Positions 1-38,185 of a stretch of DNA of 38,185 nt are shown here, one piece after another. The first letter of the stretch is position 1, and each line of letters begins with the position of its first letter. The stretch is taken from IMG/VR virus record IMGVR_UViG_3300044642_000116, positions 1-38,185 of that record, one strand, 5' to 3'. Under the pieces are notes generated by a model that had not been told where the DNA came from, made no database searches, and saw only the letters and a program-made list of their open reading frames with translations. The DNA comes from a virus. The translations under genes and the position numbers were made by a program.

Positions 1-68
1 GCTTTCTTGGCCGCTGCCTTTGGGTTGGCTGCGTAGTACTTAGCGGACTTGCTCTTTGCCTGGGCCAT
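1..68 (-). CDS. small basic protein, 3' end cut by window edge
   Basis: The reading frame opens with ATG at 68 and runs off the left edge, so only 22 residues are visible. They are rich in Lys and Ala (MAQAKSKSAKYYAANPKAAA). Small Lys/Ala-rich proteins with a similar start occur near the terminase genes of T7-like cyanophages, but their role is not known to me. The start overlaps the end of the upstream gene (stop at 40), the tight packing seen throughout this end. The large terminase should follow further left. Confidence 0.6.
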   Translation of the reverse strand, partial: MAQAKSKSAKYYAANPKAAAKK

Positions 69-243
69 CTTTAAAATAAACGAAGTTTTCCAGGCGTTCG
101 ATGCGCTGATTGCTGAGTCCAACCTGATGAACAAGAACATCAACAGACTTTGCAATGTTGTGGAGTGTCAGTAGGTGCCAACCAAACAAACCAAGAATGG
201 CTGCTGCTACGGCATTGCGTAGTGTTTCATTATCGGATGACAC
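40..243 (-). CDS. membrane/coiled-coil protein in the spanin position
   Basis: A 67-residue protein if read from GTG at 243; a GAGG stretch about 8 bases upstream supports this start over the in-frame TTG at 258. Residues about 9-30 form one hydrophobic segment (AVAAAILGLFGWHLLTL), followed by an amphipathic heptad-like stretch (VDVLVHQVGLSNQRIERLENFV) and a charged tail. In T7 the inner-membrane spanin gene 18.5 follows the small terminase gene 18, and this gene has that position, directly overlapping the small terminase stop. An inner-membrane spanin or accessory holin is therefore a reasonable guess, but no sequence signature proves it. The protein is much shorter than T7 gp18.5. Confidence 0.6.
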   Translation of the reverse strand: MSSDNETLRNAVAAAILGLFGWHLLTLHNIAKSVDVLVHQVGLSNQRIERLENFVYFKDGPGKEQVR

Positions 244-460
244 GTTCCACGTCCTCAAGTTCTAAGTCAGGAAGGCTGGCAAATAGTTCAGCAAGAGGCG
301 AACCAGAAATGGGAACACCAGTGATGTTATTCTTGGCAAGCCAATCACAAGCCGCCTTAAGATCTTGAGTAGTAGCAAGGCCGCTTTCAATGCGACCAAT
401 CAGTTCCTTTGTAACGAGACCATGAAGCTCGTTGAACTGATCCTCAGTTGCTCTGGCCAT
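230..460 (-). CDS. small terminase subunit (T7 gp18-like)
   Basis: The 76-residue protein begins MARATEDQFNELHGLVTKEL and is mainly helical, with a helix-turn-helix-like stretch (TTQDLKAACDWLAKNNITG) in the middle. This layout and the size fit the DNA maturase small subunits of T7-like cyanophages, which bind the packaging site on concatemeric DNA and load the large terminase. T7 gp18 is slightly longer, about 89 residues. Its place after the lysis genes and before the expected large terminase matches T7 order. The start ATG at 460 lies two bases after the stop of the preceding 58-residue gene, which suggests coupled translation. Confidence 0.85.
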   Translation of the reverse strand: MARATEDQFNELHGLVTKELIGRIESGLATTQDLKAACDWLAKNNITGVPISGSPLAELFASLPDLELEDVERVIR

Positions 461-462
461 AA

Positions 463-639
463 TTACGGTTTATCCTCAACAAGAAGGCCTTCATAAATGG
501 GGTAATCAGAGGTGAGAACCACAACCGTTTTGACCCAGCCAATGCTGGTAAATGTCCAGGTAGCGCCATTAGCGGTAAAGGTTTGACCAATCGTAGGCGC
601 AGGGCTGGTCGGAAAGATTGGATAAACAGGGTGTGACAC
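463..639 (-). CDS. 58-aa protein, GTG start, possible carbohydrate-binding or tail-type module
   Basis: This gene is easy to miss because it is short and starts with GTG at 639. The endolysin stop and this start share one base (TAGTG), and an AAGGAG sequence lies about 8 bases upstream, so translation is plausible. The protein starts VSHPVYPIFPTSPAPTIGQT and continues with a NGATWTFTSIGW motif. Short Pro-x-x-GQTF...NG-x-TW-x-W modules of this kind occur in phage tail and cell-wall-related proteins, but I cannot assign a fold. Coupling to the endolysin suggests either a lysis accessory or a minor structural protein. Confidence 0.65.
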   Translation of the reverse strand: MSHPVYPIFPTSPAPTIGQTFTANGATWTFTSIGWVKTVVVLTSDYPIYEGLLVEDKP

Positions 640-1604
640 TATGTGTTCTCCTTAATAAGATTGATAAGCTTTTGCGGGTAGCTTGGATCTGTAGCATACC
701 CTTCTTGTTGAAGCAATCGACAGCATTCCTCAGCAGAAGTGGCACGATTGACACCCTCATACCCTTTGTAATCGTCGTACCAAAGGGAAATCAGGTGTTG
801 AATGCACTCTTCAGGGGTGTTATAGTCTTTAAAGGTGTCTTTAATGGTAACCCACTTGCCGTTAAGGAACTCTTTTGTTTCTGTTGTGGTACCAGGGCTA
901 CCTTTAATGCCAAAGAAATTGTTCTTTCCAGAGGTATGTTTACCATAACCGGACTCAAGGGCCCATTGAGCAGCAACAACCTCGGGAAACTTAACACCTT
1001 TTGCCTTGGCAACGGCCATGACACCCTTCCAAGAGTTATCAAAGGCTGATTTAGGCTTAACAGAACGGAAGGTCATGTACCATCCACTGCCACTGCCCTC
1101 CACCATCCACCGTTTTGACCAGTTTTTCCAGGTATAGGCCACATTTTTACCCCCAACACCTGGCTGTGGATAGCCTCCATTGGCGTTATCCATCTCACCA
1201 TAGGGGTCGTGGCAGATCACGTGGGTATCGGTAATGCCAATCACCAGAGCCCAGTGTCCACCCCCTTTTGGAGCGTAGGCTGGACCCTTATGAAGCACAC
1301 CGCAGGCAACAGGATAGCCTGCTTCAAGCTCCTTTTCAAGGGTTGTGCGGGTTCCATTCTTAAAGAAGGAAGCACGTACTCCATACTCAAGTGCTGCCCT
1401 TGTGTGGGAAGTGAATTGGGTGGTATCTCCGTACCTAAGAACAGTACGGAGGTAATCATCGTCTGCATTAGAACCCTTAAGGGCATCAGGAAGCAGATAT
1501 TTGATGGCCATCGCACATGTTGATGAAAAACACATGCGATCGCCGTGGGTGGTCTGGCTATCAAGCTGAGGGTAGTACTGCTTTACTGGCAGTAGGATGT
1601 TCAC
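639..1604 (-). CDS. endolysin: C39-like peptidase plus glucosaminidase
   Basis: A 321-residue protein with two lytic modules. Residues 1-165 resemble the C39_2 peptidase family: putative nucleophile Cys25 in MCFSSTCAM, His117 in GHWALVIG and Asp133 in HDPYG. Residues 185-321 resemble FlgJ-type N-acetylglucosaminidases, with the putative catalytic Glu217 in AQWALESGYGKH and the usual NNFFGIKG segment. No signal peptide is visible, so export depends on a holin. The start is GTG at 1604, overlapping the TGA of the upstream holin candidate (GTGA), with AAGGAG about 11 bases upstream. T7 uses an amidase (gp3.5) in its early region instead; here the lysin is a late gene next to the terminase. Which bonds are cut is inferred from the families. 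Confidence 0.85.
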   Translation of the reverse strand: MNILLPVKQYYPQLDSQTTHGDRMCFSSTCAMAIKYLLPDALKGSNADDDYLRTVLRYGDTTQFTSHTRAALEYGVRASFFKNGTRTTLEKELEAGYPVACGVLHKGPAYAPKGGGHWALVIGITDTHVICHDPYGEMDNANGGYPQPGVGGKNVAYTWKNWSKRWMVEGSGSGWYMTFRSVKPKSAFDNSWKGVMAVAKAKGVKFPEVVAAQWALESGYGKHTSGKNNFFGIKGSPGTTTETKEFLNGKWVTIKDTFKDYNTPEECIQHLISLWYDDYKGYEGVNRATSAEECCRLLQQEGYATDPSYPQKLINLIKENT

Positions 1605-1825
1605 AGCCGATCGATCTCCTTTTGGATTTCCTGAATTTTACCCTTAAGAGCGCGAATGGTATCGTCTTCCCTGCGAAAGATTTTTACCTGCTGAATGATA
1701 CCTTGAATTACTTGAACAATGTTGTTGCCCTTGATCGGAAGATAAGGAACAAGTTCGTCAAAGATAAACAGTACCAAAAAGGAAGCTGCCTCATAGGACA
1801 GTTTAATGCCAAAGAGAGTAATCAT
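1601..1825 (-). CDS. holin candidate, one hydrophobic segment plus coiled coil
   Basis: The 74-residue protein has a hydrophobic N-terminal half (residues about 12-28, AASFLVLFIFDELVPYL) and a charged helical C-terminal half (EDDTIRALKGKIQEIQKEIDRL) that looks like a coiled coil. It overlaps the endolysin start by four bases (GTGA), the usual arrangement of holin then endolysin. T7 holin gp17.5 is of similar size and also follows the tail fibre region. The membrane segment contains acidic residues and a proline, so it is not a typical transmembrane helix, and I cannot exclude a different membrane-associated role. Confidence 0.6.
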   Translation of the reverse strand: MITLFGIKLSYEAASFLVLFIFDELVPYLPIKGNNIVQVIQGIIQQVKIFRREDDTIRALKGKIQEIQKEIDRL

Positions 1826-1977
1826 TTCTTTGATTTACGATTGGAACGACGCTGCTCAGACATAGCAATGGCCGTAGCCTGAGCGCGAGAAGTTACCTTA
1901 GGACCCTTTTTGGATCCGCTGTGAAGGGTGCCTCGTTTGAATTCACCCATCACTTTCTTAACTTTGTTTGTTTTCAT
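1822..1977 (-). CDS. small basic protein, DUF6496-like
   Basis: The 51-residue protein starts MKTNKVKKVMGEFKRGTLHS and contains SGSKKGPKVTSRAQATAIAMSEQRR. The pattern VMxEFKRGTLxSGS...VxSRxQAxAIAxSE is that of the DUF6496 family of small basic bacterial and phage proteins, whose function is unknown. About a third of residues are Lys or Arg, so nucleic-acid binding is possible. The ATG at 1977 overlaps the previous stop (ATGA), and its own TGA overlaps the holin-candidate ATG in the same way, so it sits inside a translationally coupled string. Confidence 0.75.
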   Translation of the reverse strand: MKTNKVKKVMGEFKRGTLHSGSKKGPKVTSRAQATAIAMSEQRRSNRKSKK

Positions 1978-2105
1978 CGGCCTTGGCCGCGAGTTTGTTT
2001 CCTGCCATGGTTAGGAAGGGACCGTTTGCCCTGGCCCTGTCGAGAAAGTTTCGGAGGACCAGGAACATGGGTCACCTTATTCATGGCACCTTTTGGTTTA
2101 GCCAT
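1974..2105 (-). CDS. 43-aa basic protein of unknown function
   Basis: The protein begins MAKPKGAMNKVTHVPGPPKL and ends in a Gly/Gln/Arg-rich tail (HGRKQTRGQGR). It is strongly basic, has no membrane segment and is probably disordered. Similar MNKVTHVPGPPKLSRQGQG-type small proteins occur in cyanophages, to my recollection, without a known role. The stop overlaps the next start by four bases (ATGA). Its place between tail fibre genes and lysis genes suggests a late gene. A DNA-condensing or packaging role would fit the charge but is only a guess. Confidence 0.65.
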   Translation of the reverse strand: MAKPKGAMNKVTHVPGPPKLSRQGQGKRSLPNHGRKQTRGQGR

Positions 2106-2111
2106 AATAGG

Positions 2112-2351
2112 TTAAAGTCCGAACAGCTCTTTCAATTCCGCCACAGTCAGCCCAGCCGCTTCCAGCTTCTGCTCAGTGGTCAGGGCCACAGGAGGTTCAA
2201 CCACGGGGGCAGGCTCGGGCATGTTGCCAGCAGCGACCCACTCCAGATAGGCGGCGTAGTCGGTGTTGGCGGGGTCGGGTGGGATGAAGGCGTTGTCCGC
2301 GAGGCGGAGGATGGTGTCGCCGGTGGTGAGTTGGTACATGGCGTCAGTCAT
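2112..2351 (-). CDS. small tail-fibre-associated protein
   Basis: The 79-residue protein has the N-terminal pattern MYQLTTGDTILRLADNAFIPPDPAN followed by TDYAAYLEWVAAGNMPEPAP, a Pro-rich linker and a C-terminal helix. Such proteins are common next to tail fibre genes in phages of cyanobacteria and other bacteria and often act as fibre accessory or chaperone-like proteins, though this one is not characterised. Start may be ATG 2351 or the in-frame ATG 2339. It lies in a GC-rich stretch with its neighbours and ends the adhesin cassette. Confidence 0.7.
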   Translation of the reverse strand: MTDAMYQLTTGDTILRLADNAFIPPDPANTDYAAYLEWVAAGNMPEPAPVVEPPVALTTEQKLEAAGLTVAELKELFGL

Positions 2352-2364
2352 GGGTGGTTAGGGG

Positions 2365-3405
2365 TTAGAGCTCGGCGGAGGCAATGATTACTGCAGCGAC
2401 CGAAGCATTGCCAGTTCCTCCGCTAATTCTGCCTGCTTTCCAAGATTTAGTTGGTACTGCGCCAACCGCGACTTGATCAATTTGGGTAGCGCCTGAACCA
2501 ACGCTTAACGTGGGCGAGGCTCGTTTTTCTACAGCCCAAGACCCATACAACACATTGGCAACCCCTCCGGGAGTGTATGTGATGTATGTCTCTGCGCTTT
2601 GTGTCTCAAAATACCTCTGACACAACGCCAGCTCCTGCCCGTAGCTCCTGCGCTCAAACGGGGTGGCGACGGTGCCGGGTTCTAGTTGGACGCCGGTGAT
2701 GTAGAAGGTGGCGCCGTTGGTGCCGACGACACTGGTGGCGCCGGTGGCGGAATTGATAGTCCCCGTTGTCCAAGCCCCAGGAGTGCCTGAGCGGCTAGAG
2801 CCAACACCAAGGCCAAATTGGACAATCGCGCCTGTCGTGTTGTTGTTTGCCCATGTTCCAGATGTGTCTCCTGGAATTACAATAGTTTTTTGTTCCCAAG
2901 TATTTGCCGCCCCAATGCTGTAGACATAGGGATAAGCCCTGATTCCATTTGTAACAACACCTCCAAACGATCCTGTTAAGGAAGACCTCACCCAAAAAGA
3001 AAGCGTGACAACTTGAGCCGACGCCGTGCCCCAGCCCAGGTCGGATATATTAAAGCCTTCAATTGCCTGTGTGAGAATAAAGAAGTCTGTTGCAGTTAGT
3101 GAGTAGACGGAAAGCGATGTCAGGCCTAAATAACTGCTAAATCCTGAAGGCGGAGCTACTGAGCCAGCATTTTGCTGGACTGAAAGCTTAGATGCTTGAG
3201 AAATGGGAAGGCTCCATCTGTCCAGCGTGTAACTGGAAGATGTCGGCGTCACCGCCGCCCCATTGTTCCTGGCATCAATCCTCATGTCGCCATTGATGAT
3301 GCGGTTCCTGGCGCCAGAGATCGGGCCGCCGTTGATGGAGCTGAGGGTGGCTGCTGTGCCGGTGTTGGATGGGCCGGCGATGTTGGTTACGTTGAGTGTG
3401 CTCAT
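2365..3405 (-). CDS. receptor-binding/tail fibre protein, carbohydrate-binding-like
   Basis: The 346-residue protein shows the signature NRIINGDMRIDARNNGA near residue 35, a DRW motif after YTL, and FERRSYGQELALCQRYFE near residue 255. This set is typical of phage tail fibre or appendage proteins with a jelly-roll-like central part, and is widespread in marine and freshwater phages. The GATFYITGVQLEPGTVATPFE segment is the conserved end of the central domain. Host receptor binding is inferred. It is a separate gene rather than part of the T7-type fibre, so it must attach to the fibre or tail by another route. Base composition is richer in G+C at both ends than in the virion genes upstream. 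Confidence 0.8.
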   Translation of the reverse strand: MSTLNVTNIAGPSNTGTAATLSSINGGPISGARNRIINGDMRIDARNNGAAVTPTSSSYTLDRWSLPISQASKLSVQQNAGSVAPPSGFSSYLGLTSLSVYSLTATDFFILTQAIEGFNISDLGWGTASAQVVTLSFWVRSSLTGSFGGVVTNGIRAYPYVYSIGAANTWEQKTIVIPGDTSGTWANNNTTGAIVQFGLGVGSSRSGTPGAWTTGTINSATGATSVVGTNGATFYITGVQLEPGTVATPFERRSYGQELALCQRYFETQSAETYITYTPGGVANVLYGSWAVEKRASPTLSVGSGATQIDQVAVGAVPTKSWKAGRISGGTGNASVAAVIIASAEL

Positions 3406-3407
3406 GA

Positions 3408-4025
3408 TCAGCCCTCGTAGAGAATGTTGATCGACCCGGCGTCAAAGGTGTCGGTGCCGTTGACGGTGGTGATGCGGACGCGATCTAGGGTGCCGGAGAG
3501 GGTTTTAGAGCCTGAAGCGTTGCAAACGCGAGGAACTGCAGGGGCTACAAAACCGCCATCAAACGCCCACGTATTGCCCGTAAGTAGCTGGATTCTTGCA
3601 GCTCCAGAGGTAACGGAAGCGGCAGTCAGGCCAACACTTGCAATAAACCCATCCGTCGCCGTCCCTTGGTTTGTTGCTTGGATGACGCCAGATGTGTAGC
3701 CAGTGTTTTCGATGCCGCCAGAATCGCCCAGTTGAATTAAATAATTGCTGGTTCCACTGAGACTTACTTGGTCAAACATCACCGTCACCCGCTTCACCCA
3801 ACTTGGAATCCCGGTGAAGTCGATGCTGGTGCCGCTGGTGGTGTTCTGAGCGGTGGCGAGCACCATGCGGCCGTTGACCCAGCTCAGGTTGCCAGCGCCA
3901 TCAGTGCCGAGGATGTTGCCGGCTGATCCGTTGCCACTGGGCAGCACCAGCGTGTTGTTCGCCCCTACGGCGGGGCTGTCGATCTCGGTGTAGCCGGAGG
4001 TCTGGCCTGCGAGTCTGAGTGTCAT
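3408..4025 (-). CDS. tail fibre/adhesin module
   Basis: The 205-residue protein begins MTLRLAGQTSGYTEIDSPAV and contains the fibre-type repeat LVLPSGNGSAGNILGTDGAGNLSWV (in two pieces: LVLPSGNGSAGN and ILGTDGAGNLSWV), seen in many tail fibre stalks. The rest is rich in Ser, Thr, Gly and beta-strand-forming residues, ending DTFDAGSINILYEG. No enzymatic motif is visible. It is likely one component of the modular receptor-binding tip. The start overlaps the previous gene's stop by four bases. A 60-base sample at 3801-3860 contains 37 G or C, much more than the internal virion genes. Confidence 0.7.
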   Translation of the reverse strand: MTLRLAGQTSGYTEIDSPAVGANNTLVLPSGNGSAGNILGTDGAGNLSWVNGRMVLATAQNTTSGTSIDFTGIPSWVKRVTVMFDQVSLSGTSNYLIQLGDSGGIENTGYTSGVIQATNQGTATDGFIASVGLTAASVTSGAARIQLLTGNTWAFDGGFVAPAVPRVCNASGSKTLSGTLDRVRITTVNGTDTFDAGSINILYEG

Positions 4026-4444
4026 TGGTTCACCTCCAGGGCGGTCTTGATTTCATCAGGGGTAGACGCGCCTTCAATCACGTCTTGGATCAGGGCGTAC
4101 TTCTCGCGGATGGCCTGACGAGCCTCCTCCGCTGCGGTGGCGTCTGCACCAGGGATCTGTTTCATGATCACCTCGTCAAAGGGCTTGAACTCCTCGGCAC
4201 GTTGTTGACGGCGCTTGTCGTGGCCCAGGGCCTTGCACTTGTCTAGGTCGTGGTCGATGCAGCAGTCACCCATCACCCACGCATTGCGGAAGTAGCGGTC
4301 GGTGGGGATGTCAGCTTCATCAACGATCTCGTAGGTCACGCCCTCGGGGACATCCTTCAGGGCTAGTTCGACGGTCACTGCGGGGATGATCACCGCGACG
4401 CCGCCATCAGGGGTTGGGTAGATGATTCGTTTCATGGTGGTCAT
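4022..4444 (-). CDS. fibre-associated conserved hypothetical protein
   Basis: The 140-residue protein starts MTTMKRIIYPTPDGGVAVII and carries the motif EIVDEADIPTDRYFRNAW. Proteins with this start and motif are frequent among tail fibre genes of cyanobacterial and other phages and in prophages, so an assembly or accessory role is likely but not shown. Residues 60-80 hold a His/Cys/Asp/Lys-rich stretch and the C-terminal half is helical (EEARQAIREKYALIQDVIEG). Either ATG 4444 or ATG 4435 could be used; the latter matches the family start as I remember it. It is flanked by two fibre-type genes. Confidence 0.65.
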   Translation of the reverse strand: MTTMKRIIYPTPDGGVAVIIPAVTVELALKDVPEGVTYEIVDEADIPTDRYFRNAWVMGDCCIDHDLDKCKALGHDKRRQQRAEEFKPFDEVIMKQIPGADATAAEEARQAIREKYALIQDVIEGASTPDEIKTALEVNQ

Positions 4445-4450
4445 TGTGGG

Positions 4451-4897
4451 TTAGCGAAAGATGGAGACACACACCTGCGTAACATCACCTCCAACAACAC
4501 CATTGCTGTAGATGTTTCTTACTCTCAGGCTGGAGCTAAGAATGGTTACAGCGGTAATGACACTGTTAAAGGAGCTACTGGGTCCGTCGCTGGGGGCGGT
4601 ATCCTTGCCAAAGGTGAAACCGTAGTTGGCGTCGGCCAACGCTGTTGTGAAGTTGACCGTATAATCACTTACCCCGTTATCCGTAATGCTGCTCACGTTG
4701 TAGCTGGCACGGATCGCCACGGTGCCGGTGCCGTTGAAGTTCACGAAGGCTTTACAGACACCGGTGGCCGTATCAGCGTCGAGCTTGCTGCGACTCACAG
4801 CATCCGCTGCCAGGTCGGGATTGGTGATCACTCCATCAGGAAGACCACCTGCACTAATTCCGGTTACGGTGCCGGATCCGTTAATAGTAATAGGCAT
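4451..4897 (-). CDS. tail fibre/adhesin module
   Basis: Read from ATG at 4897 the protein has 148 residues and starts MPITINGSGTVTGISAGGLP. The reading frame is open upstream to a TTG at 4915, but the MPITINGSGTVTG start is a familiar phage fibre N-terminus. The following DGVITNPDLAADAVSRSKLD is a fibre-stalk motif and the remainder (FVNFNGTGTVAIRASYNVSSI) a beta-rich tip seen in many phage tail proteins. It begins three bases from the stop of the T7-type fibre gene. Probable receptor-binding component. Confidence 0.75.
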   Translation of the reverse strand: MPITINGSGTVTGISAGGLPDGVITNPDLAADAVSRSKLDADTATGVCKAFVNFNGTGTVAIRASYNVSSITDNGVSDYTVNFTTALADANYGFTFGKDTAPSDGPSSSFNSVITAVTILSSSLRVRNIYSNGVVGGDVTQVCVSIFR

Positions 4898-4899
4898 AA

Positions 4900-6219
4900 T
4901 TAGACAATGCTCCAAGCAGAACCAGAAGGTACAGTTACTGTGACACCTGAGTTAATAGTCATAGGACCAGCAGAGATAACATTCTTGCCAGCAGTAATTG
5001 TGTACGATTGAGTAACAGTGTTCGAGTGCTCTACTGCCCACTCATCGCTTCCACCACCAGTGGCTCCACCTCCAACACTTCCCCAGGCAGAGCCGTTATA
5101 GCCCTCAAACTTACCAAGAGAATTATTAAAGCGGAAGTAACCAGCAGCAGGGGTGCCATCTCGTTCGCCAGTAGTGCCACTAGGAATACCAGCAGAGCCA
5201 GTATTACCTGTTTTATAAACACTTTCGCTGATAACCTCTTGAAGAGCCCCTTGAACATTATTAGAGGCAACTGTTCCAAAAGGGGTAAAGCTGATGTTTG
5301 CAGCATCACCGGGAACATAAGCAATGACCCAAACCGTGCCGGTATAGACCTTCATCACCGACAACGTGGTGTTCCAATAAAGGTCACCAGCAGTCAGAGG
5401 ATCTCCGTCATTATCAACACTAGGGTCGCTTGCCTTAGCACCAAGGTAGCGGTCATCAAAGCTGTCAAATGCAGCCAAGGCAGACGCAGCAGAACTGGCA
5501 GCACTGGTGGCACTGTTGGCAGCGTTAGTGGCGCTGGTAGAAGCGTTAGATGCACTGGTAGCTGCGTTAGACGCAGACGTACTAGCAGCAGCCTGAGAGG
5601 CGCTAGCAGCGGTCTGAGAAGCAAGAGCAGCAGAAGCACTACTGGCCGCATTACTGGCGCTTGTAGAGGCATTGCTGGCGCTCGTGGCTGCATTAGAGGC
5701 AGACGTTGCAGCAGCACCAGCGGAAGTCGAAGCAGAAGAAGCCGAAGCAGCTGCAGCTATAGCAGAAGCTGAAACTGCACCAACATTACTATCTACATAG
5801 TCTTTCGTGGAAGCATCTGTACCAGCAGAGGGGGTTCCAAGGTTGGTAATTTTATACCCACCCATATTAAGGATGCCCGACAGGGTACCCCCAAAGGTGC
5901 TAAAAGCTCGGGCAACTACTTCTTGAGCAACATAAAGCAGCTGGGTAAAGTTTTCATTCAGGTCTTGTGCCTTAATGGACGAGCCTGAAAAGAAAGTAGC
6001 TTCAGAAGTATCGCTATTGGTTTCGCGATAAATAATGATAGCTGCACCAGCGGCTGGAGCCGATAGAAACTGAATGGTGCTGGCGTTGACAAATACAAAG
6101 GCAGTGGTAGGTACCGCATTAACGGTAACCTTTACATCTGCCTCGTCTAGGTAAAGAAAAGACAGGGAATAGAGCGTAGTAGACCCATTCCCCGTATAAG
6201 TGTTTTGGACAATTGCCAT
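4900..6219 (-). CDS. tail fibre with T7 gp17-type N-terminal anchor
   Basis: The 439-residue protein begins MAIVQNTYTGNGSTTLYSLS; residues 1-145 match the T7 tail fibre N-terminal domain (PF03906), which docks the fibre on the tail. Residues 150-250 are an Ala/Ser/Thr/Asn heptad repeat, likely a coiled-coil shaft. Residues 255-310 contain the DRYLGAKASDPSVDNDGDPL...GDLYWNT module found in many fibres, and the C-terminus ends in a GPMTINSGVTVTVPSGSAW motif common in marine phage tails. The stop of the upstream ejection protein overlaps the start (TAATG). T7 gp17 is longer (about 553 residues); the distal receptor function may reside in the genes that follow. Confidence 0.9.
   Translation of the reverse strand: MAIVQNTYTGNGSTTLYSLSFLYLDEADVKVTVNAVPTTAFVFVNASTIQFLSAPAAGAAIIIYRETNSDTSEATFFSGSSIKAQDLNENFTQLLYVAQEVVARAFSTFGGTLSGILNMGGYKITNLGTPSAGTDASTKDYVDSNVGAVSASAIAAAASASSASTSAGAAATSASNAATSASNASTSASNAASSASAALASQTAASASQAAASTSASNAATSASNASTSATNAANSATSAASSAASALAAFDSFDDRYLGAKASDPSVDNDGDPLTAGDLYWNTTLSVMKVYTGTVWVIAYVPGDAANISFTPFGTVASNNVQGALQEVISESVYKTGNTGSAGIPSGTTGERDGTPAAGYFRFNNSLGKFEGYNGSAWGSVGGGATGGGSDEWAVEHSNTVTQSYTITAGKNVISAGPMTINSGVTVTVPSGSAWSIV
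5470..5772 (-). repeat. Ala/Ser heptad-coding repeats in tail fibre shaft
   Basis: About fourteen consecutive 21-base units encode heptads such as SNAATSA, SNASTSA, SNAASSA, TNAANSA and TSAASSA. The pair SNAATSA-SNASTSA occurs twice, separated by degenerate units. The pattern places Ala at regular positions, as expected for a thin trimeric coiled coil. The repeat also creates long open frames on the opposite strand without coding meaning. Such repeats can change length by recombination or slippage. Confidence 0.8.
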
Positions 6220-9200
6220 TAGAATTCAGCCAATTGTTTGAGATCTTCTTTGATTGTTGACTTAGTAAAGTCACCCCTTAGGGCCTTGATGTTAGTTTCC
6301 CTCTTTTCCATGACAAGCGCACGGTAGGACGGATCCTCATCATAAAGAACGTTAAGGGCCTGTGTCTTGTATTTACTAATGATACCACTGATCTGTTTGA
6401 TGTGTGGAGGTGTATTATCCTCGTTGGCACCAACAATCATTTCAGCAGTAATTGGCCGATTCTTGTAGGCCTTGGCCATGTTCTGCCATTCCTTACGTCC
6501 AATAACCTGCTCCAATTTCTTGGGCAGTCCACTCTGGAAGAGCAGCTGGCTCAGACGTTCCCGATGTTCTGGAGCAAGACGAACTCCATTCTTACCGGTC
6601 TTGATGATGTCATTGGATGGGTAACCAATCTCTGATAGCGTCTTAACGAGCTTATTGTTTTCCACATCATAAATGCGGATAGGACTCAAAGCGTTATAGA
6701 GGCCACCAGCATTGGAGTGAAGTTTCTTACCAGTGATCCAAGAGGTAACGCTAGGAAGATCTTTACCGTAGCCAGGAGCTGCTGCAATAAGCATACGATC
6801 AAGTTCGTTCCTTGTTTCCTTCATATATGGATCAAGGGAATTAGCAAATGCTCGACGAACACCCGCATAGGGAACCATGGTATTAGCAGAGTTCAGCAGG
6901 AAGTTCAACGCACTAGGATCTTGAAGAGTCTTAGGGTTGATCAATTCACCAAGCGTACCCAAACCAGACAGGAAACTCTTATCGGTATAGCCTGCCATGA
7001 TTGAATATGCAAGCTGTCGCATGACCTGACCAGCAGCATCAGCACCGCCAATCTTCACAAGCCTAACTGCATCTGCCACAATAGACAGCATGGAGTTGAC
7101 TGGTTCAAATGACGCATACGATACCCACTTGTTTCCAACGCGGATCGACATTGCAGGACGACCCTCTTCACGCCAAGCCTTACGTTCGTTAGGATCAAAC
7201 GGAAGGTTACCGGTAATGTCAGTTTGAGTGGCCATCGTAAGAAGTGCCCCTACAAGGAATGCACCTGTGGCTTCACGGCCCTTAAGTTCTTCAACAAGCA
7301 GATAGTCTCCGCTCTTCTCAGCAGCTTCTAGGGTTCGGCGGAAGTTGCTCATCTGACGATTGATCAGCGGCACATGTTCCAGACCATACCCAAGCAGGTT
7401 AGCAGGTGTGCGAACAAAGGGAATAAACAGCTTTCCAAACGGAGCTTGATCTACAGCGTTAGCCACTGCATTCATAAAGCTGCCTGGATCCTGTTGGAAT
7501 GCCACACGTTCTGCATAATCAAGCAGATCCTTATCAAGGATACGACCAGACTGAGGATCGATGCCCTTAGAATACTCATCAATGTACTTCTTGAACAGGA
7601 AATCCACATCACCCTTTTCGGCAGCATGGATCTGAGCCAGGTACATCGAATGACTATTCATCCGATAACGAGCAGCCAGGGTTTTGAAGAAGTCATCAGC
7701 ACCAAGCAGTGCTCGACTGGGCCAACTGAACCAGGGGTTATTGAGCATGGTATAGCTCTTTTCAAGCATCCCAGCTGCAATCTTTTCCGAATCAGTACGA
7801 GCAGCCATGTTAAGCTGCTCAAGAATGGCCTTGGTTTCAAAATCCTCTACAACAAATTTAGCGTTGTAGTTGACAGAATCACCAGTCTTCAAGGTAGTAG
7901 CAGCCACTTCCCATGCGTCCTGGATGCCCTTATACATGCTGTGGAGGCCAGCAGTAGCAGAGTTACGCAGGACAGGATCGTTTTTAATAACACCCCGCAG
8001 ATAGGTAGAGAAGGGTCGTTCCAGAATGGCATAGCTGTTGCCAAACATGTTCCGAAGGTGGGTAATAGGACCCGACAGCATCGATTGATACATGTTGGTC
8101 ATGGCCTGTTTGAAGCCAATACCACGAGCAGCATCCCAGAATCGAACAGTCTTGGACGGATCACCACCGGCCAATACCATTGCTCGAATCAAAGCATCCA
8201 TCTCTCCAGCAGCATTTGGATCGGAGCTGCGTTGAAGTTTCTTTACCTTAAGTGCCCACTCCTTGACTTCACCCATACTAAGGGCAGCCTTGGCCTCGGC
8301 ACCAGCTTCATCAGCAACAGACCCAACGTTTTGCTTGAAGATATTCAAACCACTACCATAACGATAGGCGGTTTGCTTATGGAGATCCAGCAGGAACACC
8401 AGACGATCTACCACCCGATCAAAGCTATTGCCGTCAAATTCACCTGCTTCACGCAGGGCAGCGGCATTGGTAGCCAGATCATTGATTTGAAGAGCAGTGT
8501 CACGTACCAGAGCCTTGGTAACCAGCACACCCTTCTTGGAGAGGTAACGACCGGATACGGAATCAGGGTCAATAACCTCGGCTTCCTTCATCATCTGGTA
8601 GATGGTTTGGTTGTCCAGAGGTTCACCAAGAGCATTACGGAAGTCTTCCAGCTCCTGAGCAGCACTCTTAACAATACCATCAACCGAGGTCATGGCTGCC
8701 TTGGCTGCTTCTTGAAGATCCATCCGGCTAGAAAGCTTCCGAATGACATCCTCTGCTCCACCTTTGATGTTGGAGATACGGAATTGAGCATCTGTCATCA
8801 TCCGTACGGATCCACCAATATTCATCGGGGCAGAACGTACTGCCTTTGGAATAGTAGGATCACCACTGGGGGCCTTGGTGTTGTTAAGGCTTCGGTGTTG
8901 CTGACCGATTGCATCCTCAACAGGACCAGTCTTAATGGTAGCTGCTGCATCCTGAGGAAGGAGTTCCTTAGCATCGTCTGGATCATAGCCTCTTGCGATA
9001 GCTTCGTCCAGTTCTGCCATGCTCACACGCACGTCTCCAAGGGTCTCCTGAAGGGCCCTGAACTTAGGATCGGTCTCATCTACCCCTGCCTCCTTAAAGG
9101 CGGCTTCCTGGTCCAGGTAGCGACGTTCCAGGTCCAGCAGTTGATTCATTTCCTCCTGGTGTACCTCACCCCATCGCATCGACTCCACTTCCACAGCCTT

Positions 9201-10202
9201 GACGTTATCCGCGTCCATCTGCTTCATGGCCTGTTCAGAAGCCTTGAGGCCATCAGCCATAGCTTCGGATTCAGACTTGCCAGCCTTCAATGCAGCCTGA
9301 GCAGCCTTACGACCAAACAGCAGCCATCCAGCACCATCAATGACAGCACCAAATGCACCACCTTCTAGGACACCCTTGATCTTTGCTTGGAAGATGTCAT
9401 CATCCTTTTCTGCTGCTAGGGCAAACAGAACCGAATCATGAAGGGGGTGGTTCTCGGGGACAAGGTTCCGGACCATGGTAGAAAAGTTACCATCTTCCGG
9501 CTTGGTGAGCATGAAGTCTGCCACAGCTCCAGGTACCAGACCAGAAGCCACAGCACCTTTGATTCCCTTTCCCTTTGTTCCCAACTGAATGAGAGCCTTG
9601 GGTGCCTTGGTTGCAACTGCTCTGGTTAGGACAACCAGCTCTGCCAGCTTAAGGGCAGCCTGACCAATCTCTGTTTTAGGCTTCTGAGTGCCAAAGGAGT
9701 AGGCAGCAGAGGTGTAACGATCATTCCAAGGATCCTCGGTGGCCTTGATTTTATTACCAACAACCTTGTTGAGACCTACCTTAACGGCATCACCAACAAC
9801 ATCAAAGGTATCGAGGGTAGCTTCAACAGCGCCAACACCAGCATTCATGACAACCCGTGAGGTCTCAGCCAGAACACCAGTATCTTTGTTGATAGCTGTT
9901 TCAGCTTTGGTCCGGATTTTCTTGGTTTCTTGCTTGGTTTGCTTGTATTGCTTTTGAAGATCGGTACCTAGAATAGTATCAAGCGCACCAGTAATCGGTT
10001 CTCCAAGATCTGTACTCAGTGCTTGTTGAATAGGTTTCAGAGGATTGACCGTTTTGGGTCCCGTTTCTCCTTGTGCCTTTTGCCGCTGTTGCGTTTGTTT
10101 CTTCTTTTGTTCCTCTTCTTCTAGTTGTTGTTGCTTGTATTCAGGGTTGTGGTAATAATCATCAACAGGCCCAAGGCCGACAGGACCATTAAGTTGAGGC
10201 AT
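6219..10202 (-). CDS. internal virion/ejection protein (T7 gp16 position)
   Basis: The 1327-residue protein begins MPQLNGPVGLGPVDDYYHNP and then has a very Gln/Glu/Lys-rich stretch (residues 23-45). The central part (about 700-1050) carries motifs typical of cyanopodovirus gp16 proteins, such as NMYQSMLSGPITHLRNMFGN and WVSYASFEPVNSM. Several hydrophobic and amphipathic helices are present, as expected of a protein that leaves the capsid to build a channel for DNA entry. T7 gp16 has an N-terminal transglycosylase; none is visible here, and that activity has moved to the neighbouring protein. It directly precedes the tail fibre gene, as in T7. Confidence 0.85.
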   Translation of the reverse strand: MPQLNGPVGLGPVDDYYHNPEYKQQQLEEEEQKKKQTQQRQKAQGETGPKTVNPLKPIQQALSTDLGEPITGALDTILGTDLQKQYKQTKQETKKIRTKAETAINKDTGVLAETSRVVMNAGVGAVEATLDTFDVVGDAVKVGLNKVVGNKIKATEDPWNDRYTSAAYSFGTQKPKTEIGQAALKLAELVVLTRAVATKAPKALIQLGTKGKGIKGAVASGLVPGAVADFMLTKPEDGNFSTMVRNLVPENHPLHDSVLFALAAEKDDDIFQAKIKGVLEGGAFGAVIDGAGWLLFGRKAAQAALKAGKSESEAMADGLKASEQAMKQMDADNVKAVEVESMRWGEVHQEEMNQLLDLERRYLDQEAAFKEAGVDETDPKFRALQETLGDVRVSMAELDEAIARGYDPDDAKELLPQDAAATIKTGPVEDAIGQQHRSLNNTKAPSGDPTIPKAVRSAPMNIGGSVRMMTDAQFRISNIKGGAEDVIRKLSSRMDLQEAAKAAMTSVDGIVKSAAQELEDFRNALGEPLDNQTIYQMMKEAEVIDPDSVSGRYLSKKGVLVTKALVRDTALQINDLATNAAALREAGEFDGNSFDRVVDRLVFLLDLHKQTAYRYGSGLNIFKQNVGSVADEAGAEAKAALSMGEVKEWALKVKKLQRSSDPNAAGEMDALIRAMVLAGGDPSKTVRFWDAARGIGFKQAMTNMYQSMLSGPITHLRNMFGNSYAILERPFSTYLRGVIKNDPVLRNSATAGLHSMYKGIQDAWEVAATTLKTGDSVNYNAKFVVEDFETKAILEQLNMAARTDSEKIAAGMLEKSYTMLNNPWFSWPSRALLGADDFFKTLAARYRMNSHSMYLAQIHAAEKGDVDFLFKKYIDEYSKGIDPQSGRILDKDLLDYAERVAFQQDPGSFMNAVANAVDQAPFGKLFIPFVRTPANLLGYGLEHVPLINRQMSNFRRTLEAAEKSGDYLLVEELKGREATGAFLVGALLTMATQTDITGNLPFDPNERKAWREEGRPAMSIRVGNKWVSYASFEPVNSMLSIVADAVRLVKIGGADAAGQVMRQLAYSIMAGYTDKSFLSGLGTLGELINPKTLQDPSALNFLLNSANTMVPYAGVRRAFANSLDPYMKETRNELDRMLIAAAPGYGKDLPSVTSWITGKKLHSNAGGLYNALSPIRIYDVENNKLVKTLSEIGYPSNDIIKTGKNGVRLAPEHRERLSQLLFQSGLPKKLEQVIGRKEWQNMAKAYKNRPITAEMIVGANEDNTPPHIKQISGIISKYKTQALNVLYDEDPSYRALVMEKRETNIKALRGDFTKSTIKEDLKQLAEF

Positions 10203-10237
10203 TTCTAATAAGGATTGCCCGCAGGCTAAAGGTTATC

Positions 10238-10270
10238 AAAGAAAAGTGGGGAACCAGCGCACCAGTTCCC
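10238..10270 (-). terminator. terminator-like hairpin between the two ejection protein genes
   Basis: On the minus strand GGGAAC (270-265) pairs with GTTCCC (254-249, all plus 10000), extendable by wobble pairs, and is followed by CACTTTTCTTT. It lies in an 82-base gap between the 1029- and 1327-residue protein genes, one of the few gaps in the late region. A partial intrinsic terminator or an RNA-processing hairpin are both possible. Confidence 0.5.
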
Positions 10271-10284
10271 ATTAACTATGTATC

Positions 10285-13200
10285 TTATCGGAATGTTCCA
10301 GCTTCGATTTGCTGTTTAATTCGTGCTGCCAATCGCTGCCAATTACGATATGGAGTCATGGCATTACTACCAGCAGGGGCTGGAGCAAGGAAATCAATGC
10401 TTGCAATAGTTCCGTCTACTGATCTGACCCGTCCAGAACCGCCTTGTTTACCAAGAACAACTCCAGGACGAACCCTTTCACCTTCCCGTACATTAATACT
10501 ATCAAGGTGTGCATAGAGCACATCCACAGTATCTCCAGTTGCTGGATCGGTAGATTCTACGACAATCATATTGCCATAGTTCCCATTGTTACGTCGGATC
10601 TCTTTGACCCTGCCTGGGAGAACAGCACCGAACTGTTTATCAGCAAACCAAAGATCCATGCCGGGTTGGAAAGAATTGCCTGGCGTTTCAATACGGATGG
10701 ACTGAACATTAGTGGGTGAGAAGTTTGCCCGCCCACCTCGGGCCGAATTAAAACCCGATCGTTGCATCTCCGCAAATGCCCTACGTGCTTCCCCCATGTA
10801 TTGAAGGTAGCGTTTATCACGATAGGCACCCCAAGCGTTCTTACCGCCTGATTTCAAGATGCTAGACATAACCCTGGCGTTGGTTTCTGGATCCTTAAGA
10901 TCATCTGCGCTACGAAGGCCGTAGTTACGAAGACGTTGAGGTCCAAGATCACCAATCATATTAATTTGCCACAATCCGTAGGAATCATCTCCTGTGTTTG
11001 GGTTCAAATTACGAACACCAGACTTACCAGTAGACTCTGCCATACCAATTGCAGCCATGATTACTGCTTCTTCTCCGCCAAGACCTTGATCCATAGCGAG
11101 ACGAATGTAATCATTAATGCCTACAACCGCACCGGGTTTCAGATCAGTAGTAGGCTCTGTCCCTTTCCCAGACACTTCCACGCGTCTCCGGGCTCGTTGT
11201 TGAGCTTCAACAATTCTTCGCAGCTGAAGTAGTTGCTGTTGGGGATTGTTTCCGGAAGTGGCATACCGCTCGGCGGCACGAGGAGCGACAGCGCTGTATT
11301 CAGCCAGACGCCTTGCTTCAGGAGTGGATAGGATAGGGCTTGGATCAATACCATAATGTTGTGCTTGATGGGTCAGCAGACGAACCGCGCCTCCATTACC
11401 ATCTGCCAAAGCCTGGGCTTTAGCGGTCAATGGTTGGTTTGATTGAAGACGTTGAATGTTGTCTTCTACCTCACCTTTGGACATCATTTTTGTAGCACCT
11501 GAAGTATAACTGCGCAGTTTAATGGTGCGTGGATCGAATCCAGAGGCATCACGAACGCGGCCAGCAACAGCACTTGTGCTATAGTTTCCAATGATGTTGG
11601 GGTTTCTGCTCAGAGGCTTTGGAGTCCATCCTTTGGTGGTTGGATCCTGCCTAAAGTACTTGCTTACCTGACTGGGTATCTTAGAAAGAACGAATTGGTT
11701 AATGTCATTATCATCAACTTGCTTGTTGTTTGCAAGCCAGTAGTTGTAAGCAAGGAGTGTCAAATCATTGGAGATCTGACGAACATGAAGAGGATGCTTA
11801 TCTGGATTACCAAAAGGATCCAGGGAAAGAGCACCAGCTGCTTCAAGGTGAGCCTTAACGGCTTTGTCGATGTCTTCACCGAATTGTTTGTTAAAGCCAC
11901 CACGAGAGTCAGCTTCAGCAAAGTTCTTCAGCTCATTATACATCTGTTCCGTCAGTTTACCATTCTGGAAATCAGCTTCAAGCTGACGCTCAGATGGACG
12001 CATTCCCTGAGAAATGCCTTGACGGTATTGTTGATAGAGAGTGTAATCAACGTTAGTAGGTTCAGCAAGAAGCTGCCCTCGCATTTGGAGAGCCTTTTCA
12101 CTGCCTTGATCTGCCAGGGTACCAAGAATGCTAATTGTTTCCTGACGAAGATTCTTTAATTGATCCGCAGGTAGATTAACATCTTGACGAGCCCTTTCCA
12201 GGATATTCATTGCCTTGTCCGCATTACGGTCAAGTTCTCTATCCTGACGCGCAGCAGCCTGATCGGCCTTTGTACGTACAGACTCTAAGGTCTTATCAAA
12301 GCTGTCTGCGTATGCTGCTCCAAGTGTGATGCTGTTAGGATCGTCTGCAATCTTTCGTACTTGAGAAAGTTTGTCAAGAAGATCTTCAGCAATATCTTGG
12401 GGCATAGTGGAGATAGCATTGAGCGCACCTTCCATGGCACGATCAGCAGCAGCACCACGACTCAGACCGCCTTTAACTTGGTAATCAGTTACCGAGCGTT
12501 GATAGGATTCAAACAGCCCATCAACGGTTTGATCTGGATTGCTGAACTCACCTTGAACCTCACCATCCGTATCAGATACAGCTGTTTCTCGATTCTTACG
12601 AGATACCTCTTGAATCTTATTAGCAAAGACCTGGCTACGAATGTTTTGAAGGGTTGGAGCCAGATGCTCGGCCAGGATGACAGGGTTGATGTTGGTAACA
12701 CCAGATGCCTTAACAAACGAAGCCTGGGCAACCTCAAGGACAGCGTTGATTTCTGCTGGTGTGGAGGCTTGTGAAGGAGCAATGAACCGTCCATCAGGAA
12801 GTGGAATGGTCTGTTCGGTCTGCTCCATGAAGGCCAGCATAGCAGCCTGTGAATTGTTGGCGGCTCTTTTTGCCAATCCAACTGCTTGTCCATAGGCTCG
12901 CCATCCAGAAATGGAACGGCTTTCTGCCTTGAACTGTTCTGCTACTTCAACCTGACCTTGTTGTGTGAGGTTGTTGATTACCTGCCCATCAGACTCAGCA
13001 GCCTTTTGAAGCATTCCAACTTCTTGCTGATACTTATCTTTAAAAGCAGGGTTCAGTTCAACCGTACCATTAAGAACATCAGCAACACCAAGGTTGTATT
13101 CATTCTCGGCCTGGGCTTTGGTACGTTCCTTCAGATTGGTAAACAGAGTTTCACTGAAGCTGGTAAGGGCTTCAATTTCATTCTGTTTGATCTGATTTTG

Positions 13201-13374
13201 AAAGTTTAACGCCCGGTTGGTTTGCTCAAGGGCTTGAGTCTGTACAGCAGCCTGGCGTTCGATTTTATTTGATAGGGCCTGACTTGGATCATAGGCCTGC
13301 TGTGGAGCAAAGGATGTGCCTTGCTGAGGACCCCTCAGAGCAACCTGAGGACCACGGGGTTCATAGACTGCCAT
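10285..13374 (-). CDS. internal virion protein (T7 gp15 position) with SLT and degenerate M23 domains
   Basis: The 1029-residue protein begins MAVYEPRGPQVALRGPQQGT. Residues 50-720 are mostly helical and Gln/Ala-rich, fitting a core or ejection protein. Residues about 745-840 form a soluble lytic transglycosylase domain, with the putative catalytic Glu near 779 (AIGMAESTGKSGVRN) and the DDSYGLWQINMIGDLG motif. Residues about 895-1000 resemble an M23 peptidase (YGNMIVVES, YAHLDSINV..GERVRPG, LGKQGGSG), but the zinc motifs HxxxD and HxH are not intact. The protein probably opens peptidoglycan during entry. In T7 the transglycosylase is at the N-terminus of gp16 instead. Confidence 0.87.
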   Translation of the reverse strand: MAVYEPRGPQVALRGPQQGTSFAPQQAYDPSQALSNKIERQAAVQTQALEQTNRALNFQNQIKQNEIEALTSFSETLFTNLKERTKAQAENEYNLGVADVLNGTVELNPAFKDKYQQEVGMLQKAAESDGQVINNLTQQGQVEVAEQFKAESRSISGWRAYGQAVGLAKRAANNSQAAMLAFMEQTEQTIPLPDGRFIAPSQASTPAEINAVLEVAQASFVKASGVTNINPVILAEHLAPTLQNIRSQVFANKIQEVSRKNRETAVSDTDGEVQGEFSNPDQTVDGLFESYQRSVTDYQVKGGLSRGAAADRAMEGALNAISTMPQDIAEDLLDKLSQVRKIADDPNSITLGAAYADSFDKTLESVRTKADQAAARQDRELDRNADKAMNILERARQDVNLPADQLKNLRQETISILGTLADQGSEKALQMRGQLLAEPTNVDYTLYQQYRQGISQGMRPSERQLEADFQNGKLTEQMYNELKNFAEADSRGGFNKQFGEDIDKAVKAHLEAAGALSLDPFGNPDKHPLHVRQISNDLTLLAYNYWLANNKQVDDNDINQFVLSKIPSQVSKYFRQDPTTKGWTPKPLSRNPNIIGNYSTSAVAGRVRDASGFDPRTIKLRSYTSGATKMMSKGEVEDNIQRLQSNQPLTAKAQALADGNGGAVRLLTHQAQHYGIDPSPILSTPEARRLAEYSAVAPRAAERYATSGNNPQQQLLQLRRIVEAQQRARRRVEVSGKGTEPTTDLKPGAVVGINDYIRLAMDQGLGGEEAVIMAAIGMAESTGKSGVRNLNPNTGDDSYGLWQINMIGDLGPQRLRNYGLRSADDLKDPETNARVMSSILKSGGKNAWGAYRDKRYLQYMGEARRAFAEMQRSGFNSARGGRANFSPTNVQSIRIETPGNSFQPGMDLWFADKQFGAVLPGRVKEIRRNNGNYGNMIVVESTDPATGDTVDVLYAHLDSINVREGERVRPGVVLGKQGGSGRVRSVDGTIASIDFLAPAPAGSNAMTPYRNWQRLAARIKQQIEAGTFR

Positions 13375-13380
13375 GAGTAG

Positions 13381-14040
13381 TTACTTTTTAGGGGGTTTGA
13401 GACCTACGTATGTGCTATAGCCTGATATTGCAGCCCCACCAAGACCAGCAATCAATCCAAGTCCACTAGGACCAGATACCTTTGGGGTAGCGATTGGAGC
13501 AACAGGACTCAGCTGGCGACCCATAGAAGCTGTTACGTTGGCAGATTCTGCTTGACGGAAGATGTCCTGGGTGGTAGTAAGGTAATCCTCATTGGCATAG
13601 GCAAGGTTCTGCCCAAGCATTGCAAGGTCCCTACCATACTCACGCTCTGCATCCGCTGCCAGCAGACCAATGGACTGACCCGTACGACCAGAAGCCAATA
13701 CGGTTCCTTGCCGCTGCATCGATTGAATGAGCAGCTGCTGAGCATCCTCTGATGCCTTACGTTGCTCTGCCCTTAGTTTGTTCTGTTCAGAAACATAGGC
13801 ACGGTTTGCAGCTTCACTGTTAAATTTAATTTGATCTTGATAGGCACGTTCCGACATTTCATAACTGAAACGTTGCTGCTGGAACTGCTGCTGAGCGAGC
13901 ATGTCCTGGCGCATGGCCATCATGTTCTGCTGAGCAACTGCCTGTTGTTCTTGAGAATAGGCTGCAATAGATTGAATACCGCCGCTAATTGCGGTACCAA
14001 TACTGGTTACAATCGCTAGGGTTCCTGGATCAAGGCACAT
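13381..14040 (-). CDS. internal virion protein, T7 gp14-like
   Basis: The 219-residue protein starts MCLDPGTLAIVTSIGTAISG, a small apolar segment, followed by a long Gln/Ala/Met-rich helix (about 25-125) that is probably coiled coil, then RQGTVLASGRTGQSIGLLAADAEREYGRD, a stretch seen in gp14 proteins of T7-like phages. The C-terminus has a Gly-rich hydrophobic segment. T7 gp14 (about 196 residues) inserts in the outer membrane as the first part of the ejection channel. It overlaps the gp13-like gene by 25 bases and ends six bases before the gp15-like gene, in T7 order. Confidence 0.85.
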   Translation of the reverse strand: MCLDPGTLAIVTSIGTAISGGIQSIAAYSQEQQAVAQQNMMAMRQDMLAQQQFQQQRFSYEMSERAYQDQIKFNSEAANRAYVSEQNKLRAEQRKASEDAQQLLIQSMQRQGTVLASGRTGQSIGLLAADAEREYGRDLAMLGQNLAYANEDYLTTTQDIFRQAESANVTASMGRQLSPVAPIATPKVSGPSGLGLIAGLGGAAISGYSTYVGLKPPKK

Positions 14041-14498
14041 GGCATTAGTTTCGCAAATTCAACATAGGTAAGATTAGACGGACCTACGGTTACATAGGCA
14101 AGTCGTTTAAACCCAAGCATATGCAACAACTTCATGTGCATCGTGTTCCTTGGGTCTGCAATATTGTGAAGCATCTCATAGTCAGTTTGTTGACTAAGCC
14201 ATTTCTTAGCTTCTCGAAAGAATAGATGTGGTATCTGGCGGACATCCGGTGTGGTCAACATCCAGACGGCTCCACTATGGGCATCTGTTCTGGATACCCC
14301 AGCAACACCACAAATCATTGCAGTATATGGATTGTAAAAGGTGATAGGGTTTTCAGACTCCAACACAGAAAGAGTAACGGCGGAGACTGGATCCATGCCT
14401 AGACCCAGAACCTCACGCCGATCATCTTCCTGAAGGTTTTCAGCCACATACATAGCATCGTAGCGTGTGGCTCGGTGGAACAGCTGTTTACATTTCAT
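14016..14498 (-). CDS. T7 gp13-like protein (DUF2833)
   Basis: The 160-residue protein lies between tail tube B and the gp14-like gene, where T7 has gene 13. Its sequence (RATRYDAMYVAENLQEDDRREVLGLG, NPYTAMICGVAGVS, VWMLTTPDV, NTMHMKLLHMLGFKRL) has the beta-alpha pattern of GNAT acetyltransferase-like proteins, the fold expected of the DUF2833 family. T7 gp13 is needed to assemble the internal core but is absent or rare in mature virions. Enzyme activity is not established. The start overlaps the tail tube B stop (ATGA). Confidence 0.8.
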   Translation of the reverse strand: MKCKQLFHRATRYDAMYVAENLQEDDRREVLGLGMDPVSAVTLSVLESENPITFYNPYTAMICGVAGVSRTDAHSGAVWMLTTPDVRQIPHLFFREAKKWLSQQTDYEMLHNIADPRNTMHMKLLHMLGFKRLAYVTVGPSNLTYVEFAKLMPCALIQEP

Positions 14499-17431
14499 AC
14501 GGACTTGACGCCGCGATTATTGTAAGTACCTTCCCAGTTAAGAGAAGTGAATGCAGTGGGGAATGGCGAATCAGCTGTAAGAGTAATTTCTACCTGATTA
14601 CCTTTTGCCATCACAGGAACTTTGTTTTGAGCATTCCTAAGGATAGGAACGGAGTTGGCCAAGTAAAGGTTACTTGTAATTTGAGGAAGGTCCAAGCTAA
14701 AGGCGTCTCTTCCGTCAGCATCCACGGTGATGTTAAACGGTCCAGAGTTGTAGCTATCAATCTGCATACGATTGACCATGGGAAGATTCAAGGTATCCTT
14801 TCGTCCTTCACCATTGGTTACGAAGAAGGCTGGCATGGTAGCCTGAGCAACATACTTGTATCCAAGAGCAAACTTAGAAAGGGTCTGGTTTCCATCCACC
14901 TCTACAAAGTAACGCTGTCCAACTGGTTGAGCGAGATCTACTTCAAAATCAAGCTCTTGGACGTAGCCTGGATTAAGCGGATCCAAACTAACGAGAACTG
15001 GTTGAAGATTAGCTTGATTGAACCCATCCTTGAAGCATATGTGGGTAGTGTCTGTCCCTGCGAAGTAGACCTTTGTGGGGTTGTAATCCATCAGGTCAAG
15101 ACGGAGATCCACATAGCCCCCGTCAAAGAACACAGCACCTCCAGGAGTTTCTGTCAGAAGGTTGACATGGCTGACCACATAACCACCATCCTGCTTGGTA
15201 ACAATGTAAAGCTGATCATGGTTGAATTCGATCATCTCTACATCACCACTTACTACCCATTTGAACCAGGAAGCCATCCGCCGTTCAGCTCCATCATTGA
15301 AGAAGCGGAACACATAGATAGCATTAGGCTCACGATAGGTGGTAAGCATGAAGGTGGTCGCAGAAGTGGTGACCTTCAGCTCTTTAATATCAGATGGAAT
15401 ATAAGAAGGAACGATACGTGTCAGTTCAACAACAGCAGGCTTAGAACCAACTGCTTCACCAACAAGCATTTCAAACACCTGGGCTGCGGTGTCGTTCTCT
15501 TCAATAAATACAATACTAGGACCAGTATCAACTGGAGCAATACGAGGACTCTGGTTGTAATACGACACAGAGTTGATCTCAGCAGTAGCTGCCGAGAATG
15601 CTTCGGTTGTGGTTTCTAGAATGTATTGAGCATTGTCTGCAAACAGAACCAAACCACGAGTAGTTTGAATGGAGTGCCGCAGTTCAATGGGACGCAGGCT
15701 GCCACACGAAAGATCGATTGGATCACTGGCTACAACCGTAAGAACCGTAGAAGCAAAGAAGTTAAAGTAGTCTCCTGCTTGAGAAGTGATTACATTTTCA
15801 TTTGACATGAAAACCAATCGGTTCTTGAAGAATGCAATTCCATGGATGGGGTTACCAACAAAGGAAGGCATTGGATTGGTTGTATTGTCTCCTACTTCTC
15901 TTGGCTTCCAGAACTGCTTAGCAATTGCATCGACGTTAAGAGTAACGGTGGCAACTGTCAGTACGCGGAACGTATCACCTTCAAGGTTTGTTACCGTATC
16001 CAAAGCAGTATATGCTCGGCCTGCTCGACTGATTTCAACCGCATCAATGACACCTGTGGTGGTGGTGACAATGCGCAGACCAGCCTGCTGCCTTAAAGCA
16101 ATAGATGGATCGCCTGAAGCTACTGTATTGTAAGCGCCAAGAACGGAATAGGTGTTGTTGCCAATGTCAAACGAAGCATCGGAACCAGTAGTCTGGAATA
16201 CCTCACCATTGCGATACCAACGATAAAGCTGACTGCCTGAGGTATAGATGATACGCTCAACATAATCCGTCGGACTAGGAGCCCAAGCAAAGTTAGTGGT
16301 TGTCGTATCTGTCCGAGTTGCTGTTACCTTAAGGCGTAGGTTCAGACCCGTACCACCATAAACAGGGAAGCTTTGGCCAACAGCATATCGCCCATTGCCA
16401 GAACTTAGAACGGATACTGTTTGAGGAACACCACTGACCGAAGAGGTGGCAGGGGTTGCTGTTGCTGATGCTTCGTCCAGCTTACGGAAGGTAAAGGTTC
16501 CATTAGCTTCACGAATGATTACGTGAGGAAGTGTCGCTTCGTTGATGGTTTCAACAATACCACCAGCAATAGTCTCTTCCCAAGAACCAGCTCCACTAGC
16601 TCCACCATTACTTGTTTGGAAGACTACCCAATAATCATCGCCATCTGAGTTTTCAGAAGCTTGGACCTTAATCTTGGCTCCATTGAGAAATTGAGTTGGC
16701 AGTTCAGATACAACACTGACAATACCTTTAAAGGCTTGAATTGCAGTGCCAGTCTGACCACCACGCGCCTCCAAAGAAAAGTTAGCGTTGTTAGCTCGAC
16801 GAACATGAATAGAGCTACCGACAACTGTGGCAACAAAGGCAGGGTTGGCGTTAATAGAGCCAGCCAAACCGTTTAGGATGTCCGCAGCATTAAGAGCTGT
16901 CGTTGAGGTAGTGGGTGTGTTATAACTAAAACTAACACCATCAACAATAACAGTGTAAGTTGTAGCGTACGCAATATTGTTAAGGGCAATGAAGCCAAAC
17001 GGATTTACCGTAGGGCTCAGGTCTGCAGCATTCTCTGCCACAACAACCTTACGATTAAGCACAAACGTGTAATCATTGATCTGCAGGATAGCAAGATCAT
17101 CTGCGTTTGTATGTGCTGCGTAGGTGGAAGCAGTTGCGTTTACAGTTTGTTCAATGCCGCTATTGGCATCCCAAATACGTAGAGCACCAGCCTTGGTAAA
17201 CTCAACAATGTACTTCTCTTCCTCATCTCGGAAGATGGTAAACCACGTACCGTTTGCCGTAGCATTTGTCAGACGCCTAATACCACGAAGGCCTGGCCGT
17301 TTAGCCAAACCAAAGGTAGGGTCTGGATAGTAATTGGTGCAACTTCTCAGTTGGTTGTTGAGCTTGAGACTATCAGGCTGCTGAGATACACCACCAATTA
17401 GATTAGGAATTTTCTGAGAGATGGCAGCCAT
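14495..17431 (-). CDS. tail tubular protein B (T7 gp12-like nozzle)
   Basis: The 978-residue protein begins MAAISQKIPNLIGGVSQQPD, the conserved start of T7 gp12 and its relatives, followed by the CTNYYPDPTFGLAKRPGLRGI segment. It also carries FKNRLVFMSNENVITSQAGDYFNFFA and LVLFADNAQYILET, both typical. It is longer than T7 gp12 (794 residues); the extra length is in the Ser/Thr/Gly-rich middle (about 230-450). The protein forms the distal tail nozzle and fibre docking surface. Its start shares one base with the stop of tail tube A (17431). Confidence 0.95.
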   Translation of the reverse strand: MAAISQKIPNLIGGVSQQPDSLKLNNQLRSCTNYYPDPTFGLAKRPGLRGIRRLTNATANGTWFTIFRDEEEKYIVEFTKAGALRIWDANSGIEQTVNATASTYAAHTNADDLAILQINDYTFVLNRKVVVAENAADLSPTVNPFGFIALNNIAYATTYTVIVDGVSFSYNTPTTSTTALNAADILNGLAGSINANPAFVATVVGSSIHVRRANNANFSLEARGGQTGTAIQAFKGIVSVVSELPTQFLNGAKIKVQASENSDGDDYWVVFQTSNGGASGAGSWEETIAGGIVETINEATLPHVIIREANGTFTFRKLDEASATATPATSSVSGVPQTVSVLSSGNGRYAVGQSFPVYGGTGLNLRLKVTATRTDTTTTNFAWAPSPTDYVERIIYTSGSQLYRWYRNGEVFQTTGSDASFDIGNNTYSVLGAYNTVASGDPSIALRQQAGLRIVTTTTGVIDAVEISRAGRAYTALDTVTNLEGDTFRVLTVATVTLNVDAIAKQFWKPREVGDNTTNPMPSFVGNPIHGIAFFKNRLVFMSNENVITSQAGDYFNFFASTVLTVVASDPIDLSCGSLRPIELRHSIQTTRGLVLFADNAQYILETTTEAFSAATAEINSVSYYNQSPRIAPVDTGPSIVFIEENDTAAQVFEMLVGEAVGSKPAVVELTRIVPSYIPSDIKELKVTTSATTFMLTTYREPNAIYVFRFFNDGAERRMASWFKWVVSGDVEMIEFNHDQLYIVTKQDGGYVVSHVNLLTETPGGAVFFDGGYVDLRLDLMDYNPTKVYFAGTDTTHICFKDGFNQANLQPVLVSLDPLNPGYVQELDFEVDLAQPVGQRYFVEVDGNQTLSKFALGYKYVAQATMPAFFVTNGEGRKDTLNLPMVNRMQIDSYNSGPFNITVDADGRDAFSLDLPQITSNLYLANSVPILRNAQNKVPVMAKGNQVEITLTADSPFPTAFTSLNWEGTYNNRGVKSV

Positions 17432-18030
17432 TATCGTGCAATAGCTCGGTAGGGAGTATAAGAGATGTAGAAGTTCTGACCGTTCTCCTGACCAAAGATA
17501 TTGGCTTCAGAAGTGTCAGTGTCATAGGCAATACAATTCGCCCGCAACAACACCTCATCCTGAACGTTAAAGGTTACCATCTCTTGGGAACCAAGGGCAC
17601 GTCCAGCAAAGACACGAGCAGAGCGTTGGGTGATGTAATCCTTAAAGACCTGAGGAAGATCTTCAAAGTTAAAGAACCAGACAACATCACACTTAACAGT
17701 GCTGCCTGCGGTAAAGTTAAAGGTGTGGTTTACCTTATCATAAAGCTTTCCATCCCTCAGTACCGTTTGATACTTCTGGACATTGGAAATCTTGTTGTCA
17801 GAAAGTTGCAGCACATTCTGAGGAACCAGAACCTCCCCGTTAACATCAGCAGTAAACGGATAGTTCACCTCAGTATTGAAATGCCACCCCTCTCCTTGCA
17901 CCTCCCGATTGACCGAATCAAGTACGGTTTCAGCAAGAGCAATTTCAGGATTTGCAATATCGAGAGACACCACGGGTGCCTGCCCAATACCAGAAAGCAT
18001 CTGGTTGATTGCTTGTAGTTTGGTAGTCAT
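17431..18030 (-). CDS. tail tubular protein A (T7 gp11-like)
   Basis: The 199-residue protein starts MTTKLQAINQMLSGIGQAPV at ATG 18030; an open frame extends upstream only to a TTG and is not supported. The LQAINQMLSGIGQAPV start, the LDSVNREVQGEGWHFNTEVNY motif and the IGxxF-type C-terminal YISYTPYRAI pattern identify gp11, the adaptor ring between portal and nozzle. Size equals T7 gp11 (196 residues). It follows the capsid gene after a terminator-like hairpin, as gene 11 follows T-phi in T7. Confidence 0.95.
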   Translation of the reverse strand: MTTKLQAINQMLSGIGQAPVVSLDIANPEIALAETVLDSVNREVQGEGWHFNTEVNYPFTADVNGEVLVPQNVLQLSDNKISNVQKYQTVLRDGKLYDKVNHTFNFTAGSTVKCDVVWFFNFEDLPQVFKDYITQRSARVFAGRALGSQEMVTFNVQDEVLLRANCIAYDTDTSEANIFGQENGQNFYISYTPYRAIAR

Positions 18031-18043
18031 TGATTGAGCAGGT

Positions 18044-18076
18044 AAAAAAGGGGAGGGGACCCCCGAAGAAGTCCCC
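18044..18076 (-). terminator. terminator-like hairpin after the capsid gene
   Basis: On the minus strand GGGGAC (18076-18071) can pair with GTCCCC (18060-18055) around a 10-base loop, followed by TCCCC and then six T (18049-18044). Alternative pairing of the adjacent C runs is possible. It lies 8 bases after the capsid stop, the same place as the T-phi terminator of T7, which lowers transcription beyond the capsid gene. The spacing between stem and T run is longer than usual, so efficiency is uncertain. Confidence 0.55.
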
Positions 18077-18083
18077 AAAGAAA

Positions 18084-19085
18084 TCAGGCCACGTTACGGA
18101 AGGCACCGGCGCAGGAAACGCGCACAGGGCCAGCACCGTATGCGAGGCGACCGACGATAACATCGCCTTGATAGATCACCTTCGTATCGGCACCGGTGGT
18201 CTGAACGGAGGGACCGATGGCCTCCACAACACCAGCAGCATCACGGTGGAAGATCAGGCCGCAGCTGTGGGTGAAGTCGGTAGCGATACCGTAGTTGTTG
18301 TTCTCACCGGTCACAGCAGCCGCATCGATGGCGGTACCAGCAGCAGAGCCGTACTTACCAAGGAAGGGGATGTTGTTGGACTTGTAGATCTTGATACCGG
18401 CGATCTCGTAGAGACCTTCACCGCTGTTCAGGTTGCCCTGGGTGTTGCCGTATTCACGGTTCAGGATGTTGGTATCCACCTGGCTGATCAGGGCGTAGTA
18501 CTGACGAGGAGCCAGCACGGCCACACGACCATCCTTAGGAGCAGCGATTTCATCGAGACGGGCGGCAGCTTCAAAGAAGCCGTCAACCAGGGCCTGAGCA
18601 TCGTATTCTTTGTTGGCGCCCAGGTTCACACGGAAACCACCAGGCTCGCCGGTCACAGCAGCGGACAGGCCAGAGGCACGGTCCAGAACGCGGAACACGC
18701 GACGGTCATAGAATTCAGCCAGGCTCTGGCCGATCTGACGGGCGATGGGACCGCGAATGTCGTACTGGGCCAGGGTCTCGTTCAGGTCATAAACGAACGC
18801 GCTGGCAACCAGCAGGTCATCCATTGCGATGGTGGTTTCGGCCACAGGAGGGTTGCCGCTACCAAGGATAGCAGTACCGGGGGTGTGGAAACCAGCTTGG
18901 ATGCGGCCGGTGTGAATGAACTGGGCTTCTTTGCCGTTGCGCAGGGTACGGTTCTGAACCAGGCCTTTTGCAATCGTCGAGTTACGGAAGGCTTCATACA
19001 CCTCCCCAGTAAACAATTTAAGGAACAGGGCCTTAGTATCGCCAGCCTTGTTAGACTGACCGAGTTGAGTAAGAGTTGCAGTCAC
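18084..19085 (-). CDS. major capsid protein (T7 gp10-like)
   Basis: The 333-residue protein starts with GTG at 19085 (VTATLTQLGQSNKAGDTKAL). The GDTKALFLKLFTGEVYEAF, GKEAQFIHTGRIQAGFHTPG, AMDDLLVASAFVYDLNE and YDIRGPIARQIGQSLAEFYDRR segments follow the T7 gp10A pattern, and the HK97 fold is expected. Length is close to T7 gp10A (345). No second frame extending the C-terminus, as in gp10B, was evident. No clear Shine-Dalgarno sequence precedes the GTG, which is unexpected for the most abundant phage protein; the structured 198-base leader may matter. Confidence 0.95.
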   Translation of the reverse strand: MTATLTQLGQSNKAGDTKALFLKLFTGEVYEAFRNSTIAKGLVQNRTLRNGKEAQFIHTGRIQAGFHTPGTAILGSGNPPVAETTIAMDDLLVASAFVYDLNETLAQYDIRGPIARQIGQSLAEFYDRRVFRVLDRASGLSAAVTGEPGGFRVNLGANKEYDAQALVDGFFEAAARLDEIAAPKDGRVAVLAPRQYYALISQVDTNILNREYGNTQGNLNSGEGLYEIAGIKIYKSNNIPFLGKYGSAAGTAIDAAAVTGENNNYGIATDFTHSCGLIFHRDAAGVVEAIGPSVQTTGADTKVIYQGDVIVGRLAYGAGPVRVSCAGAFRNVA

Positions 19086-19283
19086 TTGATTAAAAGGAAA
19101 AAAGGGTTTACTTGATTCCTAAGTACTTAGAGTTTTGTCCGGATTAAAGTATTCAGTTTTTGGGCAATACGTCCTTTGTATTGGGTATCCACCTCAGTGG
19201 GCCAATACTCCAGTCATGACTAGGTTTTTAACGAGGTTTGCCATCCTCAATTGGCAGGGGGACATTGCAGTCCCCACGATCAG
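19086..19283 (-). promoter_or_regulatory. structured leader between scaffold and capsid genes
   Basis: This is one of only two gaps near 200 bases. In minus-strand order it holds a hairpin GGGGAC/GTCCCC (19275-19270 with 19263-19258), a TGCCA/TGGCA hairpin (19256-19252 with 19243-19239), a seven-base pair set GTATTGG/CCAATAC (19208-19202 with 19184-19178) that competes with GTATTG downstream (19170-19165), and a perfect 12-base palindrome (19130-19119). T7 has promoter phi10 at this place, so a phage promoter and a stabilising 5' leader are expected. I could not identify a promoter consensus. Confidence 0.5.
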
Positions 19284-20123
19284 TTAGAGCAGATCGCCGC
19301 TTGCAGCCAGCTTTGTTTCGATGTCCATGCGATAGGCGGGGTCGTTCCGATAGCGAGGATCAGAGATGGCCCGTGCCAATTCGGCTTGTGAACGGAAACC
19401 TTTTACGTTATTACGTACGGCCTTGCCGGACACCTGCTGCCCTTCAAACCCAACAGCATCTTTGTACCGTTGGTTGAGGGCTTGAACAGCAAAGAAGATA
19501 GCATCCTTGTTACCACTGTTCACGACATTATCGTAGGCAGCAACCTCAGCAGGAGAAAGGTTCTCAGAGGCCCAGGCCAGGGTTTGACCATAGACCTCTT
19601 CACCGCCAACCGACTTAACAATGTCCTGCGCATCAGCATCAGAGAGGGCCTTAGGAGCCACAGGAGGGGCGTTCTTTTGGAGTTCCAGGTAAGCCTCTAC
19701 CAGCTTTTCAGAGGGCAGTTCCTTGAGCTTTTGGAGGGTCTCAGGGCTGAGCTGGTTGTCGTTGGAGTAGTACTCTTCCGACGCCTTCAGAATAACCTGA
19801 ACTTCTTCAGACTCAGCAACCTCTTCCTCCTCTTCACCTCCTTCTGGGGTATCCTCACCCTCTTCCTGAGTAGTCTCTTCCTTTTGACCTAGCTTCTTCT
19901 CCAGCTCTTTGTATGCCTTTTCAAGATCTTCAGCAGACTTGAATTTACCAGCATACCGCAGCTCCGACTCAGCATCCTCTCGGGCCTGATCGTACTTGCG
20001 CTGCTCACGAGCATCCTCTTCGTTTTGAAGCTTTTCTCCAAGTTCAAGGAGTCGTGCTTCGTTGGTTTGACGAGTCTCAGTAAGGTCAAGGTCGTCAGTG
20101 GAATCAAACGTAATTTCAGGCAT
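19284..20123 (-). CDS. scaffolding protein (T7 gp9-like)
   Basis: The 279-residue protein begins MPEITFDSTDDLDLTETRQT and is extremely rich in Glu, Asp and Lys in residues 20-120 (EEDAREQRKYDQAREDAES, LEKAYKELEKKLGQKEE, then an acidic run TPEGGEEEEEVAESEE). The rest is helical, ending RYRNDPAYRMDIETKLAASG, which is the conserved C-terminal helix motif of gp9-type scaffolds. It guides capsid assembly and leaves before DNA packaging. T7 gp9 is about 307 residues. Position between portal and capsid confirms the assignment. Confidence 0.92.
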   Translation of the reverse strand: MPEITFDSTDDLDLTETRQTNEARLLELGEKLQNEEDAREQRKYDQAREDAESELRYAGKFKSAEDLEKAYKELEKKLGQKEETTQEEGEDTPEGGEEEEEVAESEEVQVILKASEEYYSNDNQLSPETLQKLKELPSEKLVEAYLELQKNAPPVAPKALSDADAQDIVKSVGGEEVYGQTLAWASENLSPAEVAAYDNVVNSGNKDAIFFAVQALNQRYKDAVGFEGQQVSGKAVRNNVKGFRSQAELARAISDPRYRNDPAYRMDIETKLAASGDLL

Positions 20124-20140
20124 GATGGTTTGGTTGTGGA

Positions 20141-20389
20141 TCAGTTGTATTCACCGCGAACGGTGCCAAAGGTGGGTTTGCTAATCTTAGGTCCATGACT
20201 TCCAACCTTAGGCTTGGAGGTGTTAGCACGAACCTTAGGTTTACCCGCATACTTGTTACGAGTAGTCAGCTCAATGGAATCAGGAAGTTCAAAGTCCTCA
20301 GGATTTAGTTCCTGAAATTCTTCTTCAAGTTCCGGCTGCGGGGACGGTTGGGAGGGAGACGTTTCCTTCTTGGAAGTTTGCGGCGACAT
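20141..20389 (-). CDS. small hypothetical protein between portal and scaffold
   Basis: The 82-residue protein begins MSPQTSKKETSPSQPSPQPE. Its N-terminus is Ser/Pro/Gln-rich, followed by an acidic stretch (LEEEFQELNPEDFELPDSIE) and a basic, Gly/Lys/Pro-rich tail (GKPKVRANTSKPKVGSHGPK). It looks intrinsically disordered. The first 65 bases overlap the portal gene in another frame, and the gene ends 17 bases before the scaffold start. T7 has no gene here. A minor virion or assembly protein is possible; no known family was recognised. Confidence 0.7.
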   Translation of the reverse strand: MSPQTSKKETSPSQPSPQPELEEEFQELNPEDFELPDSIELTTRNKYAGKPKVRANTSKPKVGSHGPKISKPTFGTVRGEYN

Positions 20390-21971
20390 TACGAATAGAA
20401 TCTAGTGCTTCTGGGTTTTTGGATGGATCCAACATAGGAGCCTTGGCAAGATCGCCAGCCTGGTTCATCAGCGACGCCTGCATTGCTTGCGATTGTTGTG
20501 ATTGAACATCAGCTGCCTGCTCATCAGGTGTCTTGATCAGCTTAAGTGGATCAATACCTTGACTTGCTGCAAGGCGCTTGATTGCTTCATCAGGATGAAT
20601 ATACTTCATCACCATTTCTGGACCAAGACTTTGAGCCACGGTAGACAGGAACATCATCAGAGATTCCCGATCTTGACCACGACCAATGCCATCAAGGCCA
20701 GCAATTACGGTTGGGAATACTACACCTTTAGGAAGCTTTGGCAGATCTCCAGAACGTTGGAGCAAAAAGAGCTTACGTTGAAGGTAGGGACGCAGCAATT
20801 CGGAGGTAAGATTACCGTAGATTCCACCCAACTGTTCATTGAGTTCTTGTTGGGTAGCGCGGATTTCTTCAGCGGTTGTTCTTTCGCTCTGACGAACAGA
20901 AAGAATAAGAAAAGCCTCCGACAACCGTTGCGTCAAGGAGGTGATCATCTGGAATGCCGAAGCGAAATCTGCCTGCTTTTGAACCTGAACAGCAGTTACA
21001 TCTTCAGCACGTCCTTGAATGATTGCACCATTTCCTGCCTTCGCCAATACAGAAGGCTTAATGGTAGCAGAAGGAGATACCAGAAAGACCACCTTAGCAG
21101 CAGCAGCGGAACCTTCCACCATTGCTTGCATAAGTCCTTCAAGAGACTTAAGATCTCCAAGATATTCTTCAATTCGGCCACGTCCGTAATCTTCACCATC
21201 AACAACATTAAAGCGTAATGGAAGCCAAGGAGTTGTTGTCTTTGGAGCCTTACCCATCGAATCGGGAATGATCATATCATCGGCTTCTTGACGCCAACGC
21301 CATTGACCATCCTGTAGCTTAGCCCACGTATAAACAGCAACCTCATCCTCACCAACGGTTACATCAACAGAAGGTGTGGAAGTATTGTCGTCTACGCGAT
21401 TAACGTTCTGACTGGACTTTTGAAACTCCTTTGGAAGGAATTGACGATTGATAGATTCAACCGTAACAATCTCAGTGGGCTGACCTTCTCCATCTCGTAC
21501 GACCACATAACGGTCGAGAGGATAAATCTTTACCCCTTTTGAACCCATGTATACCAGGACATTCCCGGTTACAATCAAGTGCTTCATCGCCTGGTGGAGG
21601 ATCACACGATCCTGTGATTCAGCGATGTTTTGCATGACTACCCGCTCCATTTTGGAGAGGCTCAAGTCGATCTCAGATCTGATCTTAGCGTCAAGATTTG
21701 GGTCCGAAGCCAATTTGCCATCATTGATCTGAAGCTTAAAGAATGTTGTGTTCACAGGGAACAGACTCAACATAAGCTTCGAGGCCATCACATTAACACC
21801 CTTGGCGCCCATCGACTGCCATGGGGTGGTAAGTTTCTGACCGTTGACAACTCCTGTTCTAGTCAGGAGATAGGGCAGGCTCAGCTCGGCACAATCCCTG
21901 CCAGTATCAAGGAAGATCGTCCGATCACTGGCTAGCCTTGCGTAGCGAGACGCGGCGGACTGATTTTCCAT
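20325..21971 (-). CDS. portal (head-tail connector, T7 gp8-like)
   Basis: The 548-residue protein starts MENQSAASRYARLASDRTIF at ATG 21971. The VMASKLMLSLFPVNTTFFKL segment (about 55-75), the PWLPLRFNVVDGEDYGRGRIEEYLGDL motif and SERTTAEEIRATQQELNEQLGG are characteristic of T7-like portals, and the size equals T7 gp8 (536). Twelve copies form the ring through which DNA is packaged and ejected. The last 65 bases overlap the following small gene. The Gln-rich C-terminus (QQSQAMQASLMNQAGDLAKA) is typical. Confidence 0.95.
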   Translation of the reverse strand: MENQSAASRYARLASDRTIFLDTGRDCAELSLPYLLTRTGVVNGQKLTTPWQSMGAKGVNVMASKLMLSLFPVNTTFFKLQINDGKLASDPNLDAKIRSEIDLSLSKMERVVMQNIAESQDRVILHQAMKHLIVTGNVLVYMGSKGVKIYPLDRYVVVRDGEGQPTEIVTVESINRQFLPKEFQKSSQNVNRVDDNTSTPSVDVTVGEDEVAVYTWAKLQDGQWRWRQEADDMIIPDSMGKAPKTTTPWLPLRFNVVDGEDYGRGRIEEYLGDLKSLEGLMQAMVEGSAAAAKVVFLVSPSATIKPSVLAKAGNGAIIQGRAEDVTAVQVQKQADFASAFQMITSLTQRLSEAFLILSVRQSERTTAEEIRATQQELNEQLGGIYGNLTSELLRPYLQRKLFLLQRSGDLPKLPKGVVFPTVIAGLDGIGRGQDRESLMMFLSTVAQSLGPEMVMKYIHPDEAIKRLAASQGIDPLKLIKTPDEQAADVQSQQSQAMQASLMNQAGDLAKAPMLDPSKNPEALDSIRNVAANFQEGNVSLPTVPAAGT

Positions 21972-21973
21972 GA

Positions 21974-22315
21974 TCAACCAATATTAAGTTTAACAGAACT
22001 GCCAGCCGTAGCAGATGGGGTTCCAGCTCCACCACCAGTAGAAATACCAGCAGTAGGAATACGAAGGGCAGCAGCACCCATGGCAGCCTGACGTTGAGCA
22101 GAGCGCTTGCTACGCTTTGAAGTTACACGAGCAGCCTGTTCATTGATGCCTACAGGAACCGGAGGAGGAACGGGCTTGTTCTGTTCCATTTGGGTACGAA
22201 GCATCTGAGCTTCCTGCTCAAACATTTGCTGTTGCTGAGCAGCCTGTGCTGCGAATTCACGCTTGGCCTGTTCTTGAGCGTGATGTTGTTTGCGGCCTGC
22301 ATTGCCTGCACACAT
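21974..22315 (-). CDS. minor virion/tail assembly protein (T7 gp7.3 position)
   Basis: The 113-residue protein begins MCAGNAGRKQHHAQEQAKRE, has a Gln/Ala/Met-rich helix (about 15-48), a Pro-rich link (KPVPPPVPVG), a basic stretch (SKRSKRSAQRQAAMGAAALR) and a Gly/Ser/Thr-rich end finishing SVKLNIG. T7 gp7.3 sits directly before the portal gene and ends with a comparable basic then Ser/Gly-rich tail ending in GGGINI. Similarity is in layout rather than strict sequence, so the equivalence is moderate. T7 gp7.3 is required for tail assembly and host adsorption. Confidence 0.7.
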   Translation of the reverse strand: MCAGNAGRKQHHAQEQAKREFAAQAAQQQQMFEQEAQMLRTQMEQNKPVPPPVPVGINEQAARVTSKRSKRSAQRQAAMGAAALRIPTAGISTGGGAGTPSATAGSSVKLNIG

Positions 22316-22317
22316 GA

Positions 22318-22521
22318 TTAAATTTCCTTTTTTAATTTAAGGTAACGAATAATGGAGATTGCTCCAGCACGAAAGGCTAGATCTCTATCGGTGATGTTGT
22401 GGTCAGGATATGTGTCAGGATACATGGAATCCAGTTCCTGAATAAGGCGATCTAGGTCAACATTACCCCCAACCACGCGGGTCAGGGGCAACGTTTCTTC
22501 TTCAAGAAAGGGACTAGCCAT
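22318..22521 (-). CDS. conserved cyanophage hypothetical protein
   Basis: Read from ATG 22521, which overlaps the reductase beta stop, the protein has 67 residues (MASPFLEEETLPLTRVVGGN, then VDLDRLIQELDSMYPDTYPDHNITDRDLAFRAG in two pieces and a basic end LKLKKEI). The frame is open further upstream to 22611, but that part duplicates reductase coding sequence in another frame. The motif YPDTYPDHNxTDRD recurs in cyanopodovirus proteins as I recall, with no known role. It bridges the metabolism and virion clusters. Confidence 0.7.
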   Translation of the reverse strand: MASPFLEEETLPLTRVVGGNVDLDRLIQELDSMYPDTYPDHNITDRDLAFRAGAISIIRYLKLKKEI

Positions 22522-23245
22522 ATTGCGGAAGGTCGGTGTTCGCTGCCTCGAAGAACGCTGGCATTCGAGCACGTTGGGTGTCGGCAAGGCCAGGGGCTTT
22601 ACCGCGCTCATAAAGGGAATCAGATTGGCTCAGCCAGAAATCTTTATCAAGGTACTTGTTTGAACTGGCAGACAGTCCATCTACTACCCATCCCACAGTC
22701 GCTCTACGTAGGCGATTGAGGCTTGGTGTGGACTTGAGGCCCAGCTCTGAACAGACCATCGAGTGGATCGCGACATGGGTTTGTTCGTCCCTTGACACAT
22801 CGGCTGCCGTGGTTCTAATTCCGATGTCTCCGTTGAATCGGTAGAAGGGAAGGAGGACGAAGAAGACACTGCGTTCAAGAATAGCGGCCTTTAGAATTGG
22901 ATGCTCTGGTGCTTCCATCCACGCCTTGAGAATGTGACGACCTTCGGTTTCAGCTTTACTGTCTGAACCATGGGCCGCAACTACATATTCAAAGGCTTGG
23001 TCGTGACGTTCTTCATCAAGGATGTTCGATTGAAGAGCTTCAATAACACCAGCAGTTTTGGGTAGCTCCTTTTCCAGGCCTTGCTTAAGGAACTCAGCAA
23101 CCGGAAGTTCAAGGTGACGGAGAGCCAGGGCTCGGTAGATTGATTCCTCAGAACCATCCACGAGGTTGCCCTTTTGAACTGCTACCGGAGTCCACTTGCG
23201 CTTGCGGCTAATTACCTGATCATATGGACTGAGAGTTGTGTTCAT
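22514..23245 (-). CDS. nrdB: class I ribonucleotide reductase, small (beta) subunit
   Basis: From ATG 23245 (sharing one base with the alpha subunit stop, TAATG) the protein has 243 residues, well short of the usual 320-390. It shows a ferritin-like four-helix pattern with six putative metal ligands: Glu46 (RHLELP), Glu78 and His81 (DEERHD), Glu124 (ILERSVFF), Glu154 and His157 (RDEQTH). The residue four positions after the first His ligand, where Escherichia coli NrdB has radical Tyr122, is Phe85. It should therefore use a metal-based or another oxidant. It pairs with the adjacent alpha subunit to reduce ribonucleotides for phage DNA synthesis. Alignment is by eye; other ferritin-like oxidases are less likely given the neighbour. 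Confidence 0.85.
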   Translation of the reverse strand: MNTTLSPYDQVISRKRKWTPVAVQKGNLVDGSEESIYRALALRHLELPVAEFLKQGLEKELPKTAGVIEALQSNILDEERHDQAFEYVVAAHGSDSKAETEGRHILKAWMEAPEHPILKAAILERSVFFVLLPFYRFNGDIGIRTTAADVSRDEQTHVAIHSMVCSELGLKSTPSLNRLRRATVGWVVDGLSASSNKYLDKDFWLSQSDSLYERGKAPGLADTQRARMPAFFEAANTDLPQYG

Positions 23246-24669
23246 TATTCTCCGCAAGGAATGCAGGGTTCGTTGTTTTCTGGTTTAGGAATGGGACAGC
23301 CACAGTCAGGATCGATGTCTTGATCGAACCCAAAGAGATCACGGAAGTCTTCATCAAGAGCAGCAAGGGCATCATCCTTGGCTTGCGTATCAGGCATCAC
23401 CTGAAGGGCATAGTAAAGACTCGTTTGTGGCGAGTTAAGCCACTCATACAGGAACATGTCGTCATAGGTGACCACATCACTCCAGCTGTTGTATGAATAG
23501 CCGTGGAAGAGCATGGTGCTTTGGAACAGGCGAACAACACCATCCACCACACGATTGTAATCTTCCCAACCTACTTCAGCAGCGATCTCGATGTCGGGCG
23601 GGTAGTCATAAGACTGGACTCCAAATGTCCCACTATCACGATCGACATGACGAGAGATAGGAGGGGCCAGCTCGGGGGCAGTAGTAAACCCACGAAGATC
23701 GACGTTGCTGTAAGAACAGGAAGCCGTAGGCGCGATTGCAAAGGCACGGGACATGTTTGCAGCTCGTGCGATTTGTGCTGCGATTTCAATCGACTTAGCA
23801 AGTTCAGAGACCAGGAGATAGGCAGGGGTATGTTGTGGAGTGTGATTGAAGTATTGATCCAGGGCAAGACCAAACTCTTTGTAGGTCACTTTGTTCTGGC
23901 ACAGGAAGTTAGCAAGACCGAGAACACCAAGACCAACCTGACGATCAATTTCAGGGGCAAGGTACTCACCGGTATCACCAACACCAGTCTTAGAGTGAAG
24001 TTCGATCAGGCTGCTCATGCCTTCTACGAAAGCAGGGGTAAGATCTTCAAGCTTACAAGCACCCAGATTAACATGCTGGAGTAGACAAGTGCCCCGGCTA
24101 GGCAGATAAACTTCAAGGCAGACATTTCCATAGATGCGGTTGCCATTTGAATCGTGGCGGATCTTATTGAGCCAGAGGTCACCCTTCTTGATGCCGTCAA
24201 GGGTTGCTTCAATCAACTCATCAGAAGCATACTTAAGGAAGTTCTGGTCTACATTGAGACACCGCTTGACCCAGGAAAGATCTGAACGGGAAGCAGTAAT
24301 GAATTCAATAGCATCAGGGTGCGTATAATCGAGGTGACACACTACAGCCCCATTTTTATAAACGCCCCCACGCCTTAGGGTTTCATTAAGGGCAGAGTAG
24401 ATTCGGGCAAAGGAGACGGGGCCAGATGCTGTAAGTCCTTTTCCGTTTTCATTCCCACGAGGACGGAGCTTACTAAGGTGAACAGCAACGCCAGCTCCAT
24501 TACGAAGAGCGTGGGAGACGAAACGCCAGGAAGCTTCAATTCCCTCAGGCCCTTCCATAGTGTCTTCCACAACGAAGACCGTACAGCTGACTGGGAGGCG
24601 GGACTCTGGGTTATCGATCCAGTTTTGGACACGGCCGGTGCGAGCAATGAGGTTAGGGGTGGAAGACAT
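23245..24669 (-). CDS. nrdA: class I ribonucleotide reductase, catalytic (alpha) subunit, compact
   Basis: The 474-residue protein converts ribonucleotides to deoxyribonucleotides. Active-site residues are visible: Cys29 (LPVSCTVF) and Cys205 (NLGAC) as the redox pair, and Asn182, Cys184 and Glu186 (GNVCLEVYLP) as radical and acid-base residues. A Tyr-Tyr pair (419-420, TSLYYALQ) matches the radical-transfer dyad of class I enzymes, and the C-terminus carries a CIPCGE shuttle motif. Only 28 residues precede Cys29, so the ATP-cone regulatory domain and most of the N-terminal helical domain are absent; NrdA is typically over 700 residues. The beta subunit gene overlaps its stop. Such compact enzymes occur in cyanopodoviruses, sometimes misannotated as class II. 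Confidence 0.93.
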   Translation of the reverse strand: MSSTPNLIARTGRVQNWIDNPESRLPVSCTVFVVEDTMEGPEGIEASWRFVSHALRNGAGVAVHLSKLRPRGNENGKGLTASGPVSFARIYSALNETLRRGGVYKNGAVVCHLDYTHPDAIEFITASRSDLSWVKRCLNVDQNFLKYASDELIEATLDGIKKGDLWLNKIRHDSNGNRIYGNVCLEVYLPSRGTCLLQHVNLGACKLEDLTPAFVEGMSSLIELHSKTGVGDTGEYLAPEIDRQVGLGVLGLANFLCQNKVTYKEFGLALDQYFNHTPQHTPAYLLVSELAKSIEIAAQIARAANMSRAFAIAPTASCSYSNVDLRGFTTAPELAPPISRHVDRDSGTFGVQSYDYPPDIEIAAEVGWEDYNRVVDGVVRLFQSTMLFHGYSYNSWSDVVTYDDMFLYEWLNSPQTSLYYALQVMPDTQAKDDALAALDEDFRDLFGFDQDIDPDCGCPIPKPENNEPCIPCGE

Positions 24670-24674
24670 TGGTG

Positions 24675-25049
24675 TCAGATGAGATCGTCGAGAATAGGAG
24701 GTTGGTAGTTTGGGCCCTTGAGTACTTTACCATCTGCTCGGCGGAGGGGCTTTCCATCGACCAGCTTTGACATATTGCTTTCAAACACGCGCCGCATGGC
24801 CACGTCTAGGTTCCAGCCACGAGCAGCAGCATACTGGTAGCAGACGAACACAAGGTCAGCTAGTTCCTTTAACTGTTCTTCCTTTGTAACACCATCCAGT
24901 TCTGTTTCAAAGGCGTCCCTTAGCTCGTGGTACTCCTCCGCAATCAACTTAAATTGAAGTTCGTAAACGGTTTCGTCAGGGGTGTTGAGTGGTTGATCCA
25001 TCGCCTGTCGGAAGGTGATGGCCTGTTGGAGCAGCGAAGCGTTGTGCAT
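24675..25049 (-). CDS. MazG-like nucleoside triphosphate pyrophosphohydrolase
   Basis: The 124-residue protein has the all-alpha NTP-PPase pattern: EExxE in AEEYHELRDAF (about 37-47) and the ExxD motif in LKELADLVFVCYQYAAARGW (about 61-80), followed by the C-terminal FESNMSKLVDGKPLRRADGKVLKGPNYQPP region found in phage MazG-like and phosphoribosyl-ATP pyrophosphatase-like proteins. It would hydrolyse (d)NTPs or a related nucleotide to the monophosphate. Its stop is five bases before the reductase alpha start, so both probably serve nucleotide pools. Real substrate is unknown; effects on ppGpp have been proposed for cyanophage MazG but are not settled. Confidence 0.85.
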   Translation of the reverse strand: MHNASLLQQAITFRQAMDQPLNTPDETVYELQFKLIAEEYHELRDAFETELDGVTKEEQLKELADLVFVCYQYAAARGWNLDVAMRRVFESNMSKLVDGKPLRRADGKVLKGPNYQPPILDDLI

Positions 25050-25276
25050 TAGTTGCGAGACTCAGAGATGGCTTTGATCTTGCGATCTACGTAGGCCTTT
25101 ACCTTTAGCCAGTCATCCATTTCGGACTCGTAGCTTTTGTGACCTGCGCGGCAAATGTACTTGATGCAATTACCAGAAAGATAATCAAGACCTTGGTCAA
25201 CTATAAAATCCCAAACTTCGTAAGATCCTCTTTTGTAATGAGAAGGAGAATACTTAGTTGATTCTTCTGGTGGCAT
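25049..25276 (-). CDS. DUF3310 protein
   Basis: From ATG 25276 the protein has 75 residues; a GTG at 25318 would extend it by 14. The pattern SPSHYKRGSYEVWDFIVDQGLDYLSGNCIKYICRAG (in parts HYKRG, DFI, GNCIKYICR) followed by DDWLKVKAYVDRKI is the DUF3310 domain (PF11753), which in T7 is part of gp1.7, a nucleotide kinase. Whether this short version phosphorylates nucleotides is unknown. It overlaps the HNH gene end by 23 bases and ends at the MazG-like start, placing it in the nucleotide-metabolism block. Confidence 0.85.
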   Translation of the reverse strand: MPPEESTKYSPSHYKRGSYEVWDFIVDQGLDYLSGNCIKYICRAGHKSYESEMDDWLKVKAYVDRKIKAISESRN

Positions 25277-25814
25277 AGTGATTGGATTCGTGCGTGTGGA
25301 TTTGATGGCAATTTGCACAAAGAACTTGACATTTAGAAATTTCTTCGTGAAGAGACTTCCAAGACATAGACATAAGTTGACTACCTATGCTATATTTTTT
25401 GGTCAATGGATCAATGTGATCAAATTCTAATGCAACTGGATGCTCACGATAACCACATCTTTGGCAACCTGTTTCCATTTTATATTCATCTACAAATGTT
25501 CTCCTGGCTTCGTACCGCTGTTTAGCGTATTCAGCTTCACAAGATTTGCAGTAAGAATTTATTCTTCCAGAGAGCGCAGTTGTGCAATCATTTGTCTTGC
25601 ATCTCGGACATCTCCTTGAAGAATTCTTTGTAGGCTGGGTTATTCCGGATTTGCCAAAGACAATACTCGTTCCAGAGTTTTCCAACTGGTCCTCTTGCTC
25701 TGTCGAGTCGAAGTCTGATTCCAAGAACTGTTTGATTGTATCGTAGTGCAATCCAGACGGGAATTCCTCTGAGGATGAGGTCAACGGCATGGAAAACGTT
25801 CCGATCAAGGACAT
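25254..25814 (-). CDS. HNH endonuclease with uncertain start
   Basis: The C-terminal 125 residues form a clear HNH-type nuclease: a zinc ribbon CPRCKTNDC...YCKSC, then CQRCGYREHPVALEFDHIDP and CQVLCANCHQIHTHES, with the DH and NH of the ββα-Me fold. The first 65 residues (MSLIGTFSMPLTSSSEEFPS onward) share their DNA with the 94-residue membrane gene in another frame and look non-native. No ATG or GTG lies close to the zinc ribbon, only in-frame TTG codons. The gene probably entered as a homing-type nuclease next to a conserved junction. It may nick related phage DNA lacking the insertion. Confidence 0.8.
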   Translation of the reverse strand: MSLIGTFSMPLTSSSEEFPSGLHYDTIKQFLESDFDSTEQEDQLENSGTSIVFGKSGITQPTKNSSRRCPRCKTNDCTTALSGRINSYCKSCEAEYAKQRYEARRTFVDEYKMETGCQRCGYREHPVALEFDHIDPLTKKYSIGSQLMSMSWKSLHEEISKCQVLCANCHQIHTHESNHYATRRIN

Positions 25815-25872
25815 AAATAATTGTCAGTACAAGGCCGATGTCTAATCCAATGAGGGCTGCGGTGGGGTCCAT
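25588..25872 (-). CDS. small membrane protein overlapped by HNH gene
   Basis: The 94-residue protein starts MDPTAALIGLDIGLVLTIIY; residues 5-24 are a hydrophobic segment, a second apolar stretch follows (DLILRGIPVWIALRY), and the C-terminal half is charged (KLWNEYCLWQIRNNPAYKEFFKEM). It begins inside the end of the exonuclease gene and its last 75 codons lie inside the HNH frame. The GPxGKLWxEYCLWQI...NPAYKEFF pattern seems conserved in cyanophages from memory, so I regard this as the ancestral gene and the HNH as the newcomer. Function unknown. Confidence 0.65.
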   Translation of the reverse strand: MDPTAALIGLDIGLVLTIIYVLDRNVFHAVDLILRGIPVWIALRYNQTVLGIRLRLDRARGPVGKLWNEYCLWQIRNNPAYKEFFKEMSEMQDK

Positions 25873-26690
25873 AGAATGGGTTCCTTGGTGGTGGAGTTGT
25901 ACTCACCAGGCCGGAGGATCCGAGCAAGACGAGCATTCTTGAGGGCTTCATCGTATGTGAGGCCAGCCTTTTCATAAGAAGCCACGATGGCATCCCATGG
26001 ATCCTCAGCCTTGTCAAGGATCTTCTCAGCACCCTTCGCTCCAATACCAGGAACGCCCTTGTAGCCGTCTACGGGGTCTCCTGTGAGGCATTGCGTCCAG
26101 AACCAGTAGTCGGCCTCCTCAGGGGTCACGTTGACCTCATCTGTGCCGTTGAACAGGCGGCAGGCGATCTGCTTCATATCCTTGTCTGGACTGACCAGCA
26201 CAAAGTTACTTGGATCAAGATGACACTCCAATCCAAGAGCATCATCAGCCTCCAGGTTTGGATAGCGAACTACCTTGTAATTCTGAGCACACCACTCTAG
26301 GAGTCGCTTGTACCCCACAGGCTTGCGTTTAGTGCGTTTTCCCTTGTAGTCGGGAGATACAACCTTACGGAAGTTCTTGCTGTCGGAGAAGTACAGAGTG
26401 ATGTAGTTGGTGTCGAAGCGTTTTTTGAGGAGATTGATTTCCCCTTCAAAGATTTCCAGAACTTGCTTGAAGTTACTAGCGATTGTAATGAGGTCATCAC
26501 CCCAGTCAAGTTCAGTTTCAGCAGATTGACAGGCACGGTAGGCATAGAAATCAGCATCGATGCGGAGGTGGGTATCAGTGACAGTCTGCCCAGGATGATC
26601 CTTCCTTTGCTTCTGAGGCCAGGGGGACCCTGAGTTTGTAGTACTCGCCTGCTTGGACGATCGACCATTCGAGTTGGAATTTGGCGTCAT
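25842..26690 (-). CDS. 5'-3' exonuclease (T7 gp6-like)
   Basis: From about residue 42 the protein matches T7 gp6: LRIDADFYAYRAC (first metal site), LYFSDSKNFRKVV..YKGKR, NLEADDALG (second acidic cluster), VSPDKDMKQI, TGDPVDGYKGVPGIGAKGAE (helix-hairpin-helix region) and the C-terminal LARILRPGEYNSTTKEPILW. It degrades host DNA and removes RNA primers. The only in-frame ATG upstream is at 26690, giving a 40-residue Ser/Gln/Lys-rich extension that overlaps the DNA polymerase gene by 116 bases. No ATG, GTG or TTG lies at the domain border, so the true start is uncertain. Confidence 0.88.
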   Translation of the reverse strand: MTPNSNSNGRSSKQASTTNSGSPWPQKQRKDHPGQTVTDTHLRIDADFYAYRACQSAETELDWGDDLITIASNFKQVLEIFEGEINLLKKRFDTNYITLYFSDSKNFRKVVSPDYKGKRTKRKPVGYKRLLEWCAQNYKVVRYPNLEADDALGLECHLDPSNFVLVSPDKDMKQIACRLFNGTDEVNVTPEEADYWFWTQCLTGDPVDGYKGVPGIGAKGAEKILDKAEDPWDAIVASYEKAGLTYDEALKNARLARILRPGEYNSTTKEPILWTPPQPSLD

Positions 26691-28362
26691 TGACTAGGTG
26701 CGGTTGAACAGCGAGTTGTATTTCGTCATGGATCCAGCCGAGCCATTGGTAATCAACGCCCCAAGCCCATCCAAGTTGTTGTGTTTGTTGGAAGGCAATA
26801 GCATTCCATCGCTTACAAACAATTGCTCCAGCGGATTGGAGAAGGTAGTTAAGGGCTGCGTGTCTCTTACCCTGAAGACGGATAGGACGACCATCAAGAC
26901 CCTTCAGAACATCGGAATCTGCTCGTTTGTTGACGGCTGTGAGAAGCTGATCAAGACCAGGAATAGCCTCAAGAAACTTCTTGCGGATGTCCTTACCAAG
27001 AGCAGCAGCTTTCTTGTCATCAAGAGACTTGTCAAGTGATGTGCCTATCTTCTTATCGGATGCCCCATAAATGAAGGCATAAGTTAGCGTCTTAACATCT
27101 TTTCTTGAGCATCCAACCCGATCAGCATTTTGCTGATGAATGTCTCCATTAACGACAACATCCGCGAAAGCACAATTGTCATAGAAAGCAAGGTAGTGGC
27201 CAAGCATACGAAGCTCGAGTCCAGAAGCATCCGCACCAACCTGACGCATCCCAGCACCAGGACCAAACAAAGCACGGCAACGAGGATCAGAAGAAGTTTG
27301 ACCCAAGTTAGGACGACTGTGCGCATTCCTACCCGTGTTGGTGGCAAGCTGACACGTGTGATGGATACGACCATCTTTAGTAACTGTTTTAAGCCAAGCG
27401 TTGGCTCCGTCACTAAGTTGTCCCAAAGCCTTTTGAAGTTCAAGGATTCGTCCGAATGTGGTGGCTTCTTCGGTGTTGATGCCTTTGAGGATGCCTTCAT
27501 CAATCTTTGGTCGTCCAGTGTCAGTAAAGGTTTCTGGTTTCCACCCCCTCCAGGTCATGAAGGCCCAGCCGATGTGATCTCTGCTGGTTGGGTTGAACTC
27601 CTTTAGCTTTGTAAAGGGTGCGTCTTTGATGTACCCACGTGTTGCGTTAGGACGCTTAGGTGTCATCTGCCCACCATCTACATAAGCAAAGGTGGCCCGC
27701 ATCTTATCAGCAAGCTCGTCCATTTCTGTTCTGAGAACGGACTCCAACTGCTGTGCCTTTTTAACATCAAATGGCCAACCAGCTGTTTCTTGAAGAGCCA
27801 TGATCGCAGCTACGTCATGTTCAAGGCGAATGGAATCATCGAACTTGTTCAGCTTAGAGGAGAACAACTCAAATAATTTCACGCTGACATGAACGTCCTG
27901 CTCACAATAGTCCTCCATTTCTTGGGACCATTCGGACCAGTCGGTAGTCTTGCCAAACTCTCCTTTGTATTCCCCAAGGCGATAGCCCCAGGACTCCAAA
28001 GAATGACGCCCATAAAGCTTGCCTGGCATTCCAATAGGCTTCAGCCGATAGTCCCTGCTTAGAATGTCTGGAAAGAACATCCTACTCATGATTAACGTAT
28101 CGAACGTCTCTGCCTTTGTTTGAAAGAACGGGTAAACTTCTTTGATAGCAGGAATGTCGAAGCCCACAATATTGTGGCCAACAAGAACATCTGCTGAGGC
28201 GAGGAGGTTGACACCGTTAGTGATTGAGTCAGCTGAACCTGTATCGTTGAATCGATAGATGTCGCCATTGTCCAAGTCTTTGACGACCAGACAATGAAGA
28301 TGGGTCATGCCTTGACGAGGAAGGCCGTTGGTTTCAATGTCAAAGAGAAGTCTTAAGACCAT
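26575..28362 (-). CDS. family A DNA polymerase (T7 gp5-like), shortened
   Basis: The 595-residue replicative polymerase has a 3'-5' exonuclease domain (LLFDIETNGL at residue 5, LVGHNIVGFDIPAI, YCEQDV) and the polymerase motifs A (QVGADASGLELRMLGHYL), B (RKDVKTLTYAFIYGASDKKIG) and C (WIHDEIQLAVQ). The C-terminus ends SSWADCH, like T7 NWAICH, confirming the stop. The Tyr in KTLTY equals T7 Tyr526. T7 gp5 has 704 residues; most of the difference is between the ..LADKMRATFAYVDG.. and ..APFTKLKEFNPTSRDHI.. segments, where T7 has its thioredoxin-binding loop. Processivity must therefore be secured differently. Confidence 0.95.
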   Translation of the reverse strand: MVLRLLFDIETNGLPRQGMTHLHCLVVKDLDNGDIYRFNDTGSADSITNGVNLLASADVLVGHNIVGFDIPAIKEVYPFFQTKAETFDTLIMSRMFFPDILSRDYRLKPIGMPGKLYGRHSLESWGYRLGEYKGEFGKTTDWSEWSQEMEDYCEQDVHVSVKLFELFSSKLNKFDDSIRLEHDVAAIMALQETAGWPFDVKKAQQLESVLRTEMDELADKMRATFAYVDGGQMTPKRPNATRGYIKDAPFTKLKEFNPTSRDHIGWAFMTWRGWKPETFTDTGRPKIDEGILKGINTEEATTFGRILELQKALGQLSDGANAWLKTVTKDGRIHHTCQLATNTGRNAHSRPNLGQTSSDPRCRALFGPGAGMRQVGADASGLELRMLGHYLAFYDNCAFADVVVNGDIHQQNADRVGCSRKDVKTLTYAFIYGASDKKIGTSLDKSLDDKKAAALGKDIRKKFLEAIPGLDQLLTAVNKRADSDVLKGLDGRPIRLQGKRHAALNYLLQSAGAIVCKRWNAIAFQQTQQLGWAWGVDYQWLGWIHDEIQLAVQPHLVNDAKFQLEWSIVQAGEYYKLRVPLASEAKEGSSWADCH

Positions 28363-28520
28363 GCGCCTGGCTCCTCACGGTCGAGGGTTGCTTGCGTAAT
28401 AGCATCTGGACGGCCGCACTCTTCGCAGAAGTAACCGCTTGGGTCCATATCTGAGAAGAAAAAGGCGTCAGAACCGCAGGCACATACAACATGTTGATGC
28501 TCAGAAGTCGGTGTAGTCAT
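28353..28520 (-). CDS. small zinc-ribbon protein
   Basis: From ATG 28520 the protein has 55 residues (MTTPTSEHQHVVCACGSDAF, then a second pair in GYFCEECGRPDAI). Two CxC/CxxC pairs spaced about 20 residues suggest one zinc ribbon. An alternative ATG at 28547 would extend it and increase overlap with the primase-helicase gene. It begins within the end of the primase-helicase gene and ends within the start of the polymerase gene, so it may work with the replisome, but no family was recognised. Confidence 0.7.
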   Translation of the reverse strand: MTTPTSEHQHVVCACGSDAFFFSDMDPSGYFCEECGRPDAITQATLDREEPGAWS

Positions 28521-30117
28521 CAGGTGTGGAAGCGGTTGATTTGTCATTGAAAGCAGCAGTGAGATCCTCCTTCATTCGTCCTGTTGCAGAATCAAACGCA
28601 ATGGTACCAGCAGGGCCGGTCTGTCCATTGAATCGGTTCTTCAACACTCGGATGTTGGAATAGTTCTGACCAGAGGAAAGGTTACGCTCAAGGGCAATAA
28701 CCATGTCAGAAAGTTGCACAATGCTGTGACTGCCTCGAAGATGACCGAGGCTGACCTGTGCTCCATCTTCATGTCCCTTGTCATTGGCTGGCCGTTTGAG
28801 GTGGCTGATAAGAATCATACCAATACCAGTTTCTTCCACAAATGAACGAAGCTTAGTCATGGTAAGATCTATCAATTTGCGCTCATCGTGAGACTCATTT
28901 CCAGACATGAGAATGGAGAGGTGATCAAGGATGATCCAGCCAACTTCTTTGGCAAGAGCCATGAATCGGCAGTCGGACAGAATTGCATCAGGGTCCACAG
29001 AACCAAAACCATCTCGCAAGTACACCCTGCCAGTTCCCAGGGAGGCATCGAACGCAGCCTTGAGATCTTCTTCAGGTAGTTCATTGTTGAGATGCAAAGG
29101 TTTGTTTGCCTTGACGGACATCAAGCGTAGAGCTGTGCGCTGAAGGTTCTCCTCCAGAGCAATGTATCCAACGCTATGACCTTGATCAATCAGTTTCTGG
29201 GCTACCTCACCACAGACGGTTGATTTCCCCACGCCTGAGCCTGCGGTAACCGTGACCAGTTCTCCTTTTCTAAGACCACCAGTAATGGAATCAAGAGCAT
29301 TGAAAGGCCAATCAGCATCCCTACCATGAAGGGGACGGGTTGCCAGGTCGAAAAGGTCACGTCCGTCGATGACTGTCTTCGGAGCGTACTGTTTCTTATT
29401 CCAGAGTGCCTGTCTGATGGCATCATAGTCTTTGGCAATTACTGCTTCATTAGCATCCTTGTAAGGGGCGGTGGTGGCAATGAATAGTTTATCGTGTGGA
29501 AACAAACTTGCACAGTCTTGTGCCGCTTGTTGTCCAGCTTCATCGTTGTCAAAGAGAAGAATGATTTCATCAAACCCCAGGACCCATTTCAATTGATGTT
29601 GAAGGGCCTTGCGGGCACCAGCGGCTCCATTTGGTAGGGAGACAACAGGCCAACTTTGACGTACCTGAAAGACGCTAAGACAATCGAGTTCACCCTCGGT
29701 AATTACAAGGGACTTACCACTGCCCCACAGTTGTTGACCAAATAGGGTGTGGTCTTCATTACGACCTGTCCATTTAAACTCCTTGTCTGTGCTGCGACTC
29801 TTAAAAGATGTCAGCTGGCCAGCCTGAGAGTAATAAGGAAAGCGAAGGCTTTGACTGTCGGCGTCGTAACGAACGTTGAACTTCTTACATGTATCCTCGT
29901 GAATGTTGCGTGATCGGAGAGGAACAATGTCCCCAGTGAAGTCCATAAATCGTTGCGGCTTGTGAACGTTGATGGAGGTGCCGTCACCATGTTCATAATA
30001 CCGGCAGGAGAAGCAATGCCCATGACCATCGGTGTAACGGGCAAGAGCATCACTACTCCCACAGGAAGGACAAGGCTCGTGACGGACAAATTCGGAATCG
30101 TCGGTCAGTCGAACCAT
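28501..30117 (-). CDS. primase-helicase (T7 gp4-like)
   Basis: The 538-residue protein has a zinc-binding primase module at residues 15-45 (HEPCPSCGSSDA...GHCFSCRYY), a Toprim domain (SLVITEGELDCLSVFQ, then ILLFDNDEAGQQAA) and a hexameric helicase domain with Walker A TAGSGVGKSTVCGEV (about 290), Walker B (VGWIILDHLSIL) and the SLGHLRGSHSIVQLSD motif near the end. The acidic C-terminal tail ends DDYTDF; T7 gp4 likewise ends acidic with Phe, which contacts the polymerase. Length is close to T7 gp4A (566). It overlaps endonuclease I by 13 bases. Confidence 0.96.
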   Translation of the reverse strand: MVRLTDDSEFVRHEPCPSCGSSDALARYTDGHGHCFSCRYYEHGDGTSINVHKPQRFMDFTGDIVPLRSRNIHEDTCKKFNVRYDADSQSLRFPYYSQAGQLTSFKSRSTDKEFKWTGRNEDHTLFGQQLWGSGKSLVITEGELDCLSVFQVRQSWPVVSLPNGAAGARKALQHQLKWVLGFDEIILLFDNDEAGQQAAQDCASLFPHDKLFIATTAPYKDANEAVIAKDYDAIRQALWNKKQYAPKTVIDGRDLFDLATRPLHGRDADWPFNALDSITGGLRKGELVTVTAGSGVGKSTVCGEVAQKLIDQGHSVGYIALEENLQRTALRLMSVKANKPLHLNNELPEEDLKAAFDASLGTGRVYLRDGFGSVDPDAILSDCRFMALAKEVGWIILDHLSILMSGNESHDERKLIDLTMTKLRSFVEETGIGMILISHLKRPANDKGHEDGAQVSLGHLRGSHSIVQLSDMVIALERNLSSGQNYSNIRVLKNRFNGQTGPAGTIAFDSATGRMKEDLTAAFNDKSTASTPDDYTDF

Positions 30118-30461
30118 TCTAAGGGAATGTTAGTATAAAGAGCCCAGGGAAATCCATTCTTCGTTGCCCACTCAGCATACGTCGTCTTAGATTCCTTTGA
30201 CAATGTATTCTTTGGAGCTTGGAAGACAAACCGAATGTCAAGCTCTGGATGTTGCTTTTTAACGGCAAGCATCTTCCTTCGATCTTCTGGTTTGAGATAA
30301 CCCTTGGCTTCGAGTATGACTCCGTTTGGAAGAACGAAGTCGGGCGTGTAGACGGCTTTAACGGTGTAGTCGAGCTTAAGAGTCTCGTACTCAAAGGACA
30401 GTTCGTTGACTTCCATCCACCGGGCCAGCCGTTCTTCCAGGCGGGACCGGTACTTTGGCAT
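30105..30461 (-). CDS. endonuclease I, Holliday junction resolvase (T7 gp3-like)
   Basis: The 118-residue protein begins MPKYRSRLEERLARWMEVNE and has the catalytic set of T7 endonuclease I: Glu in RLEERLA, the PDF of VYTPDFVLPNG and the ExK of ILEAKGYLKPEDR. T7 gp3 has 149 residues; the N-terminal arm is shorter here. It resolves branched DNA before packaging and breaks host DNA. The ATG shares one base with the SSB stop (TAATG), so the two are coupled. Confidence 0.92.
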   Translation of the reverse strand: MPKYRSRLEERLARWMEVNELSFEYETLKLDYTVKAVYTPDFVLPNGVILEAKGYLKPEDRRKMLAVKKQHPELDIRFVFQAPKNTLSKESKTTYAEWATKNGFPWALYTNIPLEWFD

Positions 30462-31036
30462 TAGAACGGAAGATCGTCGTCGTCATATCCAGGACCAGCT
30501 TCATCGGCTTGATCTGGCTTAAACGATGGAGCGCCAGCCTTAAAACCATCCACACTTCCAAACAATCCAGCCACGTCTTCAGAACTAAGCTCACCAGAAT
30601 CAGACCCGCCAGAGCTGACAAGTTTGATAACTTGAGCACCTTTAACTTTGAAGCTGCATCCAACTTTGGTTGCGTAGACATAAGGCTTCAGATCGATGAT
30701 CAGGCGAACCACCGTGCCCTTCCAGACAGGGGTATCGATGTCCAGGGGAACACCATCAGTATCCACCCAGGGGAACATAGGAGCCCCTTCCTCGCCGCCG
30801 TAGGACACCTTGACGAAGCCATCCTCCTGCCACTTGGGCAGTTCCTCGGTGAAGCGCTTGCCGTTCATCTTGTTGCGGCCCCAGGCAATGCACTGCTCGT
30901 AACAGGCATCGAACTTGCCAAGGTCTTCCTCAGGAATGCGGAAACCAATGGTGCAGTTGTTGAACTTACCGGAAGGCTTCAAGGCGTTGATGTAGCCTTC
31001 AAGCGTGGTGGTGATGATAAAGCGGTTATCAGACAT
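30461..31036 (-). CDS. single-stranded DNA-binding protein (T7 gp2.5-like)
   Basis: From ATG 31036 the protein has 191 residues (MSDNRFIITTTLEGYINALK). The OB-fold pattern, the SYGGEEGAPMFPWVDTDGVPL segment and the strongly acidic C-terminus ending DDDDLPF match T7 gp2.5, whose acidic tail with a terminal Phe contacts polymerase and helicase. The central WKGTVVRLIIDLKPYVYATKVGCSFKVKGAQV region is typical of cyanophage relatives. It overlaps the upstream acidic gene by eight bases and leads the replication block. Confidence 0.93.
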   Translation of the reverse strand: MSDNRFIITTTLEGYINALKPSGKFNNCTIGFRIPEEDLGKFDACYEQCIAWGRNKMNGKRFTEELPKWQEDGFVKVSYGGEEGAPMFPWVDTDGVPLDIDTPVWKGTVVRLIIDLKPYVYATKVGCSFKVKGAQVIKLVSSGGSDSGELSSEDVAGLFGSVDGFKAGAPSFKPDQADEAGPGYDDDDLPF

Positions 31037-31208
31037 GGAGCAGTTCGGTGATAGCAGCGGTGGTGGTGATTTCGTTGTGATCAGCAATCAGTTGGAAGAG
31101 ATCCTCAACGTGATCGTCGATGGACTCATCAAACCAACGGCTGGCCTCAAGAACTTCTTCAGGGGAAATGCCGTAGTAGTCAGCGAAGTATGCAATGTTG
31201 TCCGTCAT
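31029..31208 (-). CDS. very acidic 59-aa protein
   Basis: From ATG 31208 (overlapping the previous TGA by one base) the protein starts MTDNIAYFADYYGISPEEVL. I count 14 Asp or Glu against one Arg and no Lys. It is probably all helical. With the neighbouring acidic gene it lies between RNA polymerase and SSB, where T7 carries genes that inhibit host enzymes, including gp2. DNA mimicry or inhibition of a host DNA- or RNA-binding protein would fit the charge. No family was recognised. Confidence 0.7.
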   Translation of the reverse strand: MTDNIAYFADYYGISPEEVLEASRWFDESIDDHVEDLFQLIADHNEITTTAAITELLHV

Positions 31209-31453
31209 CAGGCTTCCTCGGTGAGGTCGGTGTAGACCCGATCGTAGGCTGCAAGACAATCGACAGCGTTCTCGCCGTTGATAGCCGCAGCAAGATAGGC
31301 AAAGTTTGCAAACTCCTCGACAAGGTACGAGAAGAAGTCGATCTCAAAATCAGAGACCTCAGCTTCCGCACAGAAGTCGTCGTAGAGATTCTCAAGGACG
31401 CATTCACGTACCCCAAAGATCTCAGAATACTCAGCAAAGTCAGGTGCAGACAT
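31208..31453 (-). CDS. very acidic 81-aa protein, DNA-mimic candidate
   Basis: The protein starts MSAPDFAEYSEIFGVRECVL and contains 20 Asp or Glu, two Arg and no Lys, a net charge near -18. It is helical with many Phe and Tyr (EIDFFSYLVEEFANFAYLAAAI). This composition recalls DNA-mimicking antirestriction proteins such as Ocr and ArdA; the FANFAYLAAAING..AVDCLAAY segment is faintly ArdA-like, but similarity is too weak to name it. The ATG shares a base with the RNA polymerase stop (TAATG), so it is made together with the polymerase, early in infection. Confidence 0.75.
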   Translation of the reverse strand: MSAPDFAEYSEIFGVRECVLENLYDDFCAEAEVSDFEIDFFSYLVEEFANFAYLAAAINGENAVDCLAAYDRVYTDLTEEA

Positions 31454-33789
31454 TAGCAGAAAAAGTAGGAGGAACCTTGAACATCGTTAATGTCAAGGGT
31501 ATTGATCATGACACTTTCATCAAACTCTACTCCTAACTGCTCTGCCCAATTACGAAGCACAGGCTGGGAATAGATTTCAACAAACTTGTCTCGGATTGCT
31601 TCAGCTAGATCGTTCATGTCACAGGAACGACCAAGTACACAATCGTGGATTACGGTAAACGGTCTCTGCCATTCAGCAAAGACAAGATGTAACAGGGCTG
31701 CATCTAAAGAATGCACAAGGTTTGGACTAGCAGCAGTCTTGGCCTTACTTAGGTCAATCGTACGCTCATCCCATTCCTTAAGCATCTGTGTGTCGATGCG
31801 TTGTCCAAGCAATTTGGTTCTGACACGAGTGACATCATTCTTTCTGTATTCCTGAAAGACAGTGAACCCAGAAGGTGTGACCCATTTGATGTAGGGGTCT
31901 TTGTTTTTGATGCACTCTCCAGCAGCCTTCTGAATAAAGGCCATAGAAGCACAGGGACCAGCAAAGACAGTTCTTACCCCATAACGGTAGACTGCCTTGA
32001 CAATTGCTTGAAGCTCACCCTTTTCTAATTCGACACCTTTTAGTTCCTGACGAATGTAATCACGAGCACTGTTCTCTGTAACTCCATAAGGAGTGGTCAT
32101 GACAGTTCTCTTGGTTAGCTTTCGTGTAATCAGGAGATGAAGGTGTTCCGGAAGTTGCGTTTTAGCGACCTCAGCAACAATGGCGTACCCATCACTAGGT
32201 TTCGGAGTTGGTACCACATTGACCATTTCAGCCGCTTTCCTGTCCAAAGCCATAGCACTGAGATGCTGGAGACCTGAACAAGTTGCATCAACCGAGATTG
32301 GTAGACCACTGGTGAGCTTTTCATTAGTAATGACACACTGATAGTATTCAATAGCCGCACTAATAAAACACCAAGGCTCTTCTGCTTTTGACCACTCAGA
32401 GATTGTTCCCTCAGGATCAGTAGCGACACGAGTAATGAAGTCGTGATTAGATGTGACCCATGATTGTCGTTCATCCATAGGAGCTTTATCAAGACCCCAA
32501 GTAGTTGCTACTTGAAATCCTAACCACCACTCTGACACAGGACCTTCCTCCGCAAAGTAAATCAGACTCTTATCAAAATCTGTTCCTTGAGGACTGAGGC
32601 TTGTGGGAATTGGATAAACTCTTCCCCGAAAATCAAATGACCAGGGAATCCAGAATGTTTCTCCCTTATACTTGTTAGCTACATACAGAGCTTCTGTTGT
32701 TCTGTAGTTCTTCTGCGCCAGAGCAGCATTCCTATCTTCGATCTCAGTTCGAGCACGACGATAAGCAATCTTGTCTTCATCGGAGGCTGTCTCCCATGGT
32801 TCTGGCTTTGGCGGAGGAGGAGTTGGTTCCTCGGCTCGGAACTTATCCACCGTTAGGCGGCGTTCCTTGCAGAAATTGGCTAGTTCAAGTATCCGGTCAT
32901 TGATCCGGTAGGGGACCTTCTGGAGACGGTTCAGCATGGCGAGGGCCTTGCTATCCCGTAATAGTGCGTCCCTTCTCGAAACCCGAGTCCTGACCAGGCG
33001 TGTCAGCCGTCTGAGGTCGTTGGTGAGGTAGCCCCCAGCAAAGTCGTCCGACCAGTCGTTTGGCTCGCACAGCATGGGCCACAGACACCCCGCAAAGGCC
33101 TCTGCACGGGCCAGGAGAGCCTCCCTAGCCTTGATGAAGTCCGGTTGATAGGCCAGGTAGGTTTGGCTCTTGTTCTTGCCGGTATACGACGTGTGCGTGG
33201 TGATCCACCCCGTAGCCGATGCCAGGCGATCCAACAGCCAACCACCAACAAGGTGACGGATGGAGTTGGGCCAGCTGATCGGTACCACGTTGTGCTTTCG
33301 CATTGTGGCTCGATACCGCTGAACCTTATAGGAATATCCTTTGTGGTCATGGATATACCTGGCAGCTTGATCGAAAAGCTCTTTGTGCTTTTCAGCAAAA
33401 TCATCCAGCATGATCTGGTGATAAACAAGCGTACCAATATGAGTGGTAGCTTGGGCATAGGTTAGCCTTTCTGTCTTACGAACACCAAGAATATCAAGGA
33501 CACCTTTGGCAGTGATAAGAGCTAGAACACCAGGATCACAGTTCTTAAGGGGAACAACAGCAGCTGCTTTATCACTGGCCCAGCCTTGACTGACCCGGTG
33601 AATGCGGCTTGTGATTTCTGCTGTGATGGCATTGAGCCCTTGATTGATAAAGGCCGAACCATACACGGTAGAACTGGCATACATCCGCTCTTCTGCGGTG
33701 CTGGTGCGTTCCCTGAGCCGACTGATGGCTTCGGTGCGGGCTTCTGTTTCTCGCTGAAACTGACGGGCGAGTGTTTCCTTTGTTGCCAT
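31453..33789 (-). CDS. single-subunit RNA polymerase (T7 gp1-like)
   Basis: The 778-residue polymerase carries motif A (SVDATCSGLQHLSAMALD, catalytic Asp), motif B (LTKRTVMTTPYGVTE, with Lys and Tyr equal to T7 Lys631 and Tyr639) and motif C (FTVIHDCVLG, second catalytic Asp equal to Asp812). The C-terminus FEDxxFFC-like end is YFFC, close to the T7 FAFA foot in being aromatic. T7 RNAP has 883 residues; the N-terminal promoter-recognition part is shorter. It should transcribe middle and late genes from phage promoters, which I could not identify. Its gene follows a train of small early genes with no gap. Confidence 0.96.
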   Translation of the reverse strand: MATKETLARQFQRETEARTEAISRLRERTSTAEERMYASSTVYGSAFINQGLNAITAEITSRIHRVSQGWASDKAAAVVPLKNCDPGVLALITAKGVLDILGVRKTERLTYAQATTHIGTLVYHQIMLDDFAEKHKELFDQAARYIHDHKGYSYKVQRYRATMRKHNVVPISWPNSIRHLVGGWLLDRLASATGWITTHTSYTGKNKSQTYLAYQPDFIKAREALLARAEAFAGCLWPMLCEPNDWSDDFAGGYLTNDLRRLTRLVRTRVSRRDALLRDSKALAMLNRLQKVPYRINDRILELANFCKERRLTVDKFRAEEPTPPPPKPEPWETASDEDKIAYRRARTEIEDRNAALAQKNYRTTEALYVANKYKGETFWIPWSFDFRGRVYPIPTSLSPQGTDFDKSLIYFAEEGPVSEWWLGFQVATTWGLDKAPMDERQSWVTSNHDFITRVATDPEGTISEWSKAEEPWCFISAAIEYYQCVITNEKLTSGLPISVDATCSGLQHLSAMALDRKAAEMVNVVPTPKPSDGYAIVAEVAKTQLPEHLHLLITRKLTKRTVMTTPYGVTENSARDYIRQELKGVELEKGELQAIVKAVYRYGVRTVFAGPCASMAFIQKAAGECIKNKDPYIKWVTPSGFTVFQEYRKNDVTRVRTKLLGQRIDTQMLKEWDERTIDLSKAKTAASPNLVHSLDAALLHLVFAEWQRPFTVIHDCVLGRSCDMNDLAEAIRDKFVEIYSQPVLRNWAEQLGVEFDESVMINTLDINDVQGSSYFFC

Positions 33790-34095
33790 TCAGATGTTAC
33801 TTAAATCAGAGGACAGACTACGTAGTTCTTGACACTTCTGAGGTGTCGCCCTGGCAAGAGCTAGTTGCCAATACGTTTTTCCAAGTTCGCTCGTTGGATC
33901 TGGATGAGAGATCTCAGCACGATCAAGGTAGTTATAAAGGCCACCAACAATACTTCTGGCGTTGTGCCCATCTTTGATAAAGCAAACAGCAGCAGTATGT
34001 AGCTCGAGAAGAAGACGAGGTTCCTCCTTATCATTGACACTCGCTGGTAGTAGCGGGTAGGTTACGGCCAGAATCAGTGAAAGAAAGGTGTTCAT
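33790..34095 (-). CDS. early protein with N-terminal hydrophobic segment
   Basis: From ATG 34095 the protein has 101 residues, starting MNTFLSLILAVTYPLLPASV, a segment that could be a signal peptide or membrane anchor without a basic n-region. The remainder is helical (PRLLLELHTAAVCFIKDGHN, NYLDRAEISHPDPTSELGKT). It ends immediately before the RNA polymerase start. No family was recognised. A periplasmic or membrane target early in infection is possible. Confidence 0.6.
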   Translation of the reverse strand: MNTFLSLILAVTYPLLPASVNDKEEPRLLLELHTAAVCFIKDGHNARSIVGGLYNYLDRAEISHPDPTSELGKTYWQLALARATPQKCQELRSLSSDLSNI

Positions 34096-34366
34096 TGTGG
34101 ATGGCGTGGCGGGCGCGGCGGATAACAATGATGTTGCTAATGATAGAGATCAATGATTGGGTCATCTCAATCTCATCCTCTGATCCATCCAAACCAAGCT
34201 GGGCGCTCAGTAGACGATCAGCATCACCCTCATCAATGTCAGGGTCAAGAATGTCAGAGTGGGCGTTTACTCTTCCAACAAGATCGGTGCACCTATCAAC
34301 AGCCATGTGCTGAAGGGTATACAGTAGATCATCGTAGTCGTCACTGTTTGGGATTGGAAATGGCAT
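34031..34366 (-). CDS. acidic early protein of unknown function
   Basis: From ATG 34366 the protein has 111 residues, starting MPFPIPNSDDYDDLLYTLQH. The first 75 residues are strongly acidic (LDPDIDEGDADRLLSAQLGL, GSEDEIEMTQ), followed by an apolar stretch (SLISIISNIIVIRRARHAIH) that may be a helix. It overlaps the next gene by 65 bases and the previous by 26. No family was recognised. Confidence 0.6.
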   Translation of the reverse strand: MPFPIPNSDDYDDLLYTLQHMAVDRCTDLVGRVNAHSDILDPDIDEGDADRLLSAQLGLDGSEDEIEMTQSLISIISNIIVIRRARHAIHNEHLSFTDSGRNLPATTSECQ

Positions 34367-34532
34367 TACGTTGTGCTCGGTTAAAGGTTTGAATAGCAAG
34401 AACAGTAGCTAATTGTTTCTTACCGAGATAGGAATACTGTGTAAGCTTATTCCGTTTGGCCAGTCTTCGCAGCTGACGCCACGTAAGAATGTCCGTTAGG
34501 TGTTCGGCCAGCTGATCAATGGTGAAGGTCAC
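34341..34532 (-). CDS. 63-aa basic protein, SAP/HeH-like helices
   Basis: The protein uses GTG at 34532, overlapping the previous TGA (GTGA). It starts VTFTIDQLAEHLTDILTWRQ and continues LRRLAKRNKLTQYSYLGKKQLATVLA, a helix-extended loop-helix resembling SAP or Rho-N type nucleic-acid-binding folds (leucine, basic and G-K-K spacing). It is basic, unlike its acidic neighbours. A role in binding nucleic acid is plausible but inferred from pattern only. Confidence 0.6.
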   Translation of the reverse strand: MTFTIDQLAEHLTDILTWRQLRRLAKRNKLTQYSYLGKKQLATVLAIQTFNRAQRNAISNPKQ

Positions 34533-34903
34533 AGGGCCTCCAGGGCGCGGCGGATGGTGGCCATGGCTTCGTCGTCCAGGTAGTCGTTGTCGGGGTCGTT
34601 GCAGCTGTCTATCAGCGCCAGCGCCTGCTCCTTCAAGCTCGGCGGCTTGGGGCGGCGGGCGGCGCGGATGTAGCGAGCAAAGTCATAAGCATCTTCACCA
34701 GCGTCAATTTCAACCAGCCTTAGGCACGCCTCCAGCTCAGCATCAGCAGCAGCCTGGATCTCAGGCTCGCGTTGATCCCAGCCCCACTGAGCGGCGCGGG
34801 CGGTGATGAGCCACGTGGCGAGGCAGTTTGGCTTGGTTTCTGTGTATTCAGTCATCCACTGCTGCACCAGCTCCGGCGGTGGGGTGATGGGGTGGTCAGT
34901 CAC
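34529..34903 (-). CDS. GC-rich conserved hypothetical protein
   Basis: The 124-residue protein starts at GTG 34903 (VTDHPITPPPELVQQWMTEY), again with a GTGA overlap. It contains LITARAAQWGWDQREPEIQAAADAELEAC and RAARRPKPPSLKEQALALID, forms seen in hypothetical proteins of Synechococcus and Cyanobium-type genomes and their phages. The gene is clearly richer in G+C than its neighbours: 36 of 60 bases at 34561-34620. This suggests recent acquisition. Function unknown. Confidence 0.65.
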   Translation of the reverse strand: MTDHPITPPPELVQQWMTEYTETKPNCLATWLITARAAQWGWDQREPEIQAAADAELEACLRLVEIDAGEDAYDFARYIRAARRPKPPSLKEQALALIDSCNDPDNDYLDDEAMATIRRALEAL

Positions 34904-35115
34904 TTGTCCAACTCCTTAACAAGTTTCTTCAAGGCCTTGAATTCTCCCCACGAAAGCCTGATGCTCTGTTCGCCGCTGCTGCTCAAGTGGACATCAAAGC
35001 CCTCACCGTTGTGCCATAGCGACACCTCGATAAAGTCATCGGGCTTGGCAAGGATATCAAACTCGCGCAGGGATGCGAACGCGGCGTTGAGCTTGTAGCA
35101 GGTGATGTCAGTCAT
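34900..35115 (-). CDS. 71-aa hypothetical protein
   Basis: The protein begins MTDITCYKLNAAFASLREFD and ends with a basic helix GEFKALKKLVKELDK. The middle has alternating beta-like segments (FIEVSLWHNGEGFDVHLSSS). It overlaps both neighbours by four bases. No family was recognised. It belongs to the GC-rich patch shared with the 124-residue gene. Confidence 0.6.
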   Translation of the reverse strand: MTDITCYKLNAAFASLREFDILAKPDDFIEVSLWHNGEGFDVHLSSSGEQSIRLSWGEFKALKKLVKELDK

Positions 35116-35297
35116 CGCTTTGCAGTAGCAAGAAGATCTTCAATCCAAGCTTCCAGTTGTGTGATTTCACGATCAACCTCAAACCTACGAGGATCACCAA
35201 AGTCGCACAACATCAGCTCATCCTCAAGCTCATCAAGTTTCTTGAGGGCATCCTGATAGTCGCACATTGCATTTATCTCTGCAAATTGGTCCGTCAT
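35112..35297 (-). CDS. 61-aa helical hypothetical protein
   Basis: Read from ATG 35297, which overlaps the TGA of the preceding gene (ATGA), the protein starts MTDQFAEINAMCDYQDALKK. It is predicted to be almost wholly helical and charged (LDELEDELMLCDFGDPRRFEVDREI). An upstream in-frame ATG at 35306 is possible but would break the four-base overlap used across this cluster. No family recognised. Confidence 0.55.
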   Translation of the reverse strand: MTDQFAEINAMCDYQDALKKLDELEDELMLCDFGDPRRFEVDREITQLEAWIEDLLATAKR

Positions 35298-35461
35298 TCT
35301 TTCCATTGTGGTGTTAGTAGAACATTGATCGAATGATACTCAAACTCTGGATAAAGTTCAAGCACACTCATGATTGCCTCAGCTTTGGTAAAGGCATAGA
35401 TACATACCTCCTTACCGTTGCAATGAATGGTAAATGATTGAGGTACGTACGATTTGGTCAT
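35294..35461 (-). CDS. 55-aa hypothetical protein
   Basis: This small gene starts MTKSYVPQSFTIHCNGKEVC and continues IYAFTKAEAIMSVLELYPEFEYHSINVLL. It fills an otherwise empty stretch and overlaps the next start by four bases (ATGA at 35294-35297), which supports it. The pattern of a strand pair, a helix and another strand suggests a small alpha/beta protein. No family recognised. Confidence 0.65.
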   Translation of the reverse strand: MTKSYVPQSFTIHCNGKEVCIYAFTKAEAIMSVLELYPEFEYHSINVLLTPQWKE

Positions 35462-35463
35462 GG

Positions 35464-35685
35464 TTACGTCTCCAACTCATCAGCAATTAACATCAGCTGA
35501 CGTAAAGCAAAGACAATGCCAGGAGTATCCTTTACATTGCTATCACAATACAAGTCTTCGATCTGTTTAGCAGCAGCACGGAGGGCAAGAGCAAGGCCCA
35601 AACCATCTACTTCAAAAGGATCACAACTCCAACTTTCTTTGTAGGCATTCCATACTGCCTCCGCTGCGATTGCTGGGTTAGTCAT
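35464..35685 (-). CDS. 73-aa hypothetical protein
   Basis: Read from ATG 35685 the protein starts MTNPAIAAEAVWNAYKESWS and is helical (LALALRAAAKQIEDLYCDSN, FALRQLMLIADELET). ATG 35691 would add two residues. The MTNPAIAAEAVW start is familiar from phages of cyanobacteria, as a hypothetical protein. It is spaced two bases from the following gene. Confidence 0.6.
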   Translation of the reverse strand: MTNPAIAAEAVWNAYKESWSCDPFEVDGLGLALALRAAAKQIEDLYCDSNVKDTPGIVFALRQLMLIADELET

Positions 35686-35893
35686 ACTCATAACCAATGG
35701 CCCTTAATTTAAGACAATACTCAAGGTGTGCCTGTTGAATCCTGTGCTTAATATCAAGCACATCTTTGCGGCTTGTGAAAACCGCTGCCCTGAAGATTTC
35801 AACCACAAATACACGTTCAGCATGAGTTAAACTATCGCTGCCGTGACGTGCGATCTTCATAATCACATCAAGTGGTGTAATCATGATCATCAT
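35678..35893 (-). CDS. 71-aa hypothetical protein
   Basis: The protein begins MMIMITPLDVIMKIARHGSD, with several alternative ATGs (35893, 35890, 35884). Helical segments include THAERVFVVEIFRAAVFTS and VLDIKHRIQQAHLEYCLKLR. It overlaps both neighbours by a few bases. No family recognised. Confidence 0.55.
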   Translation of the reverse strand: MMIMITPLDVIMKIARHGSDSLTHAERVFVVEIFRAAVFTSRKDVLDIKHRIQQAHLEYCLKLRAIGYEYD

Positions 35894-36213
35894 TCAATCA
35901 GTAAACTGTCAGAACGAAACGAATTGATAAGAACAGCATCCTGGTTAAATCTGTCCTTGTAAACTTTAGCTACCGATCGGATGTCCAAGGCATGTTCATA
36001 GTTACTGGCGATGATGGTAACCACGACCACATCCTCAAGAATACCTTTCCAGCAGCTGACGCCCTCTGTCAATGTCCAAGAATTGAAGTACCTTCCAACC
36101 GTATCAGTAAGGAAGGACTCCATCTCACTGTTGCTGACATACCCATTGCCACTCTCGTTTGGAATAGTCCGCCCAAGAAACAATTGGTAGGTAGTGCTCA
36201 TGCGGTAGTTCAT
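35890..36213 (-). CDS. DUF3574-like protein
   Basis: The 107-residue protein contains MSTTYQLFLGRTIPNESG, VSNSEMESFLTDTVGRYFNSWTLTEGVSCW and later VVVVTIIASNYEHALDIRSVAKVYKDRFNQDAVLI. This beta-alpha pattern, with xYQLFLGR at the N-terminus and a ferredoxin-like layout, resembles DUF3574 proteins, which have no known function. ATG 36213 or 36201 may be the start. A 30-base gap precedes it. Homologues are found in several cyanophages to my knowledge. Confidence 0.6.
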   Translation of the reverse strand: MNYRMSTTYQLFLGRTIPNESGNGYVSNSEMESFLTDTVGRYFNSWTLTEGVSCWKGILEDVVVVTIIASNYEHALDIRSVAKVYKDRFNQDAVLINSFRSDSLLIE

Positions 36214-36243
36214 ACAATTGTGTATGGAAGACGGTAGGGACGA

Positions 36244-36450
36244 TTAGAGCCCGTGGCCTTTGATGTTTTGTTCGATGAGTTTGAGGACGCTGAAGAGGTA
36301 ACCGGCTTTGAAGGCGTTGCTTTTTTCGTCATCACGATAGATTCGGTAAGCATCAGTAAACCAAGTCTTCATTCCAAGAAGAGAAGGCGTCTCCTTAAAT
36401 AGAACGGCCGGATCAATGCGGGCCTCATCGACACTACGATAGACGGTCAT
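36244..36450 (-). CDS. 68-aa hypothetical protein
   Basis: The protein begins MTVYRSVDEARIDPAVLFKE and ends with helix KAGYLFSVLKLIEQNIKGHG. Moderately charged, no membrane segment. Its start overlaps the upstream gene by 17 bases and a 30-base gap, with a small CATAC/GTATG inverted repeat, follows its stop. No family recognised. Confidence 0.55.
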   Translation of the reverse strand: MTVYRSVDEARIDPAVLFKETPSLLGMKTWFTDAYRIYRDDEKSNAFKAGYLFSVLKLIEQNIKGHGL

Positions 36451-36619
36451 AACGATTCAGAAAGTAGGTACGGTAGTCAGTGTTAGACTCCATTAGTTTT
36501 TTAGCAACCCACCCCGCAATAGGTTTGGTGGATTGAATAGGACCAACGTAGGAATCATGATCAATGGATCGGGGTTTGTGTTTCTTGCGCTCAGAAGAAG
36601 CGCGACCAAGCAAAGACAT
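36434..36619 (-). CDS. first gene of the early cluster, 61-aa basic protein
   Basis: Read from ATG 36619 the protein starts MSLLGRASSERKKHKPRSID and is basic at its N-terminus, with a helical C-terminus (GWVAKKLMESNTDYRTYFLN). The frame is open to 36670, but the upstream part lies in a region with an inverted repeat and looks non-coding. It is the first gene after the long gap and terminator, so it should be expressed soonest. No family recognised. Confidence 0.6.
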   Translation of the reverse strand: MSLLGRASSERKKHKPRSIDHDSYVGPIQSTKPIAGWVAKKLMESNTDYRTYFLNRYDRLS

Positions 36620-36838
36620 AACTAAAGAAAAGGTAAAGTGAATAATTCCACGTGACACTTCAAGCCCCACACGTGGTTGGCGATCATGACCACATGTCGG
36701 CTGGTCAAAGCTCCATCTCTTCAGTCCCTCCAGCTTGGGCCACCCTCTCTAACAGGATCTGCTGCTAGGAGGCCGGTGGCTTGGTTTCAGGTGTCAGGGC
36801 CCCAGTCCCTAAGGAGTGCGGCTTGTGAATAAAGGGAC
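36620..36838 (-). other. non-coding gap ahead of the early gene cluster
   Basis: This stretch between the terminator and the first early gene carries no convincing gene. It holds an inverted repeat with CACGTGG arms near its downstream end, two copies of AGGGACTG in minus orientation, and two copies of TTATTCAC (36832-36825 and 36645-36638). It is the natural place for early promoters read by the host polymerase, but no pair of -35 and -10 boxes with good spacing was found by eye. Confidence 0.45.
36648..36676. repeat. 7-bp inverted repeat, CCACGTG arms
   Basis: CCACGTG (36648-36654) and CACGTGG (36670-36676) form perfect inverted arms around a 15-base spacer, 29-57 bases upstream of the first early start codon. 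Each arm also holds the palindrome CACGTG. It could be an operator or a transcript hairpin. Chance occurrence cannot be ruled out. Confidence 0.4.
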
Positions 36839-36878
36839 AAAAAAAGAACCGAGATCTCAAGGAATGTTGAGACCCCGG
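36839..36878 (-). terminator. strong intrinsic terminator
   Basis: On the minus strand a 12-base-pair stem (36878-36867 with 36860-36849) closes around a six-base loop; ten pairs are Watson-Crick and two are G-T wobbles in the CCGGGGTCTCAA / TTGAGATCTCGG arms. It is followed directly by TTCTTTTTTTG (36848-36838). On the plus strand the wobbles become A-C mismatches and no T run follows, so the signal works in the minus direction. It ends the three-gene unit at 36914-38185 and isolates the early cluster. Confidence 0.8.
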
Positions 36879-36913
36879 TACAATTGCCCGGTGATTCGGT
36901 TGTGTGAGGCGCG

Positions 36914-37393
36914 TTAGATCTTAGCTAGCTTTTGTTGTGGAAATGTGCCGGTGGTAAGGGTAACTGCCGCTTGGCCTGCTACCTCACTCCATAACAGCCA
37001 GTGAATCTCCTTAGGAGCTGTCAAGACGTGGGCAATGGTAACGGCAAGTTCACCATCCCAATCGGCCCCAGCATTCTCCTGCCAATGCACCCAATCATGC
37101 ACAGCCCTAAACATAAGATTCTGCTGCTCTGACATAAGGTCAGGGTTTGGATCATTGTTGAGGCGAGAAACTGGAAGCCACCGGGTCTCACCAGGCAGAA
37201 CGGGTCGGCTGAGCGCCGCCATGGCATCCTCAATTGACACATCACGTGTCACAAACAGAGGCTCAATGCCCGTGGCTCGCATCCGGTGGAACTGCCGCAT
37301 CAACCAAGCCCCAAACGCTTTACGTTCGGCTGTGGTTGGTGTTGTATGTGGTGCTTCAGACCAGGCCCTGGCGATGCTAGTTGCGGTGATCAT
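36914..37393 (-). CDS. phage protein of unknown function with conserved HDW/E/H motif
   Basis: The 159-residue protein has an N-terminal helical part and a conserved-looking segment LMFRAVHDWVHWQENAGADWDGELAVTIAHVL (in parts FRAVHDWVHW, GELA, IAH), followed by a WLLWSEVAGQAA stretch. Phage proteins of actinobacteria carry a similar FRxVHDxxGHxxxxxxFxxxGE...H...TExRGQ pattern, from memory, without a known activity; the His, Asp and Glu could bind metal. It overlaps the previous gene by 17 bases and is followed by the strong terminator. Confidence 0.65.
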   Translation of the reverse strand: MITATSIARAWSEAPHTTPTTAERKAFGAWLMRQFHRMRATGIEPLFVTRDVSIEDAMAALSRPVLPGETRWLPVSRLNNDPNPDLMSEQQNLMFRAVHDWVHWQENAGADWDGELAVTIAHVLTAPKEIHWLLWSEVAGQAAVTLTTGTFPQQKLAKI

Positions 37394-37565
37394 TGGTCAA
37401 GGACTCCAATGGGATTAGGTCAATCAATTGCTCGCCCCGATTAATTAGCCTCAGGGCCTTTGTAACTGCCGCATCGTAGTTGGAAGCGGTGATTAGGTGT
37501 TGGCTTGTGATTCTTTGCCCACCACGTGGTAGGTTATATCCAAGCCAACAAGAATAGGTGATCAT
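37377..37565 (-). CDS. 62-aa hypothetical protein
   Basis: From ATG 37565, overlapping the upstream stop by four bases (ATGA), the protein starts MITYSCWLGYNLPRGGQRIT and continues SQHLITASNYDAAVTKALRLI. Part may form a small alpha/beta domain. It links the two larger genes of this unit. No family recognised. Confidence 0.6.
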   Translation of the reverse strand: MITYSCWLGYNLPRGGQRITSQHLITASNYDAAVTKALRLINRGEQLIDLIPLESLTNDHRN

Positions 37566-38185
37566 AGCCCGATCAATCGGCGATAGGTAACCCACGTAAC
37601 AGCTTGAACCTCAGCAGGGGTCAGACCATAACCACAGGCATCAAACGACCGCTCAGAAGCCAGGATATAAGAGCGGGTGATGGCGGCATATAGAGCCTTG
37701 CCGATGTTCGGGGTTTTAGTTGTGGGGATGCGTTCACCCATAAAGATGGCAAAGGCGTGGCCATCAACGCAAACAGTATCCTTAAAGCCTGAGATACAAC
37801 GATAAAAGGCAACTACCTTTTGACCGGATAGAATATCTTGAATAGCCTCACTGTCTGGTGATTCTAGTTCAAGAATGCGGGCGGCCTTGTCTTTGTTGGT
37901 GTTGTAGGTGCAAACCTTTGCCTGTCTTGAATCCTCACCGACATGCCATAGCTTAATCATGCTCTCAGCATCGGCACAGTTCCTCTCCCACTTGTTGTTT
38001 GGGCTAAGGGCTGCGATCACACCGATGGCTTGACCCAGCGTGAGGCCGTCATAGGTATGGATAAGGCTGACAGAAAGATCGTAGGCCCGTTGATACCAAT
38101 CCTTCCCTTGTTGAATGTCGGCAGCAGAGGCAAGCCCTAGCATCCCGATGATGTGGCGAGCATTTGCGCGTGGTTGTACCCGTTT
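37562..38185 (-). CDS. DUF7178-like phage protein, 5' end cut by window edge
   Basis: The frame stays open through the right edge, reading KRVQPRANARHIIGMLGLAS before the first internal ATG at 38143, so that ATG is probably not the start. The GLTLGQAIGVIAALSPNNKWERN, KVVAFYRCISGFKDTVCVDGHAFAIFMGE and YGLTPAEVQAVTWVTYRRL segments match a phage family often labelled DUF7178, common in actinophages and some cyanophages. The VDGHA motif and the ALSPxxxWERN motif are its hallmarks. Its fold recalls helical DNA-glycosylase-like proteins, but no activity is established. Confidence 0.75.
   Translation of the reverse strand, partial: KRVQPRANARHIIGMLGLASAADIQQGKDWYQRAYDLSVSLIHTYDGLTLGQAIGVIAALSPNNKWERNCADAESMIKLWHVGEDSRQAKVCTYNTNKDKAARILELESPDSEAIQDILSGQKVVAFYRCISGFKDTVCVDGHAFAIFMGERIPTTKTPNIGKALYAAITRSYILASERSFDACGYGLTPAEVQAVTWVTYRRLIGL

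Follow-up and report, generated by a model that had tools for sequence, protein, structure and literature searches.

A three-gene unit in a T7-like phage pairs a predicted HhH-GPD protein with a putative small metal-binding hydrolase: a possible early base-excision pair

The IMG/VR record IMGVR_UViG_3300044642_000116 is a linear fragment of 38,185 bp from a T7-like phage, and this entire stretch is referred to here as the window. Its minus strand encodes RNA polymerase, SSB, primase/helicase, DNA polymerase, exonuclease, ribonucleotide reductase and head-tail genes, and a nucleotide pyrophosphohydrolase is also encoded. At the high-numbered end lie three overlapping minus-strand open reading frames, which the original prediction had treated as a single unit, and this arrangement has been confirmed. 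The first (37562..38185) specifies a DUF7178 protein (PF23802/phrog_3842) that is open at the window edge, with 207 residues visible. The second (37377..37565) encodes a protein of 62 residues, and its ATG at 37565 shares the sequence ATGA with the DUF7178 stop. The third (36914..37393) starts inside the 3' end of the 62-residue gene, with an overlap of 17 nt, and encodes a protein of 159 residues, here called HDW, from an HDx2-3H phage domain superfamily (phrog_3170/phrog_7806). The closest relative of the DUF7178 protein (locus L002) begins MTKRVQ, whereas the window protein begins KRVQ; thus, two codons of the gene are missing, or only one by comparison with L005-type relatives, which begin MKRV. 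Position 38185 is an assembly break rather than a genome end. Upstream of DUF7178 in L002 lie a T7-like terminase gene, ThyX and small open reading frames. A DNA-level search for the region in the phage collection gave no match.

Downstream of the HDW gene, the same strand carries a terminator-like hairpin (36848..36879). Its stem, read from 36879 to 36848, has 13 pairs, including two G-U pairs, and is followed by TC and then seven T. The terminator that had been predicted, with a stem of 12 bp, is present in slightly different form. None of 200 shuffled sequences folded as well (z -3.1). Across the 5-kb region, terminator-like sites number 4, against 4.7 expected from shuffles, and so are not in excess. 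A hairpin with a T-rich tail was found 3' of HDW in all 16 of the window-clade loci tested, a count made without a shuffle control; the stem bases differ in most of the 16, and the hairpins of L007 and L012 are the same. In L105, where the gene order is reversed and the sequence 3' of DUF7178 was tested, no hairpin with a T-rich tail was seen. Promoter-like sites are likewise not in excess over shuffles, and the sole one upstream of the unit in its direction is a 9/12 match located 0.6 kb before DUF7178 in L043.

The assignment of the first gene to its family is secure, with a match to PF23802 at E 1.1e-41 (143.4 bits against a gathering cut-off of 27) and to phrog_3842 at E 9.7e-56. A tblastn search with one query found DUF7178 in 126 of 50,697 phage records, with a best identity of 44% among the matches listed. 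At least 85 of the 126 records are Mycobacterium, Gordonia, Streptomyces or Microbacterium phages, and to this extent the family is, as had been supposed, best known from actinophages. However, the closest named relatives of the window protein are from cyanophages, several of them T7-like, and roseophages, and relatives of HDW occur also in phages of Pseudomonas (27 records) and of Caulobacter (6). Cellular relatives of DUF7178 look rare within the reach of a scan for matches to two peptide patterns, which retained a single contig belonging to a metagenome-assembled genome; among plasmids, a search yielded two from Streptomyces. The name "glycosylase" is already attached to DUF7178 proteins in several actinophage records, and "N-glycosylase/DNA lyase" is used in Synechococcus phage S-CRES3. 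No HDW gene was found beside DUF7178 in the stretches examined of S-CRES3, PhinkBoden, DroogsArmy, Francesca and Cece. SprT-like protease genes lie three genes from DUF7178 in Microbacterium phage Cece (L126:1676-2137) and six genes from it in Mycobacterium phage DroogsArmy (L130:3350-3820).

Structural modeling has pointed to a known fold for this protein. The AF2 model, built from 34 aligned sequences, has a pLDDT of 93, and its best match among solved structures by VIA-align is the Ogg2 glycosylase SsOgg (3fhg; Z 11.2, 171 residues, rmsd 3.7), followed by MjOgg 3knt (Z 11.1), TmOgg 3n0u (Z 10.9) and MjOgg 3fhf (Z 9.7), with OGG1 chains at a Z of about 8. The best of these, a Z of about 11, falls below the value of 13 that is advised for helical bundles, Foldseek alone gives a weak match (E 0.13), and a fold does not by itself define a function. 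Conservation bears on the active site. In a diverse alignment, K123 and D141 are each present in 50/50 sequences, a Gly two positions before K123 is present in 49/50, and the invariant positions among the columns counted are K123, F127, D141, Y31, S61, P62, W66, N69, Q194 and W198. The window protein has 17 residues between K123 and D141, i.e., a distance of 18, which is also the K-to-D distance of EcNth and archaeal Ogg2; the matching of K123 and D141 to known catalytic residues is by this spacing rather than by a residue-level structural alignment. Sequence searches are negative: Pfam yields no glycosylase or other HhH-fold family at E<=1 (the only other match is DUF5673, at 0.19), a sequence-profile search of the window finds no match to PF22175, and the matches of the DUF7178 profile to PDB sequences at E<=1 include no glycosylase and are at chance level only. 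The predicted fold, a Lys in the hairpin as in bifunctional glycosylase/lyases, and the Asp following the hairpin are all present, and it is very probable that DUF7178 has the HhH-GPD fold and active site, with Lys123 and Asp141 as candidate catalytic residues. An earlier guess at a repair-like, glycosylase function fits this protein. The structure comparison proposed with that guess gave the Ogg2 matches for DUF7178; for HDW, no solved structure exceeds a Z of 3.6.

HDW belongs to a phage domain superfamily with no convincing counterpart in Pfam. The window protein matches phrog_3170 weakly (E 1.5e-5), and phrog_7806 matches HDW relatives. A Pfam scan of 17 members found no family better than E 0.079 and no LPD model, and a PDB sequence search with the HDW profile returned chance-level matches only. 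An R..HD core is present in 146 of 151 HDW loci and is absent from the matched part of the other five. Among 95 distinct cores, which were selected by R..HD, the motif is HDxxH in 35 and HDxxxH in 60, and a Glu follows the first His by 13-20 residues in all 95. The fully conserved columns in 16 aligned proteins are N, R, H, D, H and E, and the window protein has both the superfamily core, N..FR..HDx2-3H...E, and the common predicted fold. Its model (pLDDT 92, 18 sequences) runs in the order helix, strands, HDxxH helix, Glu helix. Comparison with solved structures gave 14 weak entries, of which selecase and abylysin are best (Z 3.6) and a DPC protease entry reaches 2.6. Viral models in BFVD, in contrast, were matched by Foldseek at E 1e-6 to 7e-3; these include a 433-residue protein of Mycobacterium phage Spud as well as proteins of Scott, Percy and LKA1, and the matches agree with the 16-protein sequence alignment. 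A protein of Pseudanabaena phage, Pam2_175 (L111:3914-4423), annotated as a transposase, is an HDW protein; it matches phrog_3170 (E 1.4e-5) and the HDW profile, of which it is itself a member.

Two known classes were considered for HDW, and it was placed in neither. A zincin-like metallopeptidase (HExxH/HExxxH) would fit the helix order, yet the structural match is a Z of 3.6 at best, Asp replaces the general-base Glu in 95/95 cores, and comparison with two SprT-like phage proteins gives an hhalign probability of about 0.1%, i.e., no profile similarity. Because the defining Glu is absent and there is no supporting sequence or structure match, HDW is not classed as a zincin. HD-domain phosphohydrolases use the ligand set H...HD...D, and the 16 aligned HDW proteins have no conserved His before the HD.

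It had been predicted that the two larger families form a shared module, and the neighborhood survey has borne this out, since they occur together elsewhere, adjacent in both orders or fused. In a scan seeded with HDW, DUF7178 adjoins it in 23 of 23 loci, 19 of the window clade and 4 distant (L105, L106, L107 and L108). The distant loci, which are 33-43% identical to the window protein, have the order HDW then DUF7178, while the order DUF7178 then HDW is seen in the window clade and in gp110-gp111 of Bixzunavirus. In Mycobacterium phage FrayBell, gp110 (DUF7178, 1.8e-10), the fifth gene past the major capsid gene, overlaps gp111 (HDW) by 8 nt. Gordonia phage Yvonnetastic (NC_031230) has an unannotated HDW open reading frame (L117:837-1340) directly upstream of its DUF7178 gene 203. 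In Rhodococcus phage E3, both domains reside in gp205, a single protein of 858 residues annotated as structural, and fused HDW/DUF7178 proteins are also present in IMG/VR (for example, L146, L148, L150, L203 and L207). No usable paper was found on virion proteomics behind the "structural protein" label of E3 gp205 or behind Bixzunavirus virion proteins.

A broader sample was seeded with the HDW domain of E3, from which 80 of 372 loci found were kept, E3 included and several of them near-identical. By profile search, DUF7178 is fused in 11 and adjacent in 7 of these (18/80). Four carriers were dropped: L194, which lies below the Pfam cut-off; L191 and L199, which have no match; and L195, because its profile match is identical to that of L194. 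This leaves 14/80 with a supported DUF7178, fused or adjacent, of which eight exceed the Pfam cut-off (L146, L150, L207, L148, L159, L203, L217 and E3, L113) and six were kept on the profile search alone (L147, L151, L210, L211, L212 and L218). A regular expression for the K...D pair finds it in L151 and finds none in L159, L207, L217, L218, L191, L194 and L199. The rough background of 126/50,697 refers to another collection, to DUF7178 anywhere in a record, and to one tblastn query.

The two genes are also found apart. In the DNA examined, DUF7178 was not found in 62 of the 80 E3-seeded loci (66 without the four weak matches), in 8 of 9 Yvonnetastic-seeded loci or in 1 of 4 L106-seeded loci, and HDW is without it in phi15, Percy, LKA1, BB8, Scott, DoCa2, P59 and Pam2. 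Six of seven DoCa2-type phages lack it in the stretch examined, and the seventh, Yvonnetastic, has it. Conversely, HDW lies beside DUF7178 in 19 of 80 DUF7178-seeded loci, many of which are on contigs that end just past DUF7178. Thus, because each is often found without the other, the link is recurrent, not obligatory. In the literature searched, which included few subscription papers, no description of the pairing was found, HDW having no searchable published name, and the term "DUF7178" did not occur. Relatives of the 62-residue protein lie 3' of DUF7178 even where HDW was not found (L052, L048, L024, L027, L042, L066 and L067); consequently, this small protein may belong with DUF7178 rather than with HDW.

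HDW is also a component of large proteins, whose open reading frames extend over as many as about 2,800 residues and continue past the contig end. It is accompanied by ART-PolyVal and LPD38 in L205 and L216, by a zeta toxin in L156, and by HipA/PI3K-like matches below the Pfam cut-off in L169. DUF7178, in turn, is present in at least two copies, together with InPase and a 2H phosphoesterase, in Rctr197k_173, a protein of 2,039 residues from Virus Rctr197k (L134:3512-9628). Several unrelated domains thus share one polypeptide in L156, L205, L216 and Rctr197k_173, which are of the polyvalent type as described in PMC5512222; the small genes of the window have at most one recognized domain each.

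The position of the genes bears on when they might act. In hand-copied rows, DUF7178 falls within the first tenth of the record, in its own direction, in 29 of 42 cases, and the corresponding count for HDW is 27 of 37. No probability is claimed for these counts, as the rows are related to one another, the starting point of some records is arbitrary, and a single row stands for 31 mycobacteriophage (Bixzunavirus-type) rows with a mid-genome HDW. DUF7178 is gene 3 of Lentibacter phage ICBM2, 1.2 kb from a left end with an annotated terminal repeat; in linear records it lies 0.7 kb in for P12053L (gene 2) and 1.3 kb in for A-4L, and in DroogsArmy it is at the right end and transcribed leftward. 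The original prediction placed the unit at the very entry end of the genome. Although the edge of the window is merely where the assembly stops, the location of DUF7178 in ICBM2, P12053L and A-4L, 0.7-1.3 kb from an end, gives the idea support in relatives. Solo HDW genes are gp2 of phi15, which follows predicted sigma-70 promoters and precedes RNA polymerase, BB8 gp3, Percy gp6 and LKA1 gp7, and P59 gp22 is inside an annotated left-end repeat region (1-13303 of the record). Contig ends also cluster at DUF7178. In 56 loci, 9 of the 29 contig ends that lie 3' of the gene and within 5 kb fall 66-227 nt past its stop; a 42.7-kb contig (L013) is cut 36 nt before the gene; and ends near it are seen at the window edge, 38185, and in L003, L004, L007, L013, L014, L018, L025, L028, L037, L039 and L051. 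Such clustering may indicate that the genome ends here or that the region is variable.

The two domains recur as neighbors or as fusions in widely different phages, which suggests joint early action, and these observations have led to a model in which DUF7178 and HDW form an early two-enzyme base-excision pair. As a whole, we give this model a probability of about 0.45. DUF7178 would be a small DNA glycosylase of the HhH-GPD type whose active site is of the lyase kind. It would flip out an altered base; the hairpin lysine would then attack the sugar with the assistance of the aspartate, and the strand would be opened. The glycosylase step is proposed because of the predicted fold and the invariant residues, and the lyase step because of the lysine. 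HDW, because of its metal-like residues, would be a small metal-binding hydrolase, with His-Asp...His on one helix and Glu on the next. Because the genes are adjacent or fused, it might share the pathway of DUF7178, acting for instance on the product of the glycosylase or on a protein bound there, and a common pathway seems reasonably likely. The position of the genes suggests that the first operon would supply the pair as infection begins, and fused forms in large structural or polyvalent-type proteins may travel in the virion; we consider early action of the pair likely. The pair would protect or clear DNA ahead of replication, a role that we put forward tentatively, at somewhat less than an even chance. 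The least certain point is the target, which could be the DNA of the incoming phage, that of the host, or DNA that a host defense has marked.

Other explanations can be offered for the same observations. Rather than repairing DNA, DUF7178 might perform another N-glycosidic or base chemistry of the HhH fold, as an N-glycosylase acting on nucleotides or an enzyme of base hypermodification, for example of the alpha-GPT-pyrophosphorylase kind, and work alongside the nucleotide genes and thymidylate synthase of the phage. The model does align with DUF2419, a queuosine salvage enzyme, over 194-195 residues (Z 7.0-7.2). A search of six window-clade contigs found ThyX in every one: in five it precedes DUF7178 by 1.1-1.7 kb, and in the sixth it sits at the opposite end of the contig. 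In SIO1 and P12053L it follows DUF7178 by 0.9 kb, and ribonucleotide reductase and the pyrophosphohydrolase are among the window's own products. However, Ogg2 outscores DUF2419 (Z 11 versus 7), the Lys/Asp pair typical of glycosylase/lyases is invariant, Pfam at E<=1 offers no other HhH-fold family, and no base-modification kinase was found among ten other window proteins scanned. Such a chemistry is considered unlikely.

An attack on the host, in which the glycosylase/lyase would nick host DNA, or HDW would cut a host factor, to bring about shut-off while phage DNA is spared, seems similarly improbable. It would suit the position of both genes near the genome start, including that of HDW in the left-end repeat region of P59 and among the first genes of phi15, BB8 and Percy, and also the giant proteins in which HDW accompanies ART-PolyVal, a zeta toxin or, in one case, the sub-threshold HipA/PI3K-like matches, as host targets would be expected for such domains. 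Nevertheless, an OCR-like antirestriction neighbor is equally consistent with the protection of DNA. Finally, the two genes may be functionally unrelated and have become neighbors through a pool of small early genes and multidomain phage proteins. Phage early regions swap small genes freely, and in the loci examined, each family is commoner without the other. Position alone would hardly explain both gene orders and several fusions, though, and 14/80 is far above the rough background, even if the loci are related; we regard an unrelated pair as quite improbable.

The proposed base-excision model offers a testable function for two widespread families of unknown role in Pfam and PHROGs (PF23802/phrog_3842; phrog_3170 and phrog_7806) and links the two by their fusion and their adjacency in either order. 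The pairing also ties early-end genes of small T7-like phages to domains of large structural or polyvalent-type proteins, and so an easily handled small pair could reveal the role of the large proteins. A bolder version, for which we see only a slim chance, would have the pair as a transferable base-excision and metallo-hydrolase cassette, first expressed or carried as virion cargo in unrelated phages, which undoes the marking or cross-linking of incoming DNA by the host: the glycosylase/lyase would remove the marked base, and HDW whatever is attached. Were this true, it would represent a counter-defense against base-targeting immunity not yet described; if the pair reverses a modification that the host places on incoming DNA, an unknown base-directed defense would be indicated.

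Among known systems, the closest to DUF7178 is Ogg2 (SsOgg, MjOgg and TmOgg), whose fold is matched over 171-180 of the 207 residues at Z 9.7-11.2, with Lys and then Asp at the hairpin. In contrast to this likeness, identity is about 10% with no sequence-profile match, and DUF7178 has (nearly) invariant motifs of its own, WY, SPxxxWxxN and QAxTW. The annotated DUF7178/phrog_3842 phages have the same family as the window protein, often near a genome end, whereas in the window clade it is part of a distinct three-gene unit that ends in a terminator. For HDW, the phrog_3170/phrog_7806 proteins (FrayBell gp111, phi15 gp2 and LKA1 gp7) share the core and the predicted fold, although the phrog_3170 members FrayBell gp111 and E3 gp205 are longer than the window protein. 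The remaining comparison is with polyvalent proteins (Iyer et al. 2017, PMC5512222). HDW and DUF7178 are likewise found in phage proteins of giant size, some of which include ART-PolyVal, LPD38 or InPase. The polyvalent set contains 40 uncharacterized LPD domains, of which HDW could be one, and the word "glycosylase" is absent from the main text. Its metallopeptidases vary between HEXXH and HEXXXH, and HDW resembles these zincin-like enzymes in the order of its helices and in a motif spacing of two or three residues. The domains of the window differ in being separate small genes, while the early-delivery idea advanced for polyvalent proteins fits the HDW and DUF7178 giants.
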